Positions 1-64,000 of a stretch of DNA of 64,000 nt are shown piece by piece; positions within the stretch are counted from its first letter, which is position 1; each line of letters opens with the position of its first letter. The position numbers and the translations under genes were made by a program. This DNA comes from Diploptera punctata (Eukaryota; Arthropoda; Insecta; Blattodea; Blaberidae): NCBI GenBank assembly GCA_030220185.1, contig JASPKZ010007538.1:799501-863500 (forward strand), read 5' to 3'. The notes beneath the pieces are model-generated. The model saw only the letters and a program-made list of their open reading frames with translations. It did no database searches and was not told where the DNA came from.

Positions 1-229
1 CATAACTTCATTGCACATGCATAAGAATAAAAATTGTAATCATATAATTTAAGATTCTTCCATATACAACAAACTCGATTATTTGTGTTTATTGGGACCA
101 AGATATGCACAGAAAATCGAAAAACACGAATAATCCAATTCAGTTATTTGGCGCCATGGAAGTTGGTCCAGAAATATATTTACCAACTTTAACACTTCTT
201 AATGCAACAAATATTCATAAAATGTTATA
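1..229. other. AT-rich flank, nothing recognised
   Basis: No open frame, tRNA-like block or repeat end that I recognise. The stretch stops at the TTAA target of the piggyBac-type element. Confidence 0.5.
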
Positions 230-1310
230 TTAACCCTTTGCTGGCCCTAACGCTCCGAAGCGCTCGAGATTTAAATGTCTCCTGCCGGCCTAAACACTCT
301 AAAGCGCTCTTGATGAAAGCATCTTTAAAATATTGCATCGTGCGTACAGAACACGTGATCTCTTTATGCGGGTGTGATGAAACCACTTAGTAGGCATTCC
401 CGCATGTGTATAAATATGAACCAAGGATAAACACTTATATAGGTCACAGATAATGAAGTTCAAAAGTGAGTTACTTCCTAAGGGCTCAGTTGAGGTTGAA
501 ATCATGACATCTACATCTCGCACATCGCGTAAAAGAGTAAGAGACATGGATGCACTTATAGCTGTGGCACTACAAGGACAAACAGAAAGAATTGGCCAGC
601 CGAATTTAGAAAACCAACTCTTTTGAAATTGAAAAGGGGCGAGTCCAGAAAAATGCAGTATGAAGATGTGACGGCGATAGTGTGGCAAGACAAATGTGTT
701 GTTCTTCTCCTTTCCACGAATTCGGATCTCCGGACTGATGGTTCAGTCACAAGAAAAAGAGGAAAAGGCAATGAAGAAATAGAAGTTCCATGTCCTAATG
801 TCGTTATAAATTATACGAAGCACATGGGAGGTGTGGATATAAGTGATCAGAAACGCGAATATTATGGTGTTGGCCGATCTTCAAAAAAATGGTGGAAATT
901 TCTATTACATTTTGTCCTAAATGTGTGTATTGTGAACTATGTCATCTTATATGACCTGACAAACCAGCCGTGCAAAAGTGTGTGCTTTGTGTATACAGAA
1001 AAATAAAAAAGCTCCATCTGGAAGGGATAAACAGACAACATTTAAGTGTGGGGTGTTTTTTGGAAAACCACCAACAGCGAAATGTGGAGGTGGAAAATTA
1101 GGTGAGTATGTTATTACATGCGTAAATATATTAGGAATTAGATAAAAAAATAATTATGATCCTATCTTTTTCAGTTTAATTTTTATGATTTTTTTTCCTT
1201 AAGGGGGAACATAGATTCTGCTATAGGTGTTTAAATTTAAATGCCCATTTAAAAAACCCGGCCATCCTGACCTAGTAGGAGGATGGTAAATGGGAGCGGC
1301 AAAGGGTTAA
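230..1310 (+). mobile_element. piggyBac-type element, internally deleted
   Basis: Both ends are TTAA (230-233 and 1307-1310) followed inward by CCCTTTGC and its complement, as expected for piggyBac insertion and target duplication. At about 1.08 kb it is far shorter than an autonomous copy (about 2.5 kb) and keeps only the 3' part of the transposase. Confidence 0.8.
623..1135 (+). pseudogene. piggyBac transposase, C-terminal fragment
   Basis: The frame from 623 to 1006 contains the block NYTKHMGGVDISDQ, with the third catalytic aspartate in GGVD, then KKWWKFLLHFVLNVCIVNY, typical of the piggyBac RNase-H-like domain. The frame then shifts: a cysteine-rich tail with CALC and later single cysteines reads on to about 1100, matching the C-terminal zinc-binding domain. 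The N-terminal half and first two catalytic aspartates are absent, so it cannot act by itself. Confidence 0.8.
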
Positions 1311-1394
1311 ATGTATTTAGATGCGAGTCGTGATTATCATTAATTTATTTTACTCGTAAATATGAAAAAAAAGTGGGACTATTTCTTGTCATGA

Positions 1395-1560
1395 CCACTC
1401 TTGGTTACAATAGTTATTAAAATTGGCCATCGTTACCAGTGATAATTACACTAGTAACCACACTTATAACCAGCGATGACACAAATAATCAGTTATAACC
1501 ATGCTAGTAACAACCAATGACCACACTACTAACCATCGATAAACCTACTGCTACAGCACA
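1395..1560. repeat. degenerate tandem repeat
   Basis: Loosely repeated units related to TAACCA and CTAGTAACCA, ending at a CATCGATAAACC block. No period is exact. The rest of 1311-1840 shows nothing recognisable. Confidence 0.4.
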
Positions 1561-1847
1561 TCTGTAACAACACACTTTATGTGACTCGCACAATGGAAAT
1601 TTCCAAAATTGTATTGTATTCTCAAAATGTTGTTTGGTACCGTTAAACGTGTCAGGGGAGGGGGTTGTAAGTGAAGGTTACTCTATATTGTGCTAGTTTC
1701 TAAGCGCAGTTCACAGTAGCACGTTTAAAAATAAAGAATTTTTTCATAACAATACAAAATACACTACAGTACAGATCTTCATTTTTAAAAAATACAGTAA
1801 AGAGTCATGCCCAGATAATATGCACACAGAATCGGGAGTTTGCTGTA

Positions 1848-2130
1848 TTATGAAAATACATTAGAAAGTAACATTATGACGTTCTACTTAATAAATAAGT
1901 TTGGTCTGTCTGCATCTTACCTCATATTTCAGTGTTTCTTGTATAAGACTCCTTCAAGAGTCAAGATCCAGGACCGACATTTTATGAATCATCAGTCTGT
2001 ACCAACTGAAGATGAAGCAGAGATGCTTTGAAACATGTTTTACAAGAAACAACAAAATATGAGGTAAGTTGAAGGCAGACCAAACTTTTTCTAATATTTA
2101 AAGGAAGTGACACTATGAGATTTATTTTAG
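1848..2130 (+). mobile_element. Penelope-like element 3' end, short copy
   Basis: Starts with an AAAGTAACATTATGACG terminus and an inverted TTACCTCATATTTC block, then a 3' region with a hammerhead-like motif, AATATGAGGTAAG and a second terminus near 2105. No coding part remains. It has the layout of the other short PLE copies here. Confidence 0.65.
2003..2044 (+). ncRNA. hammerhead-like motif in PLE
   Basis: CTGAAGA at 2006-2012, one extra T, stem II AAGCA/TGCTT with loop GAGA plus a G-U pair, GAAAC at 2030-2034, stem III ACATGT (self-complementary), then T as position 17. The two bases after it (TT) pair with the AA before CTGA as the start of stem I. Confidence 0.65.
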
Positions 2131-2207
2131 ACCAAACTTACTTATTCTCCCATATAACTTACATAGACATGTGCTAGATAATATATATTTTCATTTCCTT
2201 TATAAAA

Positions 2208-2310
2208 TTACAATATGAAGTCATTATGAGGTTCTTCTTGATAAATAAGGGGAGTCTGTTCATCTTACCTCATAAACTGTTGTGTTCTTTAGAACATGTT
2301 TCTTTCTTCT
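2208..2310 (-). mobile_element. Penelope-like element fragment
   Basis: Terminus GTCATTATGAGGTTCTTCTT, then TTACCTCATAA and, on the minus strand, GAAACATGTTC, the 3' half of the hammerhead motif. The CTGA side has decayed. 2311-2514 shows nothing further. Confidence 0.5.
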
Positions 2311-2514
2311 TTCTTCATTACATGTTTCCAGCCGTAGCTGATGACATGATTCCATTGCATAGTTACACTACTTGAAGATGACTCCGTACCATGTGTTTAT
2401 TGCAATGGGGATGCATTGGTGCATTTGCAGCTTATGTGGGCATTTCTTAAAATTTTGATAACAACTTAAATCCTCTCATCCCATCAAGGTGAGTGCCCAC
2501 GATGTTGCTACGAG

Positions 2515-3312
2515 TAGTTTTTAAAGACTATTTAACTCATGCCTCAAATGGGAGTCAATGACCAATCACGTTTCAATGAATTTTGTTTTACAACCAATCA
2601 CAGTCATGTTTCATCTCGAATTTATCAACTTAAGTTTATCATATTAAAGAAAGCTCCTTTTTAACATTCTGAATAGGTCAGAGCATTATCTTGCAATGAC
2701 TGACTCTCTAAGAAATATGTTGAATGTAGCAATTTATATATTAAGATGTAAGAATGCTAGAATTCAAGTGACTCCAAGATTGTATATATATATATATATA
2801 TATATATAGTGCACGAATGTAACCATGTACCGCTTGCAAGATATAATAGAAAAAAATTTGTAGCAATTGAATATACCACAATAAAAAGAAACCACTGTTT
2901 GCACTTTCTTAAACATATTATTTCCTAGGTATTAACGTTCCAGAAAAATATAATTGACATATTTACATCATAGGACGTCAGAAATTAATTAATAACCTAT
3001 AATGTTAGTTATAATATACAGTTTGATGTGTTTCATTTTTTTCTCCACTAAGGTACATTCTTACAATATTTATTTGGCAATAAATAATATGATTTGGTTG
3101 CAGTGGATGAATAAATGAAACATAACAAATGTTTCTCATTTGTTTTCAAGCATTGTCATTTACATTAAATATATAAATATTTTAAAATAACTATATTTAA
3201 ATGATGATTTGTGAGTAAACAGCTTAATTTTATTTGTTAAATAGTCCTAACAAATGCCACTCTTGATTTCCAAATTCTCTAGACAAATTGGAAATCACTC
3301 ATGGCATTACTT
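2515..3312 (+). repeat. ~0.8 kb interspersed repeat, copy A
   Basis: The reverse complement is found at 46440-47190, with long shared blocks such as CAGCTTAATTTTATTTGTTA and ATACAGTTTGATGTGTTTCA. One end carries a hairpin around TTGATTTCCAAATT. No reading frame of note, so probably a non-autonomous element of unknown class. Confidence 0.7.
2781..2808. repeat. (TA)n microsatellite
   Basis: About fourteen TA dinucleotides in a row, inside repeat copy A; the other copy lacks the expansion. Confidence 0.9.
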
Positions 3313-3339
3313 ATGAAAAGATAGATATAGAGAAGAGAA

Positions 3340-3600
3340 AGTTGGAAAAGATCTCCTAGGCCTCGAATGCTCTAATACCATCAGAGTCGAGGAAAACAAG
3401 AGTTAGCCAAGAGAGGATAAATAGGAAAGATGATAAGGAAGGGAGACTGGTACTGAAAAGAAATGAATCAGTTTCGGTCAGTAACTCATCAGACTGACAG
3501 AGAAAGAAAAAACCCTAAGATCTCAAGTGCTCTAATATCATTAGAGTCAGAAGAAAAGAAGAGTTTAGCCAAGGGAGGCTAGATAGGAACGTTTCAGTAT
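3340..3600 (+). repeat. two units of a SINE-like interspersed repeat
   Basis: Blocks at 3352-3427 and 3514-3590 share CTCTAATA followed by a CATCAGAGTC or CATTAGAGTC core and an AAGAG-TTAGCCAAG stretch. The same block occurs at 39010-39090 with more of its 3' part. Unit length and RNA polymerase class are not determined. Confidence 0.55.
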
Positions 3601-3605
3601 TTAAA

Positions 3606-3815
3606 TGTGGGAAATAACATTATGAGGTTCTTAATTAAATGAATGAATAAGATAAGAAAATGACAGTCATGAAAACAGCTGTTGATAGGAATTATGTATT
3701 TCCCGATATTGCAGTTCTATGTTAAAAGAACATAGATGTAAGAGGTAAGAAGAATTCACGATTCATTTGATTCTCATTAAGAAAACCTCATAATGTAAAA
3801 ATTCCCATATGTATT
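3606..3815 (+). mobile_element. Penelope-like element, solo 3' end
   Basis: Bounded by GGGAAATAACATTATGAGG and CCTCATAATGTAAAAATTCC. Inside at 3679-3718 is a decayed hammerhead-like block with CTGTTGA and TTTCCCGATATTGCAG. It belongs to the subfamily with GATA rather than GAAA. Confidence 0.6.
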
Positions 3816-3841
3816 ATATTAAAATAAAAAGTGCTTTATTC

Positions 3842-4240
3842 ATTCATTGAATGTTTCAATTATGCTTGCATATTATCTTCAGCATGGTCAGACTGTCGAT
3901 TGATTGGTTGTTGACCGAAGAACTTGCAGATCAAATCCTTTTGCCTGGGAATTTGAAAATTCATTATACCTTCTCTGTTCTTCTGGATGTAGATGTTCTC
4001 CCAAATGATCAGTTCTTTTGTATTTTCTGTTTTGATAATTTTGTGTTCACATTGATTTTATGTTTTTCTGACCAATTTCTAATGTGTTCCTTCATTTTAA
4101 TGGTCAAGTTTTTCTTTATTTTTCCTATCTATATCTTACCACAATCAGCAAATTGTATGGGTATATTGCTGATTTTTACCATCATCAATCTTCTCATTTT
4201 CGTTAGTTTTGATTTGTTTATTTAGGCTGTAATTATTTTT
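3842..4240 (-). pseudogene. PLE GIY-YIG endonuclease region, decayed
   Basis: Read on the minus strand this matches the endonuclease and C-terminal part seen in the better PLE copies: the region before and after the EHLRN motif and the IPGKN-type end. Several stops and frameshifts interrupt it. Confidence 0.5.
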
Positions 4241-4433
4241 TGTGCTAATTTGATATTAAATTTGTTAAAAAATTTTCTTCTGCAATGTTTTTATATAAAT
4301 TTGTCACTCACACTGAAGGACAAATTAATATTTGAATACAAAATTTTTCGCCCTAACTGGAGGGTTTTTCTTCTCCTTCTAGTCTTGTGTTCCAGTTCAG
4401 ATGATCAAGTTCACATGTACTTAATAAAAGTTA

Positions 4434-4800
4434 AAGTGGGAAGTAGCATTATGAGGTATTTTTTTAAATTTATAAATGAGTTGGATAAAATGTTTTTATG
4501 TCTCACCTTATAAAATTCCATATTTTCACGATACCAGTTTGAAAAGTGATTTCACCTTCATCTTCAGTCAAAGTTCAGTTGCTGAAAATTTGCTGTTAAC
4601 ATTATCTTCCAAACTGCCATCTGGTGTCGTTTATATGAACTTAGGACACTAAAAAAAATTAAATCTACAAGTTCATAAAATTGACACCAGATGACAGTTC
4701 GGAAGATAGTGTTAATGGCAAAATTTGAGCAGTTGGAGTTTAACAGAAGATGAAGGAGAAGTGACCTTTGGAACTGGTATCTTGAGTCTCTCTATTGCTT
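4434..4800. mobile_element. PLE inverted pair
   Basis: After a GGGAAGTAGCATTATGAGG terminus, arms 4525-4650 and 4661-4786 are reverse complements with scattered differences. Each carries a decayed hammerhead-like block (CTGAAGA on minus near 4567, CAGAAGA on plus near 4744). Confidence 0.65.
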
Positions 4801-4958
4801 GAACCATATCAAAACAAGGGACATATGGAAAACTACCAACCAGCAGGAAATTGGGTAAAAGGTGTAATTTTAAAAATACAATAGGAAGTAACATTAGAAG
4901 GTTTATTTAATGATTAACATATTTGTTCTGTGTATTCTTACCTCTTACGGTTGTTTTG

Positions 4959-5000
4959 TTGAACATATGTTCCAAGGCTTCTGAGCCCCATCTTCAGCTT
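4959..5000 (-). ncRNA. hammerhead-like motif in PLE
   Basis: Minus strand: CTGAAGA, extra T, stem II GGGGCT/AGCCTT with two G-U pairs, then GGAAC (A to G in the core), stem III ACATATGT (fully self-complementary), T, then C pairing with the G before CTGA. The right arm keeps an intact GAAACATATGTT but has lost CTGA. Confidence 0.55.
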
Positions 5001-5061
5001 GTATAGGCTCAGAAGCCTTGAAACATATGTTCAACAAAAAAAAAAAACAACCGTTAGAGGT

Positions 5062-5210
5062 ATTATCGCCTCACTATGATGGTTGTCAGTTTATATAAAA
5101 AGCGGGTGCTGCACAACAATGCTTGACAATGATTAACATGAGGAATTATTATAGTGACGGTAGTTGGTATTTTTGTACTTAATTATATATAATCATAGTG
5201 AGGTGATAAT
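5062..5210. mobile_element. 149 bp MITE
   Basis: Terminal inverted repeats of 19 bp with one mismatch (ATTATCGCCTCACTATGAT at 5062 and the complement at 5192-5210). No coding capacity. It sits inside the 3' terminus of a PLE, so it inserted later. Confidence 0.7.
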
Positions 5211-5366
5211 AACAGTACTCAGACCAAATATCTTAATTATTAAAAGGTGTAATGCTCACTTCAGGGCTGCTATTTAGAATGTCACATCAAATAAATTTAC
5301 AATCTATAACAATGGAGAGACCAACTTCTGGCTGTCTGTAATGAGAATGTTTTTCGTTTTTTTTAG

Positions 5367-5697
5367 GTTATGAAATAGCTGTAGTTACTAATAACTCCAT
5401 TAGTATATATAGTTGGGAATGTGATACGACAACAGATGTTGTTCCTAGTGCTCAACTGTTAATTGGGAAGAACTCGGCCGACAGACACACTAAGATGAAT
5501 GGAGCTGGGAAAGATACATCGATACGAATGTTTGATGTTAATTGTAAACAGCTTGAGTTGTTGAATGATGCCCACTACACATGTGCTGCCCTCTCACAAG
5601 ATGGCAGGTTCATCATTGTCGGAGTCTCCAATTTGACCATCAGGCTGTTTGATGTCGATGAATATAAACAAGTAGCAACATATCACGGTCATGCAGG
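5367..5697 (+). CDS. Dark: Apaf-1/Dark-like protein, WD40 exon 1 of window
   Basis: This exon encodes about 110 residues of the WD40 part of an apoptosome scaffold. In the family, the WD40 propellers hold the protein inactive (and in vertebrates bind cytochrome c), while upstream CARD and NB-ARC domains assemble the caspase-activating ring in the cytosol. The exon opens after the pyrimidine tract and AG at 5365-5366. Its first two bases complete a glycine codon begun in an exon outside the window, and the frame is open well before the first ATG (5495), so that ATG is internal. WD-type strands are TSIRMFDV (residues 51-58) and LTIRLFDV (about 90). The exon ends at 5697 before GTAAGT with two bases of a codon that exon 2 completes. 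The identification rests mainly on the C-terminal exon. NWD- or TEP1-type WD40 proteins are the alternatives. Confidence 0.75.
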
Positions 5698-5778
5698 GTA
5701 AGTTACAGCCTTGATTTCACATTCTACACAATTTTTCTCTTAAAAATTAATTTGTCATTCAGTATTTAGTGTATAATC

Positions 5779-6010
5779 AACCACAGTGGTCTAGTGGTCA
5801 TGTTCCTTACCTCTAGTCCCGATGGTCGCAGGTTCAAACCAGCCCAGGGTGATGGGTTTTTTTTTAAATGGAAAAATCCAAGGAACAGGTCCTCCGGGAG
5901 AGACTGTAAGCCATGATTTCCTGAGTCTGGGTATTTTCAGGCTCATGAAAGAACAATATTCTGATGTTATATATAATTTTAATACTCTCCAATACAGGAC
6001 AATATGATTT
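5779..6010 (+). mobile_element. tRNA-derived SINE, family A
   Basis: A tRNA-like head (AGTGGTCTAGTGGTCATG and later GCAGGTTCAAACC as A and B boxes) is followed by AAATCCAAGGAACAGGTCCT and CCGGGAGAGACT. The same body recurs at 60476-60710. Confidence 0.7.
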
Positions 6011-6274
6011 TGTAAAGAAAAATTAACATTTGAACTGGGACTTGATGCCTGGACCACTGGTTAAATTTTCTTTTCAAAGTAGTATTGTCTAGTTATATTT
6101 GAGTTATGTATTTTGACTCTCCTCATATTTCTTGATTTTTATGCAGACCGGTTTTGTCTCTAACTGGAGTTCTTCCCCAATTAACAGTCGAGCACTAGGA
6201 ACAACATTAGTTAATTTTGAGTTATATTATTTTTGGTCTGGACATCTTACCTCAATATTAATGTTGATTTGTTC

Positions 6275-6316
6275 TTGGACATGTTTCAAAACAATTCTCT
6301 GTTTTATCTTCAGCTT
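6275..6316 (-). ncRNA. hammerhead-like motif, left arm
   Basis: Mirror of the right-arm motif: CTGAAGA with C at 6313, stem II AAAAC/GTTTT, GAAAC, ACATGT, cleavage-type C at 6278. Confidence 0.6.
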
Positions 6317-6331
6317 TCCCAGACTCTGGGA

Positions 6332-6373
6332 AAGCTGAAGATAAAACAGAGAATTGTTTTGAAACATGTCCAA
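6332..6373 (+). ncRNA. hammerhead-like motif, right arm
   Basis: CTGAAGA at 6335-6341, extra T, stem II AAAAC/GTTTT, GAAAC at 6361-6365, stem III ACATGT (6364-6369), then C (GUC-type site). The next base C pairs with G6334 before CTGA. Confidence 0.65.
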
Positions 6374-6982
6374 GAACAAATCAACATTAATATTGAGGTA
6401 AGATGTCCAGACCAAAAATAATATAATTAAAATAACCTCAAAATATAACTTCCTAAAATTAAATATTAATTTTGAGTTGTTTTTTTGACTCACCTCATAT
6501 TTCTTGACTGCCATGCAGACCCAGGTTTCATCACTGCATTTGTGGCATTTTCAATGCAACACCGCGATCACAACTGCCATCCAGCGGTTTTCTCTCTTGT
6601 AGATTGATTTCTGCACTCTCTGATGACTGACAAATGAACTTCCAAATCAATCCCCTCTCATTTTCACCGGGTATTTCAAAATTCATAGTTTTCTTTTTAT
6701 TCGTGCATATGTAAATTTTCTCCCAAATTGTGAGTTCCTTTGGTTTTTTCTAACTGTTTAAGTAATTCTGCCTTGGTATTACAAGATTGAAAGAACACCT
6801 TAGAAATGTTAAAAATGGAGAAACAGAAAAATCTGCATAGCTGCACATGCTTGGTCAGAAAAACACAGAATTGAAACCAACGCCAAATTACTTAAACAAT
6901 TAGAAAAACCAAAGGAACTCACAATTTGGCAGAAAATTTACATATGGAAGAAAGATAGTGTTATTTCCTACCTATATAACTT

Positions 6983-7100
6983 AACATCTGTTGTCTCACT
7001 ACATTCCCAACTATATATGCTAATGGAATTATTAGTAACTACAGCTACTTCAAAACCTAAAAAAACAAAAAAGCACTTTCATTACAGACAACCAAAAGTT
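6983..7100 (-). pseudogene. inverted partial copy of Dark exon 1 with its splice acceptor
   Basis: On the minus strand 7056-6983 matches 5367-5440 with about 8 differences in 74 bases, and still reads VTNNSISIYSWEC in frame. The match continues into the intron: the T-rich tract, the AG (7058-7057) and a TGTCTGTAATGA block. Because intron is included, the source was genomic DNA or unspliced RNA. It lies inside a PLE composite, opposite to the gene, so it is unlikely to be an exon. Confidence 0.8.
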
Positions 7101-7135
7101 GTACATAGTTAAATATGGGAAATAACATGATGAGG

Positions 7136-7505
7136 TGTCCACCACTGTGGTCTCGAGGTAGCGTGCTGCCTTGTCATGCAGCGGGCCTGGATTCGATCCC
7201 CAGTCTGGGCAAGTTTCCTGGGTGAGGTTTTTTTTTCGGGGTTTTCCCTCACCTGTATGATAAATGTCAGGAAACTCTAAGGCCCATCATCTGGCCATCA
7301 TCATCAATATCATATTTGCCTAATTAGCTTAAGTTTAATTTAAGGCCTCTCCTGGCGCATCATTACCACCATCATCCACTCACATATCATTGGGGCAATG
7401 TAACCCCTCCTTTCAGGTACCCCAACCTCAGAAGTGGGTTACAAGTATGCCATGCCAGGAGAGAACACAAGGAATGTTGAAATGACAACCTGGGGCATTT
7501 GAAAA
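7136..7505 (+). mobile_element. tRNA-derived SINE, family B
   Basis: Head with GTGGTCTCGAGGTAGCGTG and GGATTCGATCCCCAGT (A and B boxes), then GGTTTTCCCTCACCTGTATG, an ATC-rich stretch and AGAAGTGGGTTACAAG, ending in a short A run. The second copy is at 45367-45753. Confidence 0.8.
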
Positions 7506-7678
7506 AAAAAACATGAGGTTAGCGTTAGCAACGAAACCAGTCTGCATAAAAATCAAGAAATATGAGGGGAGTCAAAATACACAACTCAAATATAATTAAA
7601 ATAAACTTCATAGTTACATAAATTTAATAAAAGTTATGTAGGTAGGAAAAAAATAACATTGAAAATGTATTAAATATA

Positions 7679-8215
7679 GGGCTACTCAAAAAGAAGGAAC
7701 AGACTTCAAACATTTATTTCTTCCAAACTACAAAAAAATATAAACACAATTGTAACGTTCCTGGAAAGAGAAAAGTTCGAATTTCACTTTTTCATGCATT
7801 CAATATGAGCACCATGTGTACAACGACAAATATCAAAATGGTGGCTCATTTCTTGCCACACACGAATCAGCTGATCTCTAGTTATCGAATTCACAACTTC
7901 AACAATTCAATGTCGCAGATTTTCAAGAGTTTCAGGCATGGGGCGGGGAAAAAACACAATCTTTCACTTAACCCCACAGATAAAAATCACACGGGGTTAG
8001 GTCTGGTGATCTGGGGGGCCACCGGTGATTAAGTTGATCTTCTGCTTCTCCTCTTCCAATGCAACCATGATTGCAACTTCAAGCAACAGCGCAAATGCGG
8101 CCATGATCAGAACTTCAAACTTTTCTCTTTCTAGGAATGTTGGAATTGTTTCTATTTGTAGTAGTTTGGAAGAAGTAAATATTGGAAGTCTGTTCTTTCT
8201 TTCTGAATAGTCCTG
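7679..8215 (-). mobile_element. mariner-like element, decayed
   Basis: Long terminal inverted repeats (about 50 bp; AACAGACTTC and TTCTTCCAAACTAC shared) close to TA dinucleotides. On the minus strand the end of a transposase can be followed in pieces, finishing near 7800 with HGAHIECMKK, the usual end of one mariner-related group. Frameshifts and internal loss make it inactive. Confidence 0.65.
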
Positions 8216-8309
8216 TATACGTAGGTATATGAGGTTTTCATTATTAGATTGGCACCAAAGAACAAATACAGCCTAAATAGGATAATTAAAACCAATTAAA
8301 ATAAAAAAT

Positions 8310-8524
8310 ATTTAATTTTAGGAAGTTATATTTTGAGATTATTTTAATTATATTATTTTTAGTCTGATCATCTTACCTCAATATTAATGTTGATTTGTTC
8401 TTGATATGTTTCAAAACAATTCTGTTTTATCGTCAGCTTTTCCAGACTGGTTTTATTTATGTTGCATTATATTGCACAACCTGGATGTCGATGTCAGCTC
8501 CATCTTGTGGTTGGCCAAAGAATA
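8310..8524 (-). mobile_element. PLE 3' region, inverted arm
   Basis: Begins with AGGAAGTTATATTTTGAGA and runs through TTACCTCAATATTAATGTTG. It contains a hammerhead-like block on the minus strand (CTGACGA with C at 8436, AAAAC/GTTTT, GAAAC), with stem III weakened to ACATAT. Confidence 0.6.
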
Positions 8525-8885
8525 AATAATTAAAATGAAAAAGTTGAAGAAGAAAACAAATCAGGAATTTATTAGATCAAATGTAGGATTTGTGACAAAA
8601 TTTACATAGGAAAAAGAAATTTGAAAACAAGGCTGAAAGAACATCTTAGAAATGTCAAAAATGGTGAAGTGGAAAAGTCAACAGTAACTGCTCATGCTTG
8701 GTCTGAAAATCATCCAATTGAATCAAAAACTAGTATAATTAAACAAATAGAAAAACAAAAAGAACTTACGGTTTGGGAAAAAAAAACAAAGAAAAACTTA
8801 TGAACTTCGAAATTTCTGTGGAGGTTTATCGGTTCACCAATAGAGGGAAGAAGTAGTTCTTCTGACTGACATAACATCAGCCGAC
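8525..8885 (+). pseudogene. PLE GIY-YIG endonuclease C-terminal part
   Basis: An IYIGKRN-like trace is followed by RLKEHLRNVKNGEVEKS and ELTVWEK, the conserved downstream part of the PLE endonuclease domain. Frames break before and after; the RT part is missing. From 8886 to 9146 I see only intron sequence. Confidence 0.65.
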
Positions 8886-9146
8886 AAGAAATGACTAGAT
8901 GAAGCTGCCAGGCTTTGAAACTGCAGTCTAATTAGATGGCTGGATATGAGATGCTGTATGAAGCACTTTAATTTAATCATAAACCTCATTGTGTTGCTTC
9001 TTAAAAATATTATTATTTTTTTTAATTTATGTAGGTAGGCTCATGGCATAGAATCTCCAAGATTTATTCTGTAAACCAACAAAATTGAACCATAAATTCA
9101 ACTTGCTGAAGATTTTACTTACTTTACACTGTGTTGTGTGTTGCAG

Positions 9147-9366
9147 GTGGGTGACATGTCTGGACACTTTCAGGGGTGCAAGTTACCAGCTTTTACTGTC
9201 TGGTTCAGATGACAAAACCATAAAAATCTGGCACATTGAACTGACAGAGTGTCGCACTGAACACAAATGTAAATTAAGACAGAATTTTGATGCTCTCTGG
9301 GATGGAAAATCATCTTACCCGTGTGTACCTCTGCTAGTTGCTCCTGATAACCAAAATAATTTGCAG
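9147..9366 (+). CDS. Dark: Apaf-1/Dark-like protein, exon 2
   Basis: The acceptor is TTGCAG at 9141-9146 and the donor GTAATT at 9367. The first base completes the codon left open by exon 1, giving GHAGWVTCLDTF across the junction. The exon adds 73 residues and holds a textbook WD blade, SGSDDKTIKIWHIE, followed by a loop (CRTEHKCKLRQNFDALW) and LLVAPDNQNNLQ. The order of a WD blade ending in IW, a Lys-rich stretch and then a strand ending in LQ parallels vertebrate Apaf-1. It ends in phase 0. Confidence 0.8.
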
Positions 9367-9702
9367 GTAATTCAATTACATACTACACACGTTGGTACTG
9401 ATTGCTAGGGCTCAGATTGGCTAAACTTTACAACATGTGACATGACTTTTTTAAATTACTGCATAAACTCCTGTCAAATTTCATTCTTAGGATTTAATTT
9501 TTCTAATTATTTCCCACCATTTATAATGAATTTTTTAACTTTGATTTGTAATTATTATTGGAGTATATTTTTTCACAATATTGAACTACATAATGACATG
9601 GCAGTCATATTAATTTTAACAAATATTCTGTGTTCCAGTGCAGCCAACATAGAATCTGTACTAATTAACTTACACTAAATAAAATCAGCGTGCATTCTTT
9701 CA
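9367..9702. other. intron sequence, nothing recognised
   Basis: AT-rich; open frames here are short and carry no known motif. Confidence 0.4.
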
Positions 9703-9886
9703 CAGGTTAGAGTACTTAAATTGCACTAGATTAGCTTTTAGGTTAGTCTTTCAGAGATTAGTGTTCTTAAATTGCATTAGGTTAGCTTTTAGGTTGGTCT
9801 TTTACAGGTTAGAGTAAGCTTTTAGGTTGATCTTTTACAGGTTAGAGTACTTAAATTGCATTAGGTTAGCTTTTAGGTTCGTTGAC
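9703..9886. repeat. minisatellite, ~4 units
   Basis: Imperfect tandem units built on CAGGTTAGAGTACTTAAATT and GCATTAGGTTAGCTTTTAGG; unit length varies around 45-60 bp. Confidence 0.7.
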
Positions 9887-10300
9887 AATGCAAGTTCTAA
9901 TATGTATATATTTTGTATTTGAAGAGAAAAATTTTTTCGCTCAGGCCGAGACTCGAACCCGGGATCTTTGGCTTTCCAGGCCAATGCTCTACCAACTGAG
10001 CTACCGGGGCGAGTTCCAATCTAGACACAAATTTTTCTCTTATAAACGTAATTCCCAGCACCGAATACTATGAAGCCTTTGCTTCCATCTTTGCAAATGG
10101 CAGCTTATAAAACCAGTAGGGCTTCTATTAATGTTTTTATTATTAATTTAACACCTCTCACTGAAGGATAAATTATATTTGAAGAGAAAAATTTTCACCC
10201 AGACTGAGACTTGAACCTGGGATCTTTGGCTTTCCGGGCCGGTGACTTCCAATCTAGATGCAAATTTTTCTCTTATATACGTTGTAATTCTGACTGCATC
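9887..10300 (-). mobile_element. tRNA-derived SINE, family C, dimer
   Basis: Two tRNA-like blocks on the minus strand (about 9940-10012 and 10196-10250, the second shortened), each flanked by a TTTGAAGAGAAAAATT start and a CAAATTTTTCTCTTATA end. They are joined by the linker with ATTAATTTAACACCTCTCAC. Confidence 0.7.
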
Positions 10301-10526
10301 CCGTGATTCAATAGTGTAAACCACTTCGCATCTGTTGGCACATGCACATGGTGTAGGGTTGGAACTTAGAAAAGTTTTTCTTGTCACATGTTGAAAAGTA
10401 TTTCTGCTCACATTTCTAGGTAAATTAGTATTTTCTTTGCTAATCTTTAAGGGAGGCCTCCAAACTTGAATGAAAGTTCAAGTTGTGAACTTAGGTTTTC
10501 CTATCAAGGAAAAGTTCCTTTGGTCT

Positions 10527-12009
10527 TTAAGGTAGAATTTTTTATCACTCACCTCATATTGTTCTTCTTATTTGACTATAAACTAGTTTTGGAACATAGT
10601 TTCTGTTCCACCCTCAGTATCGTCACGACCGTTGTTCTATCGTTTTGGAGAGCTGTCCTTCGCTCCTTCCATTGGCTGACTGAAAAACCTCGAAATCAGG
10701 TCTTTCTCACTGGGAATTTCAAAGTTCATCAATTTCTTCTTTTCGCTCTTTTGAATGTAGATATTTTCCCAAACAGTAAGTTCTTTTGGTTTTTCTATTT
10801 GTTTTAATCATTTAGCTTCTTTCTCGATAAGATGTTTTTCAGACCATGCATGGACAGCCACTGCAGATTTTTCTACTTCTCCTTTCTTGACATTCCTGAG
10901 ATGTTCTTTCACACTAGTTTTCAAATTTCTCTTAGTTTTTCCTATGTAGAATTTCTCACATTCTTCACATTTAATTTGATAAATCCCTGATTTGTTTTCT
11001 TCTTTAATTTTCTCATTCTTATTAGGTCTAATCAGTCTACTGATGCTGTAGTCATTTTTGGGTGCTAACCTTATGTTGAAATCTTTAAAAAAAATTTGAA
11101 ACTTGTGGTGTTTTAATGAATGATATGTGAATTTTCTGAATTTTACATTTTCTTCTTTTACTTTTAGAAGAGTGCTTTGATTAATAAATTTTTGTCTTTT
11201 GAACTTGTTTATTTTCTTGAGTATCATTTTTACTGCAAAACCATTTTTCGTGGATAAGTTGATTACGTGTTCTTTTTTCTTTTTCATAATTTTCTTTGTT
11301 CATGGGTATGTTCACTAATCTATGTGTCAAACTATTGAAAACTGCTTCTTTGTGAGCTATGCGATTGAAACCTGAAGCTTTTATATAAGTTATCTATATG
11401 TGTCTTCTTTCTTTAAATTCCAAATTCTATCTTATTTTCTTCATTCCTTTTTAAGTTATGGTAGTTCTCCATTGATTTCCTTTTCCATAGTGAACTTTAT
11501 AGTTTGACTTTGAATGTTGTATAATTTTAATGCATCATCTATCTGTTTATGATTATGAATTATGATGATGCATTAAAATTTGAAAACTAGAATGAAAGAA
11601 CATCTCAGGAATGTCAAGAAAGGGGAGGTGAAAAATCTGCAGTGGCTGCCCATGCATGGTCTGAAAAACATCTTATCGAGAAAGAAGCTAAATTATTAAA
11701 ATAAATAGAAAAACCAAAAGAACTTACTGTTTGGGAAAAGATCTACATTCAAAAGAGCGAAAAGAAGAAATTGATGAACTTTGAAATTCCTGGTGAGAAT
11801 GACCTGGTTTCAAGATTTTTCAGTCAGCCAATGGAAGGAGCGAATGACAGCTCTTCAAGACGACAGAACAATGGTCATACGATACTGAAGATGGAACAGA
11901 AACTATGTTCCAAAACTAGTTTATAGTCAAATAAGAAGAATAATATGAGGTGAGTGATAAAACATTCTACCTTAACGAATATACCTCATAGTGAGAATTC
12001 CTAAAATAG
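10527..12009. mobile_element. PLE inverted pair with 13 bp target duplication
   Basis: GTTCCTTTGGTCT stands at 10514-10526 and 12010-12022. The minus arm (10527-11560) holds part of the RT, the GIY-YIG domain and the 3' region. The plus arm (11571-12009) holds the endonuclease end and the complete 3' terminus (TACCTCATAGTGAGAATTCC). Hammerhead-like blocks near 10590-10620 (-) and 11885-11925 (+) keep stem II GGAACA/TGTTCC but have AAAAC in place of GAAAC. Confidence 0.8.
10808..11287 (-). pseudogene. PLE reverse transcriptase end and GIY-YIG endonuclease
   Basis: A 159-residue open stretch. The first ~95 residues are the linker after the RT (INKFKRQKFINQSTL, NIRLAPKNDYSISRL). Then comes the endonuclease: GIYQIKCEECEKFYIGKTKR, with the GIY and YIG motifs and a CEEC cysteine pair, and KEHLRNVKKGEVEKS. 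The upstream RT core continues to about 11560 with frameshifts and lacks the YVDD box, so this copy cannot be autonomous. Confidence 0.75.
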
Positions 12010-12168
12010 GTTCCTTTGGTCTGTCCAGGAATTGAACCCAGCACCTTATGAACTGTAGTCAATACCTCTGACCACAATAAATAAACAAAATTTCAATCAG
12101 CAGATTTATTTTGATGTTATATTTAAATTGCTAATACTGGACAATTATTATTTTAAAAAGAAAAATTA

Positions 12169-12435
12169 ATCATTAATATAATAATGAGTGGAGAACATAT
12201 TTTTATTGACTCACCTCATATGATTTCAAATTTCTTTGATACCGACAGTTTCAGACAATATCATGTCCTTCTTCACTCATGGCTCCCACGACTGAAGGAG
12301 GACATGATATTGTCTGAAACCGTCGGTATCAAAGAAATTTGAAATCATATGAGGTGAGTCGATAAAAATATGTTCTCCACTCACTATTAATGATATAACC
12401 TCATAATGTTTACTTCCCAATATTAATTTAAATAT
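12169..12435. mobile_element. PLE palindrome with 10 bp target duplication
   Basis: AGAAAAATTA at 12159-12168 and 12436-12445. Long complementary arms (GAGTGGAGAACATATTTTTA and GACTCACCTCATATGATTTC on the left, mirrored on the right). Only the right side has the full CCTCATAATGTTTACTTCCC terminus. Confidence 0.8.
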
Positions 12436-12445
12436 AGAAAAATTA

Positions 12446-12778
12446 GTGTTTATTCAATCTTCTTCTGCTGGAGTACATATAAACCGCATGGAAGGAAAGC
12501 ATGAGGATAGTAATGCAAGCGAAATGGCTAAATATTGAAGATGCCCAAGTTCGTAGGCTTTGGAAGTTTGGCACGGGAAGATGGCAGCAGCTGTAAAAGC
12601 CCAAAGATAGATGGAAAATTATTACCTGAACCAGGATATGAACTCAAGACCTCTAGCTTTATATGCTAGAATGCATTGGGGGTGCTAGATATTGTGATAG
12701 ATAGCTAAGGAAAAAAAGAAAAACACAGAAAAGGAATCAACACTTTTAAAATTCATATTAAAGCACCGTTGAAGTTAT
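12446..12778. other. intron sequence with a weak tRNA-like block
   Basis: Around 12628-12700 a block resembles the minus strand of a tRNA-derived repeat (CTGAACCAGGATATGAACTC). The rest is unassigned. Confidence 0.35.
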
Positions 12779-12864
12779 GTAATAAGATATAAAATATAAA
12801 ATTGGTACCTGGTTAAGTCAGTCGTCCTGAACTTAATTACTAAACTTCATTAAGAAGTTCCAAT

Positions 12865-12902
12865 ATGGAGGCCTTTCAAAAACAATGTTTCATCTTCTGC
12901 AT
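12865..12902 (-). ncRNA. hammerhead-like motif, decayed at CTGA
   Basis: Minus strand: CAGAAGA in place of CTGAAGA, AAAC/GTTT stem II, intact GAAA, stem III AGGCCT (12869-12874), then C. The following CAT pairs with the ATG before the CTGA site. Confidence 0.5.
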
Positions 12903-12942
12903 TTTAACTGGTACTGATGTTGTATAAGTTGTACAATGGGTT

Positions 12943-13697
12943 AATATTATTCTTTTTTTTTTAAACATCTTAATGATGGACAAATTATATTTGAAAAGAA
13001 AAATATATGCCTAGACTGGGGTTTGAACCCAGGACCTTTGACTCTCTGTGTCAATGCTCTTCCATCTGAGCTACCTATGCCTCCAATCTAAACGCGTATT
13101 TTTCTCTTACTCATAGTTAATTCCCTAACCCCAAAGGCTACGAGCCGTTGCTATGATTTTTTTTTTGCAAATGGCGGCTTCTTTATTAAGAAGACTTTTT
13201 ATTGGGAATTTAAACATTACTTATAAAGCCAGTAGTGCTTCTTTCAATGTTAATATTATTCGTTTTTTTTAAACATCTTAATGATGGACAAATTATATTT
13301 GAAAAGAAAAATATATGCCTAGACTGGGGTTTGAACCCAGGACCTTTGACTCTCTATGTCAATGCTCTTCCATCTGAGCTACCTAGGCCTCCAATCTAAA
13401 CGCATATTTTTCTCTTACTCATAGTTAATTCCCTAACCCCAAAGACTACGAGCCGTTGCTACGATTTTTTTTTGCAAATGGCGGCTTCTTTATTAAGAAG
13501 ACTTTTTATTGGGAATTTAAACATTACTTATAAAGCCAGTAGTGCTTCTTTCAATGTTAATATTATTCGTTTTTTTTTAAACATCTTAATGATGGACAAA
13601 TTATATTTGAAAAGAAAAATATATGCCTAGACTGGGGTTTGAACCCAGGACCTTTGACTCTCTATGTCAATGCTCTTCCATCTGAGCTACCTAGGCC
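12943..13697 (-). mobile_element. tRNA-derived SINE, family C, trimer
   Basis: Three tandem copies of a ~308 bp unit, each with one tRNA-like block on the minus strand (start of the block at 13008, 13315 and 13624). The array is bounded by an 11 bp direct repeat TACAATGGGTT (12932-12942 and 13698-13708), so it appears to have inserted as one trimeric molecule. Confidence 0.8.
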
Positions 13698-13850
13698 TAC
13701 AATGGGTTTATGTCTGCGGATGTGTTTTCATTGAGTAGGTTGATATAGAAATTCTAAAAGAAGCAAAGAATACAGACCTACTCAATGAAAACACACCCGC
13801 AGACATAAACCCGTTGTACAACTTATACAACAACATCAGTACCAGTTAAA

Positions 13851-13888
13851 ATGCTGAAGATGAAACATTGTTTTTGAGAGGCCTCCAT
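13851..13888 (+). ncRNA. hammerhead-like motif, partner of 12865-12902
   Basis: CTGAAGA intact (C at 13854), AAAC/GTTT stem II, GAGA in place of GAAA, stem III AGGCCT, C, then CAT able to pair with ATG 13851-13853. Each arm thus keeps the part the other has lost. Confidence 0.5.
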
Positions 13889-14137
13889 ATTGGAACTACT
13901 TAATGAAGTTTAATAATTTATTCATAGTTAAATATGGGAAATAACATTATGAGGTTCTTAATTCGTAAATTAATGAGTCATTTTTTAACATCATACCTCA
14001 TATTTTATGTTTCTTCAAACACGGGAACTAGTTTTCAAGAGAAGGATCTCTCGAAAACTAGTTCCTGTGTTTAATAATTTAGTTGAGTACCACTGACCTA
14101 CCAGGTACCAATTTTATATTTAATATCTTCTTACAGA

Positions 14138-14405
14138 AAAGGAAGCTACATTAACTATAAAATAGTGTTAAAATGCCACTAAAAAAAAGTCTTCTTGAAT
14201 AAGAAGCTGGTAATATGTGTAGAATGAAGGTTCTCAACTCCAAGCAAGTGCGATTATATAAGTAAGAGGAAAATTTCCAAGAGCTTAACTAACCCATTGG
14301 CACTATCGAACCCTTAGCTTCATGGCCACGTGGACATAAGCTCCCTATCCTGAGCTAATGTTTTCCAATTATTCCCTATATAATCTACTTCAAAGCTGAA
14401 GCAAG
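14138..14405. other. sequence upstream of LINE
   Basis: A block near 14320-14370 (GGCCACGTGG, GAGCTAATGTTTT) resembles 54830-54880, so part of this is repeat. It may be the 5' region of the LINE; I cannot place the LINE's 5' end. Confidence 0.35.
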
Positions 14406-14549
14406 TTGGGAGGCTGTAAGGTGGCAATCCCACCACCCAACTATGTCTGCGCAGCCCTTGTAAGGCGGCCAGATGAATTTTCTATTACTAAAAAGCGAAG
14501 GAGAAAGCCGGACGGAAACACTGATGATGGACCAGGCAAGAAAAGGACA

Positions 14550-17325
14550 ATGATAAAGAATAATTTACTATTGGCAACATGGAATATAAGAGGGCTAAAT
14601 AATAAACAGACAGAAGTTTTATATGAAATGAAAAAGGCAAAAAAGGCAAATATAATGCTCTTAACAGAAACAAAGAAAAAGTTGAAAGGGACACAGGATA
14701 TAGAAGATCACCTCCTTGTATATCATGGTGTAGAAAGACAACAACGTGCAACAGCTGGAGTAGCTATAATGATAGACCCCATTTGGAGGAAGAAAATACA
14801 TAGCTATACTTTTATATCAGAAAGAATAATTATTGTCAGGTTTAAAATACAAAGAGGATATATGACAATAATAGGTATATATGCACCAGAACAAGGGAAA
14901 AAAGAAAAAATTGAAAAATTTTATAAAGAACTTCAAAAAGTAGTGAATAAAGTAAATAAAAATGATTATATAGTTATTGGAGGTGATTTTAATGGAAGAA
15001 TAGGGTGCCATCCTATACCTGATATAATTGGTACACAAGGAGAAACAATAGAAAATGATAGTGGAAAAGAACTTCGACAATTTGCAATATTTAATGGATA
15101 CAGAATTACTAATACCTATTTTAGAAAGAAAGAAATACATAAGTACACCTGGTCGGCTAGAGGATTAAGATCAATTATTGATTATTTCTTGGTAAACAGA
15201 AAATTGATACCCTGGGTCACAGATGTAAGAGTATATAGAGGTTTCGATGTAGGAACAGATCATTTTCTCTTGACATGTAATATAAAATTATTAGAAAGAT
15301 GGAGGAAACCAACAACAAGAAAAATTTACAATGAAGAAACATATAAAGTGAATTTATTACAAGAAGAAAGTACAAGAAAGTTGTATGCAAATAGATTATC
15401 TCAATATATATTACAGCGAGAAATAAATAATAATATAGAAGAAGAATGGAGCAACATCGATTGGGCTCTAAAGAAAGCAGCATATGAAGTTCTAGGATTA
15501 AGAAGGAAAAATTGTAAGAAGAGAGGATTAAGAATATGGAATGACGAAATTAAAACAGTTATAGAGGAAAAGAAGAAAGCATATTTACAATATTTACAAA
15601 AGAAAACTGAAGAAACAAAAGAAATATATTATAACAAAAGAAAGGAAGCAAAGAAAATTGTTAGGAAATCCCACCAAGACAGTTGGGAACGATATGTATC
15701 TAATCTAGAACATGATCTACATGGACGACAATGGACTGCTTATAGAACAATTAAACATTTAAATAAATCAGAAAAAGAAGCTGCATATATACCTACATCA
15801 ATATCAGAAGAACATTGGATAGAATATTTCAGAGACCTGTGGTACAACGAGAATGAAAACGAAGAAGAACCAAAATGTGAGAATTTGAAAGTAGATAAAA
15901 TACAAATGGAAGAACTGGAAGAATCGCTCAAATTAACAAATAATAGAAAAGCTAGCGGACCAGATGACATCAATTCAGAACTAATTAAATATGCAGATAT
16001 ATTCTTTAAATTAAGATTCTTGAATTTTCTTAATATGTGTTGGGAGAATCATAATATACCAGCAACATGGAGGCAAGGTATAGTAAAACCAATTTACAAG
16101 AAAGGAGAAAGAAACCAACCATCTAATTACAGAGGCATTACCCTCCTAAATAGTGGATATAAAATCTATGCTAGAATAATAGCAAAACGAATACAACGAA
16201 TTACTGAAGTAACACTAGCAGAAGAACAAAACGGGTTCCGAAAAGGAAGATCTTGTACCGATGGAGTATTTGCCCTGAATCAGATAATAAACAAAAGACA
16301 AGAAAAAAACCTGGAAACACATTTGTTATTTATAGACTTAGATAAAGCATTTGATCGAGTAAACAGGGAAATATTGTGGAATATCCTAAAAGAAAAAGGC
16401 CTCCCTATTCAGATTATAGAAACTGTTAAGAGCTTGTACTATGGAACAAATATTTGTATTGACCCTCAGTTGACAAAAAATAAGACATTTTTTTCAAATA
16501 AACCAAGGAGTACGACAAGGGTGTTCACTCTCACCTATATTATTTAATATTTATATGGACGATATCCTAAAAGAATGGAAGAAGGTTTTAACTAATGAAG
16601 GAATATTAATTGATAATAAAGATAAAATAAATGCTTTATTATTCGCTGACGATGTTGTACTTTTAGCAGAATCTGAAAATGAGCTCCAAATGTTAGCATA
16701 TAAATTTAAATTAATAGCCAATAGATATAATTGTAAAATATCAATAAATAAGTCAAAAGTAATGGCATTTATTGGTAAATATGGAATTAGATCAAAAATT
16801 GTACTGGATAACAAAATAATAGAACAAGTATCACATTTCCAATATTTAGGATGTGATATAACTTATAGAGAAAATAAAGATATAGAAAATAAAGTAAATA
16901 AATTTCAGGCTATTTGTGGAACCATAAAAAGAACCTTAGGTCGGAAAACAAGGAAAGATACGAAACTTAAATTATATAAAACAATGGCTGTTCCTTTGTT
17001 GTTGTATGGAAGTGAAAATTGGATAATGAAATCAAGGGATAAAAGCAGGATACAGACTGCGGAAATGCTGTTTTTACGTAATGTGAAAGGATGCACAAGA
17101 GCGGATAGAATAAGGAATGAAACTATACGAGAAGAATTAAATATATATAAAATTGAAGATAAAATCAGCGAAAATAATAAGAAATGGACAGAACACTTAA
17201 TGAGAATGAACAACGAAAGAATACCAAAAAGAACCTTCCTGTATAATCCCAGAGGAACAAGAGATGTTGGCCGACCACGTAGAAGATGGACTCCACTTTT
17301 AACTTCGCCGGAACAGGCTGCATAG
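14550..17325 (+). pseudogene. non-LTR retrotransposon ORF, endonuclease plus RT, one frameshift
   Basis: Read from the ATG at 14550; the frame is open from 14406 without an ATG. An AP-like endonuclease comes first: LLLATWNIRGL, MLLTETKKK, GGDFNGRIG, SIIDYFLVNR and the TDHFLL box. Then RT motifs: SGPDDINSELIKY, KKGERNQPSNYRGITLLN, EEQNGFRKGRSCTD, FIDLDKAFDRVNRE. At 16488-16494 a run of seven T shifts the frame. In the new frame NQGVRQGCSLSPILFNIYMD and LLFADDVVLLAE follow directly, then HFQYLGCDIT and an LLYGSENWIM tail to the stop at 17323. After it comes an AGA-rich tail at 17338-17355. Order and motifs fit an RTE/BovB-like clade, which I infer. It lies in the same direction as Dark, in intron 2. 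Confidence 0.85.
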
Positions 17326-17384
17326 CCTAAACCTTGTAGTAGAAGAAGAAGAAGAATCTACTTCCTTCAAATCATAGTTAAGAT

Positions 17385-18325
17385 ATATTCTCCCACCTCA
17401 TTCTTGGTCTACCAACTAGGCATTTTCCCTCTGGTTTTCCTACAAGAAGCTTCCATGCACGTCTTTCATTCCCCATTCGTGCCAACATGTCCTGCCCACC
17501 ACAGTCTATGAGACTTAACTGTTCTTATTATATCTGGTTTCCTATAAAGACCATGTAGTTCACTGTTATGTAAGTCTTCTCCATTCCCATGTCTGTTCGT
17601 CTCTCTTTGGTCCAAAAATTTTCCTAAGAACTTTATTCTCAAATACTCGTAATCTCCTTTCCTCCCTTAAAGCAAGAGTCCATGTTTCACACCCATATAA
17701 TATAACTGGGAGAAAAATAGTTTTATATACTTCCAGTTTAACGTTTTTTTTAAAGGAGTTGGGATGTCAAGAGTCCCTGAAATACATAATAACATGCATT
17801 TCCAGAATTGTGCCTATATTTAATTTCTTCGTGCATCTCATTGCTATTTGTGATTGTTGTTCCTAGGTATTTAAATTCAGGTACTTCTTCAAAATTTCCC
17901 TCATTTGTCATTAGCTGTCCATTTCCATTATATAATATTTCTATGTGTGACCATGTATTTAGAGATGAACAGACAGGTGAATGGAGAAGACTACATAACT
18001 ATGAACTACATGGTCTTTATAGGAAGCCAGATATAATAAGAGCAGTTAAGTCTCGTAGACTGCGATGGGCAGGATATGTTGCACTTATGGGGAATGAAAG
18101 ACTTGCATGGAAGCTTCTTGTAGGAAAGCCAGAGGGAAAACGCCCAGTTGGTAGACCAAGAATGAGGTGGGAGAATAACATTAACTATGATTTGAGGGAA
18201 GTAGATTATACAGGGAATGATTGGAAAGCATTAGCTCAGGATAGGGATGTATGGAGAGCTTATGTCCATGCGGCCATGAACCTACGGGTTCAATAGTGCC
18301 AGTGAGTAAGTAAGTAAGTAAGTGA
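17385..18325. mobile_element. inverted pair of LINE 3' fragments
   Basis: Minus part 17385-17940 and plus part 17945-18300 share a reverse-complementary stretch (about 17393-17590 against 17955-18170). The plus part reads WRRLHNYELHGLYRKPDII, SRRLRWAGYVA and GKRPVGRPRMRWENN, a usual C-terminus of arthropod LINE proteins, then a GTAAGTAAGTAAG tail. Confidence 0.7.
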
Positions 18326-18375
18326 CCATGTATTCAGTTTTATTGATATTTACTTCCTATCCCAATTTGTTTAGA

Positions 18376-18480
18376 TAGCTTAATTGTCCTGGTACGGAAA
18401 ACCAAAGGTCTTGAGTTCAAATCCCAGATTAGACAAAAGTTTTTCTCTTAAAATATTAATTTCTCATTGTAGTGTGAATT
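18376..18480 (+). mobile_element. SINE family C fragment
   Basis: TAGCTTAATTGTCCTGGTA and GAGTTCAAATCCCAG are weak A- and B-box-like remains, followed by TTTTTCTCTTAAAATATTAA. It ends about 30 bases before the exon 3 acceptor. Confidence 0.5.
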
Positions 18481-18509
18481 TTATGTTAAATCTTATTTTA
18501 TTTGTCTAG

Positions 18510-18755
18510 TTTTTACGAGGTCGGAGTTTCGTGATTGAAAGTGTACAAGAATCCGTTGAAGTAAAGACCTGCCAGATTACAAGCAATGGAGAATTTATGG
18601 TGTATGGATGTTGTAACGGGCTTGTTAAAGTCTTTGATATGAAGAAGAAAACTTCATTTGTGTTGATGAAATTAAATGGTGCTGTCCACTACCTGCAGCT
18701 GTGTTACTGCGACTCTATCATAATCATAGCAGCCGGAGAAGATAATAGTCTCAAG
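18510..18755 (+). CDS. Dark: Apaf-1/Dark-like protein, exon 3
   Basis: The acceptor is TTTGTCTAG (ending 18509) and the donor GTATAT at 18756. The exon is phase 0 at both ends and adds 82 residues. It opens FLRGRSFVIESVQESVEVKT; joined to exon 2 the text reads LQFLRGRS, resembling the LQLINGRT segment of vertebrate Apaf-1. A WD-type strand GLVKVFDMKKK and an AAGEDNSLK end follow; the next blade's IW-like position opens exon 4. The donor is weaker than the others in this gene. Confidence 0.8.
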
Positions 18756-18769
18756 GTATATATACCTTC

Positions 18770-19017
18770 ATAATTCTTGGGAACGGTGGGTTCATTGCTG
18801 CATTCACTGAGACCTTCCTTTGGCTCCTTCCTCAGCGAATTCAATCTACTTCATATTCCAATATTCATTTCTATCCAAATAAGATTGTCTAATCTGTGCC
18901 TAGGTCTACCTAATAATTTCTTCTCCACAGGTTTCTCGTTAAAAATGCTTGAAATTATTTCTACCGTCAGCTATTCAAACTGTATGACCTCATTTTCCTA
19001 TAATTTATAATCATGAA
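18770..19017. other. probable old LINE remnant
   Basis: Blocks such as TCTAATCTGTGCCTAGGTCT resemble the minus strand of LINE C-termini (compare 53250-53300), but too little is left to classify. Confidence 0.35.
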
Positions 19018-19215
19018 AATCTGTTGTTAGCAATGTTTTTATTTAAATTTATCGCTCACACTGAAGGAAATTTATAAATGAGTTGGAGAAAATGTTTTTA
19101 CATCTTACCTTATAAAGTTCCATGTTTTCACAATACCAGTTTCAAAGGAAACCTTCATATTCAGTCAAACTTCAAACAACTAATTTTGATTAAATTGAAG
19201 AATAAATGTTTGTCT
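19018..19215 (-). mobile_element. PLE fragment
   Basis: Same subfamily as 4434-4800: TATAAATGAGTTGGA, CTTACCTTATAAAGTTCCAT and ATACCAGTTTCAAAGG, then CATATTCAGTCAAACTTCA where the CTGAAGA block used to be. Confidence 0.55.
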
Positions 19216-19489
19216 TCAAATATTAATTTGTCCTTCAGTGTGATTGATATCTCTTTTGAGGTGATAAGCTAACCACCTGTCACTTTCTAACATCTGTAGG
19301 GAAATAAACATAACTAAATTAGTTGGTTTTGTAACTCCTGCAAGGAAGGATCCTTGTCCCTTTGAAGATGTAAGAGTATAGACAGATACAGGGAGAAGAG
19401 TGGAGAATGTTGATTTTGCAGTGAAGGAACTCTCTTGATAGAAGACTATAAATTAATGAATTTAAGGAAACAGTAATTGTCTATTATAA

Positions 19490-19800
19490 AATTTCCATTT
19501 AGGTAAATTTTATCACTCACCTCATATTTTTCTTCTTTTTTTAAACTAGTTTTGGTACTTTTCACTTCAGTTCCATCTTCAGTATTTTTGTGACTGTTAT
19601 TCTGTTGTCTTGAAGAGCCGCCTTTCGCTCCCTCTGTTGGTAGATGGAAAAACCTCGAAATCGGGTTGTTTTCCCCGGGAGACTCTTCAAAACTACAGAA
19701 CAATGGTCATGAAAGTACTGAAGATGGAACTGAAATGTAAAGTTCCGAAACTAGTTTAAAAAATGAAAAAAAAATATGAGGTGTGAATTCTTAAAATAAG
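19490..19800. mobile_element. PLE inverted pair, short
   Basis: Minus arm 19500-19680 and plus arm 19681-19790, with TATCACTCACCTCATATTT on the left and ATATGAGGTG on the right. The minus arm keeps a scrap of the protein end (PGENNPISRFFHLPTEG). Confidence 0.65.
19715..19760 (+). ncRNA. hammerhead-like motif, intact core
   Basis: CTGAAGA (C at 19718), extra T, stem II GGAACT/AGTTCC (6 bp), GAAAC at 19747-19751, stem III ACTAGT (19750-19755), then T. TA after the cleavage-type site pairs with TA before CTGA. The partner on the minus strand (about 19547-19590) has lost GAAAC. Confidence 0.7.
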
Positions 19801-20285
19801 TAAAAATTCCATTCAATGTTTTTATTATTCATTTCATACATCTCAGTAATGGACAAATTATATTTGAAGAGAAAAATTATATGCTCAGACTCGAACTCAA
19901 ACTCAGGACCTTTGGTTTTCTAGGCCAAGTGCTCTACCGATTGAGCTATCTGGGCGAGTTCCAATCTAAATGCAAATGTTTCTCTTATAAACTGTTAATT
20001 CCCGCGCACCAAATGCTATGAAACCTTTTGCTTCTATTTTTTGCAAATAGCAACTTCTTTATTAAGAAGACATTTATTTGCCATTGGCAACAAATAAAAG
20101 CAAAATGTTTCATAGCATTTGGTGCACGGAAATTAACAGCTTATAAGAGAAAGATTTGTGATTAGATTGGTACTTGCCCAGATAGCTCAGTTGGTAGAGC
20201 ATTGGCCTAGAAAGCCAAAGGTCCTGGGTTCAAGTCCCAGTCTGAGCATATAATTTTTCTCTTCAAATATGAAAAATTCCATTAT
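19800..20285. mobile_element. SINE family C, inverted pair
   Basis: A tRNA-like block on minus (about 19889-19961) and one on plus (20176-20248) face away from a central ATTAAGAAGA region. The plus block has good D, anticodon and T arms (GCTCAGTTGGTAGAGC, TTGGC/GCCAA, CTGGG/CCCAG). Confidence 0.75.
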
Positions 20286-20479
20286 TTACACATTATTCTC
20301 CACTGCATTAATTCTTTATGTATGTTAGAGTGAGTTTTATATTTTGAATTTTTTTCATAAATTTGTTTTACTTTATATTATTACCTAATGTAATTAATTA
20401 CATTCCTCAGTTTGTTATTGATCTATTATGTAATGTTTTGTTTATATCACACTACTTTTCATTAATCATTTTGTTATTC

Positions 20480-21175
20480 TTATTTATATATATATATATA
20501 TATATATGGTATGATAAGAAAAATAAATGCCTGGGCGGGATTCGAACCCGGATCTCTGAGTCTTTACCTCAGCGTGATATCCATTACACTACCAGGCGAA
20601 TCCAATTCAAACACTTATTTTTCTTATATATGTATTATATTCTCCATTATTACTAGATGTCGCGAGAACTCGGTCTTCACTGCCATCTAGTAGCTGACTA
20701 TAACAAGTAAGCAAATTAAAGAGAATATTTTTACCTTATAGCAGTGACGCTTTATAGATGTTATAATTAAATGTTTAACATTGAGCAATGCAAGCTTAAT
20801 ATGGTATGATAAGAAAAATAAATGCCTGGACGGGATTCGAACCCGGATCTCTGAGTCTGTACCTCAGCGTGATATCCATTACACTACCAGGCGAATCTAA
20901 TTCAAACACTTATTTTTTTTATATATATATTATATTCTTATATATATATATTCTCCATGGCAGTGAAGACCGAGTTCTCGCGACATCTAGTAATAATGGA
21001 GAATATAATACATATATAAGAAAAATAAGTGTTTGAATTGGATTCGCCTGGGAGTGTAATGGATATCACGCTGAGGTACAGACTCAGAGATCCGGGTTCG
21101 AATCCCATCCAGGCATTTATTTTTCTTATCATACCATATTAAGCTTGCATTGCTCAATTTTAAACATTTAATTAT

Positions 21176-21180
<5 letters not shown>
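20480..21180. mobile_element. tRNA-derived SINE, family D, three blocks
   Basis: tRNA-like blocks on minus at about 20528-20600 and 20823-20894 and on plus at 21045-21116, with GATAAGAAAAATAAATGCC and CAAACACTTATTTTTCTTAT flanks. The last two form an inverted repeat over about 20801-21150, meeting in a segment also present, reversed, at 20640-20690 (ATGTCGCGAGAACTCGGTC). Confidence 0.7.

Positions 21181-21181
<1 letters not shown>

Positions 21182-21218
<37 letters not shown>
21182..21218. repeat. (TA)n microsatellite
   Basis: About 18 TA units at the edge of the family D SINE cluster. Confidence 0.9.
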
Positions 21219-21219
<1 letters not shown>

Positions 21220-21415
21220 GAGGAATTATTCAGGATTTGGAATAAAGAACTGGATGGAGTTGGTGATGGATAGAGAAGGATGGAAGAAGGCCATAGAGAA
21301 GGTTAAGGCCCACTCAGGCTGTAATACCAAATAAAAAGAAGGTATTATTCAACAAAAGGGTCATTCCACGGTAACTCACGTTACAATTTGACAGAAATCA
21401 GACAATATGATCATT

Positions 21416-21451
21416 AAGGTAGAATATTTTTATCACTCACCTCATATTGTA
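21416..21451 (-). mobile_element. 36 bp PLE micro-insertion
   Basis: AAGGTAGAATATTTTTATCA and CTCACCTCATATT, the arm end of the 10527 and 31059 subfamily, is flanked by an 11 bp direct repeat ATATGATCATT (21405-21415 and 21452-21462). Nothing else was inserted. Confidence 0.8.
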
Positions 21452-21799
21452 ATATGATCATTCATAACACAAATATATTTACGGAGTATTTTACCTTTAC
21501 TGGTTCATAAACACCTTGATCTTAATGATCACTCACATATAAAACAAATGTTCAATTTCTAACACACAAAAATAATAATTGTTATAACAGATCAGTAACT
21601 CATGTTACACATTTTAGACAACATTTTCATCGTGTTCTTCAATTTTACAAATCTCTGCTCTGTTAAGCATGGAAGAAATTTGACATTTATCAATGTTATG
21701 AACAAAAGGGAATATACAAGGAGAAAACATCACAAATGGCATTTAACAAAAAATATTATTTAAAAAAGAACAATGTTTGAGATAACTCACGTTACTTAG

Positions 21800-22660
21800 T
21801 CCACTAGAACTTGAAATGCCCTCGAGCATTTACAACAGTTGATGGATTTATTACTCTTAATACATATTCCTTTGTAAAAATATAGTTCATCTTTGACTTC
21901 AGGCCACTTCTAGAATTGACCTTCTCTTTCCATTACATTAATTTTATACTCCTCGCCAGCTATTTCAGTTATAGTTCTTACAAATCTAATTCCATCATAC
22001 TTAACTTCTACCCAGCCATGAACTTTGTTTTCTTTTCTCTCTTACTTCCTTTTTTTGCCTGTTTGGTCTTTCTTTTGTCTGTAGAAATTGTTTGGTCATG
22101 GTATATCAATTTTTATACAGTGTATGCTAGCCTATTACAGTTTTGGAGTCCTTAATTACTGATGTTAACTTTAAGTATTTCTTCCGTTGAGAAATCTCTT
22201 CATCTGTAACTTCTATTACGTTTATTTTAGTTGTTGGATGATTGGCTTTAACAAATTTTTATAAGATTCATGATGTGTTCCGTTGAGGTTTATTCAAAAT
22301 TAATATAAAATTATAGAATATTCACCTGAAAGGTCCGTCTCCTCAACTTAATTAAGTTGAGGAGACGGACCTTTCAGGTGAATATTCTATAATTTTATAT
22401 TAATTTTTAACAAATTTGTCACCAAATATTTTCCTTTTTTTACGGCTTCCATACTTGTCGTTTAATGGAATCTCCAATCCCATCCATTGCCATGTAATGG
22501 TGGATTTTCTTTGCAGTGTTTCTTTCCAAGATTTTGATTGTATAGGAATAGTATGATTTTGTTCTCTTTCTTGTTTAAATCTTTTATATTTAGCAACTCT
22601 TTGCTCTACCCTAGCTCTCCTTTCTATGTAAATTTTCTTTTGGACACTTTTTTGCAATAA
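21800..22660 (-). pseudogene. protein remnants of the unidentified transposon
   Basis: Minus strand, in pieces: a basic stretch VQKKIYIERRARVEQRVAKY (about 22600) followed by KSWKETLQRKSTITWQWMG, then past a perfect palindrome KFVKANHPTTKINVIEVTDE (22240) and WVEVKYDGIRFVRTITEIAG (22000) with a KWPEVKDELYFYKG end. The last block looks like a small folded domain. I do not recognise the family with certainty. Frameshifts and stops separate the pieces. Confidence 0.5.
22296..22407. repeat. perfect 112 bp palindrome
   Basis: The two 56-base arms (22296-22351 and 22352-22407) are exact reverse complements with no spacer; the centre is CTTAATTAAG. It interrupts the transposon coding remains. It lacks the PLE terminus and hammerhead block. 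Confidence 0.9.
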
Positions 22661-22671
22661 CTGCTCTTTTT

Positions 22672-22798
22672 ATAAGAATTAAATTAATCGTGATTATTTT
22701 TTACCTCATACTTCTATTAATTAATTTAATTAATTAATTTAATTTAATTCTTATGAATTGAACCTCATAATGTTAAAAATTCCCAAATTTAATATATA
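22672..22798 (+). mobile_element. short PLE copy with 13 bp target duplication
   Basis: AACTGCTCTTTTT at 22659-22671 and 22799-22811. An AATTAA-rich hairpin and CCTCATAATGTTAAAAATTC lie between. Confidence 0.7.
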
Positions 22799-22811
22799 AA
22801 CTGCTCTTTTT

Positions 22812-23178
22812 CTTGTTTTCTCCTGCTTTTCTTAAGAATCTCCATGTTTTTCTTATAATCGCCATATCTCCCTTCTTTCAATTTCTGCCTTCTCCTCTCA
22901 TTTTTTCAGCTGCTGTGAGAGGCATATGTAAAAAAAAATAAATAAAAAATAAATCAATTCATGAATCATCTACTATTGGTTAATGCATGTCTTAATCTCT
23001 GAACATGCTATATGTTGGCCAGTATGAGAAATATTATAATAATTGTCTGGAAATTAGCATATTTTATATACAACAGCACCTATAAATGTATACCAGTAGT
23101 CTGTGATAATGCCAGTAACTCACGTTACAAGATTTAATGACCATGTTAAATTATTGATGCTTATACTAAAAATTATTG
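22812..23178. other. interior of the unidentified transposon
   Basis: AT-rich, with one GTAACTCACGTTAC copy near 23107. No readable frame. Confidence 0.4.
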
Positions 23179-23191
23179 TTAGTGATATTTT

Positions 23192-23600
23192 AATTATATT
23201 ATTTTTAGTCTGATCATCTTACCTCAATATTAATGTTGATTTGTTCTTGAACATGTTTCAAAACAATTCTGTTTTATCGTCACCTTGTCCAGACTGGTTT
23301 TATTTATGTTGCATTATGTTGCACAACCTGGATGTCGATGTCAGCTCCATCCTGTGGTTGGCCAAAGAACCTTCAAACAAGGTCATGCTCCAAGGTTCTT
23401 TGGCCAACCACAGGATGGAGCTGACATCGACATCCAGGTTGTGCAACATAAATAAAACCAGTCTGGACAAGCTGACGATAAAACAGAATTGTTTTGAAAC
23501 ATGTTCAAGAACAAATCAACATTAATATTGAGGTAAGATGTCCAGACTAAAAATAATATAATTAAAATAACCTCAAAATATAACCTCCTAAAATTAAATA
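23192..23600. mobile_element. PLE inverted pair with 13 bp target duplication
   Basis: TTAGTGATATTTT at 23179-23191 and 23601-23613. Arms of about 160 bp meet near 23388 (TTCTTTGGCCAACCACAGGA on the right, mirrored on the left). Only the right end has CCTCAAAATATAACCTCC. Confidence 0.8.
23469..23508 (+). ncRNA. hammerhead-like motif, intact core
   Basis: CTGACGA (C at 23472), extra T, stem II AAAAC/GTTTT with loop AGAATT, GAAAC at 23496-23500, stem III ACATGT, T, then C pairing with G23471. Further out GTCTGGAC (23461) and GTCCAGAC are complementary. The left-arm copy reads GTGACGA and has lost C3. Confidence 0.65.
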
Positions 23601-23613
23601 TTAGTGATATTTT

Positions 23614-24017
23614 ACTTAGTCACACATACAGTAAGTAGGAAATTAAGTGTGATCCTTTTATTCATATTTGAGAAGGCAGAATTTTAAAAATATTGTAATT
23701 TGGTAATTCACATTACAAGAGGGAGTTATGTTTAAAACAACATAATTTAACGAGGGTCAATTATTAAATTAAAAGGCAATCATATCATTAAATTGACTCA
23801 CAACCTTTGAATTTTAATAAATAATAGTGGTGATTTATTGAAAAATAATTATTTCTCTTCACTTGCAATTCACTGTAAATTTCTTTTGTGGAATTCTTCT
23901 ATAAGTTGTTACATAGAAAATGGCTCCTATATGCAAATTTAGACATTGGAGGGAGAAAAAAAAACTGCTGGCAACAAACTACAATGAGTCAGCAATAATA
24001 TGAAATATAAATAAACG
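23614..24017. other. interior of the unidentified transposon
   Basis: AT-rich. It holds one diverged GTAATTCACATTAC motif near 23702, and nothing else recognised. Confidence 0.4.
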
Positions 24018-24029
24018 TCCCTCTATTAT

Positions 24030-24217
24030 CGATTTTTATTATAGAAGCTATGGTTTCAAGCATTTGGCACGAGGGAATTACAACGTACATAAGAGAAAAA
24101 TTTGCGTCTAGATCGTAACTCGCCTCGGTAGCTCAGTTGGTAGAGCACTTGGCCCGGAAAGCCAAGGGTCCCGGGTTCGAGTCCCGGTCTAGGCAAAAAT
24201 TTTTCTCTTCAAATATA
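24030..24217 (+). mobile_element. SINE family C, monomer
   Basis: Flanked by GTCCCTCTATTAT (24017-24029 and 24218-24230). A tRNA-like block at 24122-24195 has GCTC/GAGC, TTGGC/GCCAA and CCGGG/CCCGG arms and a 7 bp acceptor with one mismatch. The shared SINE flanks on both sides argue against a working tRNA. Confidence 0.75.
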
Positions 24218-24230
24218 GTCCCTCTATTAT

Positions 24231-24465
24231 ATTAAATTAATGTTGGGAAATAAACATTATGAGATATAATCATTAAAATTCATCGGAGAACATTTTGTTT
24301 AAACAACTCACCTCATAGGATTCATACTTCCATGATACTGCAGTTTCAAACAGTCATGTTCATCCTCGGCCATAACTCCAACTGTGTTTGAAACTGCGGT
24401 ATCATGGAAGCATGAATCCTATGAGGTGAGTTGTTTAAACAAAATGTTCTCCAATGAGTTTTAAT
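24231..24465. mobile_element. PLE inverted pair in the SINE's target duplication
   Basis: TCCCTCTATTA appears at 24219-24229 and again at 24466-24476. The left end is GTTGGGAAATAAACATTATG; arms around GTTTCAAACA and TGTTTGAAAC are complementary; the right end stops at TGTTCTCC. Confidence 0.75.
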
Positions 24466-24639
24466 TCCCTCTATTAAAATAATTTTTTTCATGGAATGAC
24501 CCAAAACAAGAAATAAATGATGATGATCTTGAAGTAGATTTCCGGCTTTAGGCCATGGTCTTGTGTTATTATACAAATGCAAACATGTGCTACAAAATAT
24601 TAACATTTGCCTATATTAAATGTTTTCTCATTTGTTTCT

Positions 24640-25074
24640 TAAGAAAGATCTTGGAGTAGAAGATATGCTGCTCTTAACAGCATAACTCAAAAAGGTTGTA
24701 ATTAATGTTTTATATATGGATGTGAAACCTGGACATTAACAAAGGCAGATAGTAAACAAATAGAGGCTGCTGAAATGAAGATGTTGAGAGCAATAGCAGG
24801 ATACCAAAGAACCGATAAAAAGAAAAACGAAAATATAAGAACAGAACTTAATATATTTAATCTCTGTGAAAGAATAACATATTACCAAAATGCTTATCTT
24901 CAGCACGTATTACGAATGAATGAACAGCGCATACCAAGAAGAATGTATAATTATAAACCAAAAGGGAGAAGAACGTTGGGAAGACCATTGAAGAGACGGA
25001 AGGACCAATTCGACCTATAATGAGATCGGAACAGGCCGTTGGGCCTAATCCTTGTTGATGATGATGATGATTTT
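24640..25074 (+). pseudogene. LINE 3' fragment
   Basis: Reads YGCETWTLTKADSKQIEAAE, MLRAIAGYQRTDKKKNENI, HVLRMNEQRIPRRMYNY and GRRTLGRPLKRR to a stop near 25020, then a GATGATGATGAT tail. It is a 5'-truncated relative of the 14550 element, probably the same clade. Confidence 0.8.
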
Positions 25075-25164
25075 AGGAAGTAGTATTTTGAGGTTCTTTT
25101 GATCAAATTATTTTGAGTCTGTAATATCTTACCGCAATTTTAATTATATTAAAATTAATGTTGG

Positions 25165-25753
25165 GAAGTAAACATTATGAGGTTATATCATTAATATTAA
25201 GTGGAGAACATATTTTTTAATAACTCACCTCATACAATTTCAAATTTATTTCAGACCATTGGTTTCGAATTAATATTTCATTCATGACTCCAATTGTTGA
25301 AATTCTTTGTGTGTTGATTTCTCCATGGTTACCTCTAGTGCTGCCATCTTTGGTTGGGTTTATAAATTTTGAAATCAAATTTTTTCTACAGGAATATCGA
25401 AGTTCATCGATCGATATTTATTCTTTTGAATGAATATCTTCTTCCAAACTGTTAATTCTAATGGTTTATCCATTTGTTTCAAAAGTTTTGCATCTCTATT
25501 AATTTTATGATGTTCTAATAAACTATGTGCAGCAATTGTTCATTTTTTAATTTCACAATTTTTAATATTTCTAAAATGTTCTTTAGTATGTGTTTCCAAA
25601 TTCCTTTTCGTTTTCCCTACATATACTTTGCAGCAATCATTACAATTTATTTGATAAATTCCAGATTTTTTACTGTCTGGAATTTTTTTATTGGTACTTA
25701 GGAATTTATCCACACTGAATTTATTTATTGATGCTAAAGTAACATTGTGTTTG
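25165..25753 (-). pseudogene. PLE endonuclease region cut by piggyBac
   Basis: Minus strand: LASINKFSVDKFLSTNKKI, then SGIYQINCNDCCKVYVGKTK, with GIY, a CNDC pair and YVG in place of YIG, and KEHFRNIKNCEIKK. The frame is joined to non-PLE sequence at the TTAA at 25754. The 3' part to 25200 is degenerate. Confidence 0.7.
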
Positions 25754-26055
25754 TTAACCTTTACACTGCTACGCACGTGTATAAGCGGTGGCAAAGAAAA
25801 TGCTTGCCGTGCTATGAGCGTGTATATCCGTTCTCAACTTCAAACGCCTGCTAGCTATACAATATGTATTGCAATGCTTTCAAACTAAGCAGGCATATAC
25901 TGCCATCTCTTAGGAACCTAAATAAACTTATTCCATATTTCTCCCTCCATTTTGAGTCACCCCTATTAAAAAAAATCCAGAACCATGCACAAAGAAGTAA
26001 TTTTCACCACGCTAGCTGTCTGCTGGCGGTCACATGACTACAAATTCCAGGGATG

Positions 26056-27780
26056 ACAAAAATGGCCTCTTCAAGTCGTGTTTTTCTTTCCGACGCAGAG
26101 TTAGTTCAAGTTTTGGAAACAATAGATTCTGATTTATCGGATATTAGTGAATGCGATGATGCAGTATATATTTCTGAAGATAGTGAAATTGAAGAAAATG
26201 ATTCCATGCCGGTACTGCAGCCGCCAAAATGAAATTGTGGTTCAAGTGATTTATTCCAATAGCATAGCGGAAATTTTATCCCTACTGTTCACAATTTCAA
26301 CAGTGAAAATTCAGGAATTTCAGTGAATGCAGGCTTCAGTGATGATTCTAAAGTGTTTAGTTATTTTGAATTATTTTTTCCACTAAGTATTATGCAGCTT
26401 ATTTCAGAAGAAACTAATAAATGTTATTTATTTTTAAGTCAGAAAATGCCACCAACCCCCAATCCCGTTTACAAAAATGGAAAAATACCACCCCAGAAAA
26501 ACTCTATGTATTTTTGGGAGTAACTATGCTAATGGCAAGAATAAAAGAATTAACTTTAGCAGAACATTGGTCCAAAGATCCGCTCATTTCCACATCCCAG
26601 TTTACAGAATACATGTCCAGAGACATATATCTTACTCCTGCATCTTCTACATTTTAGTGACAACGAAACACCGATTCAGGGAGAAAGACTGTTAACAAAA
26701 TTGAACCTATTATTGATCATCTAAGAAATTGTTTTAAGGGAAGTGTTCTCTCCTTTTCAAAAGTATTTTGCATAAATGAGAGTCTAGGTCTGTATGTGTG
26801 TTGCCTCCTATTTTTACAGTTTTTTCATCATTCCATCTGAAAGGCACAGATTCGGAAATACAGATTTTTGTATTGTGTGATTGCGCGACAGGATATGTAG
26901 TAGATTTTATAGTGTACACAGGGGCAACCACAGATGTTGATCCACAAGCGTGAAGTTGGTTTTTCTGGAGCTGTGGTCCACACACTGATGCATAAATATT
27001 TGATGACAAGGGCACACTTTGTGGTTAGACAACTGGTATTCTAGCCCCCCTCCTTTTTGATTGGCTGCATACAAATAAAACCAACAAATGTGGGACTGTT
27101 AGGAAGAACAGGAAAGGAAGGAATGCCACAGATTCGGGGTGGTATGTGTACAGAAGGGAAAATAGAAACAAAACACACGGACCAATACTGATGGCAGCTC
27201 AGATGGATTGATAGAAGAGAGGTCCGTATGTTTGACAACATGGCAATATGACTCCAGAAAATGGGACAGGGCCACTAACACACACCCAGTAATGAAACCA
27301 GATTGGTGTTCTGGTATAGGGACCAGAATAATGGTTGTTGTGGGTAGGGTCCAGATATGAATGATTAGTTCAATTGAATGTGTAAGAAAGTCAATGAAGT
27401 GGTACAGAAAATTATTTTTCCATCTGCTTGATATATCTCTCCACAATTCACAGACCCTGTACAATATCAGAACAGGAAAAAACATCACACTACCTGATTT
27501 TCAACTCACACTCATCAGACAAGTTTTCCAGAAATTCCATACACCAAGATCAACTATATAACTGGACAACCATCATCTGGCGACCAACCAATTAGACTAA
27601 CAGAAAGACATTTCCCATTTCTTGTACCACCTACACCAAAAAAAGAAAAATCCCTGTAGAAATTGTCATGTATGCTCAAACACCACTCTGGCAGAAAGGA
27701 AAGAAAAGAAAGCAGATACATGTGTGCCAAATGTGTCTACCCCTTCTTTGAAAAGTATCACACATTAGAAATATTTTGAA
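26056..27780 (+). pseudogene. piggyBac transposase, many frame breaks
   Basis: Plus strand in pieces: an acidic N-terminus from 26056 (LSDAELVQVLETIDSDLSDI); FSYFELFFPLSIMQLISEET at 26350; EKLYVFLGVTMLMARIKELT at 26470 after a frameshift; FVLCDCATGYVVDFIVYTGA near 26870; SMKWYRKLFFHLLDISLHNS at 27390; and a Cys-rich C-terminus near 27650. The DES and DNWY catalytic blocks are damaged. Confidence 0.75.
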
Positions 27781-28203
27781 ATTATTATGGAGACGAAACA
27801 ATTTTTACAAGTAGCTCTGTAAAATACGATTTAGAAAATTATTTTCATTATATATTTGTACATCCTTAATTAAAAATTAACACTCGTAAATAATTTTAAT
27901 ATAAAATAATTTAAAATGTGCTAAGAATACTTCCCAATATTAATTTAAATATAAGAAAAATGTGTTGAAGTATGATTAGTTTAAGAAGAAAACAGTAAAA
28001 AATTTATAAAACTTGAATGTGTAGATTTTTTTGTGTACATTTGTCGCCAATTGTGGACAACCCTTTATGATGTATTGTGTGTGATATTTTTCCTGCAATT
28101 CAAAATTATTTTTGTTAATCTGGAAAATATATAACCATCTACATCATGTAAGGTGAGTCTTCTAAATATATTTATTACTTTCAGCATGGTAGGATAATAT
28201 TTA

Positions 28204-28324
28204 TATTTAAATTAATATTGGGAAGTAAACATTATGAGGTTATATCATTAATAGTGAGTGGAGAACATATTTTAATTTATGTATTAGGTGAGTCGATTAA
28301 AATATGTTCTCCACTCACTATTAA
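28204..28324. mobile_element. 121 bp PLE hairpin with 12 bp target duplication
   Basis: GGATAATATTTA at 28192-28203 and 28325-28336. The left end is ATATTGGGAAGTAAACATTA; GTGAGTGGAGAACATATTTT is mirrored by AAAATATGTTCTCCACTCAC. It lies inside piggyBac A near its 3' end. Confidence 0.8.
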
Positions 28325-29029
28325 GGATAATATTTAAAAATATTTTAATAATTGTAAAAATAACTCAGCAAGGAGGGTTTAAAAGGTTGGAAATATCTCA
28401 GAAGTGAAAAGGTTAAACATTTTTTTGAAATTTTCTATTCAAGAAAATTACTTCACATTCTGAAGTACTTAGAAAAAAAATGTTCTCCACTCAGTGTTAA
28501 CCCACTGGAGACACGTTTAAAGCGCCTAGCATGTTCACGGGGAACCCATTTAAATCTCCTCACTGCTACTCCATCTGCGGTGGACTTTAAATCAGAATGC
28601 AAAATATACATACTGTGTTCTATCACTTATGTTTTCAGATTTTTGTTTACCCCTGAATTTATTTTAGGATCTTGTACTTTTACGAATAGCAAAGGAATGT
28701 GGCCTGCCTGCTACCCTCTTTTGTGCATTGTAAACCGTTATGTTTTGTTCTTTTCAAGGCTGTGAAAGTCAACAAACAATTCAAAAACCATCTTTTTTTA
28801 ACAGTTCTGGGACATTGCCTTGAAAGTAAACACAAATCATATGTTCAAACAAGGCCGGAAAAAAAAAAGCAATATAATACTGTACATAATAAAAATAAAC
28901 ATATGAAACATAAATAAGCATAGACCTATACATTATAAAATCAGGAAAAGCTCTTCGTATCTTCTCTAATTATCTTATATATCAACCTGTAAATTATAAA
29001 ATACTATAGATAAAAACTGGACGAAACTC

Positions 29030-30995
29030 ACCTAGTATTTCTGAAGGGTGTGATACTTCCGAAAACACTCTGGAACATGTAGAGCAACAAGACATTTCTC
29101 ACATTCCCACATTGTTTCGCTCCTCTTCTTATTACTGGCACACACTCTGCAGGCTCTGGTGGGATTTTTCTACTTCTCAGTTGCATGTATGTGCCTTGGA
29201 AAACATAAGAATTGAATAGGGCAATATCCATAATGTAAAAAGCCATTTTTCTGTAGCCTTTTACAAATCTCCTCATTACAGGAAAACAAGCCAGACCCTG
29301 GTCATGTCGATCGATGCCACCCATACCTTTATTGTATTCTAGAATACATTTAGGCTTTACGACGTTTCCTTCTTGTTCTCCGCCTTTTTTCTTCCATTGC
29401 TTCTTACCGGTGTCAGTCATGTCGGCATTTTTGTGTTTGGATGATAAGAAATAATCATCTTTCTTATCTTTCCATTTCAATGCTAGAAGTCCCCGACTAG
29501 ATCGTGTTGCTACCTCTCCTTTTTTCAATTGACTAAATCTTTAGGCATATTTCTTCTGTTAGATCTTACTGTCCCCAATATATTTGTCTTTCGTCTATTG
29601 AGCTCAAAAAACAAATTAGGGGAAGAATACCAGTTGTCTAAATATGGTTGGTTGGTTGGTATCTAATGTCGAGCACTTGATAATGAAATCATTCGCTCTC
29701 TTGCACTCCAATATCTAGCAGAAAGGCTGGTCTCTTCTACAAAAGCTGGACAATGGAGGAGATGGTTTCTTTCCATATCTTCATTTAAATTGCAAAAAGG
29801 GCATTTAGGTGAATCTGTTATGCCAATTCTGTGTAGGTGTTTATTCAAGCAGTCATGTCCCGTTAGCAGTCTGAATGTTGCTACTGCAGATTTTCTTTGT
29901 AATGTAGTAATGTCATATGCTTGTAGATTTTCCCATTCCTTTCCAGATGTTTGTTGTCTAAATATAAAGTGTAGCCTTTCTCTAGGAAGGGATTTGCTAA
30001 CACTCTCACTTCCTGTAAAATCAGAATTTTCTTGTGCATCTTGCCCTGTGTATATTTTGAATCTCATACAATATCCCGAAGAAGACTCGCACAATTTGTA
30101 ATATTTTATTCCAAATCGCGCCCGTTTAGAGGGGTTGAATTGAACATAAGCCAGTCTACCTCGAAATTTCATAAGAGATTCGTCAAGTGAAATGTCTTCA
30201 TTTGGAACGTACAAAGTCAGAAATTTAGTATTCAAATATTCTACCAATGGTCTAATCTTGTAAATTCTGCCACCTCTAATTACGGACTCATTGTCATTGA
30301 AGTGAAGAAACCTCGAAATAAGGAAGAATCTTCTGAAGGGCATTGTTTTGCTGTAAATAGGCAGTTTCTAAAACTGCTCGTTTGCTCCAGTGCCATTTTA
30401 TTTTAGGTTTCCTAACTTGACTCATTAGGATGCAGAGTGCAAAATAGGCCTTCACTTCATCAGGGGTTGTATCTATCCACTTATCATCATAAAATTTCCT
30501 TTTGTAGCTGGGACTGCCGAAACACTGGTGTGCATATTTGTTAGTCTCCCTACTTATCATTTCCCAAAAATAATTATCTAAAAACTGGTTAAAAACTTCA
30601 TAAACAGAAAATTTATCTCTAATATTGTTCATGACAATGTCACTTATTTCAGAAGTTTCAGTGTACTTCCAAATTGTGGAGTTGTTCTCAATAGGAGTCC
30701 ATTGCCACTCGGTTGTGGCAGTTACATCATTTGATACACAATTCGACGTACTAGTACTATTACGACATTGATCTGTAATTTTCCTTTGTTTATGAGCGCT
30801 ACTAATTTGTTAATCTGATTCCTCAGTTTCACTGTCACTGCCATCAGTAGCACACACGGTTACGTTATCACTGTATATTATTTCATCGTTCGAATCTTCG
30901 TTCCATGATAATTCACTACAATTAGTCACATAACATTTCATTCACTACTTCACTTAGTTTGTCAATAGTAATACGTTCTCTCCTATTTGCGGACA
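29030..30995 (-). pseudogene. piggyBac transposase B
   Basis: Read from about 30995 down: an acidic N-terminus broken by stops; NNIRDKFSVYEVFNQFLDNY; RRFFLISRFLHFNDNES; DESLMKFRGRLAYVQF with the first catalytic D; KRARFGIKYYKLCESSSGYC; TGSESVSKS. A one-base shift then leads into GYTLYLDN, interrupted by a LINE, and resumes as DNWYSSPNLFFELNRRKTNI with the second D. YNKGMGGIDRHDQ carries the third. The zinc-binding tail (CRVCASNKK, WECEKCLVALHVPECF) lies in a shifted frame. All three catalytic residues are visible but at least three frame breaks make it inactive. Confidence 0.85.
29646..29952 (-). mobile_element. 5'-truncated LINE inside the transposase gene
   Basis: 13 bp direct repeat GTTGTCTAAATAT at 29633-29645 and 29953-29965. 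The minus strand reads KSAVATFRLLTGHDCLNKHL and CPFCNLNEDMERNHLLHCPA, the zinc-knuckle end of a LINE protein, then an ACCAACCAACC tail at the 29646 side. Confidence 0.85.
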
Positions 30996-31123
30996 TATTG
31001 CAAAACAAATAAAGTTAAATTTACAACCTATGAAGTTAAAAAATAAACATTGAATTTATTAAGGTAGAATATTTTTTTTATCACTCACCTCATATTGTTC
31101 TTCTTATTTGATTATAAACTAGT

Positions 31124-31156
31124 TTCGGAACATAATTTCTGTTCCATCCTCAGTAT
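31124..31156 (-). ncRNA. hammerhead-like motif, left arm
   Basis: CTGAGGA with C at 31153, stem II GGAACA/TGTTCC, GAAAC (31136-31132), ACTAGT (31128-31133), T. Same sequence as the right arm, both cores intact. Confidence 0.7.
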
Positions 31157-31502
31157 CGTCACGACCGTTGTTCTGTCGTTTTGAAGAGCTGTCCTTCTCT
31201 CCTTCCATTGGCTGACTGAAAAACCTCGAAACCAGGTCATTCTCACCGGGAATTTCAAAGTTCATTAATTTCTTCTTTTCGCTCTTTTGAATGTAGATCT
31301 TTTCCCAAACAGTAAGTTCTTTTGGTTTTTCTATTTGTTTTAATAATTTAGCTTCTTTCTCGATAAGATCTTTTTCAGACCATGCATGGGCAGCCACTGC
31401 AGATTTTTCTACTTCCCCTTTCTTGACGTTCCTGAGATGTTCTTTCACTCTAGTTTTCAAATTTCTCTTAGTTTTTCCTATGTAGAATTTCTCACATTTT
31501 CA

Positions 31503-32524
31503 AGTTCTGGTGCAGATATGTGGATGACATAATTGCTATAGTTAATTATAAACAGATAGATGATGCATTAAAATTATTGAACATTCAAAGTCAAACTATA
31601 AAGTTCACTATGGAAAAGGAAATCAATGGAGAAATACCATTTTTAGATCTCAACTTAAAAAGGAATGAAGAAAATAAGATAGAATTTGGAATTTACAGAA
31701 AGAAGACACATATAGATAACTACATAAAAGCTTTAGGTTTCAATCACATAGCTCACAAAGAAGCAGTTTTCAATAGTTTGACACATAGATTAGTGAACAT
31801 ACCGATGAACAAAGAAAATTATGAAAAAGAAAAAGAACACATAATCAACGTAGCCACGAAAAATGGTTTTGCAATAAAAATGATACTCAAAAAAATAAAC
31901 AAGTTCAAAAGACAAAAATTATTAATCAAAGCACTCTTCTAAAAGTAAAAGAAGATAATGTAAAATTTAGAAAATTCACATACCATCCATTAAAACACCA
32001 CAAGTTTCAAAAAATGTTTAAAGATTTCAACATAAGGTTAGCACCCAAAAATGACTACAGCATCAGTAGACTCATTAGACCTAATATGAATGAGAAAATT
32101 AAAGAAGAAAATAAATCAGGGATTTATCAAATTAAATGTGAAGAATGTGAGAAATTCTACATAGAAAAAAACTAAGAGAAATTTGAAAACTAGAGTGAAA
32201 GAACATCTCAGGAATGTCAAGAAAGGGGAAGTAGAAAAATCTGCAGTGGCTTCCCATGCATGGTCTGAAAAACATCTTATCAAGAAAGAAGCTAAATTAT
32301 TAAAACAAATAGAAAAACCAAAAGAACTTACTGTTTGGGAAAAGATCTACATTCAAAAGAGCAAAAAGAAGAAATTAATGAACTTTGAAATTCCCGGTGA
32401 GAATGACCTGATTTCGAGGTTTTTCAGTCAGCCAATGGAAGGAGAGAAGGACAGCTCTTCAAGACGACAGAACAACGGTCATGACGATACTGAGGATGGA
32501 ACAGAAATTATGTTCCGAAACTAG
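31503..32524 (+). pseudogene. PLE reverse transcriptase C-terminal half and GIY-YIG endonuclease
   Basis: Opens with KFWCRYVDDIIAIVN, the RT catalytic YVDD box, then PFLDLNLKRNEENKIEFGIY, GFNHIAHKEAVFNSLTHRLV and the KINKFKRQKL linker, a clear Penelope-type RT. One frameshift falls near 31925. GIYQIKCEECEKFYI follows near 32120, another shift removes the GK after YI, and RVKEHLRNVKKGEVEKS to FFSQPMEGEKDSS runs to the stop at 32522. The N-terminal RT half (including the first catalytic D) is missing, so this is 5'-truncated. Confidence 0.85.
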
Positions 32525-32529
32525 TTTAT
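32487..32529 (+). ncRNA. hammerhead-like motif, right arm
   Basis: CTGAGGA at 32490-32496, extra T, stem II GGAACA/TGTTCC (6 bp, loop GAAATTA), GAAAC at 32517-32521, stem III ACTAGT (32520-32525), T. TAT after it pairs with ATA before CTGA. It lies right after the PLE reading frame. Confidence 0.75.
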
Positions 32530-32939
32530 AATCAAATAAGAAGAACAATATGAGGTGAGTGATAAAAAATATTCTACCTTATTGAATTTATATTCACTTA
32601 TATTTTACCGTAATAAATGCCTACAACTATAGTCTGCTATTCTGTAAATAATATCTAAAATAAACTATACAATACACTAGGCCTATATATATTTACTTTA
32701 TATAAACAAACAAATTTTACTGATGTCGAACCGAAAATTCAAACCACTAAAAAACCCAACTTCTTACAGTGGAAGTTATAACACAACAATGAGTCTAGGT
32801 CGTGGTGGAGCTGTTTGAACTTTCTACCTGCTCACGAGGGAGACTCGTTAAAAGTCTCCAATGGGTTAATGTTGAGATAAGATATTACAGACTCAAAATA
32901 ATTTGACTTGAAAAGGTATTAATTTTAGGGACTATTATT

Positions 32940-33110
32940 ATAGAGACTTCTTTCTTAAGATGAATTAAAATGTTTCATACCTCTTCTCATAATTAATCTT
33001 CTAAGTAGATCGCAATTTTAGGGTCTTGGCAACCCCATCTTCAGTACACTTATGCCGACTGACGTTATGTCGATCAGAAGAACCACTTCTCCTTCCCTCT
33101 GTTGGACTTT
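32940..33110 (-). mobile_element. PLE 3' end fragment
   Basis: GAATTAAAATGTTTCATACC and CTAAGTAGATCGC belong to the subfamily of 54963-56969. The hammerhead block (33008-33047, -) has CTGAAGA but AAAA for GAAA. It ends 34 bases before exon 4. Confidence 0.6.
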
Positions 33111-33144
33111 TTTCTTGCAATAATGATTGTTTTCTATGTTTTAG

Positions 33145-33276
33145 ATTCGCAGAGGGAAACTGAATGAAATGGGTTCAGTTGTTGCATGTGGTGGTCAGAC
33201 TGACAGAGTGGTTCAGTGCTTCCTCATGTCCATGGGACAGAAATTGTTGTCCTGTGCTCAAGATGGCAGTGTTAAG
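33145..33276 (+). CDS. Dark: Apaf-1/Dark-like protein, exon 4
   Basis: The acceptor is TATGTTTTAG (ending 33144) and the donor GTAAGT at 33277. The exon has 44 codons, phase 0 at both ends. It reads IRRGKLNEMGSVVACGGQTD, RVVQCFLMSMGQKLLSCAQD and GSVK, one WD blade whose closing IW opens exon 5. A mariner element begins only eight bases into the next intron, leaving GTAAGTTA in front of it. Confidence 0.8.
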
Positions 33277-33284
33277 GTAAGTTA

Positions 33285-34605
33285 CGAAGGCGGATCGGAA
33301 AGTAACGCACAATAATTTTTTTTAAAAAAGTTTAATAGTAAAAAAAAGGAAAAAATCACAAATGAACTTACATCTTTTACCTACTTTTCGACATAGTCAC
33401 CAACTTTCTCAACACATTTTTCCCATCGTGTTACCAGTTTCAATATGCCCTGTTCGTAGAAGTCCGTTTGGTTGGAGTGTAGCCATCTGCGCACTGCAGA
33501 TTTCACTTCCACATCTGTCTCAAAGCGTTTGCCGGCCAGGAATTTCTTCATGGGACCAAACAGATGAAAGTCCGATGGTGCAAGATCCGGACTGTATGGT
33601 GAATGCTGGAGCACCTCCCAACCAAATTTGGCGATTTTCTGACGAACGACAGCAGCAACATGGGGGCGAGCATTGTCATGAAGAAGTTTAACGTTAATGT
33701 TGTGACGTTTGTCACGAATGGCACGATGCAACTTCACCAAAGTTTTAATGTAGGCCGCAGCATTCACAGTGGTCCCGTGTTCAGCAAAGTCCACCAATAA
33801 AACACCATGCATATCCCAGAACACTGTCACAAGCACTTTCCTGGCAGATTGAGTCACTTTGAATTTTTTCTTTACTGGGGAACCAGCATGTTTCCACTCC
33901 ATTGATGCCTGCTTTGTTTCGGGCATGTAGTGGTACGCCCACGACTCATCACCTGTGACGATTCCTTCCAGAAAGTCATGTCCTTGTGCAGTGTACCGCG
34001 TTAAGTGGTCCAAGCTTGCCATCATTCGCTGGCCCTTGTGGTCGTCTGTCAGGTTCTTAGGCACCCAGCGAGCACTAACTTTACGGAATTTCAAATTTTC
34101 ATGAACAATATCGTACACCGCACAATAGGAAATGTTGAACTTCTGCGATAAGGCTCGCAGTTGCACATGCCGGTCGTTCAGAATTGCCGCCTCAATGCCT
34201 CTGACATTCTGCGGGATTGCTGCTGTTGTCGGCCGGCCGGAGCGTGGCGAATCACTAAGGTTCACACGTCCCTCTTGGAAGAATGTGCACCACCTGGAGA
34301 CATTGCTACGGTCCATACAATCATCCCCATACACGCCACACATGTCCCTGTGAATTTCACTGGGTTTATGCCCTTTGGCCCACAAAAATCGAACAACACT
34401 TCTCTGTTCCTCACAGGTGGACGACTGTAGCATGCGCGCCATCTTTGTTGCATAGTTCAAGCTTCTCTCGCAAGAGGTGCACCTGAGAAAAAAATACCAT
34501 CTGTAGTGAAAACTTCAAACTATATCTCTGTGAAATTTCAACATTCTAGCTGCAATACCAAGGCAGAAAAAAATTATTGTGCGTTACTTTCCGATCCGCC
34601 CTCGT
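33285..34605 (-). mobile_element. mariner element, apparently intact
   Basis: TA duplicated at 33283-33284 and 34606-34607. Terminal inverted repeats share GGCGGATCGGAAAGTAACGC and continue to about 38 bp with one mismatch (CGAAGG against CGAGGG). About 1.32 kb, the usual mariner size. Confidence 0.9.
33381..34460 (-). CDS. mariner transposase
   Basis: An uninterrupted 359-residue frame; family members are usually about 345-350, so the true start may be the second methionine (MARMLQ, residue 7). An N-terminal paired-like helix-turn-helix region (RSVVRFLWAKGHKPSEIHRD and DSPRSGRP) is followed by WVPKNLT and the catalytic triad: VTGDESW, LLHDNARPH and YSPDLAPSDFHLF. 34 residues separate the second and third aspartates, the DDD34D signature. 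The enzyme cuts and pastes the element at TA sites. All key residues are present, so this may be functional. Confidence 0.9.
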   Translation of the reverse strand: MNYATKMARMLQSSTCEEQRSVVRFLWAKGHKPSEIHRDMCGVYGDDCMDRSNVSRWCTFFQEGRVNLSDSPRSGRPTTAAIPQNVRGIEAAILNDRHVQLRALSQKFNISYCAVYDIVHENLKFRKVSARWVPKNLTDDHKGQRMMASLDHLTRYTAQGHDFLEGIVTGDESWAYHYMPETKQASMEWKHAGSPVKKKFKVTQSARKVLVTVFWDMHGVLLVDFAEHGTTVNAAAYIKTLVKLHRAIRDKRHNINVKLLHDNARPHVAAVVRQKIAKFGWEVLQHSPYSPDLAPSDFHLFGPMKKFLAGKRFETDVEVKSAVRRWLHSNQTDFYEQGILKLVTRWEKCVEKVGDYVEK

Positions 34606-34639
34606 ACATGCCGCAGTATCACAAGAACATGAGTCAAGT

Positions 34640-35340
34640 TTATTAATAAATTACATAGGAAGTAACATTATGAGGTTCTTCTTAAAAAATACGGAGTAAG
34701 TTGAGTCTTTATTTCATCTTGCCTCATATTTGTTATGTTCTAGTTGAATATGTTTCTATATACCATGTATACCATCATCAGCTTCTCCAGACTGTTGAAT
34801 TTTACTTTGTTGGCTCCCACTCCATCTTTTGGCTGACTGAAGAACTTGTAAATCAAATCTTTTTCCCCAGGAATTTCAAGATTCGTAGTTTTTTTTTTTG
34901 TAATACTTGTAGGAAATCGCACTATAAGGTTGCTTTTAATTATTATGAGTTAAAATAACTAACTCATTAATAATTCATAATCCTGTTTTTATTCTTCTGT
35001 GTGTAGATCTCCCAAACACATTAGAAATGTAAAAAATGTAGAAGTAGAAAAATCTACAGTGGCTGCTCATGTTTGGTCAGAAAAGCATAAAATTGATGTA
35101 AACACAAATTTATTAAAACAGAAAATACAAATTAACTCAGCATATGGGAAAAAATCTACATGCAGAAGAACAAAAACAGAATTATGAATTTTGAAATTCC
35201 TGGGGAAAAAGATTTAATTTACAAGTTCTTTGGTCTGCCAAAAGATGGAGTGTGAGTTGACATCCAGGGCTGACAAAGTAAAATTCATCAATCTGGAAAA
35301 GCTGATTATGGTATACGTGGCATATCGAAACATAAGATTA
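34640..35340. mobile_element. PLE inverted pair
   Basis: Left terminus AGGAAGTAACATTATGAGG. The minus arm 34690-34980 and plus arm 35020-35340 share the protein end (IPGEKDLIYKFF) and the hammerhead region. The plus frame has HIRNVKNVEVEKS. A short ATTAATAATTCATAATCC region marks the turn. Confidence 0.7.
34748..34784 (-). ncRNA. hammerhead-like motif
   Basis: CTGATGA with C at 34781, stem II TATAC/GTATA with loop ATG, GAAAC, then ACATATT, where the self-complementarity of stem III has decayed. The plus-arm partner near 35300 reads CTGATTA. Confidence 0.5.
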
Positions 35341-35344
35341 AATT

Positions 35345-36060
35345 AAAATTCTCTATACCTCATCTCATACCCAGTCTTCTAATTATACCGGTTTCGAAGC
35401 ATTAGGCAGCTTTATCTTCAGTAATTTCTTGTTAACAGATGAATTAAGAATCAAATGAATTGTGAATTCTTCTTATTTCATACATCTATGTTTTTTAACA
35501 CAGAACTGCAGTATCGGGAAATACTACATTCCCATCTTCAGCTGTTTTCACAATTGTAATTTTTTTATTATGCCAGTAATTTTCTAAACTGTCATCTGGC
35601 ATACTTTTGAAGAAGTAATTTTCTAAACTGCCATCAGATGTACTTTTGAAGAACTTTGTAATCAAACTTGGTTTGTCTGGAATCTCGGAAGTTCATGGTT
35701 CTAGTATGGTTTTTTGAATGTATATCTTTTTTCCAAAACTGTTAATTCCAAAGGTTTAGATGTTTCAAAAGTTTTGCTCCTTTTTCAATTCTATGATTCT
35801 CTAATAAAACTATGTGCTCCTATAAACTGATTTTTCAATTTTACCATTTTTTATGTTTCTAAAGTGTTCTTTCTTTTTTGTTAAAAAAACATAGATGTAA
35901 AGGGTAAGAAGACTTCAACAATTCATTTGATTCTTCTTAAGAAAAACCTCATGATGTAAAAATTCCCAAATTTATTATATTAACTGATGTTATGTCAATC
36001 GGGAGTTCTCCTGAAAATATCAAAACATGTTCAAATAGAACACAACAGTTTATGAGAAAA
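35345..36060. mobile_element. PLE fragments, two subfamilies
   Basis: 35345-35440 is a minus-strand 3' end with an excellent hammerhead block. 35450-35860 is a minus copy of the GATA subfamily with decayed endonuclease sequence. 35880-35990 is its inverted terminus (CCTCATGATGTAAAAATTCC). 36000-36060 is a further plus scrap with AAAACATGTTC. Confidence 0.6.
35381..35426 (-). ncRNA. hammerhead-like motif with long stem I
   Basis: CTGAAGA with C at 35421, stem II AAGC/GCTT, GAAAC, stem III ACCGGT (35387-35392), cleavage-type A. TAATT after the site pairs with AATTA before CTGA, five base pairs of stem I. Confidence 0.7.
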
Positions 36061-36289
36061 GATGACTCCAGATTCGCCGTATTTATTAACATGTTAGTAC
36101 TTTGAATTTAGCCAGTAATCAATAGCATTGGATATATTATTGGTGCCACAGCTCATTGGACATGGAAGGAACATGACTGGGAGTTGTTAAGTGACCTATT
36201 GAAGTGGGGAAAGTTCGTAATTATTATGTAGTATGCATTAGAAAAACATTGTCACCCATAATTTAAAAACTGTGTGTTTGCGTGTTCTA
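36061..36289. other. intron sequence, nothing recognised
   Basis: No frame, repeat end or tRNA-like block seen. Confidence 0.4.
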
Positions 36290-36850
36290 ATGCCATTCAC
36301 TGCACTTTATGTGCTTCGAGTTCTGCTCTGGGTGGATAGATGGCATTACTGTGGACTATTTTCAATTTACTCTCCACTTCAGCAGACCACTTTACATAGA
36401 TGATGTATTCTTGCATTGTGTACAGAGAGAAGTGTAGGATGAGTGTATGTTTATGTGTTTGTGTAGTGTAAAGTGTGTTGTGTGAGGGATGATGATGAAG
36501 AGAAGGGAGAAGGTGAAACCCAATGCCAGCATGTAGCCTCCTCCTATAGAAAAGTACCAAGGGGGGCTGCCGGGCTTAACGTCTCCACCCGACGGATGAA
36601 TTGATATCAACAGTACCACATGCCTTTTCAACATATGTACTGCGGAGAGATTTAGAATTCAATGTAGGAATCTGACGCACAATCTAGCAATTAAAAATTG
36701 TACACCACCACCTCCTCTCCTGGACCCAGGATTGAAAACTTTGAAACTAAATTGATTTAATTTAACAATAAAAATTATTAATCCTGCAGGGCATCGAATC
36801 TGGACCTGCTTGTCAGGAAGCAGATGTGGTACCACATGAGCCAACATGGC
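36290..36850 (+). repeat. interspersed repeat, SINE-like
   Basis: A conserved-looking body (AAACCCAATGCCAGCATGTA, GGGGGGCTGCCGGGCTTAAC, ACGGATGAATTGATATCAAC, CAATCTAGCAATTAAAAATT) and a terminal tRNA-like stretch at 36785-36845 (GGGCATCGAATCTGGACC). Classified by appearance only. Confidence 0.5.
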
Positions 36851-36915
36851 AGAGTAATTTAAAATCTAACAAAATACTTACAATTAAAAACTTAAATGAA
36901 ATAAAAATAGGTGTA

Positions 36916-37076
36916 TTAACCCTTTAGGTGTCATGAGCCGACTAGATCGGCTCTGGTGCTCCTGTCCATTACCTGCCAGACAATATACTTAAACTACTTG
37001 CAAAGCTGATCACATCGGCGGGTGCGATTTAAATCTCTAACACAAGAGATTTTACCAGTGGCATGCAGAGGGTTAA
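36916..37076. mobile_element. 161 bp piggyBac-type MITE
   Basis: TTAA at 36916-36919 and 37073-37076 with CCCTTTAGG and the complement of CCCTCTGCA inside. No coding sequence. Its ends resemble those of the 230-1310 element, which could have supplied the transposase. Confidence 0.7.
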
Positions 37077-37344
37077 ATGTATTCTACACTTAGATAATAC
37101 ATTTTTTTTTAAATTAACTGCGCAACCACTATTCAACTCCAGACGCTGGTAACAACTGAGAAAATACTTTTTGAACAAGCATAGAGTGATGTGAAGAAGA
37201 GAGTCCATTTACCCTAAAAGTGTCGCTACACTCACCCCCACTTAAAAACCACCACTTAATTTCTCCAAGTCTCGCATCCAATGATCTGAGGCACCATCAG
37301 TAGTTTTTCAACCTGTGACCATATACTTCATAACCTATGATCCA
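37077..37344. other. intron sequence, nothing recognised
   Basis: No motif seen. Confidence 0.4.
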
Positions 37345-37600
37345 TTGTAACATGCATAGTGCATAATTTCCCTAATAGTCTTATCAATAAAATTAAAATC
37401 AGTCTTTACATCATTTCACCTCATACACTCCGTGTTCTTCACAGCACAGGATTGCAGTTTCAGGAACAGTCATTCCTTTCTTCAGCCATCTTTTCTACTG
37501 TTGAATTTTTGCCTTTACCATCGTCTTCTAAACTGCTATATAGTGTTAATTTGAGAAATTTGAAATTCCTGGCAAACAAATTTTAATCTATATTTGAAGA
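37345..37600 (-). mobile_element. PLE 3' end
   Basis: AAAATTAAAATCAGTCTTTA, TTTCACCTCATACACTCC and a hammerhead block; the protein end is decayed. A related inverted end at 40870-40970 and a terminus at 43300-43330 may be its other half, split by later insertions (inference). Confidence 0.55.
37446..37489 (-). ncRNA. hammerhead-like motif, core intact
   Basis: CTGAAGA with C at 37485; the extra base is A here; stem II AGGAA/TTCCT; GAAAC; stem III ACTGCAAT, one change from self-complementary; then C. C-G and two G-U pairs can start stem I. Confidence 0.6.
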
Positions 37601-37930
37601 CAAAACATATACTCTCAGACTGGGGTTTGAACCCAGGACCTTTGGCTTTCTAGGCCAATGCTCTACCACTGAGAAACTCCACTGTTAATTTCTGAGTCTG
37701 CGTGTATAATTTTTGTCTTCAAATATAATTTATCCTTCAGTGAGAAGTGTTAAATTAATAATAAAAACATCAAAAGAAGCCCTACTGGCTTTATAAAGTA
37801 GTGTTTAAATTCCCAATAAAGTCTTCTTAAACAACAAGCTGCCATTTGCATGATCAAGCAAACACTCAAAGCATTCGGTGGTTGGGAATTAACAGTTTAT
37901 AAGAGAAAAATTTGCATTCAGATTTAAAGT
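37600..37930. mobile_element. SINE family C, rearranged
   Basis: A minus tRNA-like block at 37612-37675 (GGGTTTGAACCCAGGACC) is followed by an inverted tail and the ATAATAAAAACATC linker up to TATAAGAGAAAAATTTGC. The second head is lost. Confidence 0.6.
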
Positions 37931-38780
37931 AAATGATTTGTATCCTCGTTGGGATGGACCATGTTGTAGGTGTCAAATAAGGGAGGAAATTTGTTGCTCC
38001 TTGTAGTCGGTTCTCGTTGTAGGAAGTCCTGGGTTCGACTTCAACTTTGCCTTGGCTTGAGTCTCTGGTCAGGGGAAATTAGGGAATATAAAAATAGGTT
38101 TTTACTTTATATCAAAAGTCACTTATTAACTTTGAATAAAACCTGGGAATATTATTCATTTAGACGGTAAATGAAACTTGTAGAAAGACTTTTAATCCGT
38201 CATTTAATTTAATGACAGTTCATATATATTATTATAACTGCCATTTTTAAGACAAACTGTCATATGTAAAATACTCGAAATTATTCATATTTCAAGCTGA
38301 AATTAACAGCATATATATTTAAATGCACTCAGAGTCATATGTTTTAAATTGTTTTATTGTTTTAAATGGAATTCAAGGTAATTTCCACAAAATCATGGGC
38401 GACCGTTTCTTTATAGGTCTTGCCTCCATGAATGTTACCAGTAGACTCTAGATTGGGAAATATCTCCCACAATTCTTTCTTTCAAATTATGACATTTAAA
38501 TCTGATGGTCAAAATAACCAGGCTTATGAGTACTTATTGGTTGACTCATATCCAAGTTAGTCAAACTCTTTTAAATATAAAAATGTCAGTTGATATTTCA
38601 AAGATCCATTCAAATTCATAACTGATTTTATAAATTCTTAGAACTCAAAATTATTCTCAACAATTAACTATTTAGCTACTTTTTTATATACATAAAAAAT
38701 ATGAAATTCTCAATATTCATACTAATAATATATTAGCTGATTACCATTCAATATTAAAAATGAAATATATTAAAATTCTT
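37931..38780. other. mostly unassigned intron sequence
   Basis: 37960-38080 has a weak tRNA-like trace (CCTGGGTTCGACTTC). On the minus strand 38375-38500 reads GNIHGGKTYKETVAHDFVEI without stops for about 25 codons. I cannot assign it. Confidence 0.35.
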
Positions 38781-39195
38781 CTTCTTCTTCCTTCCAAGTA
38801 TTAGGCCAAGGCCTGTTACGATCCTATAGAAAATTTTCCCGTATGGGAAATTCTCGTATAAGACTTGAAAGCATAATAATAGTCCCTTCGATTGGTTGCT
38901 GGCCAAAGGAAGGCAAGACCAGTGATGGGCTACCATCTTATAGCCTCTGGTCAGGCTTTTCTGGAGAAGGAAAGAAAATAAAGGAAAGAAGAAATGGAAG
39001 AAAGGAAAGACTCCCTAGCCCTCGGATGCCCTAATAGCATCGGGGTCGAAAAAACAAGAGTTAACCAAGAGAGGTTAGATAGTAAAGTTAACAGAGTGCA
39101 AAACACAAGTAAGTGGAAGAAATGTTTTGCACAGCTTGGGCACCTTGTGGTCGCCATCCACATATCCCCTAGATGAGGACCCCTGAGGGCTATAT
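38780..39195 (+). repeat. interspersed repeat, longer copy of the 3340-3600 type
   Basis: CTTCTTCTTCTTCCTTCC, AGGCAAGACCAGTGATGGGC, CTAATAGCATCGGGGTC and CACCTTGTGGTCGCCATCC lie in order, ending near ATGAGGACCCCTGAGGGC. Non-coding. Confidence 0.55.
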
Positions 39196-39299
39196 TAAAA
39201 TTATATATATTAAATAAATAAAATAACCCCTAAATGAATATACCTAAAATAAGTAACCCCTATTATTATTATGTATGGGAAAATATCTGGCTTTAGATT

Positions 39300-39420
39300 G
39301 GAGTTTCTCAGGTAGCTCAGTGGTAGAAAGCCAAAGATCCTGGTTCAAACCCCAGTCTGAGCATATAATTTTTCTTTTCAAATATAATTTATCTTTCAGT
39401 GAGAAGTGTTAAATTAATAA
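39300..39420 (+). mobile_element. SINE family C fragment
   Basis: TAGCTCAGTGGTAGAAAGCC and GGTTCAAACCCCAGTCTGAG with part of the anticodon arm deleted, then the usual TTTCTTTTCAAATATAATTT tail. Confidence 0.65.
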
Positions 39421-40668
39421 TAAAAATATTAAGATTTAATCTCTTTAAAGTTCATCAAATCAACACTAGATGGCAATTGAACTTTTATAGGAAAAAACAC
39501 TATCGGTCTTACTAATAAAAATCTCTTATACTGGCTTTCATCAGTTGTTTAGTTATTCAATGTATAAGCCTTATGTAGATCATGTGTAATTTCCTTACTA
39601 ATAAACATTGTGCAGGGGCTATATAACAATACAACCGTTATGCATAATACGTCACATATTCATCATCATTATGATGTCAGAACATATTACGCGCAGCTTG
39701 TAACAGAAAGAAAACACATCAACTAATGATTAATTGTGTAAGAAATGAGTATGGATAAGAATAGAGAGAGATTTCCTAATTGGGGTGTTTTAATTTATAT
39801 ACATTTTCCTTCAAGCTAACGTCAAGAATTTCGAACAATTCTTGGAAGCTAATAAAAGTTTTTCCCATTGCTTATGAATTATATGCAGTGTTTTAAGATG
39901 CATTAGAAAACGTTCAGAATAGTAGGAAATATTACCTACAACAGAACAACACTTTAAGCAAAAAAAAATCATTGCTGTTCAATCGGGAATCGAACCTAGG
40001 ACCTCACAAACCGTAGTCAGAAGCTCTAACCACAAGACTATCAAAGTATCACATACATTGGTGCAATAATAATACCTCTATAATTAAATACATTTTTATA
40101 TCGGTATGTGTATTATGTATTAATGATACAAGAACGTTTTGTTGAAATAATATTATCAAGCATTTAAACTACATTCAGGTTAAATCTTGTCTACAGCAAC
40201 TATTGTAGAACATATTCTTTTGTGAATCAACGTTCAACTTTAAAATATTATTAGGCCTAATCGAGAATGAGTGTAACAAAAGGCATTTTATGATGTCTTT
40301 ATTTTCCTACCCAGAGCTTTATAAATATTATTTATGTCCTGTGCATCCATCTAACAGTCGTTAAAGTGTTGCATTTTGCGTTAAATTTAAGGAAATGTTC
40401 ATCAATATCATAAGAAAACAATCAGTTGATATGAAAGTCAGACATTTTGTCTAGTTATACAATCCTTAAACAAGGCTGGAGGCATGTATAAAGATTCCCA
40501 TGTAAAGTTGTACACCTCTTATACACTGAGCAGGTAATACAGTATTTAATAATTAAATTAAACCTCATAGTGTTCTTTCCCTGTGAAAGTTAAATAAATA
40601 CAGTATTTATTAGTAAGAATTTTCAACTGAGATGTGTATAAACCTTGTATAAAAGTTATATATGGTTT
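39421..40668. other. intron sequence with one tRNA-like block
   Basis: 39983-40046 on the minus strand has a tRNA-like fold (GTGGTTAGAGCTTCTGAC and AGGTTCGATTCCCGA). 39430-39480 has a PLE protein-end scrap. The rest is unassigned. Confidence 0.4.
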
Positions 40669-40970
40669 ATTAGTAAGAGGGTATGAGGTTTAATTTAAGA
40701 TTTAAATTAAAAATTCTTTATACCTCACGTCATATCCAGTTTTCTAATTAAACTCGTTTCAAAGAAGATGAAATCACCTAGGTTTTGAAACCAGTTAAAT
40801 TAGAAGACTGGATATGACGTAAGGTATAAAGAATTTTTATTTAAATCTTAAACTAGATGATGATGGTGAAGGCAAAAATTCAACAGTTGAAAATATGGCT
40901 GAAGATAAGAACGGCTGTTCCTGAAACCGTGGCCCTATGCTGTGAATGAGATGAGATGATGTACACCCTT
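40669..40970. mobile_element. PLE palindrome and adjoining 3' end
   Basis: 40705-40860 is a palindrome (ATTCTTTATACCTCACGTCA mirrored by TGACGTAAGGTATAAAGAAT) with TTTCAAAG and TTTGAAAC at the loop. 40870-40950 has a plus hammerhead-like block with CTGAAGA, GAAC/GTTC and GAAACCG. Confidence 0.6.
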
Positions 40971-41394
40971 AGACAAAAAAAATGAGTCATCTCTTGATTC
41001 TATCAACCGATCAGGGAACTTCGTGAGCACTCACAGAAGCCTTATTCACATTAACACGTTTTCAGTAATTGTACTGTGTTGTTTGCTAGTTAACGCAGTG
41101 CGCACTCAAGTAACATAAAAGAGAGAGCTTGCCTTTGTTTATTTCTGTAGTCGAGAAGTTTAACACACAACACCTGCGTTCGTAACTTCATGGGTTCGAT
41201 TCCGTTCTACTTTTTTTTTTTTTTACTGAATGTTAGGATAGCATTTCGCCAGTAATATTGTTTCATATTTAATTTTATATTTGAGTTTTATGGCTTTAAT
41301 GCACACACAAAACACATAAATGAAAATCTTCTAATAATTAAATGAAGAAAGAAAATAATATCTTCTAAAATAAAAAACTTTAACAAAAACAAAA

Positions 41395-41640
41395 TCAATA
41401 TTGGGTGTATGAATCCTCAGCATCTATTGCCGCCCTCAATCTGCAGGGCATTGATGCAATCAAATTTCTACAGGCATGTGGACGATGGGCTAGAGCATCC
41501 CAGGTGTCTTGAATTTGTGCCCATAAGCCATCTTTTGTTTTTCGTGCATCTGCAGGCCAATTAGAGTTCCTCTCTATTTTCATCTTGGCCCATACATTTT
41601 TGATTGGATTCAACCTGGTGAACAGTGAAATTTGATTTCC
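41395..41640 (-). pseudogene. Tc1-type transposase, C-terminal fragment
   Basis: RLNPIKNVWAKMKIE is the usual DLNPIENVW region including the last catalytic position. QIQDTWDALAHRPHACRNLI then ASMPCRLRAAIDAEDSYTQY follow, ending at a stop. Upstream sequence is unrelated, so only about 80 residues remain. Confidence 0.8.
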
Positions 41641-41959
41641 CTTCTCCTTTAACAATGAAATCAAATTTCGCTAAACATATCTCAGAAAGCGCCCATAGTT
41701 TCAACAATATCGATAATACAATGTAAATTATACACAGAGAAAACAACAGACACAAAATTAACATTTTACAAAAAATCGAAATTATCAAGAAGGCCAAGAA
41801 TACAAACATTCTCAACGAAAATGTGCCTAATAAGCAAAACTCTCTATTAGACATACAGTTAATTTAATACTACTACAACAACTCCAGAAGATGAAGCATG
41901 CATCGAAAGGCCTAGAGTGAAATCAACGAAAATTTTAGATAGTTGAGGAAGACGGTAGT

Positions 41960-42920
41960 ATACAAGATAAAAATAAATAATAGTTTAAACAAACTAGAAC
42001 AACACGCTTTATTAGAAAACCGAACTAAAAAATGAGAAATTTTTTTTTCCCCAAAACGCTTGGGATAAAATTAAAGTAGTCAATAAAAAAATTATCTCCA
42101 ACACATCTAGAATAAAACTAGAGTTATCTACAACAAAAAAATTTTAATAACAATTAATATATTTGATAATAAACAGATATTGGTAAAGTAAAGTCTCTAA
42201 GAAGAAAACGTAAAAACCATAAAAAGCACCCCACGCTTTTGATGGTATTTTTTTTGTAGATAACTCTAGTTTTATTCTAGATGATGTGTTGGAGATGATT
42301 TTTTTTGTTGACCACTTTAATTTTTTACCCCAAGCGTGTTGGAAATTAAAATTATTTTTAATTTTTTAGTTCGGTTTTCTAATAAAGCGTGTTGTTTTAG
42401 TTTTTTAAACTATTATTTATTTTTTATTTTTAGTTTCGTTTTCTAATAAAGCGTGTTGTTTCAGTTTTTTAAACTATTATTTATTTTTTTAATTTTTAGT
42501 TTAATTGATTGTCATAAACCGGAATCCCATGAATATTTAATTGCTTAACACTTTTCTAAAATCCTCCGGCCCGTATTTGAACCAGCGGCCTATTGATTGC
42601 TGAAATTATATACCACTATAGTCCACCGCTCTACTAACTGACCTCTTACAACAATTGGCTAAAAGGTCGATAAGTCCGCAACCTATTACACCGGTTTTTA
42701 TTTTTTTTATTTTCCGATGATTCTGGCCAGGATTTAAAAAACAAATTATGAAATTATTGTATTGTCATGGGTCCTTTACAAGTATACAAAGTTTCAAGTC
42801 GATCCAATGTTTTTAAGTGGGAGAAAATCGTGTTCAAAGATTCCGTTGCGTAGATACAGGTCCGTTACATAGACAGATACAGATCAAGCTAATATAAAGC
42901 GTGTAAAAATATATAATTTA
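41960..42920. repeat. hairpin element with AACACGCTTTATTAG ends
   Basis: The left end at 42001 and the right end at 42888-42905 (CTAATATAAAGCGTGT) are complementary. Long complementary arms (41965-42145 against 42250-42420) flank a 100 bp centre. A 62 bp tandem duplication lies at 42375-42500. A diverged tRNA-like stretch sits at 42570-42640. Confidence 0.5.
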
Positions 42921-43362
42921 ACATTGTTATAACCTCAACGGTATAAAAAATTATGAACTTAAAAAGTATAGATTAATTCAAATGTCCAAATAAAATGTAT
43001 TTCATTCATAAAACGTTTTAATACAAATATCATGAAAAAACTGAGTAATTGAAGATGCGAACCTGCGATCTTCATTAACAGAAACAGTGACCGCATGCTT
43101 TACCGCTGAGCTATCGGGACACTTAGAAGAGTCTTCAGTTCATGCCACATAACACAGTAGCTCAGGGACTGCACAATTATGACTAGTTTCCTAGTTTGAA
43201 CCCCAGCGCTGTGCCGAGTATGACTTAGAAGAAATGTGCGTTCAAGAGATGACTCTTTTTTTTTTTGTTAAAGGGTGTACAACTCATTTTAATTTTATTA
43301 ATTTGAAAACCTCATAATGTTAATTCCCATCATAAGTTTTATAAAATAGTCTTATATTACAG

Positions 43363-43644
43363 ATTTGGGAAACAGAAAGTGGAGATCTGGTTGATGTACT
43401 GGTTGGGCGACATAGTGAAGCTCATGTTACAATGGCAGATTTATCTCAGAGCGAAGATCTTCTGGTTCTTTGTGACGCCAGTGGTAATTTCCTTGTGATG
43501 AGTCTGGAAGAAACAACCTCTCCTCCAATGAGTTTAAAAATAAAAGAAAATAAAAGTGTTCATACGAACGATTCACTTCGTAGTTGTAAACTCACCCATG
43601 ACGCACGATTTCTGGCACTAGGTCAAGATAATGGTAACATCATT
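43363..43644 (+). CDS. Dark: Apaf-1/Dark-like protein, exon 5
   Basis: The acceptor is TATATTACAG (ending 43362) and the donor GTAAGT at 43645. The exon has 94 codons, phase 0 at both ends. IWETESGDLVDVLVGRHSEA closes one blade. LLVLCDASGNFLVMSLEE is a second, less canonical blade, with a loop rich in S, P and K after it. THDARFLALGQDNGNII leads to the IW of exon 6. That last part resembles the DDNGEIRIW blade before the C-terminus of vertebrate Apaf-1. Confidence 0.85.
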
Positions 43645-43687
43645 GTAAGTTATTAATCATTTTATTAATTGTCATGTCTTTTCTTTA

Positions 43688-43740
43688 TTATTATTATTAT
43701 TATTATTATTTATTATTACTATTACTACATCATCTTACAG
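43688..43740. repeat. (TTA)n microsatellite
   Basis: About fifteen TTA/TTATTAC units just downstream of exon 5. 43741-44069 is AT-rich and unassigned. Confidence 0.85.
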
Positions 43741-44310
43741 ATGAGGATGTTCAGGACCACTACAAATAGGAAAATAAAAAAAAACAACTCACTAATAATA
43801 CTTTATTAATAACTTGATATTTTTATTATTAATTTAACACTTCTCACTTTTTCATTATTTAATAAAAAAAGTATTAAGATTTGTCAATATATTTTACCTA
43901 ATGCCTTAAATATAAGTGATAGATTAATTCATTATAGTTTATTACTTTCATTGCATATATATATATGTTTTCTTTTATTTTTGTGTATAGTAAATTTGAG
44001 CTGTTATTCCTTTGTGCATACATTCTTTCATTAGTTTAATTTTAATTTTATTGTATTATTAGACATTATTTTCATTATTGTTCAGTTTGACCAGCTAATT
44101 AATTTTTATAAATTAAAATGTTTCATACCTCTCCTCATAATTAATCTTCTAAGTAGATCGCGATTTCAGGGTCTTGACAACCAATCACATCCTCAGTACA
44201 CTTATGCCGACTGATGTTATGTCAATTGGAAGAACCACTTCTCTTCCTGTCTGTTGGTAGACCGATGATCCCCTGATCAGGTCAGAAGCTGCGGGAATTT
44301 CTAAGTTCAT

Positions 44311-45353
44311 AACTTTTTCTGTGTTTACAACCCAGATTATCATAGGTCATAAGGTAGTGCCCCATCAGGGAAAAATGGTTCAATATTTTTTAATTGACCT
44401 TGGCCCGAGCAGATGGCCTTTGATCGTGGCCGTGAAAAGGCTAACAGGGACATCACATTGTACATAGAAACATTTAAAACCATAAAACAGAACACATTTA
44501 TTATAAATGTAAACATTACATAAAACATGTTCAATAAAAACAGTTAAAACATCTTGGGCAAGAAAGCTAGAATCGCCATATTGGATCGTGCCAAATTAGA
44601 TTTAAATCTTAATATTTCCTGAGAGAGTTCAACTAAGTCAACTAACTCTAGATTATTAATTTTTAACTTATTTATTTAATTCGACCCTTTGGTCTTTTTA
44701 TTTGATAATACACAGTTATTAACAGTTAACCAAATTAATCTAATGTTTTTAATGGTTCTTAGAACCTTTTAGTTTTGAAGTTAAATTGATCCACCATAGT
44801 GATGTTATTTAAAGCTTATGCTTACCATTGTAGAGGATTCATTGGTCTCAAGGGAAACTGTAGTGAATACTTCAGTCCCTGCCTCCAGACAGACAGTTTT
44901 CCTAAATTGAAAATCGGTATATAAGTGATTTTTCAGCTTTCCTATTTCCAAATCCTTTCTTTTTCACTTTCTAAAAACTTGCCCCCAATTGTGGGAATTT
45001 CTCATCGTTGCCTTCAAAAACTTTTACCTATGTTCCACTTTCACGTATGTAGCTCAATTTCCCAACTTTATCTAATGTGGACATCTCTGGTCTTTCTGTC
45101 AAAACATGTTGATATTTTTGAAATTACATCCTGATGTGTTGTGACATTGTTTTGGTCTAGGATACTTTATTATAAAATATTATAAAATTCACTCGTATTT
45201 TTTATTTCCTAAAAGCCTTTGGTATGGATTTTAAGTATGACTATTTAGTATTTAAAGATGATTTTATTTCCTATCTTCTGGTATAATAAATTAGTATATT
45301 TCATTTAGAGTCTTATAGTTTTTTTAATATAGTTAATAGTTCTATTTTTTTAT
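44311..45353. other. insert in the PLE, unassigned
   Basis: A 64-codon minus-strand frame at 44340-44534 (ends IEPFFPDGALPYDL) has no family I recognise and may be chance. The rest is AT-rich with no motif. Confidence 0.3.
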
Positions 45354-45366
45354 ATTATCGTTACGA

Positions 45367-45753
45367 GTCCACCGCTGTGGTCTCGGGGTAGCGTGCTGCC
45401 TTGTCACGCAGCGGGCCCGGGTTCGATCCCCAGTCGGGACAGTTTTTCTGGGTGAGGTTTTTATCGGGGTTTTTCCTCACCTGTAAGACAAATGTCAGGA
45501 AAACTTTAAGGCCCAAACGGTCCCTGAAATCATATGGCCATCGCAATCATCATCATAATTCATATTCATCTTAGGTTAGGATTAGGAATTCTCCTGGCGC
45601 ACCATTATCATCATCATCATCCATCATATCATTGGGGCAATGTAACCCTGCCTTCCAGATACCCCAACCTCAGAAGTGGGTTACAAATACACCATGCCAG
45701 GAGAGAAACCAGGAATGTCGAAAAGACAAACCTGGGGCATTTGAAAAAAAAAA
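45367..45753 (+). mobile_element. tRNA-derived SINE, family B
   Basis: Flanked by ATTATCGTTACGA (45354-45366) and ATTATCATTACGA (45754-45766). GTGGTCTCGGGGTAGCGTG and GGGTTCGATCCCCAGTC are good A- and B-box sequences. Body as at 7136, with AGTGGGTTACAAATACACC near the end. Confidence 0.85.
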
Positions 45754-46439
45754 ATTATCATTACGATTATGACCTGTTGCAATATTCTGAATTAGATATT
45801 TTCCCAAACCATGAGTTCCTTTTGTTTATCAACTTGTTTAATTAGACTAGCTTTTGATTCAATTGAATGTTTTTCAGACCAAACAAGAGCACCTACTGCT
45901 GACTTTTCCATTTTTGACATTTCTAAGATGTTCTTTCACCCTTGTTTTCAAATTTCTTTTTGTTTTTCCTATATAAATTTTGTCACAATCCCTGCATTTG
46001 ATCTGATAAATTCCTGATTTGTTTTCTTCTTCAATTTTTTCATTTTTATTGGTTTTAATTATCCTATTTAAGCTGTATTCGCTCTTCAGTGCTAATCTTA
46101 TATTAAACTTTTTGAAATTTTTTTAAACTTGTGGCGTTTCAATGGATGGTAAGTGAATTTCTTGAATTTAATTTTTTTCTTCTGTTTGTTTTATAGGTGT
46201 GCTTTCATTAATTAATTTTTGTCTGTTTAATTTATTTATTTTCTTGTATACCATATTTTCTTCATAACAGTTATCTGTTGCAACATAAATTATGTATTCC
46301 TTTTCTTTTTCATAATTTTCTTTGCTCATAGGTATATTTACCAATCTATGAGTCAAAATTACTGAACACTGCCTCTTTGTGAGCAAAATGGTTAAAGATT
46401 AATTATGAGGAGAGGTATGAAACATTTTAATTTATCATA

Positions 46440-47190
46440 AGTAATGTCACGAGTGATTTCCAAATTATCGATAAATTCATGACTCGTGAGGAGTGAATTT
46501 ATCTAGATAATTTGGAAATCAAGAGTGGCATTTGTTAGGACTATTTAACAAATAAAATTAAGCTGTTTACTCACAAATCATTATTTAAATATAGTTATTT
46601 TAAAATATTTATATATTTAATGTAAACGACGATGTTTGAAAACAAATGAGAAACTATTGGTATGCTTCATTTGCTTCTTTTGTTCATCACTGCAAGCAGA
46701 TCATATTATTTATTGCCAAAGGAACGCAATATTGTAAGAATGCACTCTAGTGGGAAAAAAATGAAACACATCAAACTGTATATTAATTCATTTCTGATGT
46801 TCTATGATGTAAATATAACAATTATATTTTTCTGGAATGTTATTACCTGGGAAAAAATACATTTAAGGAAGTGCAAACGGTGATTTATTTTTTTTTTGTA
46901 TAATCAATTGCTTCAGATGTTTTTATATTAACTCCCGCATGCTCTATGTGTTGACATTCATGCACTATATATACAATTTGGTAGCCATATTTTTTGGAGA
47001 GTCAGACACTGCAAAATAATGCTATAACCTATGCAGAGTGTTAAAAAGGAGGTGCTTTCTTTATTGTGATAAACTTTAGTTGGTAAATTCTAGGCGAAAC
47101 ACGGCTGTGATTGGTTGTAAATAAAAAATCATTGAAATGTGATTGGCCATTGATTCCCATTTGGGGCGTGAGTTAAATAGTCTTAGATAA
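46440..47190 (-). repeat. ~0.8 kb interspersed repeat, copy B
   Basis: Reverse complement of 2515-3312. The end near 46440 keeps a fuller hairpin (AATTTATCTAGATAATTTGG with TTCCAAATTATCGATAAATT). No coding sequence. Confidence 0.7.
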
Positions 47191-47480
47191 TTAATTGTGT
47201 AGTATGTACATTATTGTAATTTTTTTGTATTTAAATGTAACATATGTTTGTCCTGGTGAGTGGAAGAGAAGGCCACATAGCCTTAACTCCATCAGGCTAA
47301 ATAAATCTAGTCTATTCTAAATAGAGAAGGCAAATTTCTTGAGGGTGACAGAAAACCATTGCATTGTGGATAAATTCTGAATAAAAAAAAATATTGTTAT
47401 TATTATTAGAATCATCAAATAATGGAAACAAGCTCGGCATGGTTTAATCTCTATCAGCCGAAACCTACAATTGGATAATG
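47191..47480. other. old repeat tail and unassigned sequence
   Basis: 47255-47310 (GTGAGTGGAAGAGAAGGCC, CAGGCTAAATAAATCTAG) looks like the 3' tail of a retroelement; the remainder has no motif. Confidence 0.35.
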
Positions 47481-47640
47481 TACTCTTTCATTAATATTTA
47501 AAGGAAGTGACACTATAAGGTTTATTTTAATTAATAACCTCATCTTCATGATTGCAGATTTCTCAATAGTATGTCTCAATACTTCTGTGTGTTATCTTCA
47601 GTTCCATCGAACTGTTAAATTGGTGGTTGGCAATTCTGTA
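47481..47640 (-). mobile_element. PLE 3' end, decayed
   Basis: AGGAAGTGACACTATAAGG terminus, AATAACCTCATCTTCATG, and on minus CTGAAGATAACACACAGAAG with no recognisable GAAA. Confidence 0.45.
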
Positions 47641-47774
47641 GGTTGCTTCTTGTTCCCTCTGGAACGTACTTTGAACAGTGGTTCCCAAGTCTGAAAATTT
47701 TCAGGCTTGTAATAAAAAACGCCTCTATGCAATACTTACCTTCATCCATCCGAGTAGTACGTTACTTTTGATGT

Positions 47775-48035
47775 TTTTATTATTCATTTCATACATCTCA
47801 ATGATGGATAAATCATATTTAAAGAGAAAAATTATACACTCAGGTTGGGACTCGAACCCAGGACCTTTGACTTTTTAGGCTATTGCTCTACCGACAGTAT
47901 ATATAGGAGAAAAATATGCATTTAGATTGGAACTCGCCCAGATAGCTCAGTTTGTAGAGCATTGGCCTAGAAAGCCAAAGGTCCTGGGTTCGAGTCCCAG
48001 TCAGAGCATATAATTTTTCTCTTCAAATATGATTT
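47775..48035. mobile_element. SINE family C, inverted pair
   Basis: A shortened minus tRNA-like block at 47846-47895 and a complete plus block at 47936-48008 (GCTCAGTTTGTAGAGC, GGGTTCGAGTCCCAG), with TTTTTCTCTTCAAATATGAT after it. 48040-48125 resembles the tail block at 61230-61300. Confidence 0.75.
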
Positions 48036-48245
48036 AAATATAACTAAATTAACTTGGTCTAGTAACTCCTAAAAAAAGGAGAGGCTAAGACTCAACATTG
48101 GGCTGTTTATGCGATTGTAGATAGATTTTTCAGTTTAATGTTTTTTAAGAGATGCATAATAGCATGCAAGAAACAGGGACATAATTTTTTACCTCTTTTC
48201 GTAACCGACTCCCATCATTCAAGAGTGTGCTTGTTTTACTTTCAG

Positions 48246-48707
48246 ATATGGGATATTAAGTTGGAAGAGATTGTAGGAACTCTAAAACTTCACAAGAGCT
48301 GGGTTCGGAGTTTGTTGTTTGCACCACCCGCGCTGCCAGTGAGCGCTAGCAGCACGACACCTGTGATATTAGTGAGCATCGCTGATCAGATCGGATGGTG
48401 GGACATCAGTCAACTGACTGTTACGTCCTACACGCAGCGACGAAGGATGAGCAGTGGACAGAAGAGAAGAAGGCGCAGTGGAGATTCTCCAAAACTAAGT
48501 TTAAAACTGGACGGTAGCTTGAGTAACTCTACACATCTAGCTGATGAGTGGGTTGGGAAACAAGGTCCAACGGGCAAGAAAGAGTTATTAGGATGTGTGA
48601 AACTTATTGGAAGACAAGCTGAGAAAATATCAGCTTCAAGAGACTTCTTAGCGTTTGCTACAGTTGACGCTAGCGGAAACATTTATCTTATGAAGGTTTT
48701 AAAGTGA
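48246..48707 (+). CDS. Dark: Apaf-1/Dark-like protein, last coding exon
   Basis: The acceptor is TACTTTCAG (ending 48245); the stop is TGA at 48705. The exon adds 153 residues. IWDIKLEEIVGTLKLHKSWV and RSLLFAP start a blade, then SIADQIGWWDISQLT. After a charged insert of about 55 residues (RRRMSSGQKRRRRSGDSPK) comes KISASRDFLAFATVDASGNI and a YLMKVLK end. The paired tryptophans (WWD), the WV about 40 residues earlier and the closing FATVDxxGxIYLM strand followed at once by the stop match the end of vertebrate Apaf-1 (GWVTDL, KWWN, TVDNLGILYI). This is the main basis for the name. The basic insert has no vertebrate counterpart. Confidence 0.85.
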   Translation: MWDIKLEEIVGTLKLHKSWVRSLLFAPPALPVSASSTTPVILVSIADQIGWWDISQLTVTSYTQRRRMSSGQKRRRRSGDSPKLSLKLDGSLSNSTHLADEWVGKQGPTGKKELLGCVKLIGRQAEKISASRDFLAFATVDASGNIYLMKVLK

Positions 48708-48895
48708 GAATCTATGCATTTTAGATTACTGCCATTTTATATTATAAATGGATAGATTGCTCAATATTTTGTTTGTATAAAAACAAATATTTTATAAAAT
48801 GTTTTTAGCAGGGCTTTAGTTGGAAAATTTCAACTATCATTTACTGAGGTGGCTTCATTGCTGAACTAATAAAAAGTAAACAAACAAAAAATTCA
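48708..48895 (+). promoter_or_regulatory. 3' UTR with candidate poly(A) signals
   Basis: AT-rich, no repeat recognised. AATAAA occurs near 48867 (in CTAATAAAAAGT) and 48893. The true cleavage site cannot be seen. Confidence 0.4.
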
Positions 48896-49800
48896 ATAAA
48901 TAAAATGAATCTGGTGCATCTTACCTCATAAATATTTGGGTTTTGTTTGACATATTTTTATATGCTGCCCATATCATTGTTAGCTTGTCCAGACTGTTGA
49001 ATTTTATTCATAGTTAAATACGGGAAAAAACCGTATGAGGTTCTTAATTAATGAATTAATGACTCGTTTTTTACAGTCATAAAATTGAAAAAGAGGCCAA
49101 ACTTTTAAAATATTTGGAAAAACTAATGTAACAAATTTGGGAATTATTAATAGTGAGTGGAGAACAATATTTTTATATATAATATATTTTTTTAATATAT
49201 AATATAAAAATCTTACTATTAATGATATAAACTCATAATGTTTACTTCCCAACATTAATTTAAATAAAATTTGAGAATTTTTACATTATGAGGTTTTCTT
49301 AATAAGAATCAAATCGTGAATTCTTCTTACTCATGCATCTATGTTTTTTTTAAACACAGAACTGCAGTATCGGGGAATACATCATTTCCATCTTCAGCTG
49401 TTTTCATGGAAAATTGACAGTCGTGAGAACAGCTGAAGATGGGAATTATGTATTTCCCGATACTGCAGTTCTGTGTTTAAAAAAACATAGATGTATGAGG
49501 TAAGAAGAATTCACAATTTATTTTATTCTTATTTGGAAAAACCTTTAGAATTGATATTTTGAGAAAAGATATATATTCAGAAGAACAAATTAGATCCATG
49601 AAATTCAAAATTCCTAATGAATGGGACTTGATCTTGAAGTTCATTAAATCAACACCAGATGGCAACGTTATGGATGGAGATTCCAACGAAAATCTGGTAA
49701 TCATAATATCAGTTGAAAATGAGAGATATGTTCTCTTGAAAACTGCAGTTCCCGTGTTTAAGAAAACATAAGATATGAGGTAAGATGTAAAAAAAATGAC
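48896..49800. mobile_element. PLE cluster, several copies
   Basis: 48905-49010 is a minus 3' fragment. 49130-49258 is a hairpin with GTGAGTGGAGAAC. 49262-49540 is a GATA-subfamily palindrome with arms of about 110 bp and a hammerhead-like block each side. 49559-49771 is a plus protein-end frame (IPNEWDLILKFIKSTPDG). Confidence 0.65.
49430..49473 (+). ncRNA. hammerhead-like motif, core variant GATA
   Basis: CTGAAGA (C at 49433), extra T, stem II GGGAA/TTCCC, GATAC where GAAAC is expected, stem III ACTGCAGT, T. The same GATA is in the copies at 3700 and 35510, so the loss predates their spread. A14 to U should abolish cleavage. Confidence 0.5.
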
Positions 49801-49809
49801 TCATTAATT

Positions 49810-50270
49810 CACGTTGAAATTTATGTTGTCAGCTCTGGATGTCGACTCCTACTCCATCTTCTGGTTGACTGAAGAACTTGTGAATCATATCTCTTTCCCA
49901 GGAATTTCAAAATTCATAATCCTATTTTTATTCTTCTGGGTGTAAATCTGGGGAAAAGGTAAAATTCTAACATTTTTTTGTAAAATAAAATTCTGTCCAG
50001 GTCTGGAAAATGTTAAATTAAATATAACACCAAAATATTAAACTTTACCGCGCAAAAGTAATGTATAAATTCTCAATAAAAATGTTTCTGAATAGTAGTC
50101 GTCAGAGAGCATTGTTGGTAGTGCCTTCGGATGATAGAGAAATGTATAAGAGGAAAGAATTGTTGACATTCACATTGTAGCCCAAATAATGGTAATGATC
50201 TTCATGTTGGTGCATATAGCCAGAGTTCGAGTCCCAGTTTGAGCATTAATTTTTCTTTTTAAAGTAAAAT
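49810..50270. mobile_element. PLE protein-end fragment and SINE C remnant
   Basis: 49810-49965 is minus PLE sequence (TTGACTGAAGAACTTGTGAA, CCAGGAATTTCAAAATTC). 49990-50270 is a decayed SINE with AGAGTTCGAGTCCCAGTT near its end. Confidence 0.5.
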
Positions 50271-50660
50271 AGATTTGCATGTTTTAGAATTTCCGGTATT
50301 CTTTTCTGTCAACACTGTAACCACTGGTGAGTACCAGCCTAACTAAAGCCCTGGTTTTTAAGATTTATCAGATGTTGTGAATGATTTTTATTAACTGACA
50401 GTGAAATGAAAACTTTTATCTCTCTGACACTCGGTGCCATCTTCAGCAAGTGCCAAAAGCAGAGTGCATCAAAACTTGAGAAGTGAATTCCTCATATACA
50501 GAAAAAGAGGACAATAACATATAGAGTTATGTCTTTAAGCTTTGTTCACATATCAGATGAAATTAAACAATAATTGATAGGATGTGACACTATCATCGTC
50601 TTCCATAATCTAGACCCCGTGGTCTTCCCATGTTCCTTTGACTGCTGAAATCTACCATAT
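50271..50660. other. intergenic, possible decayed PLE
   Basis: On the minus strand 50395-50455 has CTGAAGATGGCACCGAGTGT, with a GGCAC/GTGTC stem after CTGAAGA, but no GAAA follows. Otherwise unassigned. Confidence 0.35.
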
Positions 50661-50904
50661 TACGACAGTTGGAACTTTAATTGTGGCAACACTGCTGCAG
50701 AGATGCAATCCGACAGAACCTAATGAAGTCGCTGATAGCACATGTCAGAACATATGAACTCTCCCTTCCCACATTACGTGCATGTAAACTGGTGAGAGTG
50801 ACAGAGCCTCCTCGTGTTTGTTGGCAGTCTAATGAAGTGTTGTCATGATGTTTTAGAAACAGGAACAATGGAGTTGGGTACCTACCTAATACAGGCTTTC
50901 CACT

Positions 50905-51135
50905 TTACAGCAATTTGCCCTTGATTCCTGCTTTCCAGAGATTCCTATCTTCCCATTGTCCCTCTTGCATACTCCTCTTCATCATGGCATCATATATGCC
51001 CTCATACCATGTTCTTCTACTTCTCCCCCTCTTCCTTCTGCCTGGTACCATCCAATCTAATACCTGTTTAGGCCACTGGTCTTCCAACATCTGTTGTACA
51101 TGCCCATACCACTGTAAAGCTCTCTTCGTTATCCT
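50905..51135 (-). pseudogene. LINE 3' fragment
   Basis: Minus strand: ALQWYGHVQQMLEDQWPKQV, GRRKRGRSRRTWYEGIYDAM and MQEGQWEDRNLWKAGI, a common LINE C-terminus; not the same subfamily as 14550. Confidence 0.7.
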
Positions 51136-51469
51136 TTCGGAGTTGGATAAAGATTAAAAATATGCCAGTGGTCGTACAGCATGGCAGTGTCAACAAAGTC
51201 TTCAAGAGGCTTGCAGAAAATCTGCACTGCCTTACAGAACAGTGGCACAATGGGTAAAAGCCACCCAACTGTCTGGTCACCTACCGTACCACTGTGTGCA
51301 GATTCTCCACAAGCCTCTTGATGACACTGCTGTGCTGTACAACCTCTGACACATTGGATGGATTTCTCAGCCAAAGTCTAAACCACAGCCACTGTTTTCC
51401 AATTTTTTACTGTTTCCATAAAATTGAAAATCTACAGCTGTTAATTACAAAAACAAATGTCTTAATCAT

Positions 51470-51752
51470 AATTTTTTTTGAGCCTGTAATCATCTTACCT
51501 CAATTTAATGTGATTTGTTCTCATTGTTAAATTGAGATATGGGACAGGAACATTAACGAATGTATTTACGGAGAGAGTATTTCAGGAGTGTCGAGAAATG
51601 GACTATAAGGCATATTTAGATTTTGTTCTGGCCATGGAGAACCATCATGAAAATCAGCAAGAAAAAATCAACATTAAATTGAGGAAAGGTGATTACAGAC
51701 TCAAAAAACCTTAATTAAAAGAACCTCAGAATAATACTTCCTAAAATAAACC
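51470..51752. mobile_element. PLE insertion carrying a host gene fragment
   Basis: 13 bp direct repeat ATGTCTTAATCAT at 51457-51469 and 51753-51765. PLE arms 51470-51520 (CATCTTACCTCAATTTAATG) and 51656-51752 (AACATTAAATTGAGG, then CCTCAGAATAATACTTCC) are complementary, but the segment between them is not PLE. Confidence 0.85.
51529..51651 (+). pseudogene. PPP2R3C-like (protein phosphatase 2A B''gamma) fragment
   Basis: About 41 codons read RYGTGTLTNVFTERVFQEC and REMDYKAYLDFVLAMENHHE without a stop. This matches the EF-hand region of the PP2A regulatory subunit PPP2R3C/G5PR, whose vertebrate form has RYGT, TNVF, DRVFQEC and EMDYKTYLDFVLALEN in the same order. Five residues (LTYDG in vertebrates) are replaced by one R. 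No intron is visible in the piece, but it is too short to prove an mRNA origin. It lies in the loop of a PLE hairpin, so it was carried there. Confidence 0.8.
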
Positions 51753-52031
51753 ATGTCTTAATCATGTCTATGATTCATAACAAATTCTGTGAATTTTCAG
51801 TAATTTTTATAGGTGTTATGGAAACAAAAAATTGGAAAACAAAAAATTAGTTTAGACTTCAGTTCAATCTTTATCCAACTCCATTATTTCTACTTCAAAA
51901 ACATGGTGACAATGCTACATTTAGACCACCAGCAAACATGAGGGTCTGTTCCACTTGCCAGTTTGCATGTGTGTGATATAGAGGAAGGGAGAGTTCATAT
52001 GTTCTGAATTAAGGTAGGTATGTATACTTGG

Positions 52032-52379
52032 GTCCCGCGCCGTAGCCGAGCGGTTAAGGTAGGAAGCCTTGGCGCAGAGCTACGGGACTTGCGCTGGTTC
52101 GAGTCTCCATGGGGGAAGAAATTTTCTCATGGTATTTCGGCCAGTATGGGACCGGTGCCCACCCAGCATCGTGAGGCAATTGGGTTAGCTACAATAAGTA
52201 GCGGCTCCGGGTTGAGGAACCAGCTATAACGGCTGGGGGACTCGACATGCTAATCACATGTCACCCCTACACTGGCTGTTGATCATTACCTCTGTGATTA
52301 ACACATGTGGATGTGAAGGGCCAGCAGCCGGCTGGTAAAAGGGCAACCGCTGAAAAGTGGAAAGACCCTCAATCGGAAA
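52032..52379 (+). mobile_element. tRNA-derived SINE, family E
   Basis: ATGTATACTTGG at 52020-52031 and 52380-52391. Head GCGCCGTAGCCGAGCGGTTA resembles a long-variable-arm tRNA (Leu or Ser type), with GCTGGTTCGAGTCTCC as B box. Body includes CTGGGGGACTCGACATGC. About 348 bp, complete. Confidence 0.85.
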
Positions 52380-52783
52380 ATGTATACTTGGACCAACGGA
52401 TCTGTGCCCCTATAGCACTGACATTCTTCTTAGAAAAGTACACGTATATACTCACACCATTTCACTGCACTCCCCTCCCACTACGTCAAACAACAGCAAT
52501 GGTAACTATTGAGTAGGGATGTTGCCAAACTTCCCCCAGTGTCATGACTCTTGAATATTGAATAATGCAAGGTTGGAGTTGAGTTGACAACACTGGAGTA
52601 CAAGAGAGAGATAGGAATGCAGGGAGGGAAATGATTTGCTGAGACAGAAAAGGAAGTAGGCTTTAGTTTGCATGTCTTACGGGGGCACAGATCCGTTGGA
52701 CAGACAATAACTGATGTGTGCTATCAGTGTTGTCATTATGTCTCTACAGCACGGTTGCCACTATTAAAGTTCCAACCCTCGTA

Positions 52784-53189
52784 TTAAAGACAGTCTCTTT
52801 ATAAATCACGTTCACTCTATGAAATCTATAGTAATAAAAAAGCACAATGATTCACCAAATTAGAAATTGTCCATATTGTTCAATTGATCAAAGTAGCCAG
52901 GTGTATACATTTACATGTAGTTTGATTACATTTGTTGAGCTACTTTGGAAGATGGTTTTCATTGTTAGATAAGAGGTACTGTCAGTGTATAAAACACATC
53001 CAAAGATGTTTATATTAGTATTTTTACTAACAGATTTACATTTTATTATAAGATTTTACAATTTTATATAAAGGATTGTTATGTAATTCAGTGTTAAATG
53101 AAATACGTATCGATAAGGAAGTCCACATGACAGAAGTGAGATCTGTTTATTCTTCATCTACGGTACTACAGTTTTTAGAGTTTATCCTT
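52784..53189. other. intergenic, nothing recognised
   Basis: No repeat end or frame with known motif. Confidence 0.4.
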
Positions 53190-54010
53190 GACCTCCCGAA
53201 CAACAGCTCACCATTCTGTCCTTTACTTTCTGTATCCAATTACTGTTTCCAGTTCTTCTCCACGCCATCGATCCATCTAATCCTGGGTCTACCACGTCTT
53301 CTTTTAGAGTCTAGTTTTGCTTCCAGTACTACCTTGGGGGTTCGGTTTGTGCCCATTCTATATACATGTCACGACCACTCAACTCTTCTGGCTTTAATAC
53401 ATACTTTTATATCTATGTCTTTGTATAAATCTTATATTATAGTTCCGTCCTGCGCCGTAGCCGAGCAGTTAAGGTAGGAAGCCTTGAATCAGAGCTACGG
53501 GACTTGCGCTGGTTCGAGTCTCCATGGGGGAAGAAATTTTCTCATGGTATTTCGGCCAGTATGGGACTGGTGCCACCCAGCATCGTGAGGCAATTGGGTA
53601 GCTACAATAAGTAGCGGCTCCAGGTTGAGGAACTAGCTATAACGGCTGGGGGACTCGACATGCTAACCACATGTCACCCCTACACTGGCTGTTGATCATC
53701 TACCTCTGTGATTTACACATGTGGATGTGAAGGGCCAGCAGCCGGCTGGTAAAAGGGCAACCACTGAAAAGTGGAAAGATCCTCAATCGGATATTATAGT
53801 TCCCATTAGTTCTAGTTCTCAAGACTCCATTATCTCTAATTAGACCATATATCTTCCTAATTTTTTTTTCCCCCAGGTGGACACACTTGCTACAGCCTTT
53901 TCTGTTAGTGTCCAGCTTTTGCTACTGTATACCACAATAGGTTTAATTATCGTTTTTTACATCTTTTTTATTTGGGCATTTTAATTATCTTAGTGCTAGG
54001 CAGTCATTCT
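53190..54010 (-). pseudogene. LINE fragment interrupted by a SINE
   Basis: 53190-53446 and 53805-54010 are consecutive minus-strand LINE 3' sequence (CCATCTAATCCTGGGTCTAC and CTTTTGCTACTGTATACCAC are landmarks of LINE RT C-termini). Frames are broken. Confidence 0.55.
53447..53791 (+). mobile_element. tRNA-derived SINE, family E
   Basis: ATATTATAGTTCC at 53434-53446 and 53792-53804. Nearly identical to the 52032 copy along its whole length, so both are young. Confidence 0.85.
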
Positions 54011-54059
54011 GATGGCCTTGTTCCGTTTGTGTGAAATTCTTTATTCAACATTAAAGATT

Positions 54060-54720
54060 GTGACCTCGATGTTTAGAAATAAGAATATTATTAGATGTGG
54101 AAGTTTAAAAATAATAGGTCTTAAATGAATGTTAATAAGCTAAAGCTTTTACTATGATTGAAATAAGCAAATTAATGTACAAAACTATTGTAATCAATGG
54201 TAAAGAGAATAATTTTTGCCTGAACCAGGAATCAAATCCTGAACCTTCAGCTTTCCATGCTGACGCTCTGACCACTGAGCTAATTTAGGCTTCATTCCCA
54301 CCCAAGCATAAATCTACCCTTTACCTTACTCTCTTGGTCCCACATTCAATGTAATGAATCATCATTCACAAATACAGAATGAATGGCTTCTACATTAAAA
54401 AGACATGAAGGGACTCCACACAGCTACAGCATTATTGATTAAATTAATGTTGAGAAGCTAAAGCTATTACTGTGATTTAAATAAGTAAATTAATGTTCAC
54501 GACAAAACTATTGTAATCAATAGTACAGAGAAAAATGTTTGCCTGAACCAGGAATCAAACCCCAAACCTTCAGCTTTCTATGCTGATGCTCTGAGGTAAT
54601 TTAGGCTACATTCCCATCCTAGCATAAATCTTCCCTTTTCCTTACTCTCTTGGTCCCACATTAAATGCAATGAATCATCATTCACAAATACTTTAAGAAG
54701 ACACAATAATTGGTCTGTTC
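54060..54720 (-). repeat. tandem dimer of a tRNA-like repeat, family F
   Basis: Two ~322 bp units, each with a minus tRNA-like block (TGCCTGAACCAGGAATCAAA at 54218 and 54540) and the flank CTTACTCTCTTGGTCCCACA. The second block has lost part of the D arm. Confidence 0.65.
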
Positions 54721-55051
54721 ACCCTTTAAATTCTTACGTGATCTGAGTTTAAGCGGCATGAGCCAGGTTGGTTTCTCTCTAGTATTTCTTTTGTAAATAA
54801 CTGGTACTATCAATTCTGGAAGTACGTGGCCACGTGGTACAAAATTCTATATACATCCATTCCTAAGCTAATGTTTTTCAATCAAAAGTAGCAGTAGTAT
54901 CAAATGACAGGCATTTAGCATTTAAGCTATTTTCCTTCAAGCTTCCCGATATAATTATTGAATTAACCTTTTTTTATAGGAATTATCACTGTGAGGTTCA
55001 ATTCAATATTAAATTAAAAGATTCTTACCTCTCCTCACATTATTCTGTTAA

Positions 55052-55094
55052 GTAGATCGCGATTTCAGGCCTATAGCAGGCCCATCTTCAGTAC
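55052..55094 (-). ncRNA. hammerhead-like motif, left arm
   Basis: CTGAAGA with C at 55091; same sequence as the right-arm motif; core, stem II and stem III intact. Confidence 0.75.
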
Positions 55095-55279
55095 ACTGTT
55101 GTTGACCGGTGTTATGTCGCTCGGAAGAACCACTTCTTCTTCCCTCTGTTGGTGGACCGATGAACCTCTTGATAAGGTCAAAATTTGCGGGAACTTCGAA
55201 GTTCATCAGTTTTCCTTTGTTTTTCTGAATGTGGATCTTTTCCCAAACTGTAAGTTCCTTAGGTGTCTATTGTGTTTAA

Positions 55280-56066
55280 TTAGACTAGCTTTGATTCAAT
55301 TCGATGTTTTTCGTACCAAGCATGAGCAGCTACTGCTGACTTTTCCAATTCTCCATTTTTGACATTTCTAAGATGTTCCTTCACCCTTGTTTTCAAATTT
55401 CTTTTCGTTTTTCCTATATAAATTTTGTCACAATCTTTACATTTGATCTGATAAATTCCTGATTTATTTTCTTCTTCAATTTTTTCATTTTTGTTGGTTT
55501 TAATTATCCTATTAAGGCTGTATTCATTCTTAGGTGCTAATCTTATATTAAACTTTTTGAAAATTTTTTGAAATTTGTAGTGTTTCAATGGATGGTAAGT
55601 GAATTTCTTGAATTTTATTTTTTCTGTTTGTTTTATCAGTGTGCTTTCATTAATTAATTTTTGTCTTTTGAATTTATTTATTTTTCCTGTGTACCATGCT
55701 TTCATCATAACCATTATCTGTTGCCACATTAATTATGTATTCTTTTTCTCTTTTATAGTTTTCTGGGCTCATAGGAATATTTACTAATCTGTATGCTAAG
55801 CTATTGAACACTGCCTCTTTGTGAGCAAAATGGTTGAAACCCGAAGCTTTAATATAGTTGTCTATATGAGTATTCTTTCTATATATTCCAAATTCTATCC
55901 TGTTTTCTTTGTTTCGTGTTAAATTAAGATCCAAAAATGTCAAACAGAAACAAATTGAGGATGCTTTGAAGCTTTTGAACATCCAGAGTAGAACGATAAA
56001 ATTCACCATGGAAACTGAGATTGAAAGACAAATCCCATTTTTGGATCTTAATTTAACACGAAACAA
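55280..56066 (-). pseudogene. PLE RT/endonuclease, left arm
   Basis: DLNLTRNKENRIEFGIYRKN, then INKFKRQKLINESTL, SGIYQIKCKDCDKIYIGKTK and RVKEHLRNVKNGELEKSA. A frameshift at about 55700 separates the RT part from the endonuclease part. The YVDD box is not included. In this arm YIGKTK is intact. Confidence 0.8.
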
Positions 56067-56929
56067 AGAAAACAGGATAGAATTTGGAATATATAGAAAG
56101 AATACTCATATAGACAACTATATTAAAGCTTCGGGTTTCAACCATTTTGCTCACAAAGAGGCAGTGTTCAATAGCTTAGCATACAGATTAGTAAATATTC
56201 CTATGAGCCCAGAAAACTATAAAAGAGAAAAAGAATACATAATTAATGTGGCAACAGATAATGGTTATGATGAAAGCATGGTACACAGGAAAATAAATAA
56301 ATTCAAAAGACAAAAATTAATTAATGAAAGCACACTGATAAAACAAACAGAAAAAATAAAATTCAAGAAATTCACTTACCATCCATTGAAACACTACAAA
56401 TTTCAAAAAATTTTCAAAAAGTTTAATATAAGATTAGCACCTAAGAATGAATACAGCCTTAATAGGATAATTAAAACCAACAAAAATGAAAAAATTGAAG
56501 AAGAAAATAAATCAGGAATTTATCAGATCAAATGTAAAGATTGTGACAAAATTTATATAGAGAAAAACGAAAAAAAATTTGAAAACAAGGGTGAAGGAAC
56601 ATCTTAGAAATGTCAAAAATGGAGAATTGGAAAAGTCAGCAGTAGCTGCTCATGCTTGGTACGAAAAACATCGAATTGAATCAAAAGCTAGTCTAATTAA
56701 ACAAATAGAGACACCTAAGGAACTTACAGTTTGGGAAAAGATCCACATTCAGAAAAACAAAGGAAAACTGATGAACTTCGAAGTTCCCGCAAATTTTGAC
56801 CTTATCAAGAGGTTCATCGGTCCACCAACAGAGGGAAGAAGAAGTGGTTCTTCCGAGCGACATAACACCGGTCAACAACAGTGTACTGAAGATGGGCCTG
56901 CTATAGGCCTGAAATCGCGATCTACTTAA
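55909..56929 (+). pseudogene. PLE RT/endonuclease, right arm
   Basis: IEDALKLLNIQSRTIKFTME from the spacer, then the same RT end and linker as in the left arm, open to 56607. IYIEKNEKK shows that the second G of the YIG-K stretch is changed and the frame shifts, and RVKEHLRNVKNGELEKSA to FIGPPTEGRRSG continues to 56929. The catalytic RT box is absent. Confidence 0.8.
56883..56925 (+). ncRNA. hammerhead-like motif, right arm, best stem III
   Basis: CTGAAGA (C at 56886), extra T, stem II GGGCCT/AGGCCT, GAAAT at 56911-56915, stem III ATCGCGAT (56914-56921), C as site (AUC). TAC after it pairs with GTA before CTGA. All core bases present. Confidence 0.75.
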
Positions 56930-56991
56930 CAGAATAATGTGAGGAGAGGTAAGAATCTTTTAATTTAATATATAATTATTGAAATTAATTT

Positions 56992-57545
56992 GGAGGTCGA
57001 AACAATTCTTCATAAGACTTAAACTAAGTTTGTTTAATTCAAATGTGAAATCAATTTTATTAAATGGCTGTAAAACTTGGAAAGCTACAAAACAAATTGG
57101 AAAAAATTGTAAATCGTTATAAATCGTTACCTGAGAAATATCTTGGGGTATATGGTGGCCAGAGATTATAACAAATAAAAAAATTTGGAGAAGAACGAAT
57201 CAAAATGAAATTGTAAAGAAATTTAATTTAGAAAATGGAAATGGGTTGGTCATGTATCAAGGAGAGAGAGAATGATAACATCACAAAAGTGGCATTTGAT
57301 TGGATCCCCCAAGGATTGAGAAGGCGAAGAGGAAGACCTAGGGCAACATGGAGTAATACCATCAGGGATGAAGCTGAACAGGCAGGGATGAGTTGGAATG
57401 AAATTAAGGCATTGGCAAACAACAGAGTTTGTTGGCGAGTTTTTATCAAGGCCCTATGCTTCCCAGTGGAGTGACCAATATAATTCCACAATGTCTCTCT
57501 AGTTTTGTCTGATGACACTGTAGAAGATGATGTTGGTTAAATCTT
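56992..57545 (+). pseudogene. LINE 3' fragment
   Basis: Traces of an RT tail (WWPEIITNKKIWRRTNQNEI) and a clear C-terminus: DWIPQGLRRRRGRPRATW, RDEAEQAGMSWNEIKALANN and RVCWRVFIKALCFPVE to the stop near 57472. Confidence 0.75.
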
Positions 57546-57580
57546 GCTGCAGTGCGTAGTGTACAGGTATCAGAATCAAT

Positions 57581-57972
57581 GTTAATATTATTCGTTTTTA
57601 AAGCTCAGATAGAAGAGCATTGGCATAGAGAGTCAAAGGTTCTGGGTTCAAACCCCGGTCTAGGCGTATATTTTTCTTTTCAAATATAATTTGTCCATCA
57701 TTAAGATGTTTAAAAACAAATAATATTAACATTGAAAGAAGCACTACTGGCTTTATAAGTAATGTTTAAATTCCCAATAAAAAGTCTTCTTAATAAAGGA
57801 GCCGCCATTTGCAAAAATTGTAGCAACGGCTCGTAGCATTTGGGGTTATAAGAGAAAAATACGCATTTAGATTGGAGGCCTAGGTAGCTCAGATGGAAGA
57901 GCATTGACATAGAGAGTCAAAGGTCCTGGGTTCAAACCCCAGCCTAGGCATATATTTTTCTTTTCAAATATA
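57581..57972 (+). mobile_element. tRNA-derived SINE, family C, dimer
   Basis: ATCAGAATCAAT at 57569-57580 and 57973-57984. tRNA-like blocks at about 57601-57667 and 57878-57950, joined by the ATTAACATTGAAAGAAGC and AGTCTTCTTAATAAAGGAGC linker. Same unit as the trimer at 12943. Confidence 0.85.
57878..57950 (+). tRNA. tRNA-like head of a SINE (pseudo-tRNA)
   Basis: 73 bases with a perfect cloverleaf: acceptor GCCTAGG/CCTAGGC, D arm GCTC/GAGC, anticodon arm TTGAC/GTCAA, T arm CTGGG/CCCAG, discriminator A. The loop gives AGA, a serine anticodon, but the variable arm is short, unlike real serine tRNAs. Repeat flanks on both sides mark it as a SINE head. Confidence 0.55.
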
Positions 57973-57995
57973 ATCAGAATCAATTATTAAAAGTT

Positions 57996-58400
57996 TTGCC
58001 AGGCAATGATGATAGAGAACTTTTTCATTCACCAGACCTGATACCCTTGACTTTTTTGTGGGGCTTTGTTAAAGATCTTGTGTACAAGCCAAGCCTTCCA
58101 CTTACCGTTCTTGATCTAAGAGCACACATCACAGTGCTATCTCATCAATTACCTCATATGCTACAACATACTCGGGCAGAAATAAGACTAATAAATTAAT
58201 GAGTCATTTTAACATCTTACCTCATGAGGTAAATGTTAAAATGACTCATTAATTTATTAATTAAGAACCTCATAATGTGTTTCCCAATTTTAACTTTGAA
58301 GAAATAAGACTACTGGTTTAATGTGTGCCTTGTTACACAAGGAGCTCACATAGTACATCTGTAAGGTACTGTAACCAAAATTTTTTTAGTTTCTCTTTCC
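57996..58400 (+). pseudogene. mariner-related transposase, C-terminal fragment
   Basis: SPDLIPLTFLWGFVKDLVYK with the last catalytic region, PLTVLDLRAHITVLSHQLPH and RAEIRL. The frame then stops at a PLE insert (58191-58300) and resumes with remains of the CR-THGAH-type end. Same group as 7679-8215. Confidence 0.65.
58191..58300. mobile_element. 110 bp PLE hairpin with 12 bp target duplication
   Basis: GAAATAAGACTA at 58179-58190 and 58301-58312. ATTAATGAGTCATTTTAACA is mirrored by TGTTAAAATGACTCATTAAT. The right end has CCTCATAATGTGTTTCCC. It interrupts the transposase fragment. Confidence 0.85.
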
Positions 58401-58439
58401 ATCGATACTAGTTTCATGTTTTAGTTTTATTAAACAAAA

Positions 58440-58900
58440 TTTACACATTATATTTGAAGAGATAAATTATACGCTCAGACTGGGGTTTGAACCTAGGACC
58501 TTTTGCACTCTAGGCAAATGCTCTACCAACTGAGCTATCTGAGAAACTCCAATCTAAATGCAATTTTTTCTCTTATATACACTGTTAATTCCTGCGTACC
58601 AAATGCTATGAAGCTATTGCTTCTATCTTGTAAAAGAGGCTTCTTTATTAAGAAGACCTTTAATTGGGAATTTTTCATTACATTATAAAGTCAGAATGGC
58701 TTCTTTCAATGTTTTTATTATTCATTTCATACATCTCAATGATGGATCATTTGCATTTAGATTGGAGTTTCTCAGACAGCTTAGTTGGTAGAGCATTCAC
58801 CTAGAGTGCAAAAGATCCTGGGTTCAAACCCCAGTCTGAGCGTATAATTTTTCCCTTCAAATATTGTTATTCCATCTCCTTCAAATATTGTTATTCCATC
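58440..58900. mobile_element. SINE family C, inverted pair
   Basis: Minus block 58468-58545 and plus block 58765-58842 (GCTTAGTTGGTAGAGCA, GGGTTCAAACCCCAGTC) around an ATTAAGAAGA linker. A 19 bp stretch at the end (TTCAAATATTGTTATTCCAT) is duplicated. Confidence 0.7.
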
Positions 58901-59402
58901 ATTGAGATGTATGAAATGAATAATAAAAACATCAAAAGATACACATGTTTGAAATCCAAACTGTGTTTTGTAGGAATTCTGCATAATGAGAGAATATTCC
59001 AAATTCCAATTGGCCAGAACCTTGTCTTTATTGGATCGTTGTATGAGATCAGTCTAGCTTCATTTTGGGGATTCTCAATAAATTAGTTTATAGACTTCAT
59101 AGAAATAAAAATTTATTGACAACTCTTGAAACCTGTTTTCAGATAAAAAAGTCTTGCTCCTGTCATGTGATTTCATTTGTAAGTCTGATAATTATTAATG
59201 AAAGTGACTTTGTGATTGAAGTTGGTGCTATTGCACTTGGCATAAATGTTTTTAAATATGTATACTGTTTATGAAATGATTAGCATTTAGATAAGATTTA
59301 TTGTTGTCTATTTTGTATATTTTAGTTTGAGTAGGTAAAATCTTGCAATAGGAAGCAATTTATAGATATTTTTCTGTCTGTCTTCAGTATTTTATGTCTA
59401 TT
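58901..59402. other. intergenic, nothing recognised
   Basis: No repeat end or motif-bearing frame. Confidence 0.4.
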
Positions 59403-59994
59403 AAGGCAACTGTTAACTATTTCATGCCAAAACCTACCTCGAAATTTCTCCCAGAGACACATTATGATGTACCAAGGCCTGTTCAAAAAATTATCTGCCA
59501 TTTATAACTCAAAGGCATGAAAAACCAGTGCCAAATCTCTCATTTAAACTATAGGGAAGTAATACAACTTCTTTATTGGTACATTAGGTAACCCTCACTA
59601 CCTGCTGTCCATGCCACATTCTGCCTCACTCCTCTCCACTCTTATTCAAGCAGAGAGTCCATATTCACCTTACAGTGTGTTGCCATTTCTGAATTCAGTG
59701 CCAAATCTCTCATTTAAACTATGGAGGGAAGTAATACAACTTCTTTATTGGTAGATTTGATAACCCAATCTCTACTTGCTGTCTGTGCCACATCCTGCCT
59801 CACTACTCTCCGCTCATATTCAAACAGGGAGTCCATCTTCTCATTAAAGTGGGTTGCTATTGCTGGATTCTGTCTTCAATTTCTGTGCCTTGCAGTTAAA
59901 AAATTTTTTGGACATGACCTTGGCATATCACAACGCTTTTCTGGGAGAAATTTTTAGGTAGGTTAAGACATGCAATGGTTGACAGTTGCCTTCA
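59403..59994. mobile_element. foldback element, copy 1
   Basis: Ends 59403-59455 and 59942-59994 are complementary (AAGGCAACTGTTAAC and CCTACC, AAATTTCTCCC). Inside, a ~170 bp unit starting CAGTGCCAAATCTCTCATTT is tandemly duplicated at 59527 and 59697. Confidence 0.6.
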
Positions 59995-60475
59995 CAGTGT
60001 TGAGCAAAATGTTGCACATCTCAACCTTCCAACATATTTAGACAGTGTTTATTATCCGTTTGGCGAGTTAAGAGAGACCTCTGTCGGGTACAATGTCTTG
60101 TTAATGATAGCCTCACTATCAAAATACGTTGACTATTTTAATATTTTGCTTTAGTGATTTGGGTTTTATTGATAATGTGTAATACAATGATTCATTTAAT
60201 AATTAATGAATTGGAAACTTTATGTCTCACCTTCTAAAATATGCTTTCTCTCCTGGCATGTTTCAGAAACCTTCGTTTTCATTATCAGCTAAACTCCAAA
60301 GTCAATTCATATTCTGTTGTCTGTTTATTGTTACTAAAAAATGTATTTTTAACAGTTATGATACAATTGGCAATACTGCACTGATTGAAATAGCCTTAAT
60401 TTACATCTTTGTTATGAGTAATATTGCAGATGGTTGGCTTTGAGTTTATGTAATGATTAATACGTATTTTGTTAG
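59995..60475. other. intergenic with a PLE scrap
   Basis: 60205-60300 is a decayed PLE 3' end; on minus CTGATAATGAAAACGAAGG and GAAACATGCC remain of the hammerhead block. The remainder is unassigned. Confidence 0.45.
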
Positions 60476-60710
60476 AGTCGACCGCAGTGGACTAGTGGTT
60501 ATGTCGCCTCTGGTCCCAAGGTGCAAGGGTTCAAACCCGGCCAGGGTCAATGGATTTTTTAGGGTGGAAAAATCCAAGGAGCAAGTCCTCCGGGAGGGAC
60601 TTTAAACCATGGGTCCCGAGTTTGAAGATGTTCAGCTCGTAAAAGAACCTTAAGCCTATATAAACAGGCCTTTAAGCAAAACTTACCAATCTTTTTTTTT
60701 CTAATAATAC
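60476..60710 (+). mobile_element. tRNA-derived SINE, family A
   Basis: AGTGGACTAGTGGTTATG and AGGGTTCAAACCCGGCC form the head. AAAAATCCAAGGAGCAAGTC and CTCCGGGAGGGACT follow as in the 5779 copy, ending near TAAGCAAAACTTACC. Confidence 0.75.
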
Positions 60711-60784
60711 CTTAGTTGTCTACTAGATGGCTCATTGGATCGGTGTATTGATCACATATCAATCATGACATCTTTGGGAAATAA

Positions 60785-61310
60785 GCACAACTAAATTAAA
60801 TTGGTCTTTTCTTCTTCATCATCTTCTTCCTTTGGCTCTAGGGTCCTCTAAGAACTTTGGCCTCCTTCATAACATCTGCCCATTCTTCTCTATTCCTAAC
60901 TTTCTGTCTCCATCTTTTCATCTTCAGTTGTCCTAATATTCCTCAACCTTATGTAACCGTCTTAGTTTTTGTCTTCCAACCTTTCTTCTCCCTTCCGGTT
61001 TCCCTTTTAACCTTCAGTTGTCTTAATATTCCTCAACCTTATGTAACCGTCTTAGTTTTTGTCTTCCAACCTTTCTTCTCCCTTCCGGTTTCCCTTTTAA
61101 CCTTCAGTTGTCTTAATATTCCTCAACCTTATGTAACTGTCTTAGTTTTTGTCTTCCAACCTTTCTTCTTCCTTCTGGTTTCCCTTCTAAAATCTTTCTT
61201 GCTCCATCCGCAACACTTGTCCTACCTATTCCAATTAACTTGGTCTAGTAACTCCTAACAAGGTGAGGCTATGGCTCAACATTGGGCTGTTACGCCATTG
61301 TAAATAGAAT
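60785..61310. repeat. LINE-like remnant with three 90 bp tandem units
   Basis: Units starting CAGTTGTCCTAATATTCCTC at 60924, 61014 and 61104 are almost identical. The flanks (TCTTCATCATCTTCTTCC; CAACATTGGGCTGTTACGCC) recur in part at 48040-48125. The class is uncertain. Confidence 0.6.
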
Positions 61311-61585
61311 ATTTTGTTAGGATATATTGTACCTTTATTCCTGTTTTATCTTGAAAATAGTCATAATAATAATCTGTAGTCATTCTGAGCATATTTTAAT
61401 GACGACTTGCATAATTTCATTGGATTTGTGTGGTTTGTGTTAAAATTATTTATTAGAATAATGAAATAATAATGAAATTCAACATAATATGAAAATAAAA
61501 TTGTATACGTTTTAAGGATTGAAAGTGTTGTATAAATTTGTTTTGAAATATATTAACTGCTCTGTAAAACTATAAAATTACAACA
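61311..61585. other. intergenic, nothing recognised
   Basis: AT-rich, no motif. Confidence 0.4.
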
Positions 61586-61895
61586 GGAAGTAACATTATG
61601 AGGTTCTTATTAAACAAGGTGAGTCTGTTTTCATCTTACCTCATAGAAGTTGAGTTCTTTTAGAACATTTTTAATACAAATCTTCAGCTTGTCCAGACTG
61701 ATAATTTTTACATTGTTGGCCCTGGATGTATTCTTTGACAATGGAGTAAGAGTTGATATCCAGGGCCGACATCATACAAGCTGAAAATAAAACACAATTT
61801 TGTTTGGAAAAACATGTCCTAAAAGAACTCGAACTTCTATGAGGTAAGATGAAAACAGACTCACTACTTGCTGTAAAATTCACTTTGAATCCTTG
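61586..61895. mobile_element. PLE inverted pair
   Basis: Terminus AGGAAGTAACATTATGAGG. Arms 61630-61740 and 61745-61870 are complementary (TTCATCTTACCTCATAGAAG; CTGGATGTATTC against GATATCCAGGGCC). The plus hammerhead-like block near 61783 has CTGAAAA, AAAAC/GTTTG and ACATGTC; the minus block has CTGAAGA only. Confidence 0.65.
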
Positions 61896-62083
61896 TGACC
61901 CAAGTTACTATTATTTGTTTGTGTTGTTTTTAGACATTGGCTACATTTTTAACTTCTGATCTCATTGTAAGTCTCAGGATAACAATCAGGGAATCAGGAT
62001 ACAATAGCAATAAGCTGTTATATTTTTTGGAACATATTTTATTGAAAAAATATTTACCCAGGAATTCCCCATCATAACATAAC

Positions 62084-63389
62084 TAGGCGTCATACTGAAA
62101 GTCATGAGCAACATTTTTTTAAACAATCATAATATTTATTTTAGACAAACCAAGTACACCATGTTAATCTACAGACCTTTGTGCTACTTTTCAACATAGT
62201 CTCCATTTCTTTGTACACATTTTGTCCAGCGTTCTACAAGCTTGAAAATTCCCTTATGATAGAAGTCTGTTCCAGCTGCTCGAAGACACTGACGCACTGC
62301 TTTCTGAATATCCTCCAGCGTCTCGTAGCATTGGCCTCTCATCTTCTCCTTCACAGAACCGAAAAGATGGTAGTCAGAGGGTGCTAAATCGAGACTATAG
62401 AGAGGATGTGGAAGTGTTTCCCACCCAAATGTCCTGATCTTCTCCACAGTGGCACGAGCAGTGTGAGGACACGTGTTATCGTGTTGCAGAATGATCTTCC
62501 TTCAGGGCGTTTATCGTGCAATGCACGACAGAGCTTCACAAGTGTCTGGATATAGCAGGCAGCATTTATGGTTTGTCCAGGTTCAAGAAATTCAACCAGA
62601 ATGCAACCTTGCGCATCCCAGAAGACGCTGCCCATAACTTTCCCAACAGATTGCACTGTCTTTGCTTTTTTCTTTGATGGCAAATTCAAGTGGTGCCATT
62701 CCATACTCTGGCATTTTGTTTCAGGCTCGTAGCGATGAAACCAGCTTTTGTCACATGTCACAATGCTCGTCAAAAAATCACCACCCTCATTTCGAAATCT
62801 CTGATGAAGGTTATGGGTGATGGTTCTTCTCTGAAGTTTGTGGTCTTCACTCAATAAACGTGGAACCCAACGGGCACTAACTTTTCGGTAACCTAAGCTG
62901 TGAATCATTTCTTGCACTGCACTGTGTCCTACTGCAAGTTTTGTAGCAATTTCATTCACTGTGATACGCCTGTCGTCTCTAATGAGCGCATCAACTCTTT
63001 CCTTGTTGCAATCCGTGGAGGCAGAGCGTGGGCGACCGCTACGAGGCTCATCTTTGATACTCATCTTTAAAATGTTTCACCCATCTCCTAACACTGCTGG
63101 CACCCATGCAGGCATCTCCGTAAGCACATTGAAGTCTTTGGTGAATATCAACAGCAGATTGTTCCTCTTTAACAAGGAATTCAATCACAGCGTGCTGTCG
63201 AAACGAAACATTGATGTCTGCCATTTTGGAAACACTGCGTGTGGTTACATGATAGAAGCTATGATGCCACAAAACGGCAATGTTGTGGTATAAAGTCTGT
63301 AGATTACAATCCTGCAGTTGTTTTTGTTACATTGTTGAAATTTGAATTTTAACAATGGGTTGCTCACGACTTTCGGTATGACCCTCGTA
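62084..63389 (-). mobile_element. mariner element, inactive
   Basis: TA at 62084-62085 and 63388-63389. Terminal repeats GTCATACTGAAAGTCATGAG and, complemented, GTCATACCGAAAGTCGTGAG. About 1.3 kb. Confidence 0.85.
62184..63272 (-). pseudogene. mariner transposase with two frameshifts
   Basis: Three consecutive frames: INVSFRQHAVIEFLVKEEQS with the N-terminal helix-turn-helix (63272-63048), DEPRSGRPRSAST to FLEPGQTINAACYIQTLVKL with WVPRLLS and the first catalytic region, where VTCDKSW has K for the usual E (63064-62480), and WETLPHPLYSLDLAPSDYHL with the third D to the stop at 62184. The second D block (HDNTCPH type) lies across a shift near 62485. Related to, but clearly a different lineage from, the intact mariner at 33285. 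Confidence 0.85.
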
Positions 63390-63507
63390 TTATAGACAGA
63401 TGTTTCCCTGGCTATGGTCATTTTCTTACCTCTAGTTTCCACTTGTTTCTATCCAATATTTATTCCAAATTCAGTCCTCTGGCTTTCATCCTTCTCAGCA
63501 TTTTCTT

Positions 63508-63925
63508 CCACTTACAAGGAAATTGCATGCTGAAACCTACCTTAAAATTTCTCCTAGAGAAGCATTATAATGTTTCAAGTTAGCACCCAGAAAATTATCT
63601 GCCTCTTTTAACTGCAAGGCACAGAAATTGAAGCCAGAATTCAGCAAAGGCAACACTGTGTGAAGCAGACGTATGCCCTTGCTTGAGTAGAGTGGAGTGT
63701 GGCATGATGCAGTACAAGGTCAGGGTTATCCATTGCACAAACTCAGGAGTTGTATTACTTCCTTGCAGTTTAAATGATAGATTTGGCGCTGGATTTTAGT
63801 GCCTTGTGATTAAAAGGGCAGATAACCTTTGACATGGACTTGGTACATCACAATTCTGCTGTGGAAGAATTTTCAAGGTATGTTTCAGCATGCAATAGTT
63901 GACGGTTCCTTTGTGAGCATTGCTG
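63508..63925. mobile_element. foldback element, copy 2
   Basis: Ends mirror each other (GCATGCTGAAACCTACCTT and AAGGTATGTTTCAGCATGC). The inner arms match copy 1 at 59403 (AAAATTATCTGCC, AACTGCAAGGCACAG). It lacks the internal duplication of copy 1. Confidence 0.6.
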
Positions 63926-64000
63926 TAAAAGTAGTTTTTAAACGATAGTGCATTCTGTCGTACAGCAACGGCGGACCATGATTGAAAGTTCAATTTCCTA

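Follow-up and report, generated by a model that had tools for sequence, protein, structure and literature searches.

Small hammerhead variants of Penelope-like retrotransposons reportedly cleave as dimers, as Lunse, Weinberg and Breaker are said to have found in 2017. Those variants reportedly resemble the copies described here in their association with Penelope-like elements (PLEs), their diminished stem III and their dimer architecture; we can name no difference of kind, and the change of palindrome letters between groups is shown directly here. Hammerhead ribozyme (HHR) motifs in the pseudo-LTRs (pLTRs) of PLEs were described by Cervera and de la Pena in 2014, as related in the available portions of later papers (PMC6155905, PMC7761336, PMC7229834), whose descriptions likewise reveal no difference of kind from our motifs. 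Two of these accounts portray PLE hammerheads as lacking helix III and as possibly acting as dimers (PMC6155905, PMC7761336), and one describes their role in vivo as unknown (PMC7761336). As far as these excerpts go, small dimer-forming hammerheads linked to PLEs have already been published (2014, 2017), and the copies reported below add to that kind.

For the Anolis Poseidon element PAc, the available excerpts state that HHR cleavage depends on the protein and that insertion in vitro can do without it (PMC11167929). PAc and the elements described here are alike in an HHR near the pLTR/ORF junction, an RT/GIY-YIG protein and an optional tail set by two start sites of reverse transcription; the PAc ORF, however, begins at HHR stem II, whereas the ORF here ends inside or just past the motif. 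The Penelope elements of Adineta vaga are similar in their inverted pLTRs, mostly head-to-head, with junction palindromes and an optional tail, and in their target-site duplications, of 8–10 bp there; the word hammerhead is absent from the available part of that account (PMC3846280). Animal retrozymes, too, carry type I HHRs in retroelements (PMC7229834, in excerpt), but the motif here belongs to PLE ends with coding remnants, which adjoin several of the motifs, and no tandem HHR array, such as the non-coding repeats of ~170–400 nt that make up retrozymes, was seen among tandem repeats searched at 12500-14300, 54500-57500 and 30500-33000. Neither hammerhead nor ribozyme occurs as a word in the available part of a 2026 D. 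virilis paper (PMC12910113). The accessible portions of these accounts mention no ORF that ends in the ribozyme, no group in which a core change is fixed and no tRNA-bearing elements of this insertion anatomy, and we claim no novelty for them.

How does the present locus compare? In a 64,000-nt stretch of Diploptera punctata DNA (the window), PLE 3′ ends probably carry minimal hammerhead motifs of type I, as already known in PLEs, situated where the GIY-YIG reading frame ends in the 3′ terminal repeat and acting as dimers by way of a palindrome. Read from sequence, this would add a covariation-backed case of dimer-type hammerheads for an insect PLE-rich region.

Host elements in the window

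The window is AT-rich (30–38% GC) and packed with mobile elements. Searching it by tblastn with four of its PLE ORFs returned about a dozen PLE coding stretches. Pfam GIY-YIG matches were obtained for two of the four ORFs scanned (E 2.8e-5 and 3.8e-8), the latter in ORF 55280-55729 (-), a relative of the PLE frame at 56561-56929; no RT domain, which in canonical PLEs is telomerase-like and lies N-terminal to GIY-YIG, was matched in these four, and the PLE ORFs found are C-terminal fragments only. Over 99% of its length, the protein fragment encoded at 10808-11287 (-) shares 92% identity with a protein from Diploptera punctata. As is typical of PLEs, the GIY-YIG domain lies upstream of the 3′ repeat, with a frame continuous into the motif in three copies, and elements form inverted repeat arrangements; of 16 pairs tested, five have target-site duplications. 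Tail DNA from downstream of the ribozyme was not found in bacterial and archaeal genome contigs, nor were PLE proteins in viral contigs, which is what one would expect of an insect. Other mobile elements of the window include a non-LTR retrotransposon ORF with endonuclease and RT domains (14406-17325) and a mariner-type transposase ORF of 359 aa (33381-34460).

The motif at 56883-56925 and its sister copies

On the plus strand, the letters at 56883-56925 are identical to those of the preliminary description. The stem I 5′ strand GTA (56883..56885), which pairs with TAC at 56923-56925, precedes the hammerhead core box CTGAAGA (56886..56892; generally CTGANGA) and one unpaired T (56893). Stem II follows (GGGCCT, loop GCTAT, AGGCCT; 56894..56910), then the second core box GAAA (56911..56914), the palindromic stem III block TCGCGA (56915..56920), which is the proposed dimer helix, and TC with the stem I 3′ strand TAC (56921..56925), the predicted cut falling after 56922. 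A custom covariance model, of which this copy is itself a part, matches 56881-56929 with 38.8 bits. An inverted partner arm at 55052..55094 (-) has the same motif letters, with a predicted cut after 55055.

The other sites cited earlier were likewise verified, namely 32490, 23472 and 2006 on the plus strand and 37485 and 35421 on the minus strand. The motif at 32487..32529 (+) has a CTAG stem III and a predicted cut after 32526, and its inverted partner arm (31114..31156, -), identical in motif letters, would be cut after 31117. The CATG group is represented at 23467..23514 (+; 45.3 bits), with a partner arm at 23241-23288 (-; 37.5 bits) in which C3 is changed to G, and a CATG block also occurs at 2001..2048 (+; 47.5 bits, in the model). 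That partner arm, 23283-, has features in common with 8436- (8327-8522) that its opposite arm lacks, which may mean that two templates took part in one insertion (23186-23569), although the sister-arm test was not significant. A CCGG block accompanies a five-pair stem I at 35377..35426 (-; 45.5 bits, in the model), and the hammerhead-like motif at 37443..37490 (-; 42.3 bits, in the model) has the block CTGCAA, which is not fully self-complementary. Two copies with GATA cores (49397- and 49433+) form the arms of a palindromic pair at 49353..49477.

The stem II pairings listed in the preliminary description hold throughout, an A-C mismatch in 35421 lying outside its four named pairs. Its claim of a self-complementary block is borne out for TCGCGA, CTAG, CATG, CCGG and CTGCAG but fails at 37485, and the pairing that it had described between the bases flanking the core is present in the 56886, 32490 and 35421 groups, but only one or two pairs adjoin the core in the 23472 and 2006 groups.

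Copies and integrity of the core

A profile built from 12 seeds found further copies in the window. From the search matches, leaving out those in which the core region was unrecognisable, we curated 35 PLE 3′ ends by hand and sorted them by eye into about 14 groups. Exact CTGANGA is present in 26 of the 35, and U4 is T in 32; N7 is A in 24, G in five, C in three and T in three. All core letters are intact in at least 13 copies, changed in 20 and ambiguous in two (3882-, 44196-), so that the order CUGANGA...GAAA...UH of PLE-type hammerheads is found complete in at least 13/35 copies and 7/14 groups. These seven groups with a clearly intact core are 56886, 32490, 19718, 23472, 2006, 35421 and 37485; the remaining seven are known only by changed or doubtful cores. 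The very short, self-complementary stem III that characterises the dimer type is likewise present. In the 49433 group, GATA replaces GAAA in all four copies (49397-, 49433+, 35541-, 3679+), while the CTGCAG block is exact in three and stem II intact in two.

Covariance searches with Rfam and with a custom model had been proposed as a check on the motif. The custom model, made from 14 copies, marked 27 places in the window at E <= 0.005, 14 of them the training copies and six of the other 13 partner arms of training copies. Rfam yielded no hammerhead at gathering thresholds, nor any among the 53 matches at E up to 10.

Evidence for a conserved RNA structure

The combination of CTGANGA, a stem II of at least five pairs, GAAA, a palindrome and TH occurs at nine sites in the window, which are related copies and not independent events. 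Across 300 dinucleotide shuffles it averages 0.003 occurrences and never exceeds one. Adding a stem I of at least three pairs leaves four sites, against none in the shuffles.

Stem II carries the mark of compensation. In 14 representatives, aligned by MAFFT without regard to structure, 93.9% of 82 stem II cells are paired, against 65.3% after shuffling; the covariation score is 0.940 against 0.367, and 30 cells are changed on both sides against 9.3, none of 500 shuffles being as high in any of the three. Sliding the stem II partner by one column lowers pairing to 62% or 47%. All six pairs show change on both sides, against a shuffled mean of 4.1 (38 of 500 reach six), and the 12 further pair types are unremarkable beside a shuffled mean of 11.1, since 192 of 500 shuffles have as many. 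Because the sequences are related, exchanging strands between copies is a plainer control than shuffling: with 12 distinct strand pairs, stem II strands form 59 of 60 pairs with their own partners, against a mean of 40.7 when swapped, and none of 200,000 swaps reached 59, with the reservation that strands and groups were chosen by eye, which favours the result, and that seven of the 14 groups enter with changed or doubtful cores. Compensation is also visible between close relatives, two stem II pairs differing between 56886 and 33044 in a fully compensated and amino-acid-changing manner; 33044, which is represented only once, reads AAAA at the GAAA position.

The block before the cut keeps its self-complementarity while its letters differ between groups. 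Across nine distinct blocks, and counting G-T, 22 of 23 pairs are self-complementary, compared with 11.8 for scrambled letters (1 in 200,000 scrambles does as well). Stem I is weaker: its first three nucleotides give 31 of 39 pairs against 21.6 when swapped (41 of 200,000); over five nucleotides and without G-T pairs, 5,009 of 200,000 swaps do as well. Stem I comprises two to five pairs in most groups, one junction-closing pair in the 23472 group, and one or two inner pairs in the CATG group.

Taken together, shuffles, covariation and strand swaps support a hammerhead-type RNA structure under selection in PLE 3′ regions. Might the motifs nevertheless be non-functional relics, old ribozyme copies carried along in decayed PLEs? 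The PLE ORFs of the window are fragments and the core is changed in 20 of 35 copies, as such relics would have it; but the covariation between groups indicates past selection in active lineages, and in the recent pair 55091/56886 the motif is intact. We regard this explanation as quite improbable.

Overlap with the protein reading frame

The ribozyme motif overlaps the end of the PLE protein gene. In three copies (31153-, 32490+, 56886+), a frame reading xCT GAN GAT through the core is open for 108–115 codons upstream, into GIY-YIG coding. At 56561..56929 (+), the end of the PLE reading frame, encoding the C-terminal GIY-YIG part, has 108 open codons ahead of the core and stops just past the motif; the longer upstream coding at 55909-56607 stands in a different frame. 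The frame at 32165..32526 (+), which runs open through the 108 codons that precede the 32490 core, finishes in the motif, as does that at 31499-31117 (-), open for 115 codons. In most copies, the frame through the core ends within or soon after the motif.

This arrangement raises the question whether the conserved letters merely serve the protein, with the core CTGANGAT representing codons xCT GAN GAT (Thr/Ala, Glu/Asp, Asp) and the pairing being incidental. Besides the long open frames in 31153-, 32490+ and 56886+, most of the 35 copies do read T/A-E/D-D at the core, with N7 as a wobble base. U4, however, is a wobble base as well, yet it is T in 32 of 35 copies while N7 is free. GAAA spans all three codon phases among nine representatives and falls beyond the stop in two of them (the 19718 and 35421 groups); the nine are those of 14 with an exact, correctly placed GAAA, leaving aside 12292, 24369 and 19164 (misplaced offset), one AAAA and one GATA. 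Stem II changes, moreover, compensate at positions that change the amino acid. We read the conservation of U4, the phases of GAAA and the compensated stem II changes as a probable constraint on the RNA, and a purely protein-coding origin of the conserved letters as very improbable.

The overlap also bears on the earlier argument that N7 varies as in true hammerheads. The variation is real (A, G, C and T all occur), but N7 is the wobble base of the overlapping Asp/Glu codon and would vary anyway, so it is not independent evidence and proves nothing alone. More generally, an overlap with the end of the reading frame lets constraints on RNA and on protein be separated base by base.

Proposed dimer formation and mechanism

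The sequences display a conserved core, a covarying stem II and a palindrome of 4–6 nt that replaces helix III. Since this helix has no loop, a dimer would be needed. Folding five segments as monomers gave no single-strand hammerhead fold (z -1.88 to 0.01), which is expected of a stem III without a loop and is uninformative for a dimer motif. When two copies were folded freely as a dimer, stem II together with a fully paired block formed in six of ten representatives. The gain over scrambled blocks was weak, with 4–34 of 100 scrambles equalling it in six groups and 55–100 of 100 in the other four (for two of these, 49433 and 24369, the segment was one base out of frame); almost any palindrome can pair in this way.

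In the mechanism that we propose, the palindrome would pair two motifs, either on two RNA molecules or as tandem copies in one transcript, and the paired motifs would form a double hammerhead that cuts after a T-H dinucleotide. Such cutting could free element units from read-through or tandem transcripts, leaving 5′-OH ends. It would probably be slow, assisted by the PLE protein and not required for insertion itself, in which reverse transcription would start roughly 50–110 nt further downstream. The role that the preliminary description had assigned to these motifs, processing of the PLE transcript, accordingly stays a predicted one.

Head-to-head insertions and the predicted cut

Many PLE 3′ ends of the window stand head-to-head. 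Thirteen palindromes without a spacer have PLE 3′-end sequence on at least one arm (4526-4785, 4939-5062, 6216-6432, 12179-12389, 14017-14072, 19518-19783, 23186-23569, 24272-24465, 28243-28329, 40691-40855, 49294-49540, 58189-58259 and 61619-61864), and three inverted PLE pairs are spaced (10524-11978, 31053-32588 and 55000-56977). In five of the 16 pairs tested, direct repeats of 10–14 bp lie, on visual inspection, immediately beside the element ends: 55091/56886, 31153/32490, 10617/11885, 23283/23472 and 12275/12292. The first of these, with arms 99% identical, is flanked by the 14-bp duplication ATATAATTATTGAA (+; left 54949..54962, right 56970-56983). A sixth pair has a 15 bp repeat that belongs to another PLE, and the other ten have repeats of 6–10 bp. 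Repeat length itself separates poorly (own mean 9.6, against 8.2 in 240 mismatched combinations, 15 of which reach at least 11), so the target-site duplications are argued from their position at element ends and not from length. At least the five repeat-flanked pairs look like single insertions, in agreement with the available accounts of A. vaga Penelope (PMC3846280) and of two-strand extension by PAc (PMC11167929).

Does the predicted cut leave a mark on these insertions? The centres of ten palindromes (those listed above except 14017-14072, 28243-28329 and 58189-58259) range in position between 94.5 nt upstream of the core start and 8 nt past it, and none of the ten falls at the predicted cut; 5′ truncations do not cluster there either. 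Cut RNA ends thus have no clear signature in the genome. Where pairs have a target-site duplication, their insertion ends lie about 47–107 nt beyond the predicted cut, which, together with the lack of a truncation cluster, gives no genomic sign of cut RNA as the usual template. At the asymmetric pair 1926-/2006+ (1894-2090), the alignment of one arm begins at 2038, next to position 2039 where the cut is predicted, and we treat this as a single coincidence.

The palindrome may instead have been kept mainly as a site that links two RNAs, such that two template RNAs would be held by a PLE protein dimer while both cut DNA strands are copied, with self-cutting secondary or lost. Were this so, it would account for a stem III that remains self-complementary as its letters vary, even where the core has changed, and for the frequency of head-to-head insertions. 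Several observations speak for it. The 49433 group has GATA cores in 4/4 copies, yet the exact CTGCAG in 3/4, and five of 16 tested head-to-head pairs bear duplications of 10–14 bp. Both DNA strands are extended by PAc, a protein that is predicted to dimerise and that inserts without HHR activity (PMC11167929), and the 23283-/23472+ arms differ by a 10-bp duplication and by two bases that 23283- shares with 8436-. The same evidence has its counterweights, however: the GATA change may stem from one dead lineage, the PAc results are silent on any palindrome in the available excerpts (PMC11167929), the test of 23283-/23472+ as non-sister arms was not significant (AU p 0.157), and the arms 10617-/11885+ have changed bases in common. 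A palindrome alone would not keep the core boxes so conserved (26/35 exact CTGANGA). On balance, we consider a mainly RNA-linking palindrome unlikely, and dimer-acting hammerheads the probable reading. The head-to-head insertions, the altered-core group and the tRNA-bearing elements described below offer ways to test whether selection keeps cutting, dimer formation or something else.

tRNA-bearing elements and other features

Rfam placed 17 tRNA-like sequences in the 64 kb (19860-20270, 20759-21179, 58450-58864, 12940-13703). Several occupy the outer ends of palindromes or of inverted pairs, three lie in a 308-bp tandem array of 2.5 copies, and many are found inside an inverted repeat such as AAGAGAAAAAT...ATTTTTCTCTT. 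In one palindrome, whose tRNAs lie at 19882 and 20248, one end is longer than the other, and a repeat of 12 nt flanks the palindrome (19802, 20272). In insertion anatomy these elements resemble PLE ends, with a tRNA in the hammerhead's place. A tblastn search with four PLE ORFs, which was not thorough, found no PLE coding beside the tRNA-like sequences, and a narrow phrase search of the literature for PLE-mobilised SINEs gave no match.

Downstream of the ribozyme, a conserved splice-donor-like TATGAGGTRAG recurs (56933-56990, 55000-55050, 61600-61645 and other copies). Copies with a long tail have ACCTCATA downstream, which is able to pair, giving a possible hairpin TATGAGGT/ACCTCATA with the splice-donor-like GGTRAG; one of its pairs is A-T in most copies, G-C in 55091 and T-A in 23472, a compensated change. 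Copies without the ACCTCATA tail also give 6–8 of 8 pairs from the AT-rich background, and the hairpin is only a lead. Finally, sub-threshold Rfam microRNA matches coincide with palindromic repeats (19951-20180, 20871-21067, 49352-49482), and such repeats are a source of false microRNA calls.
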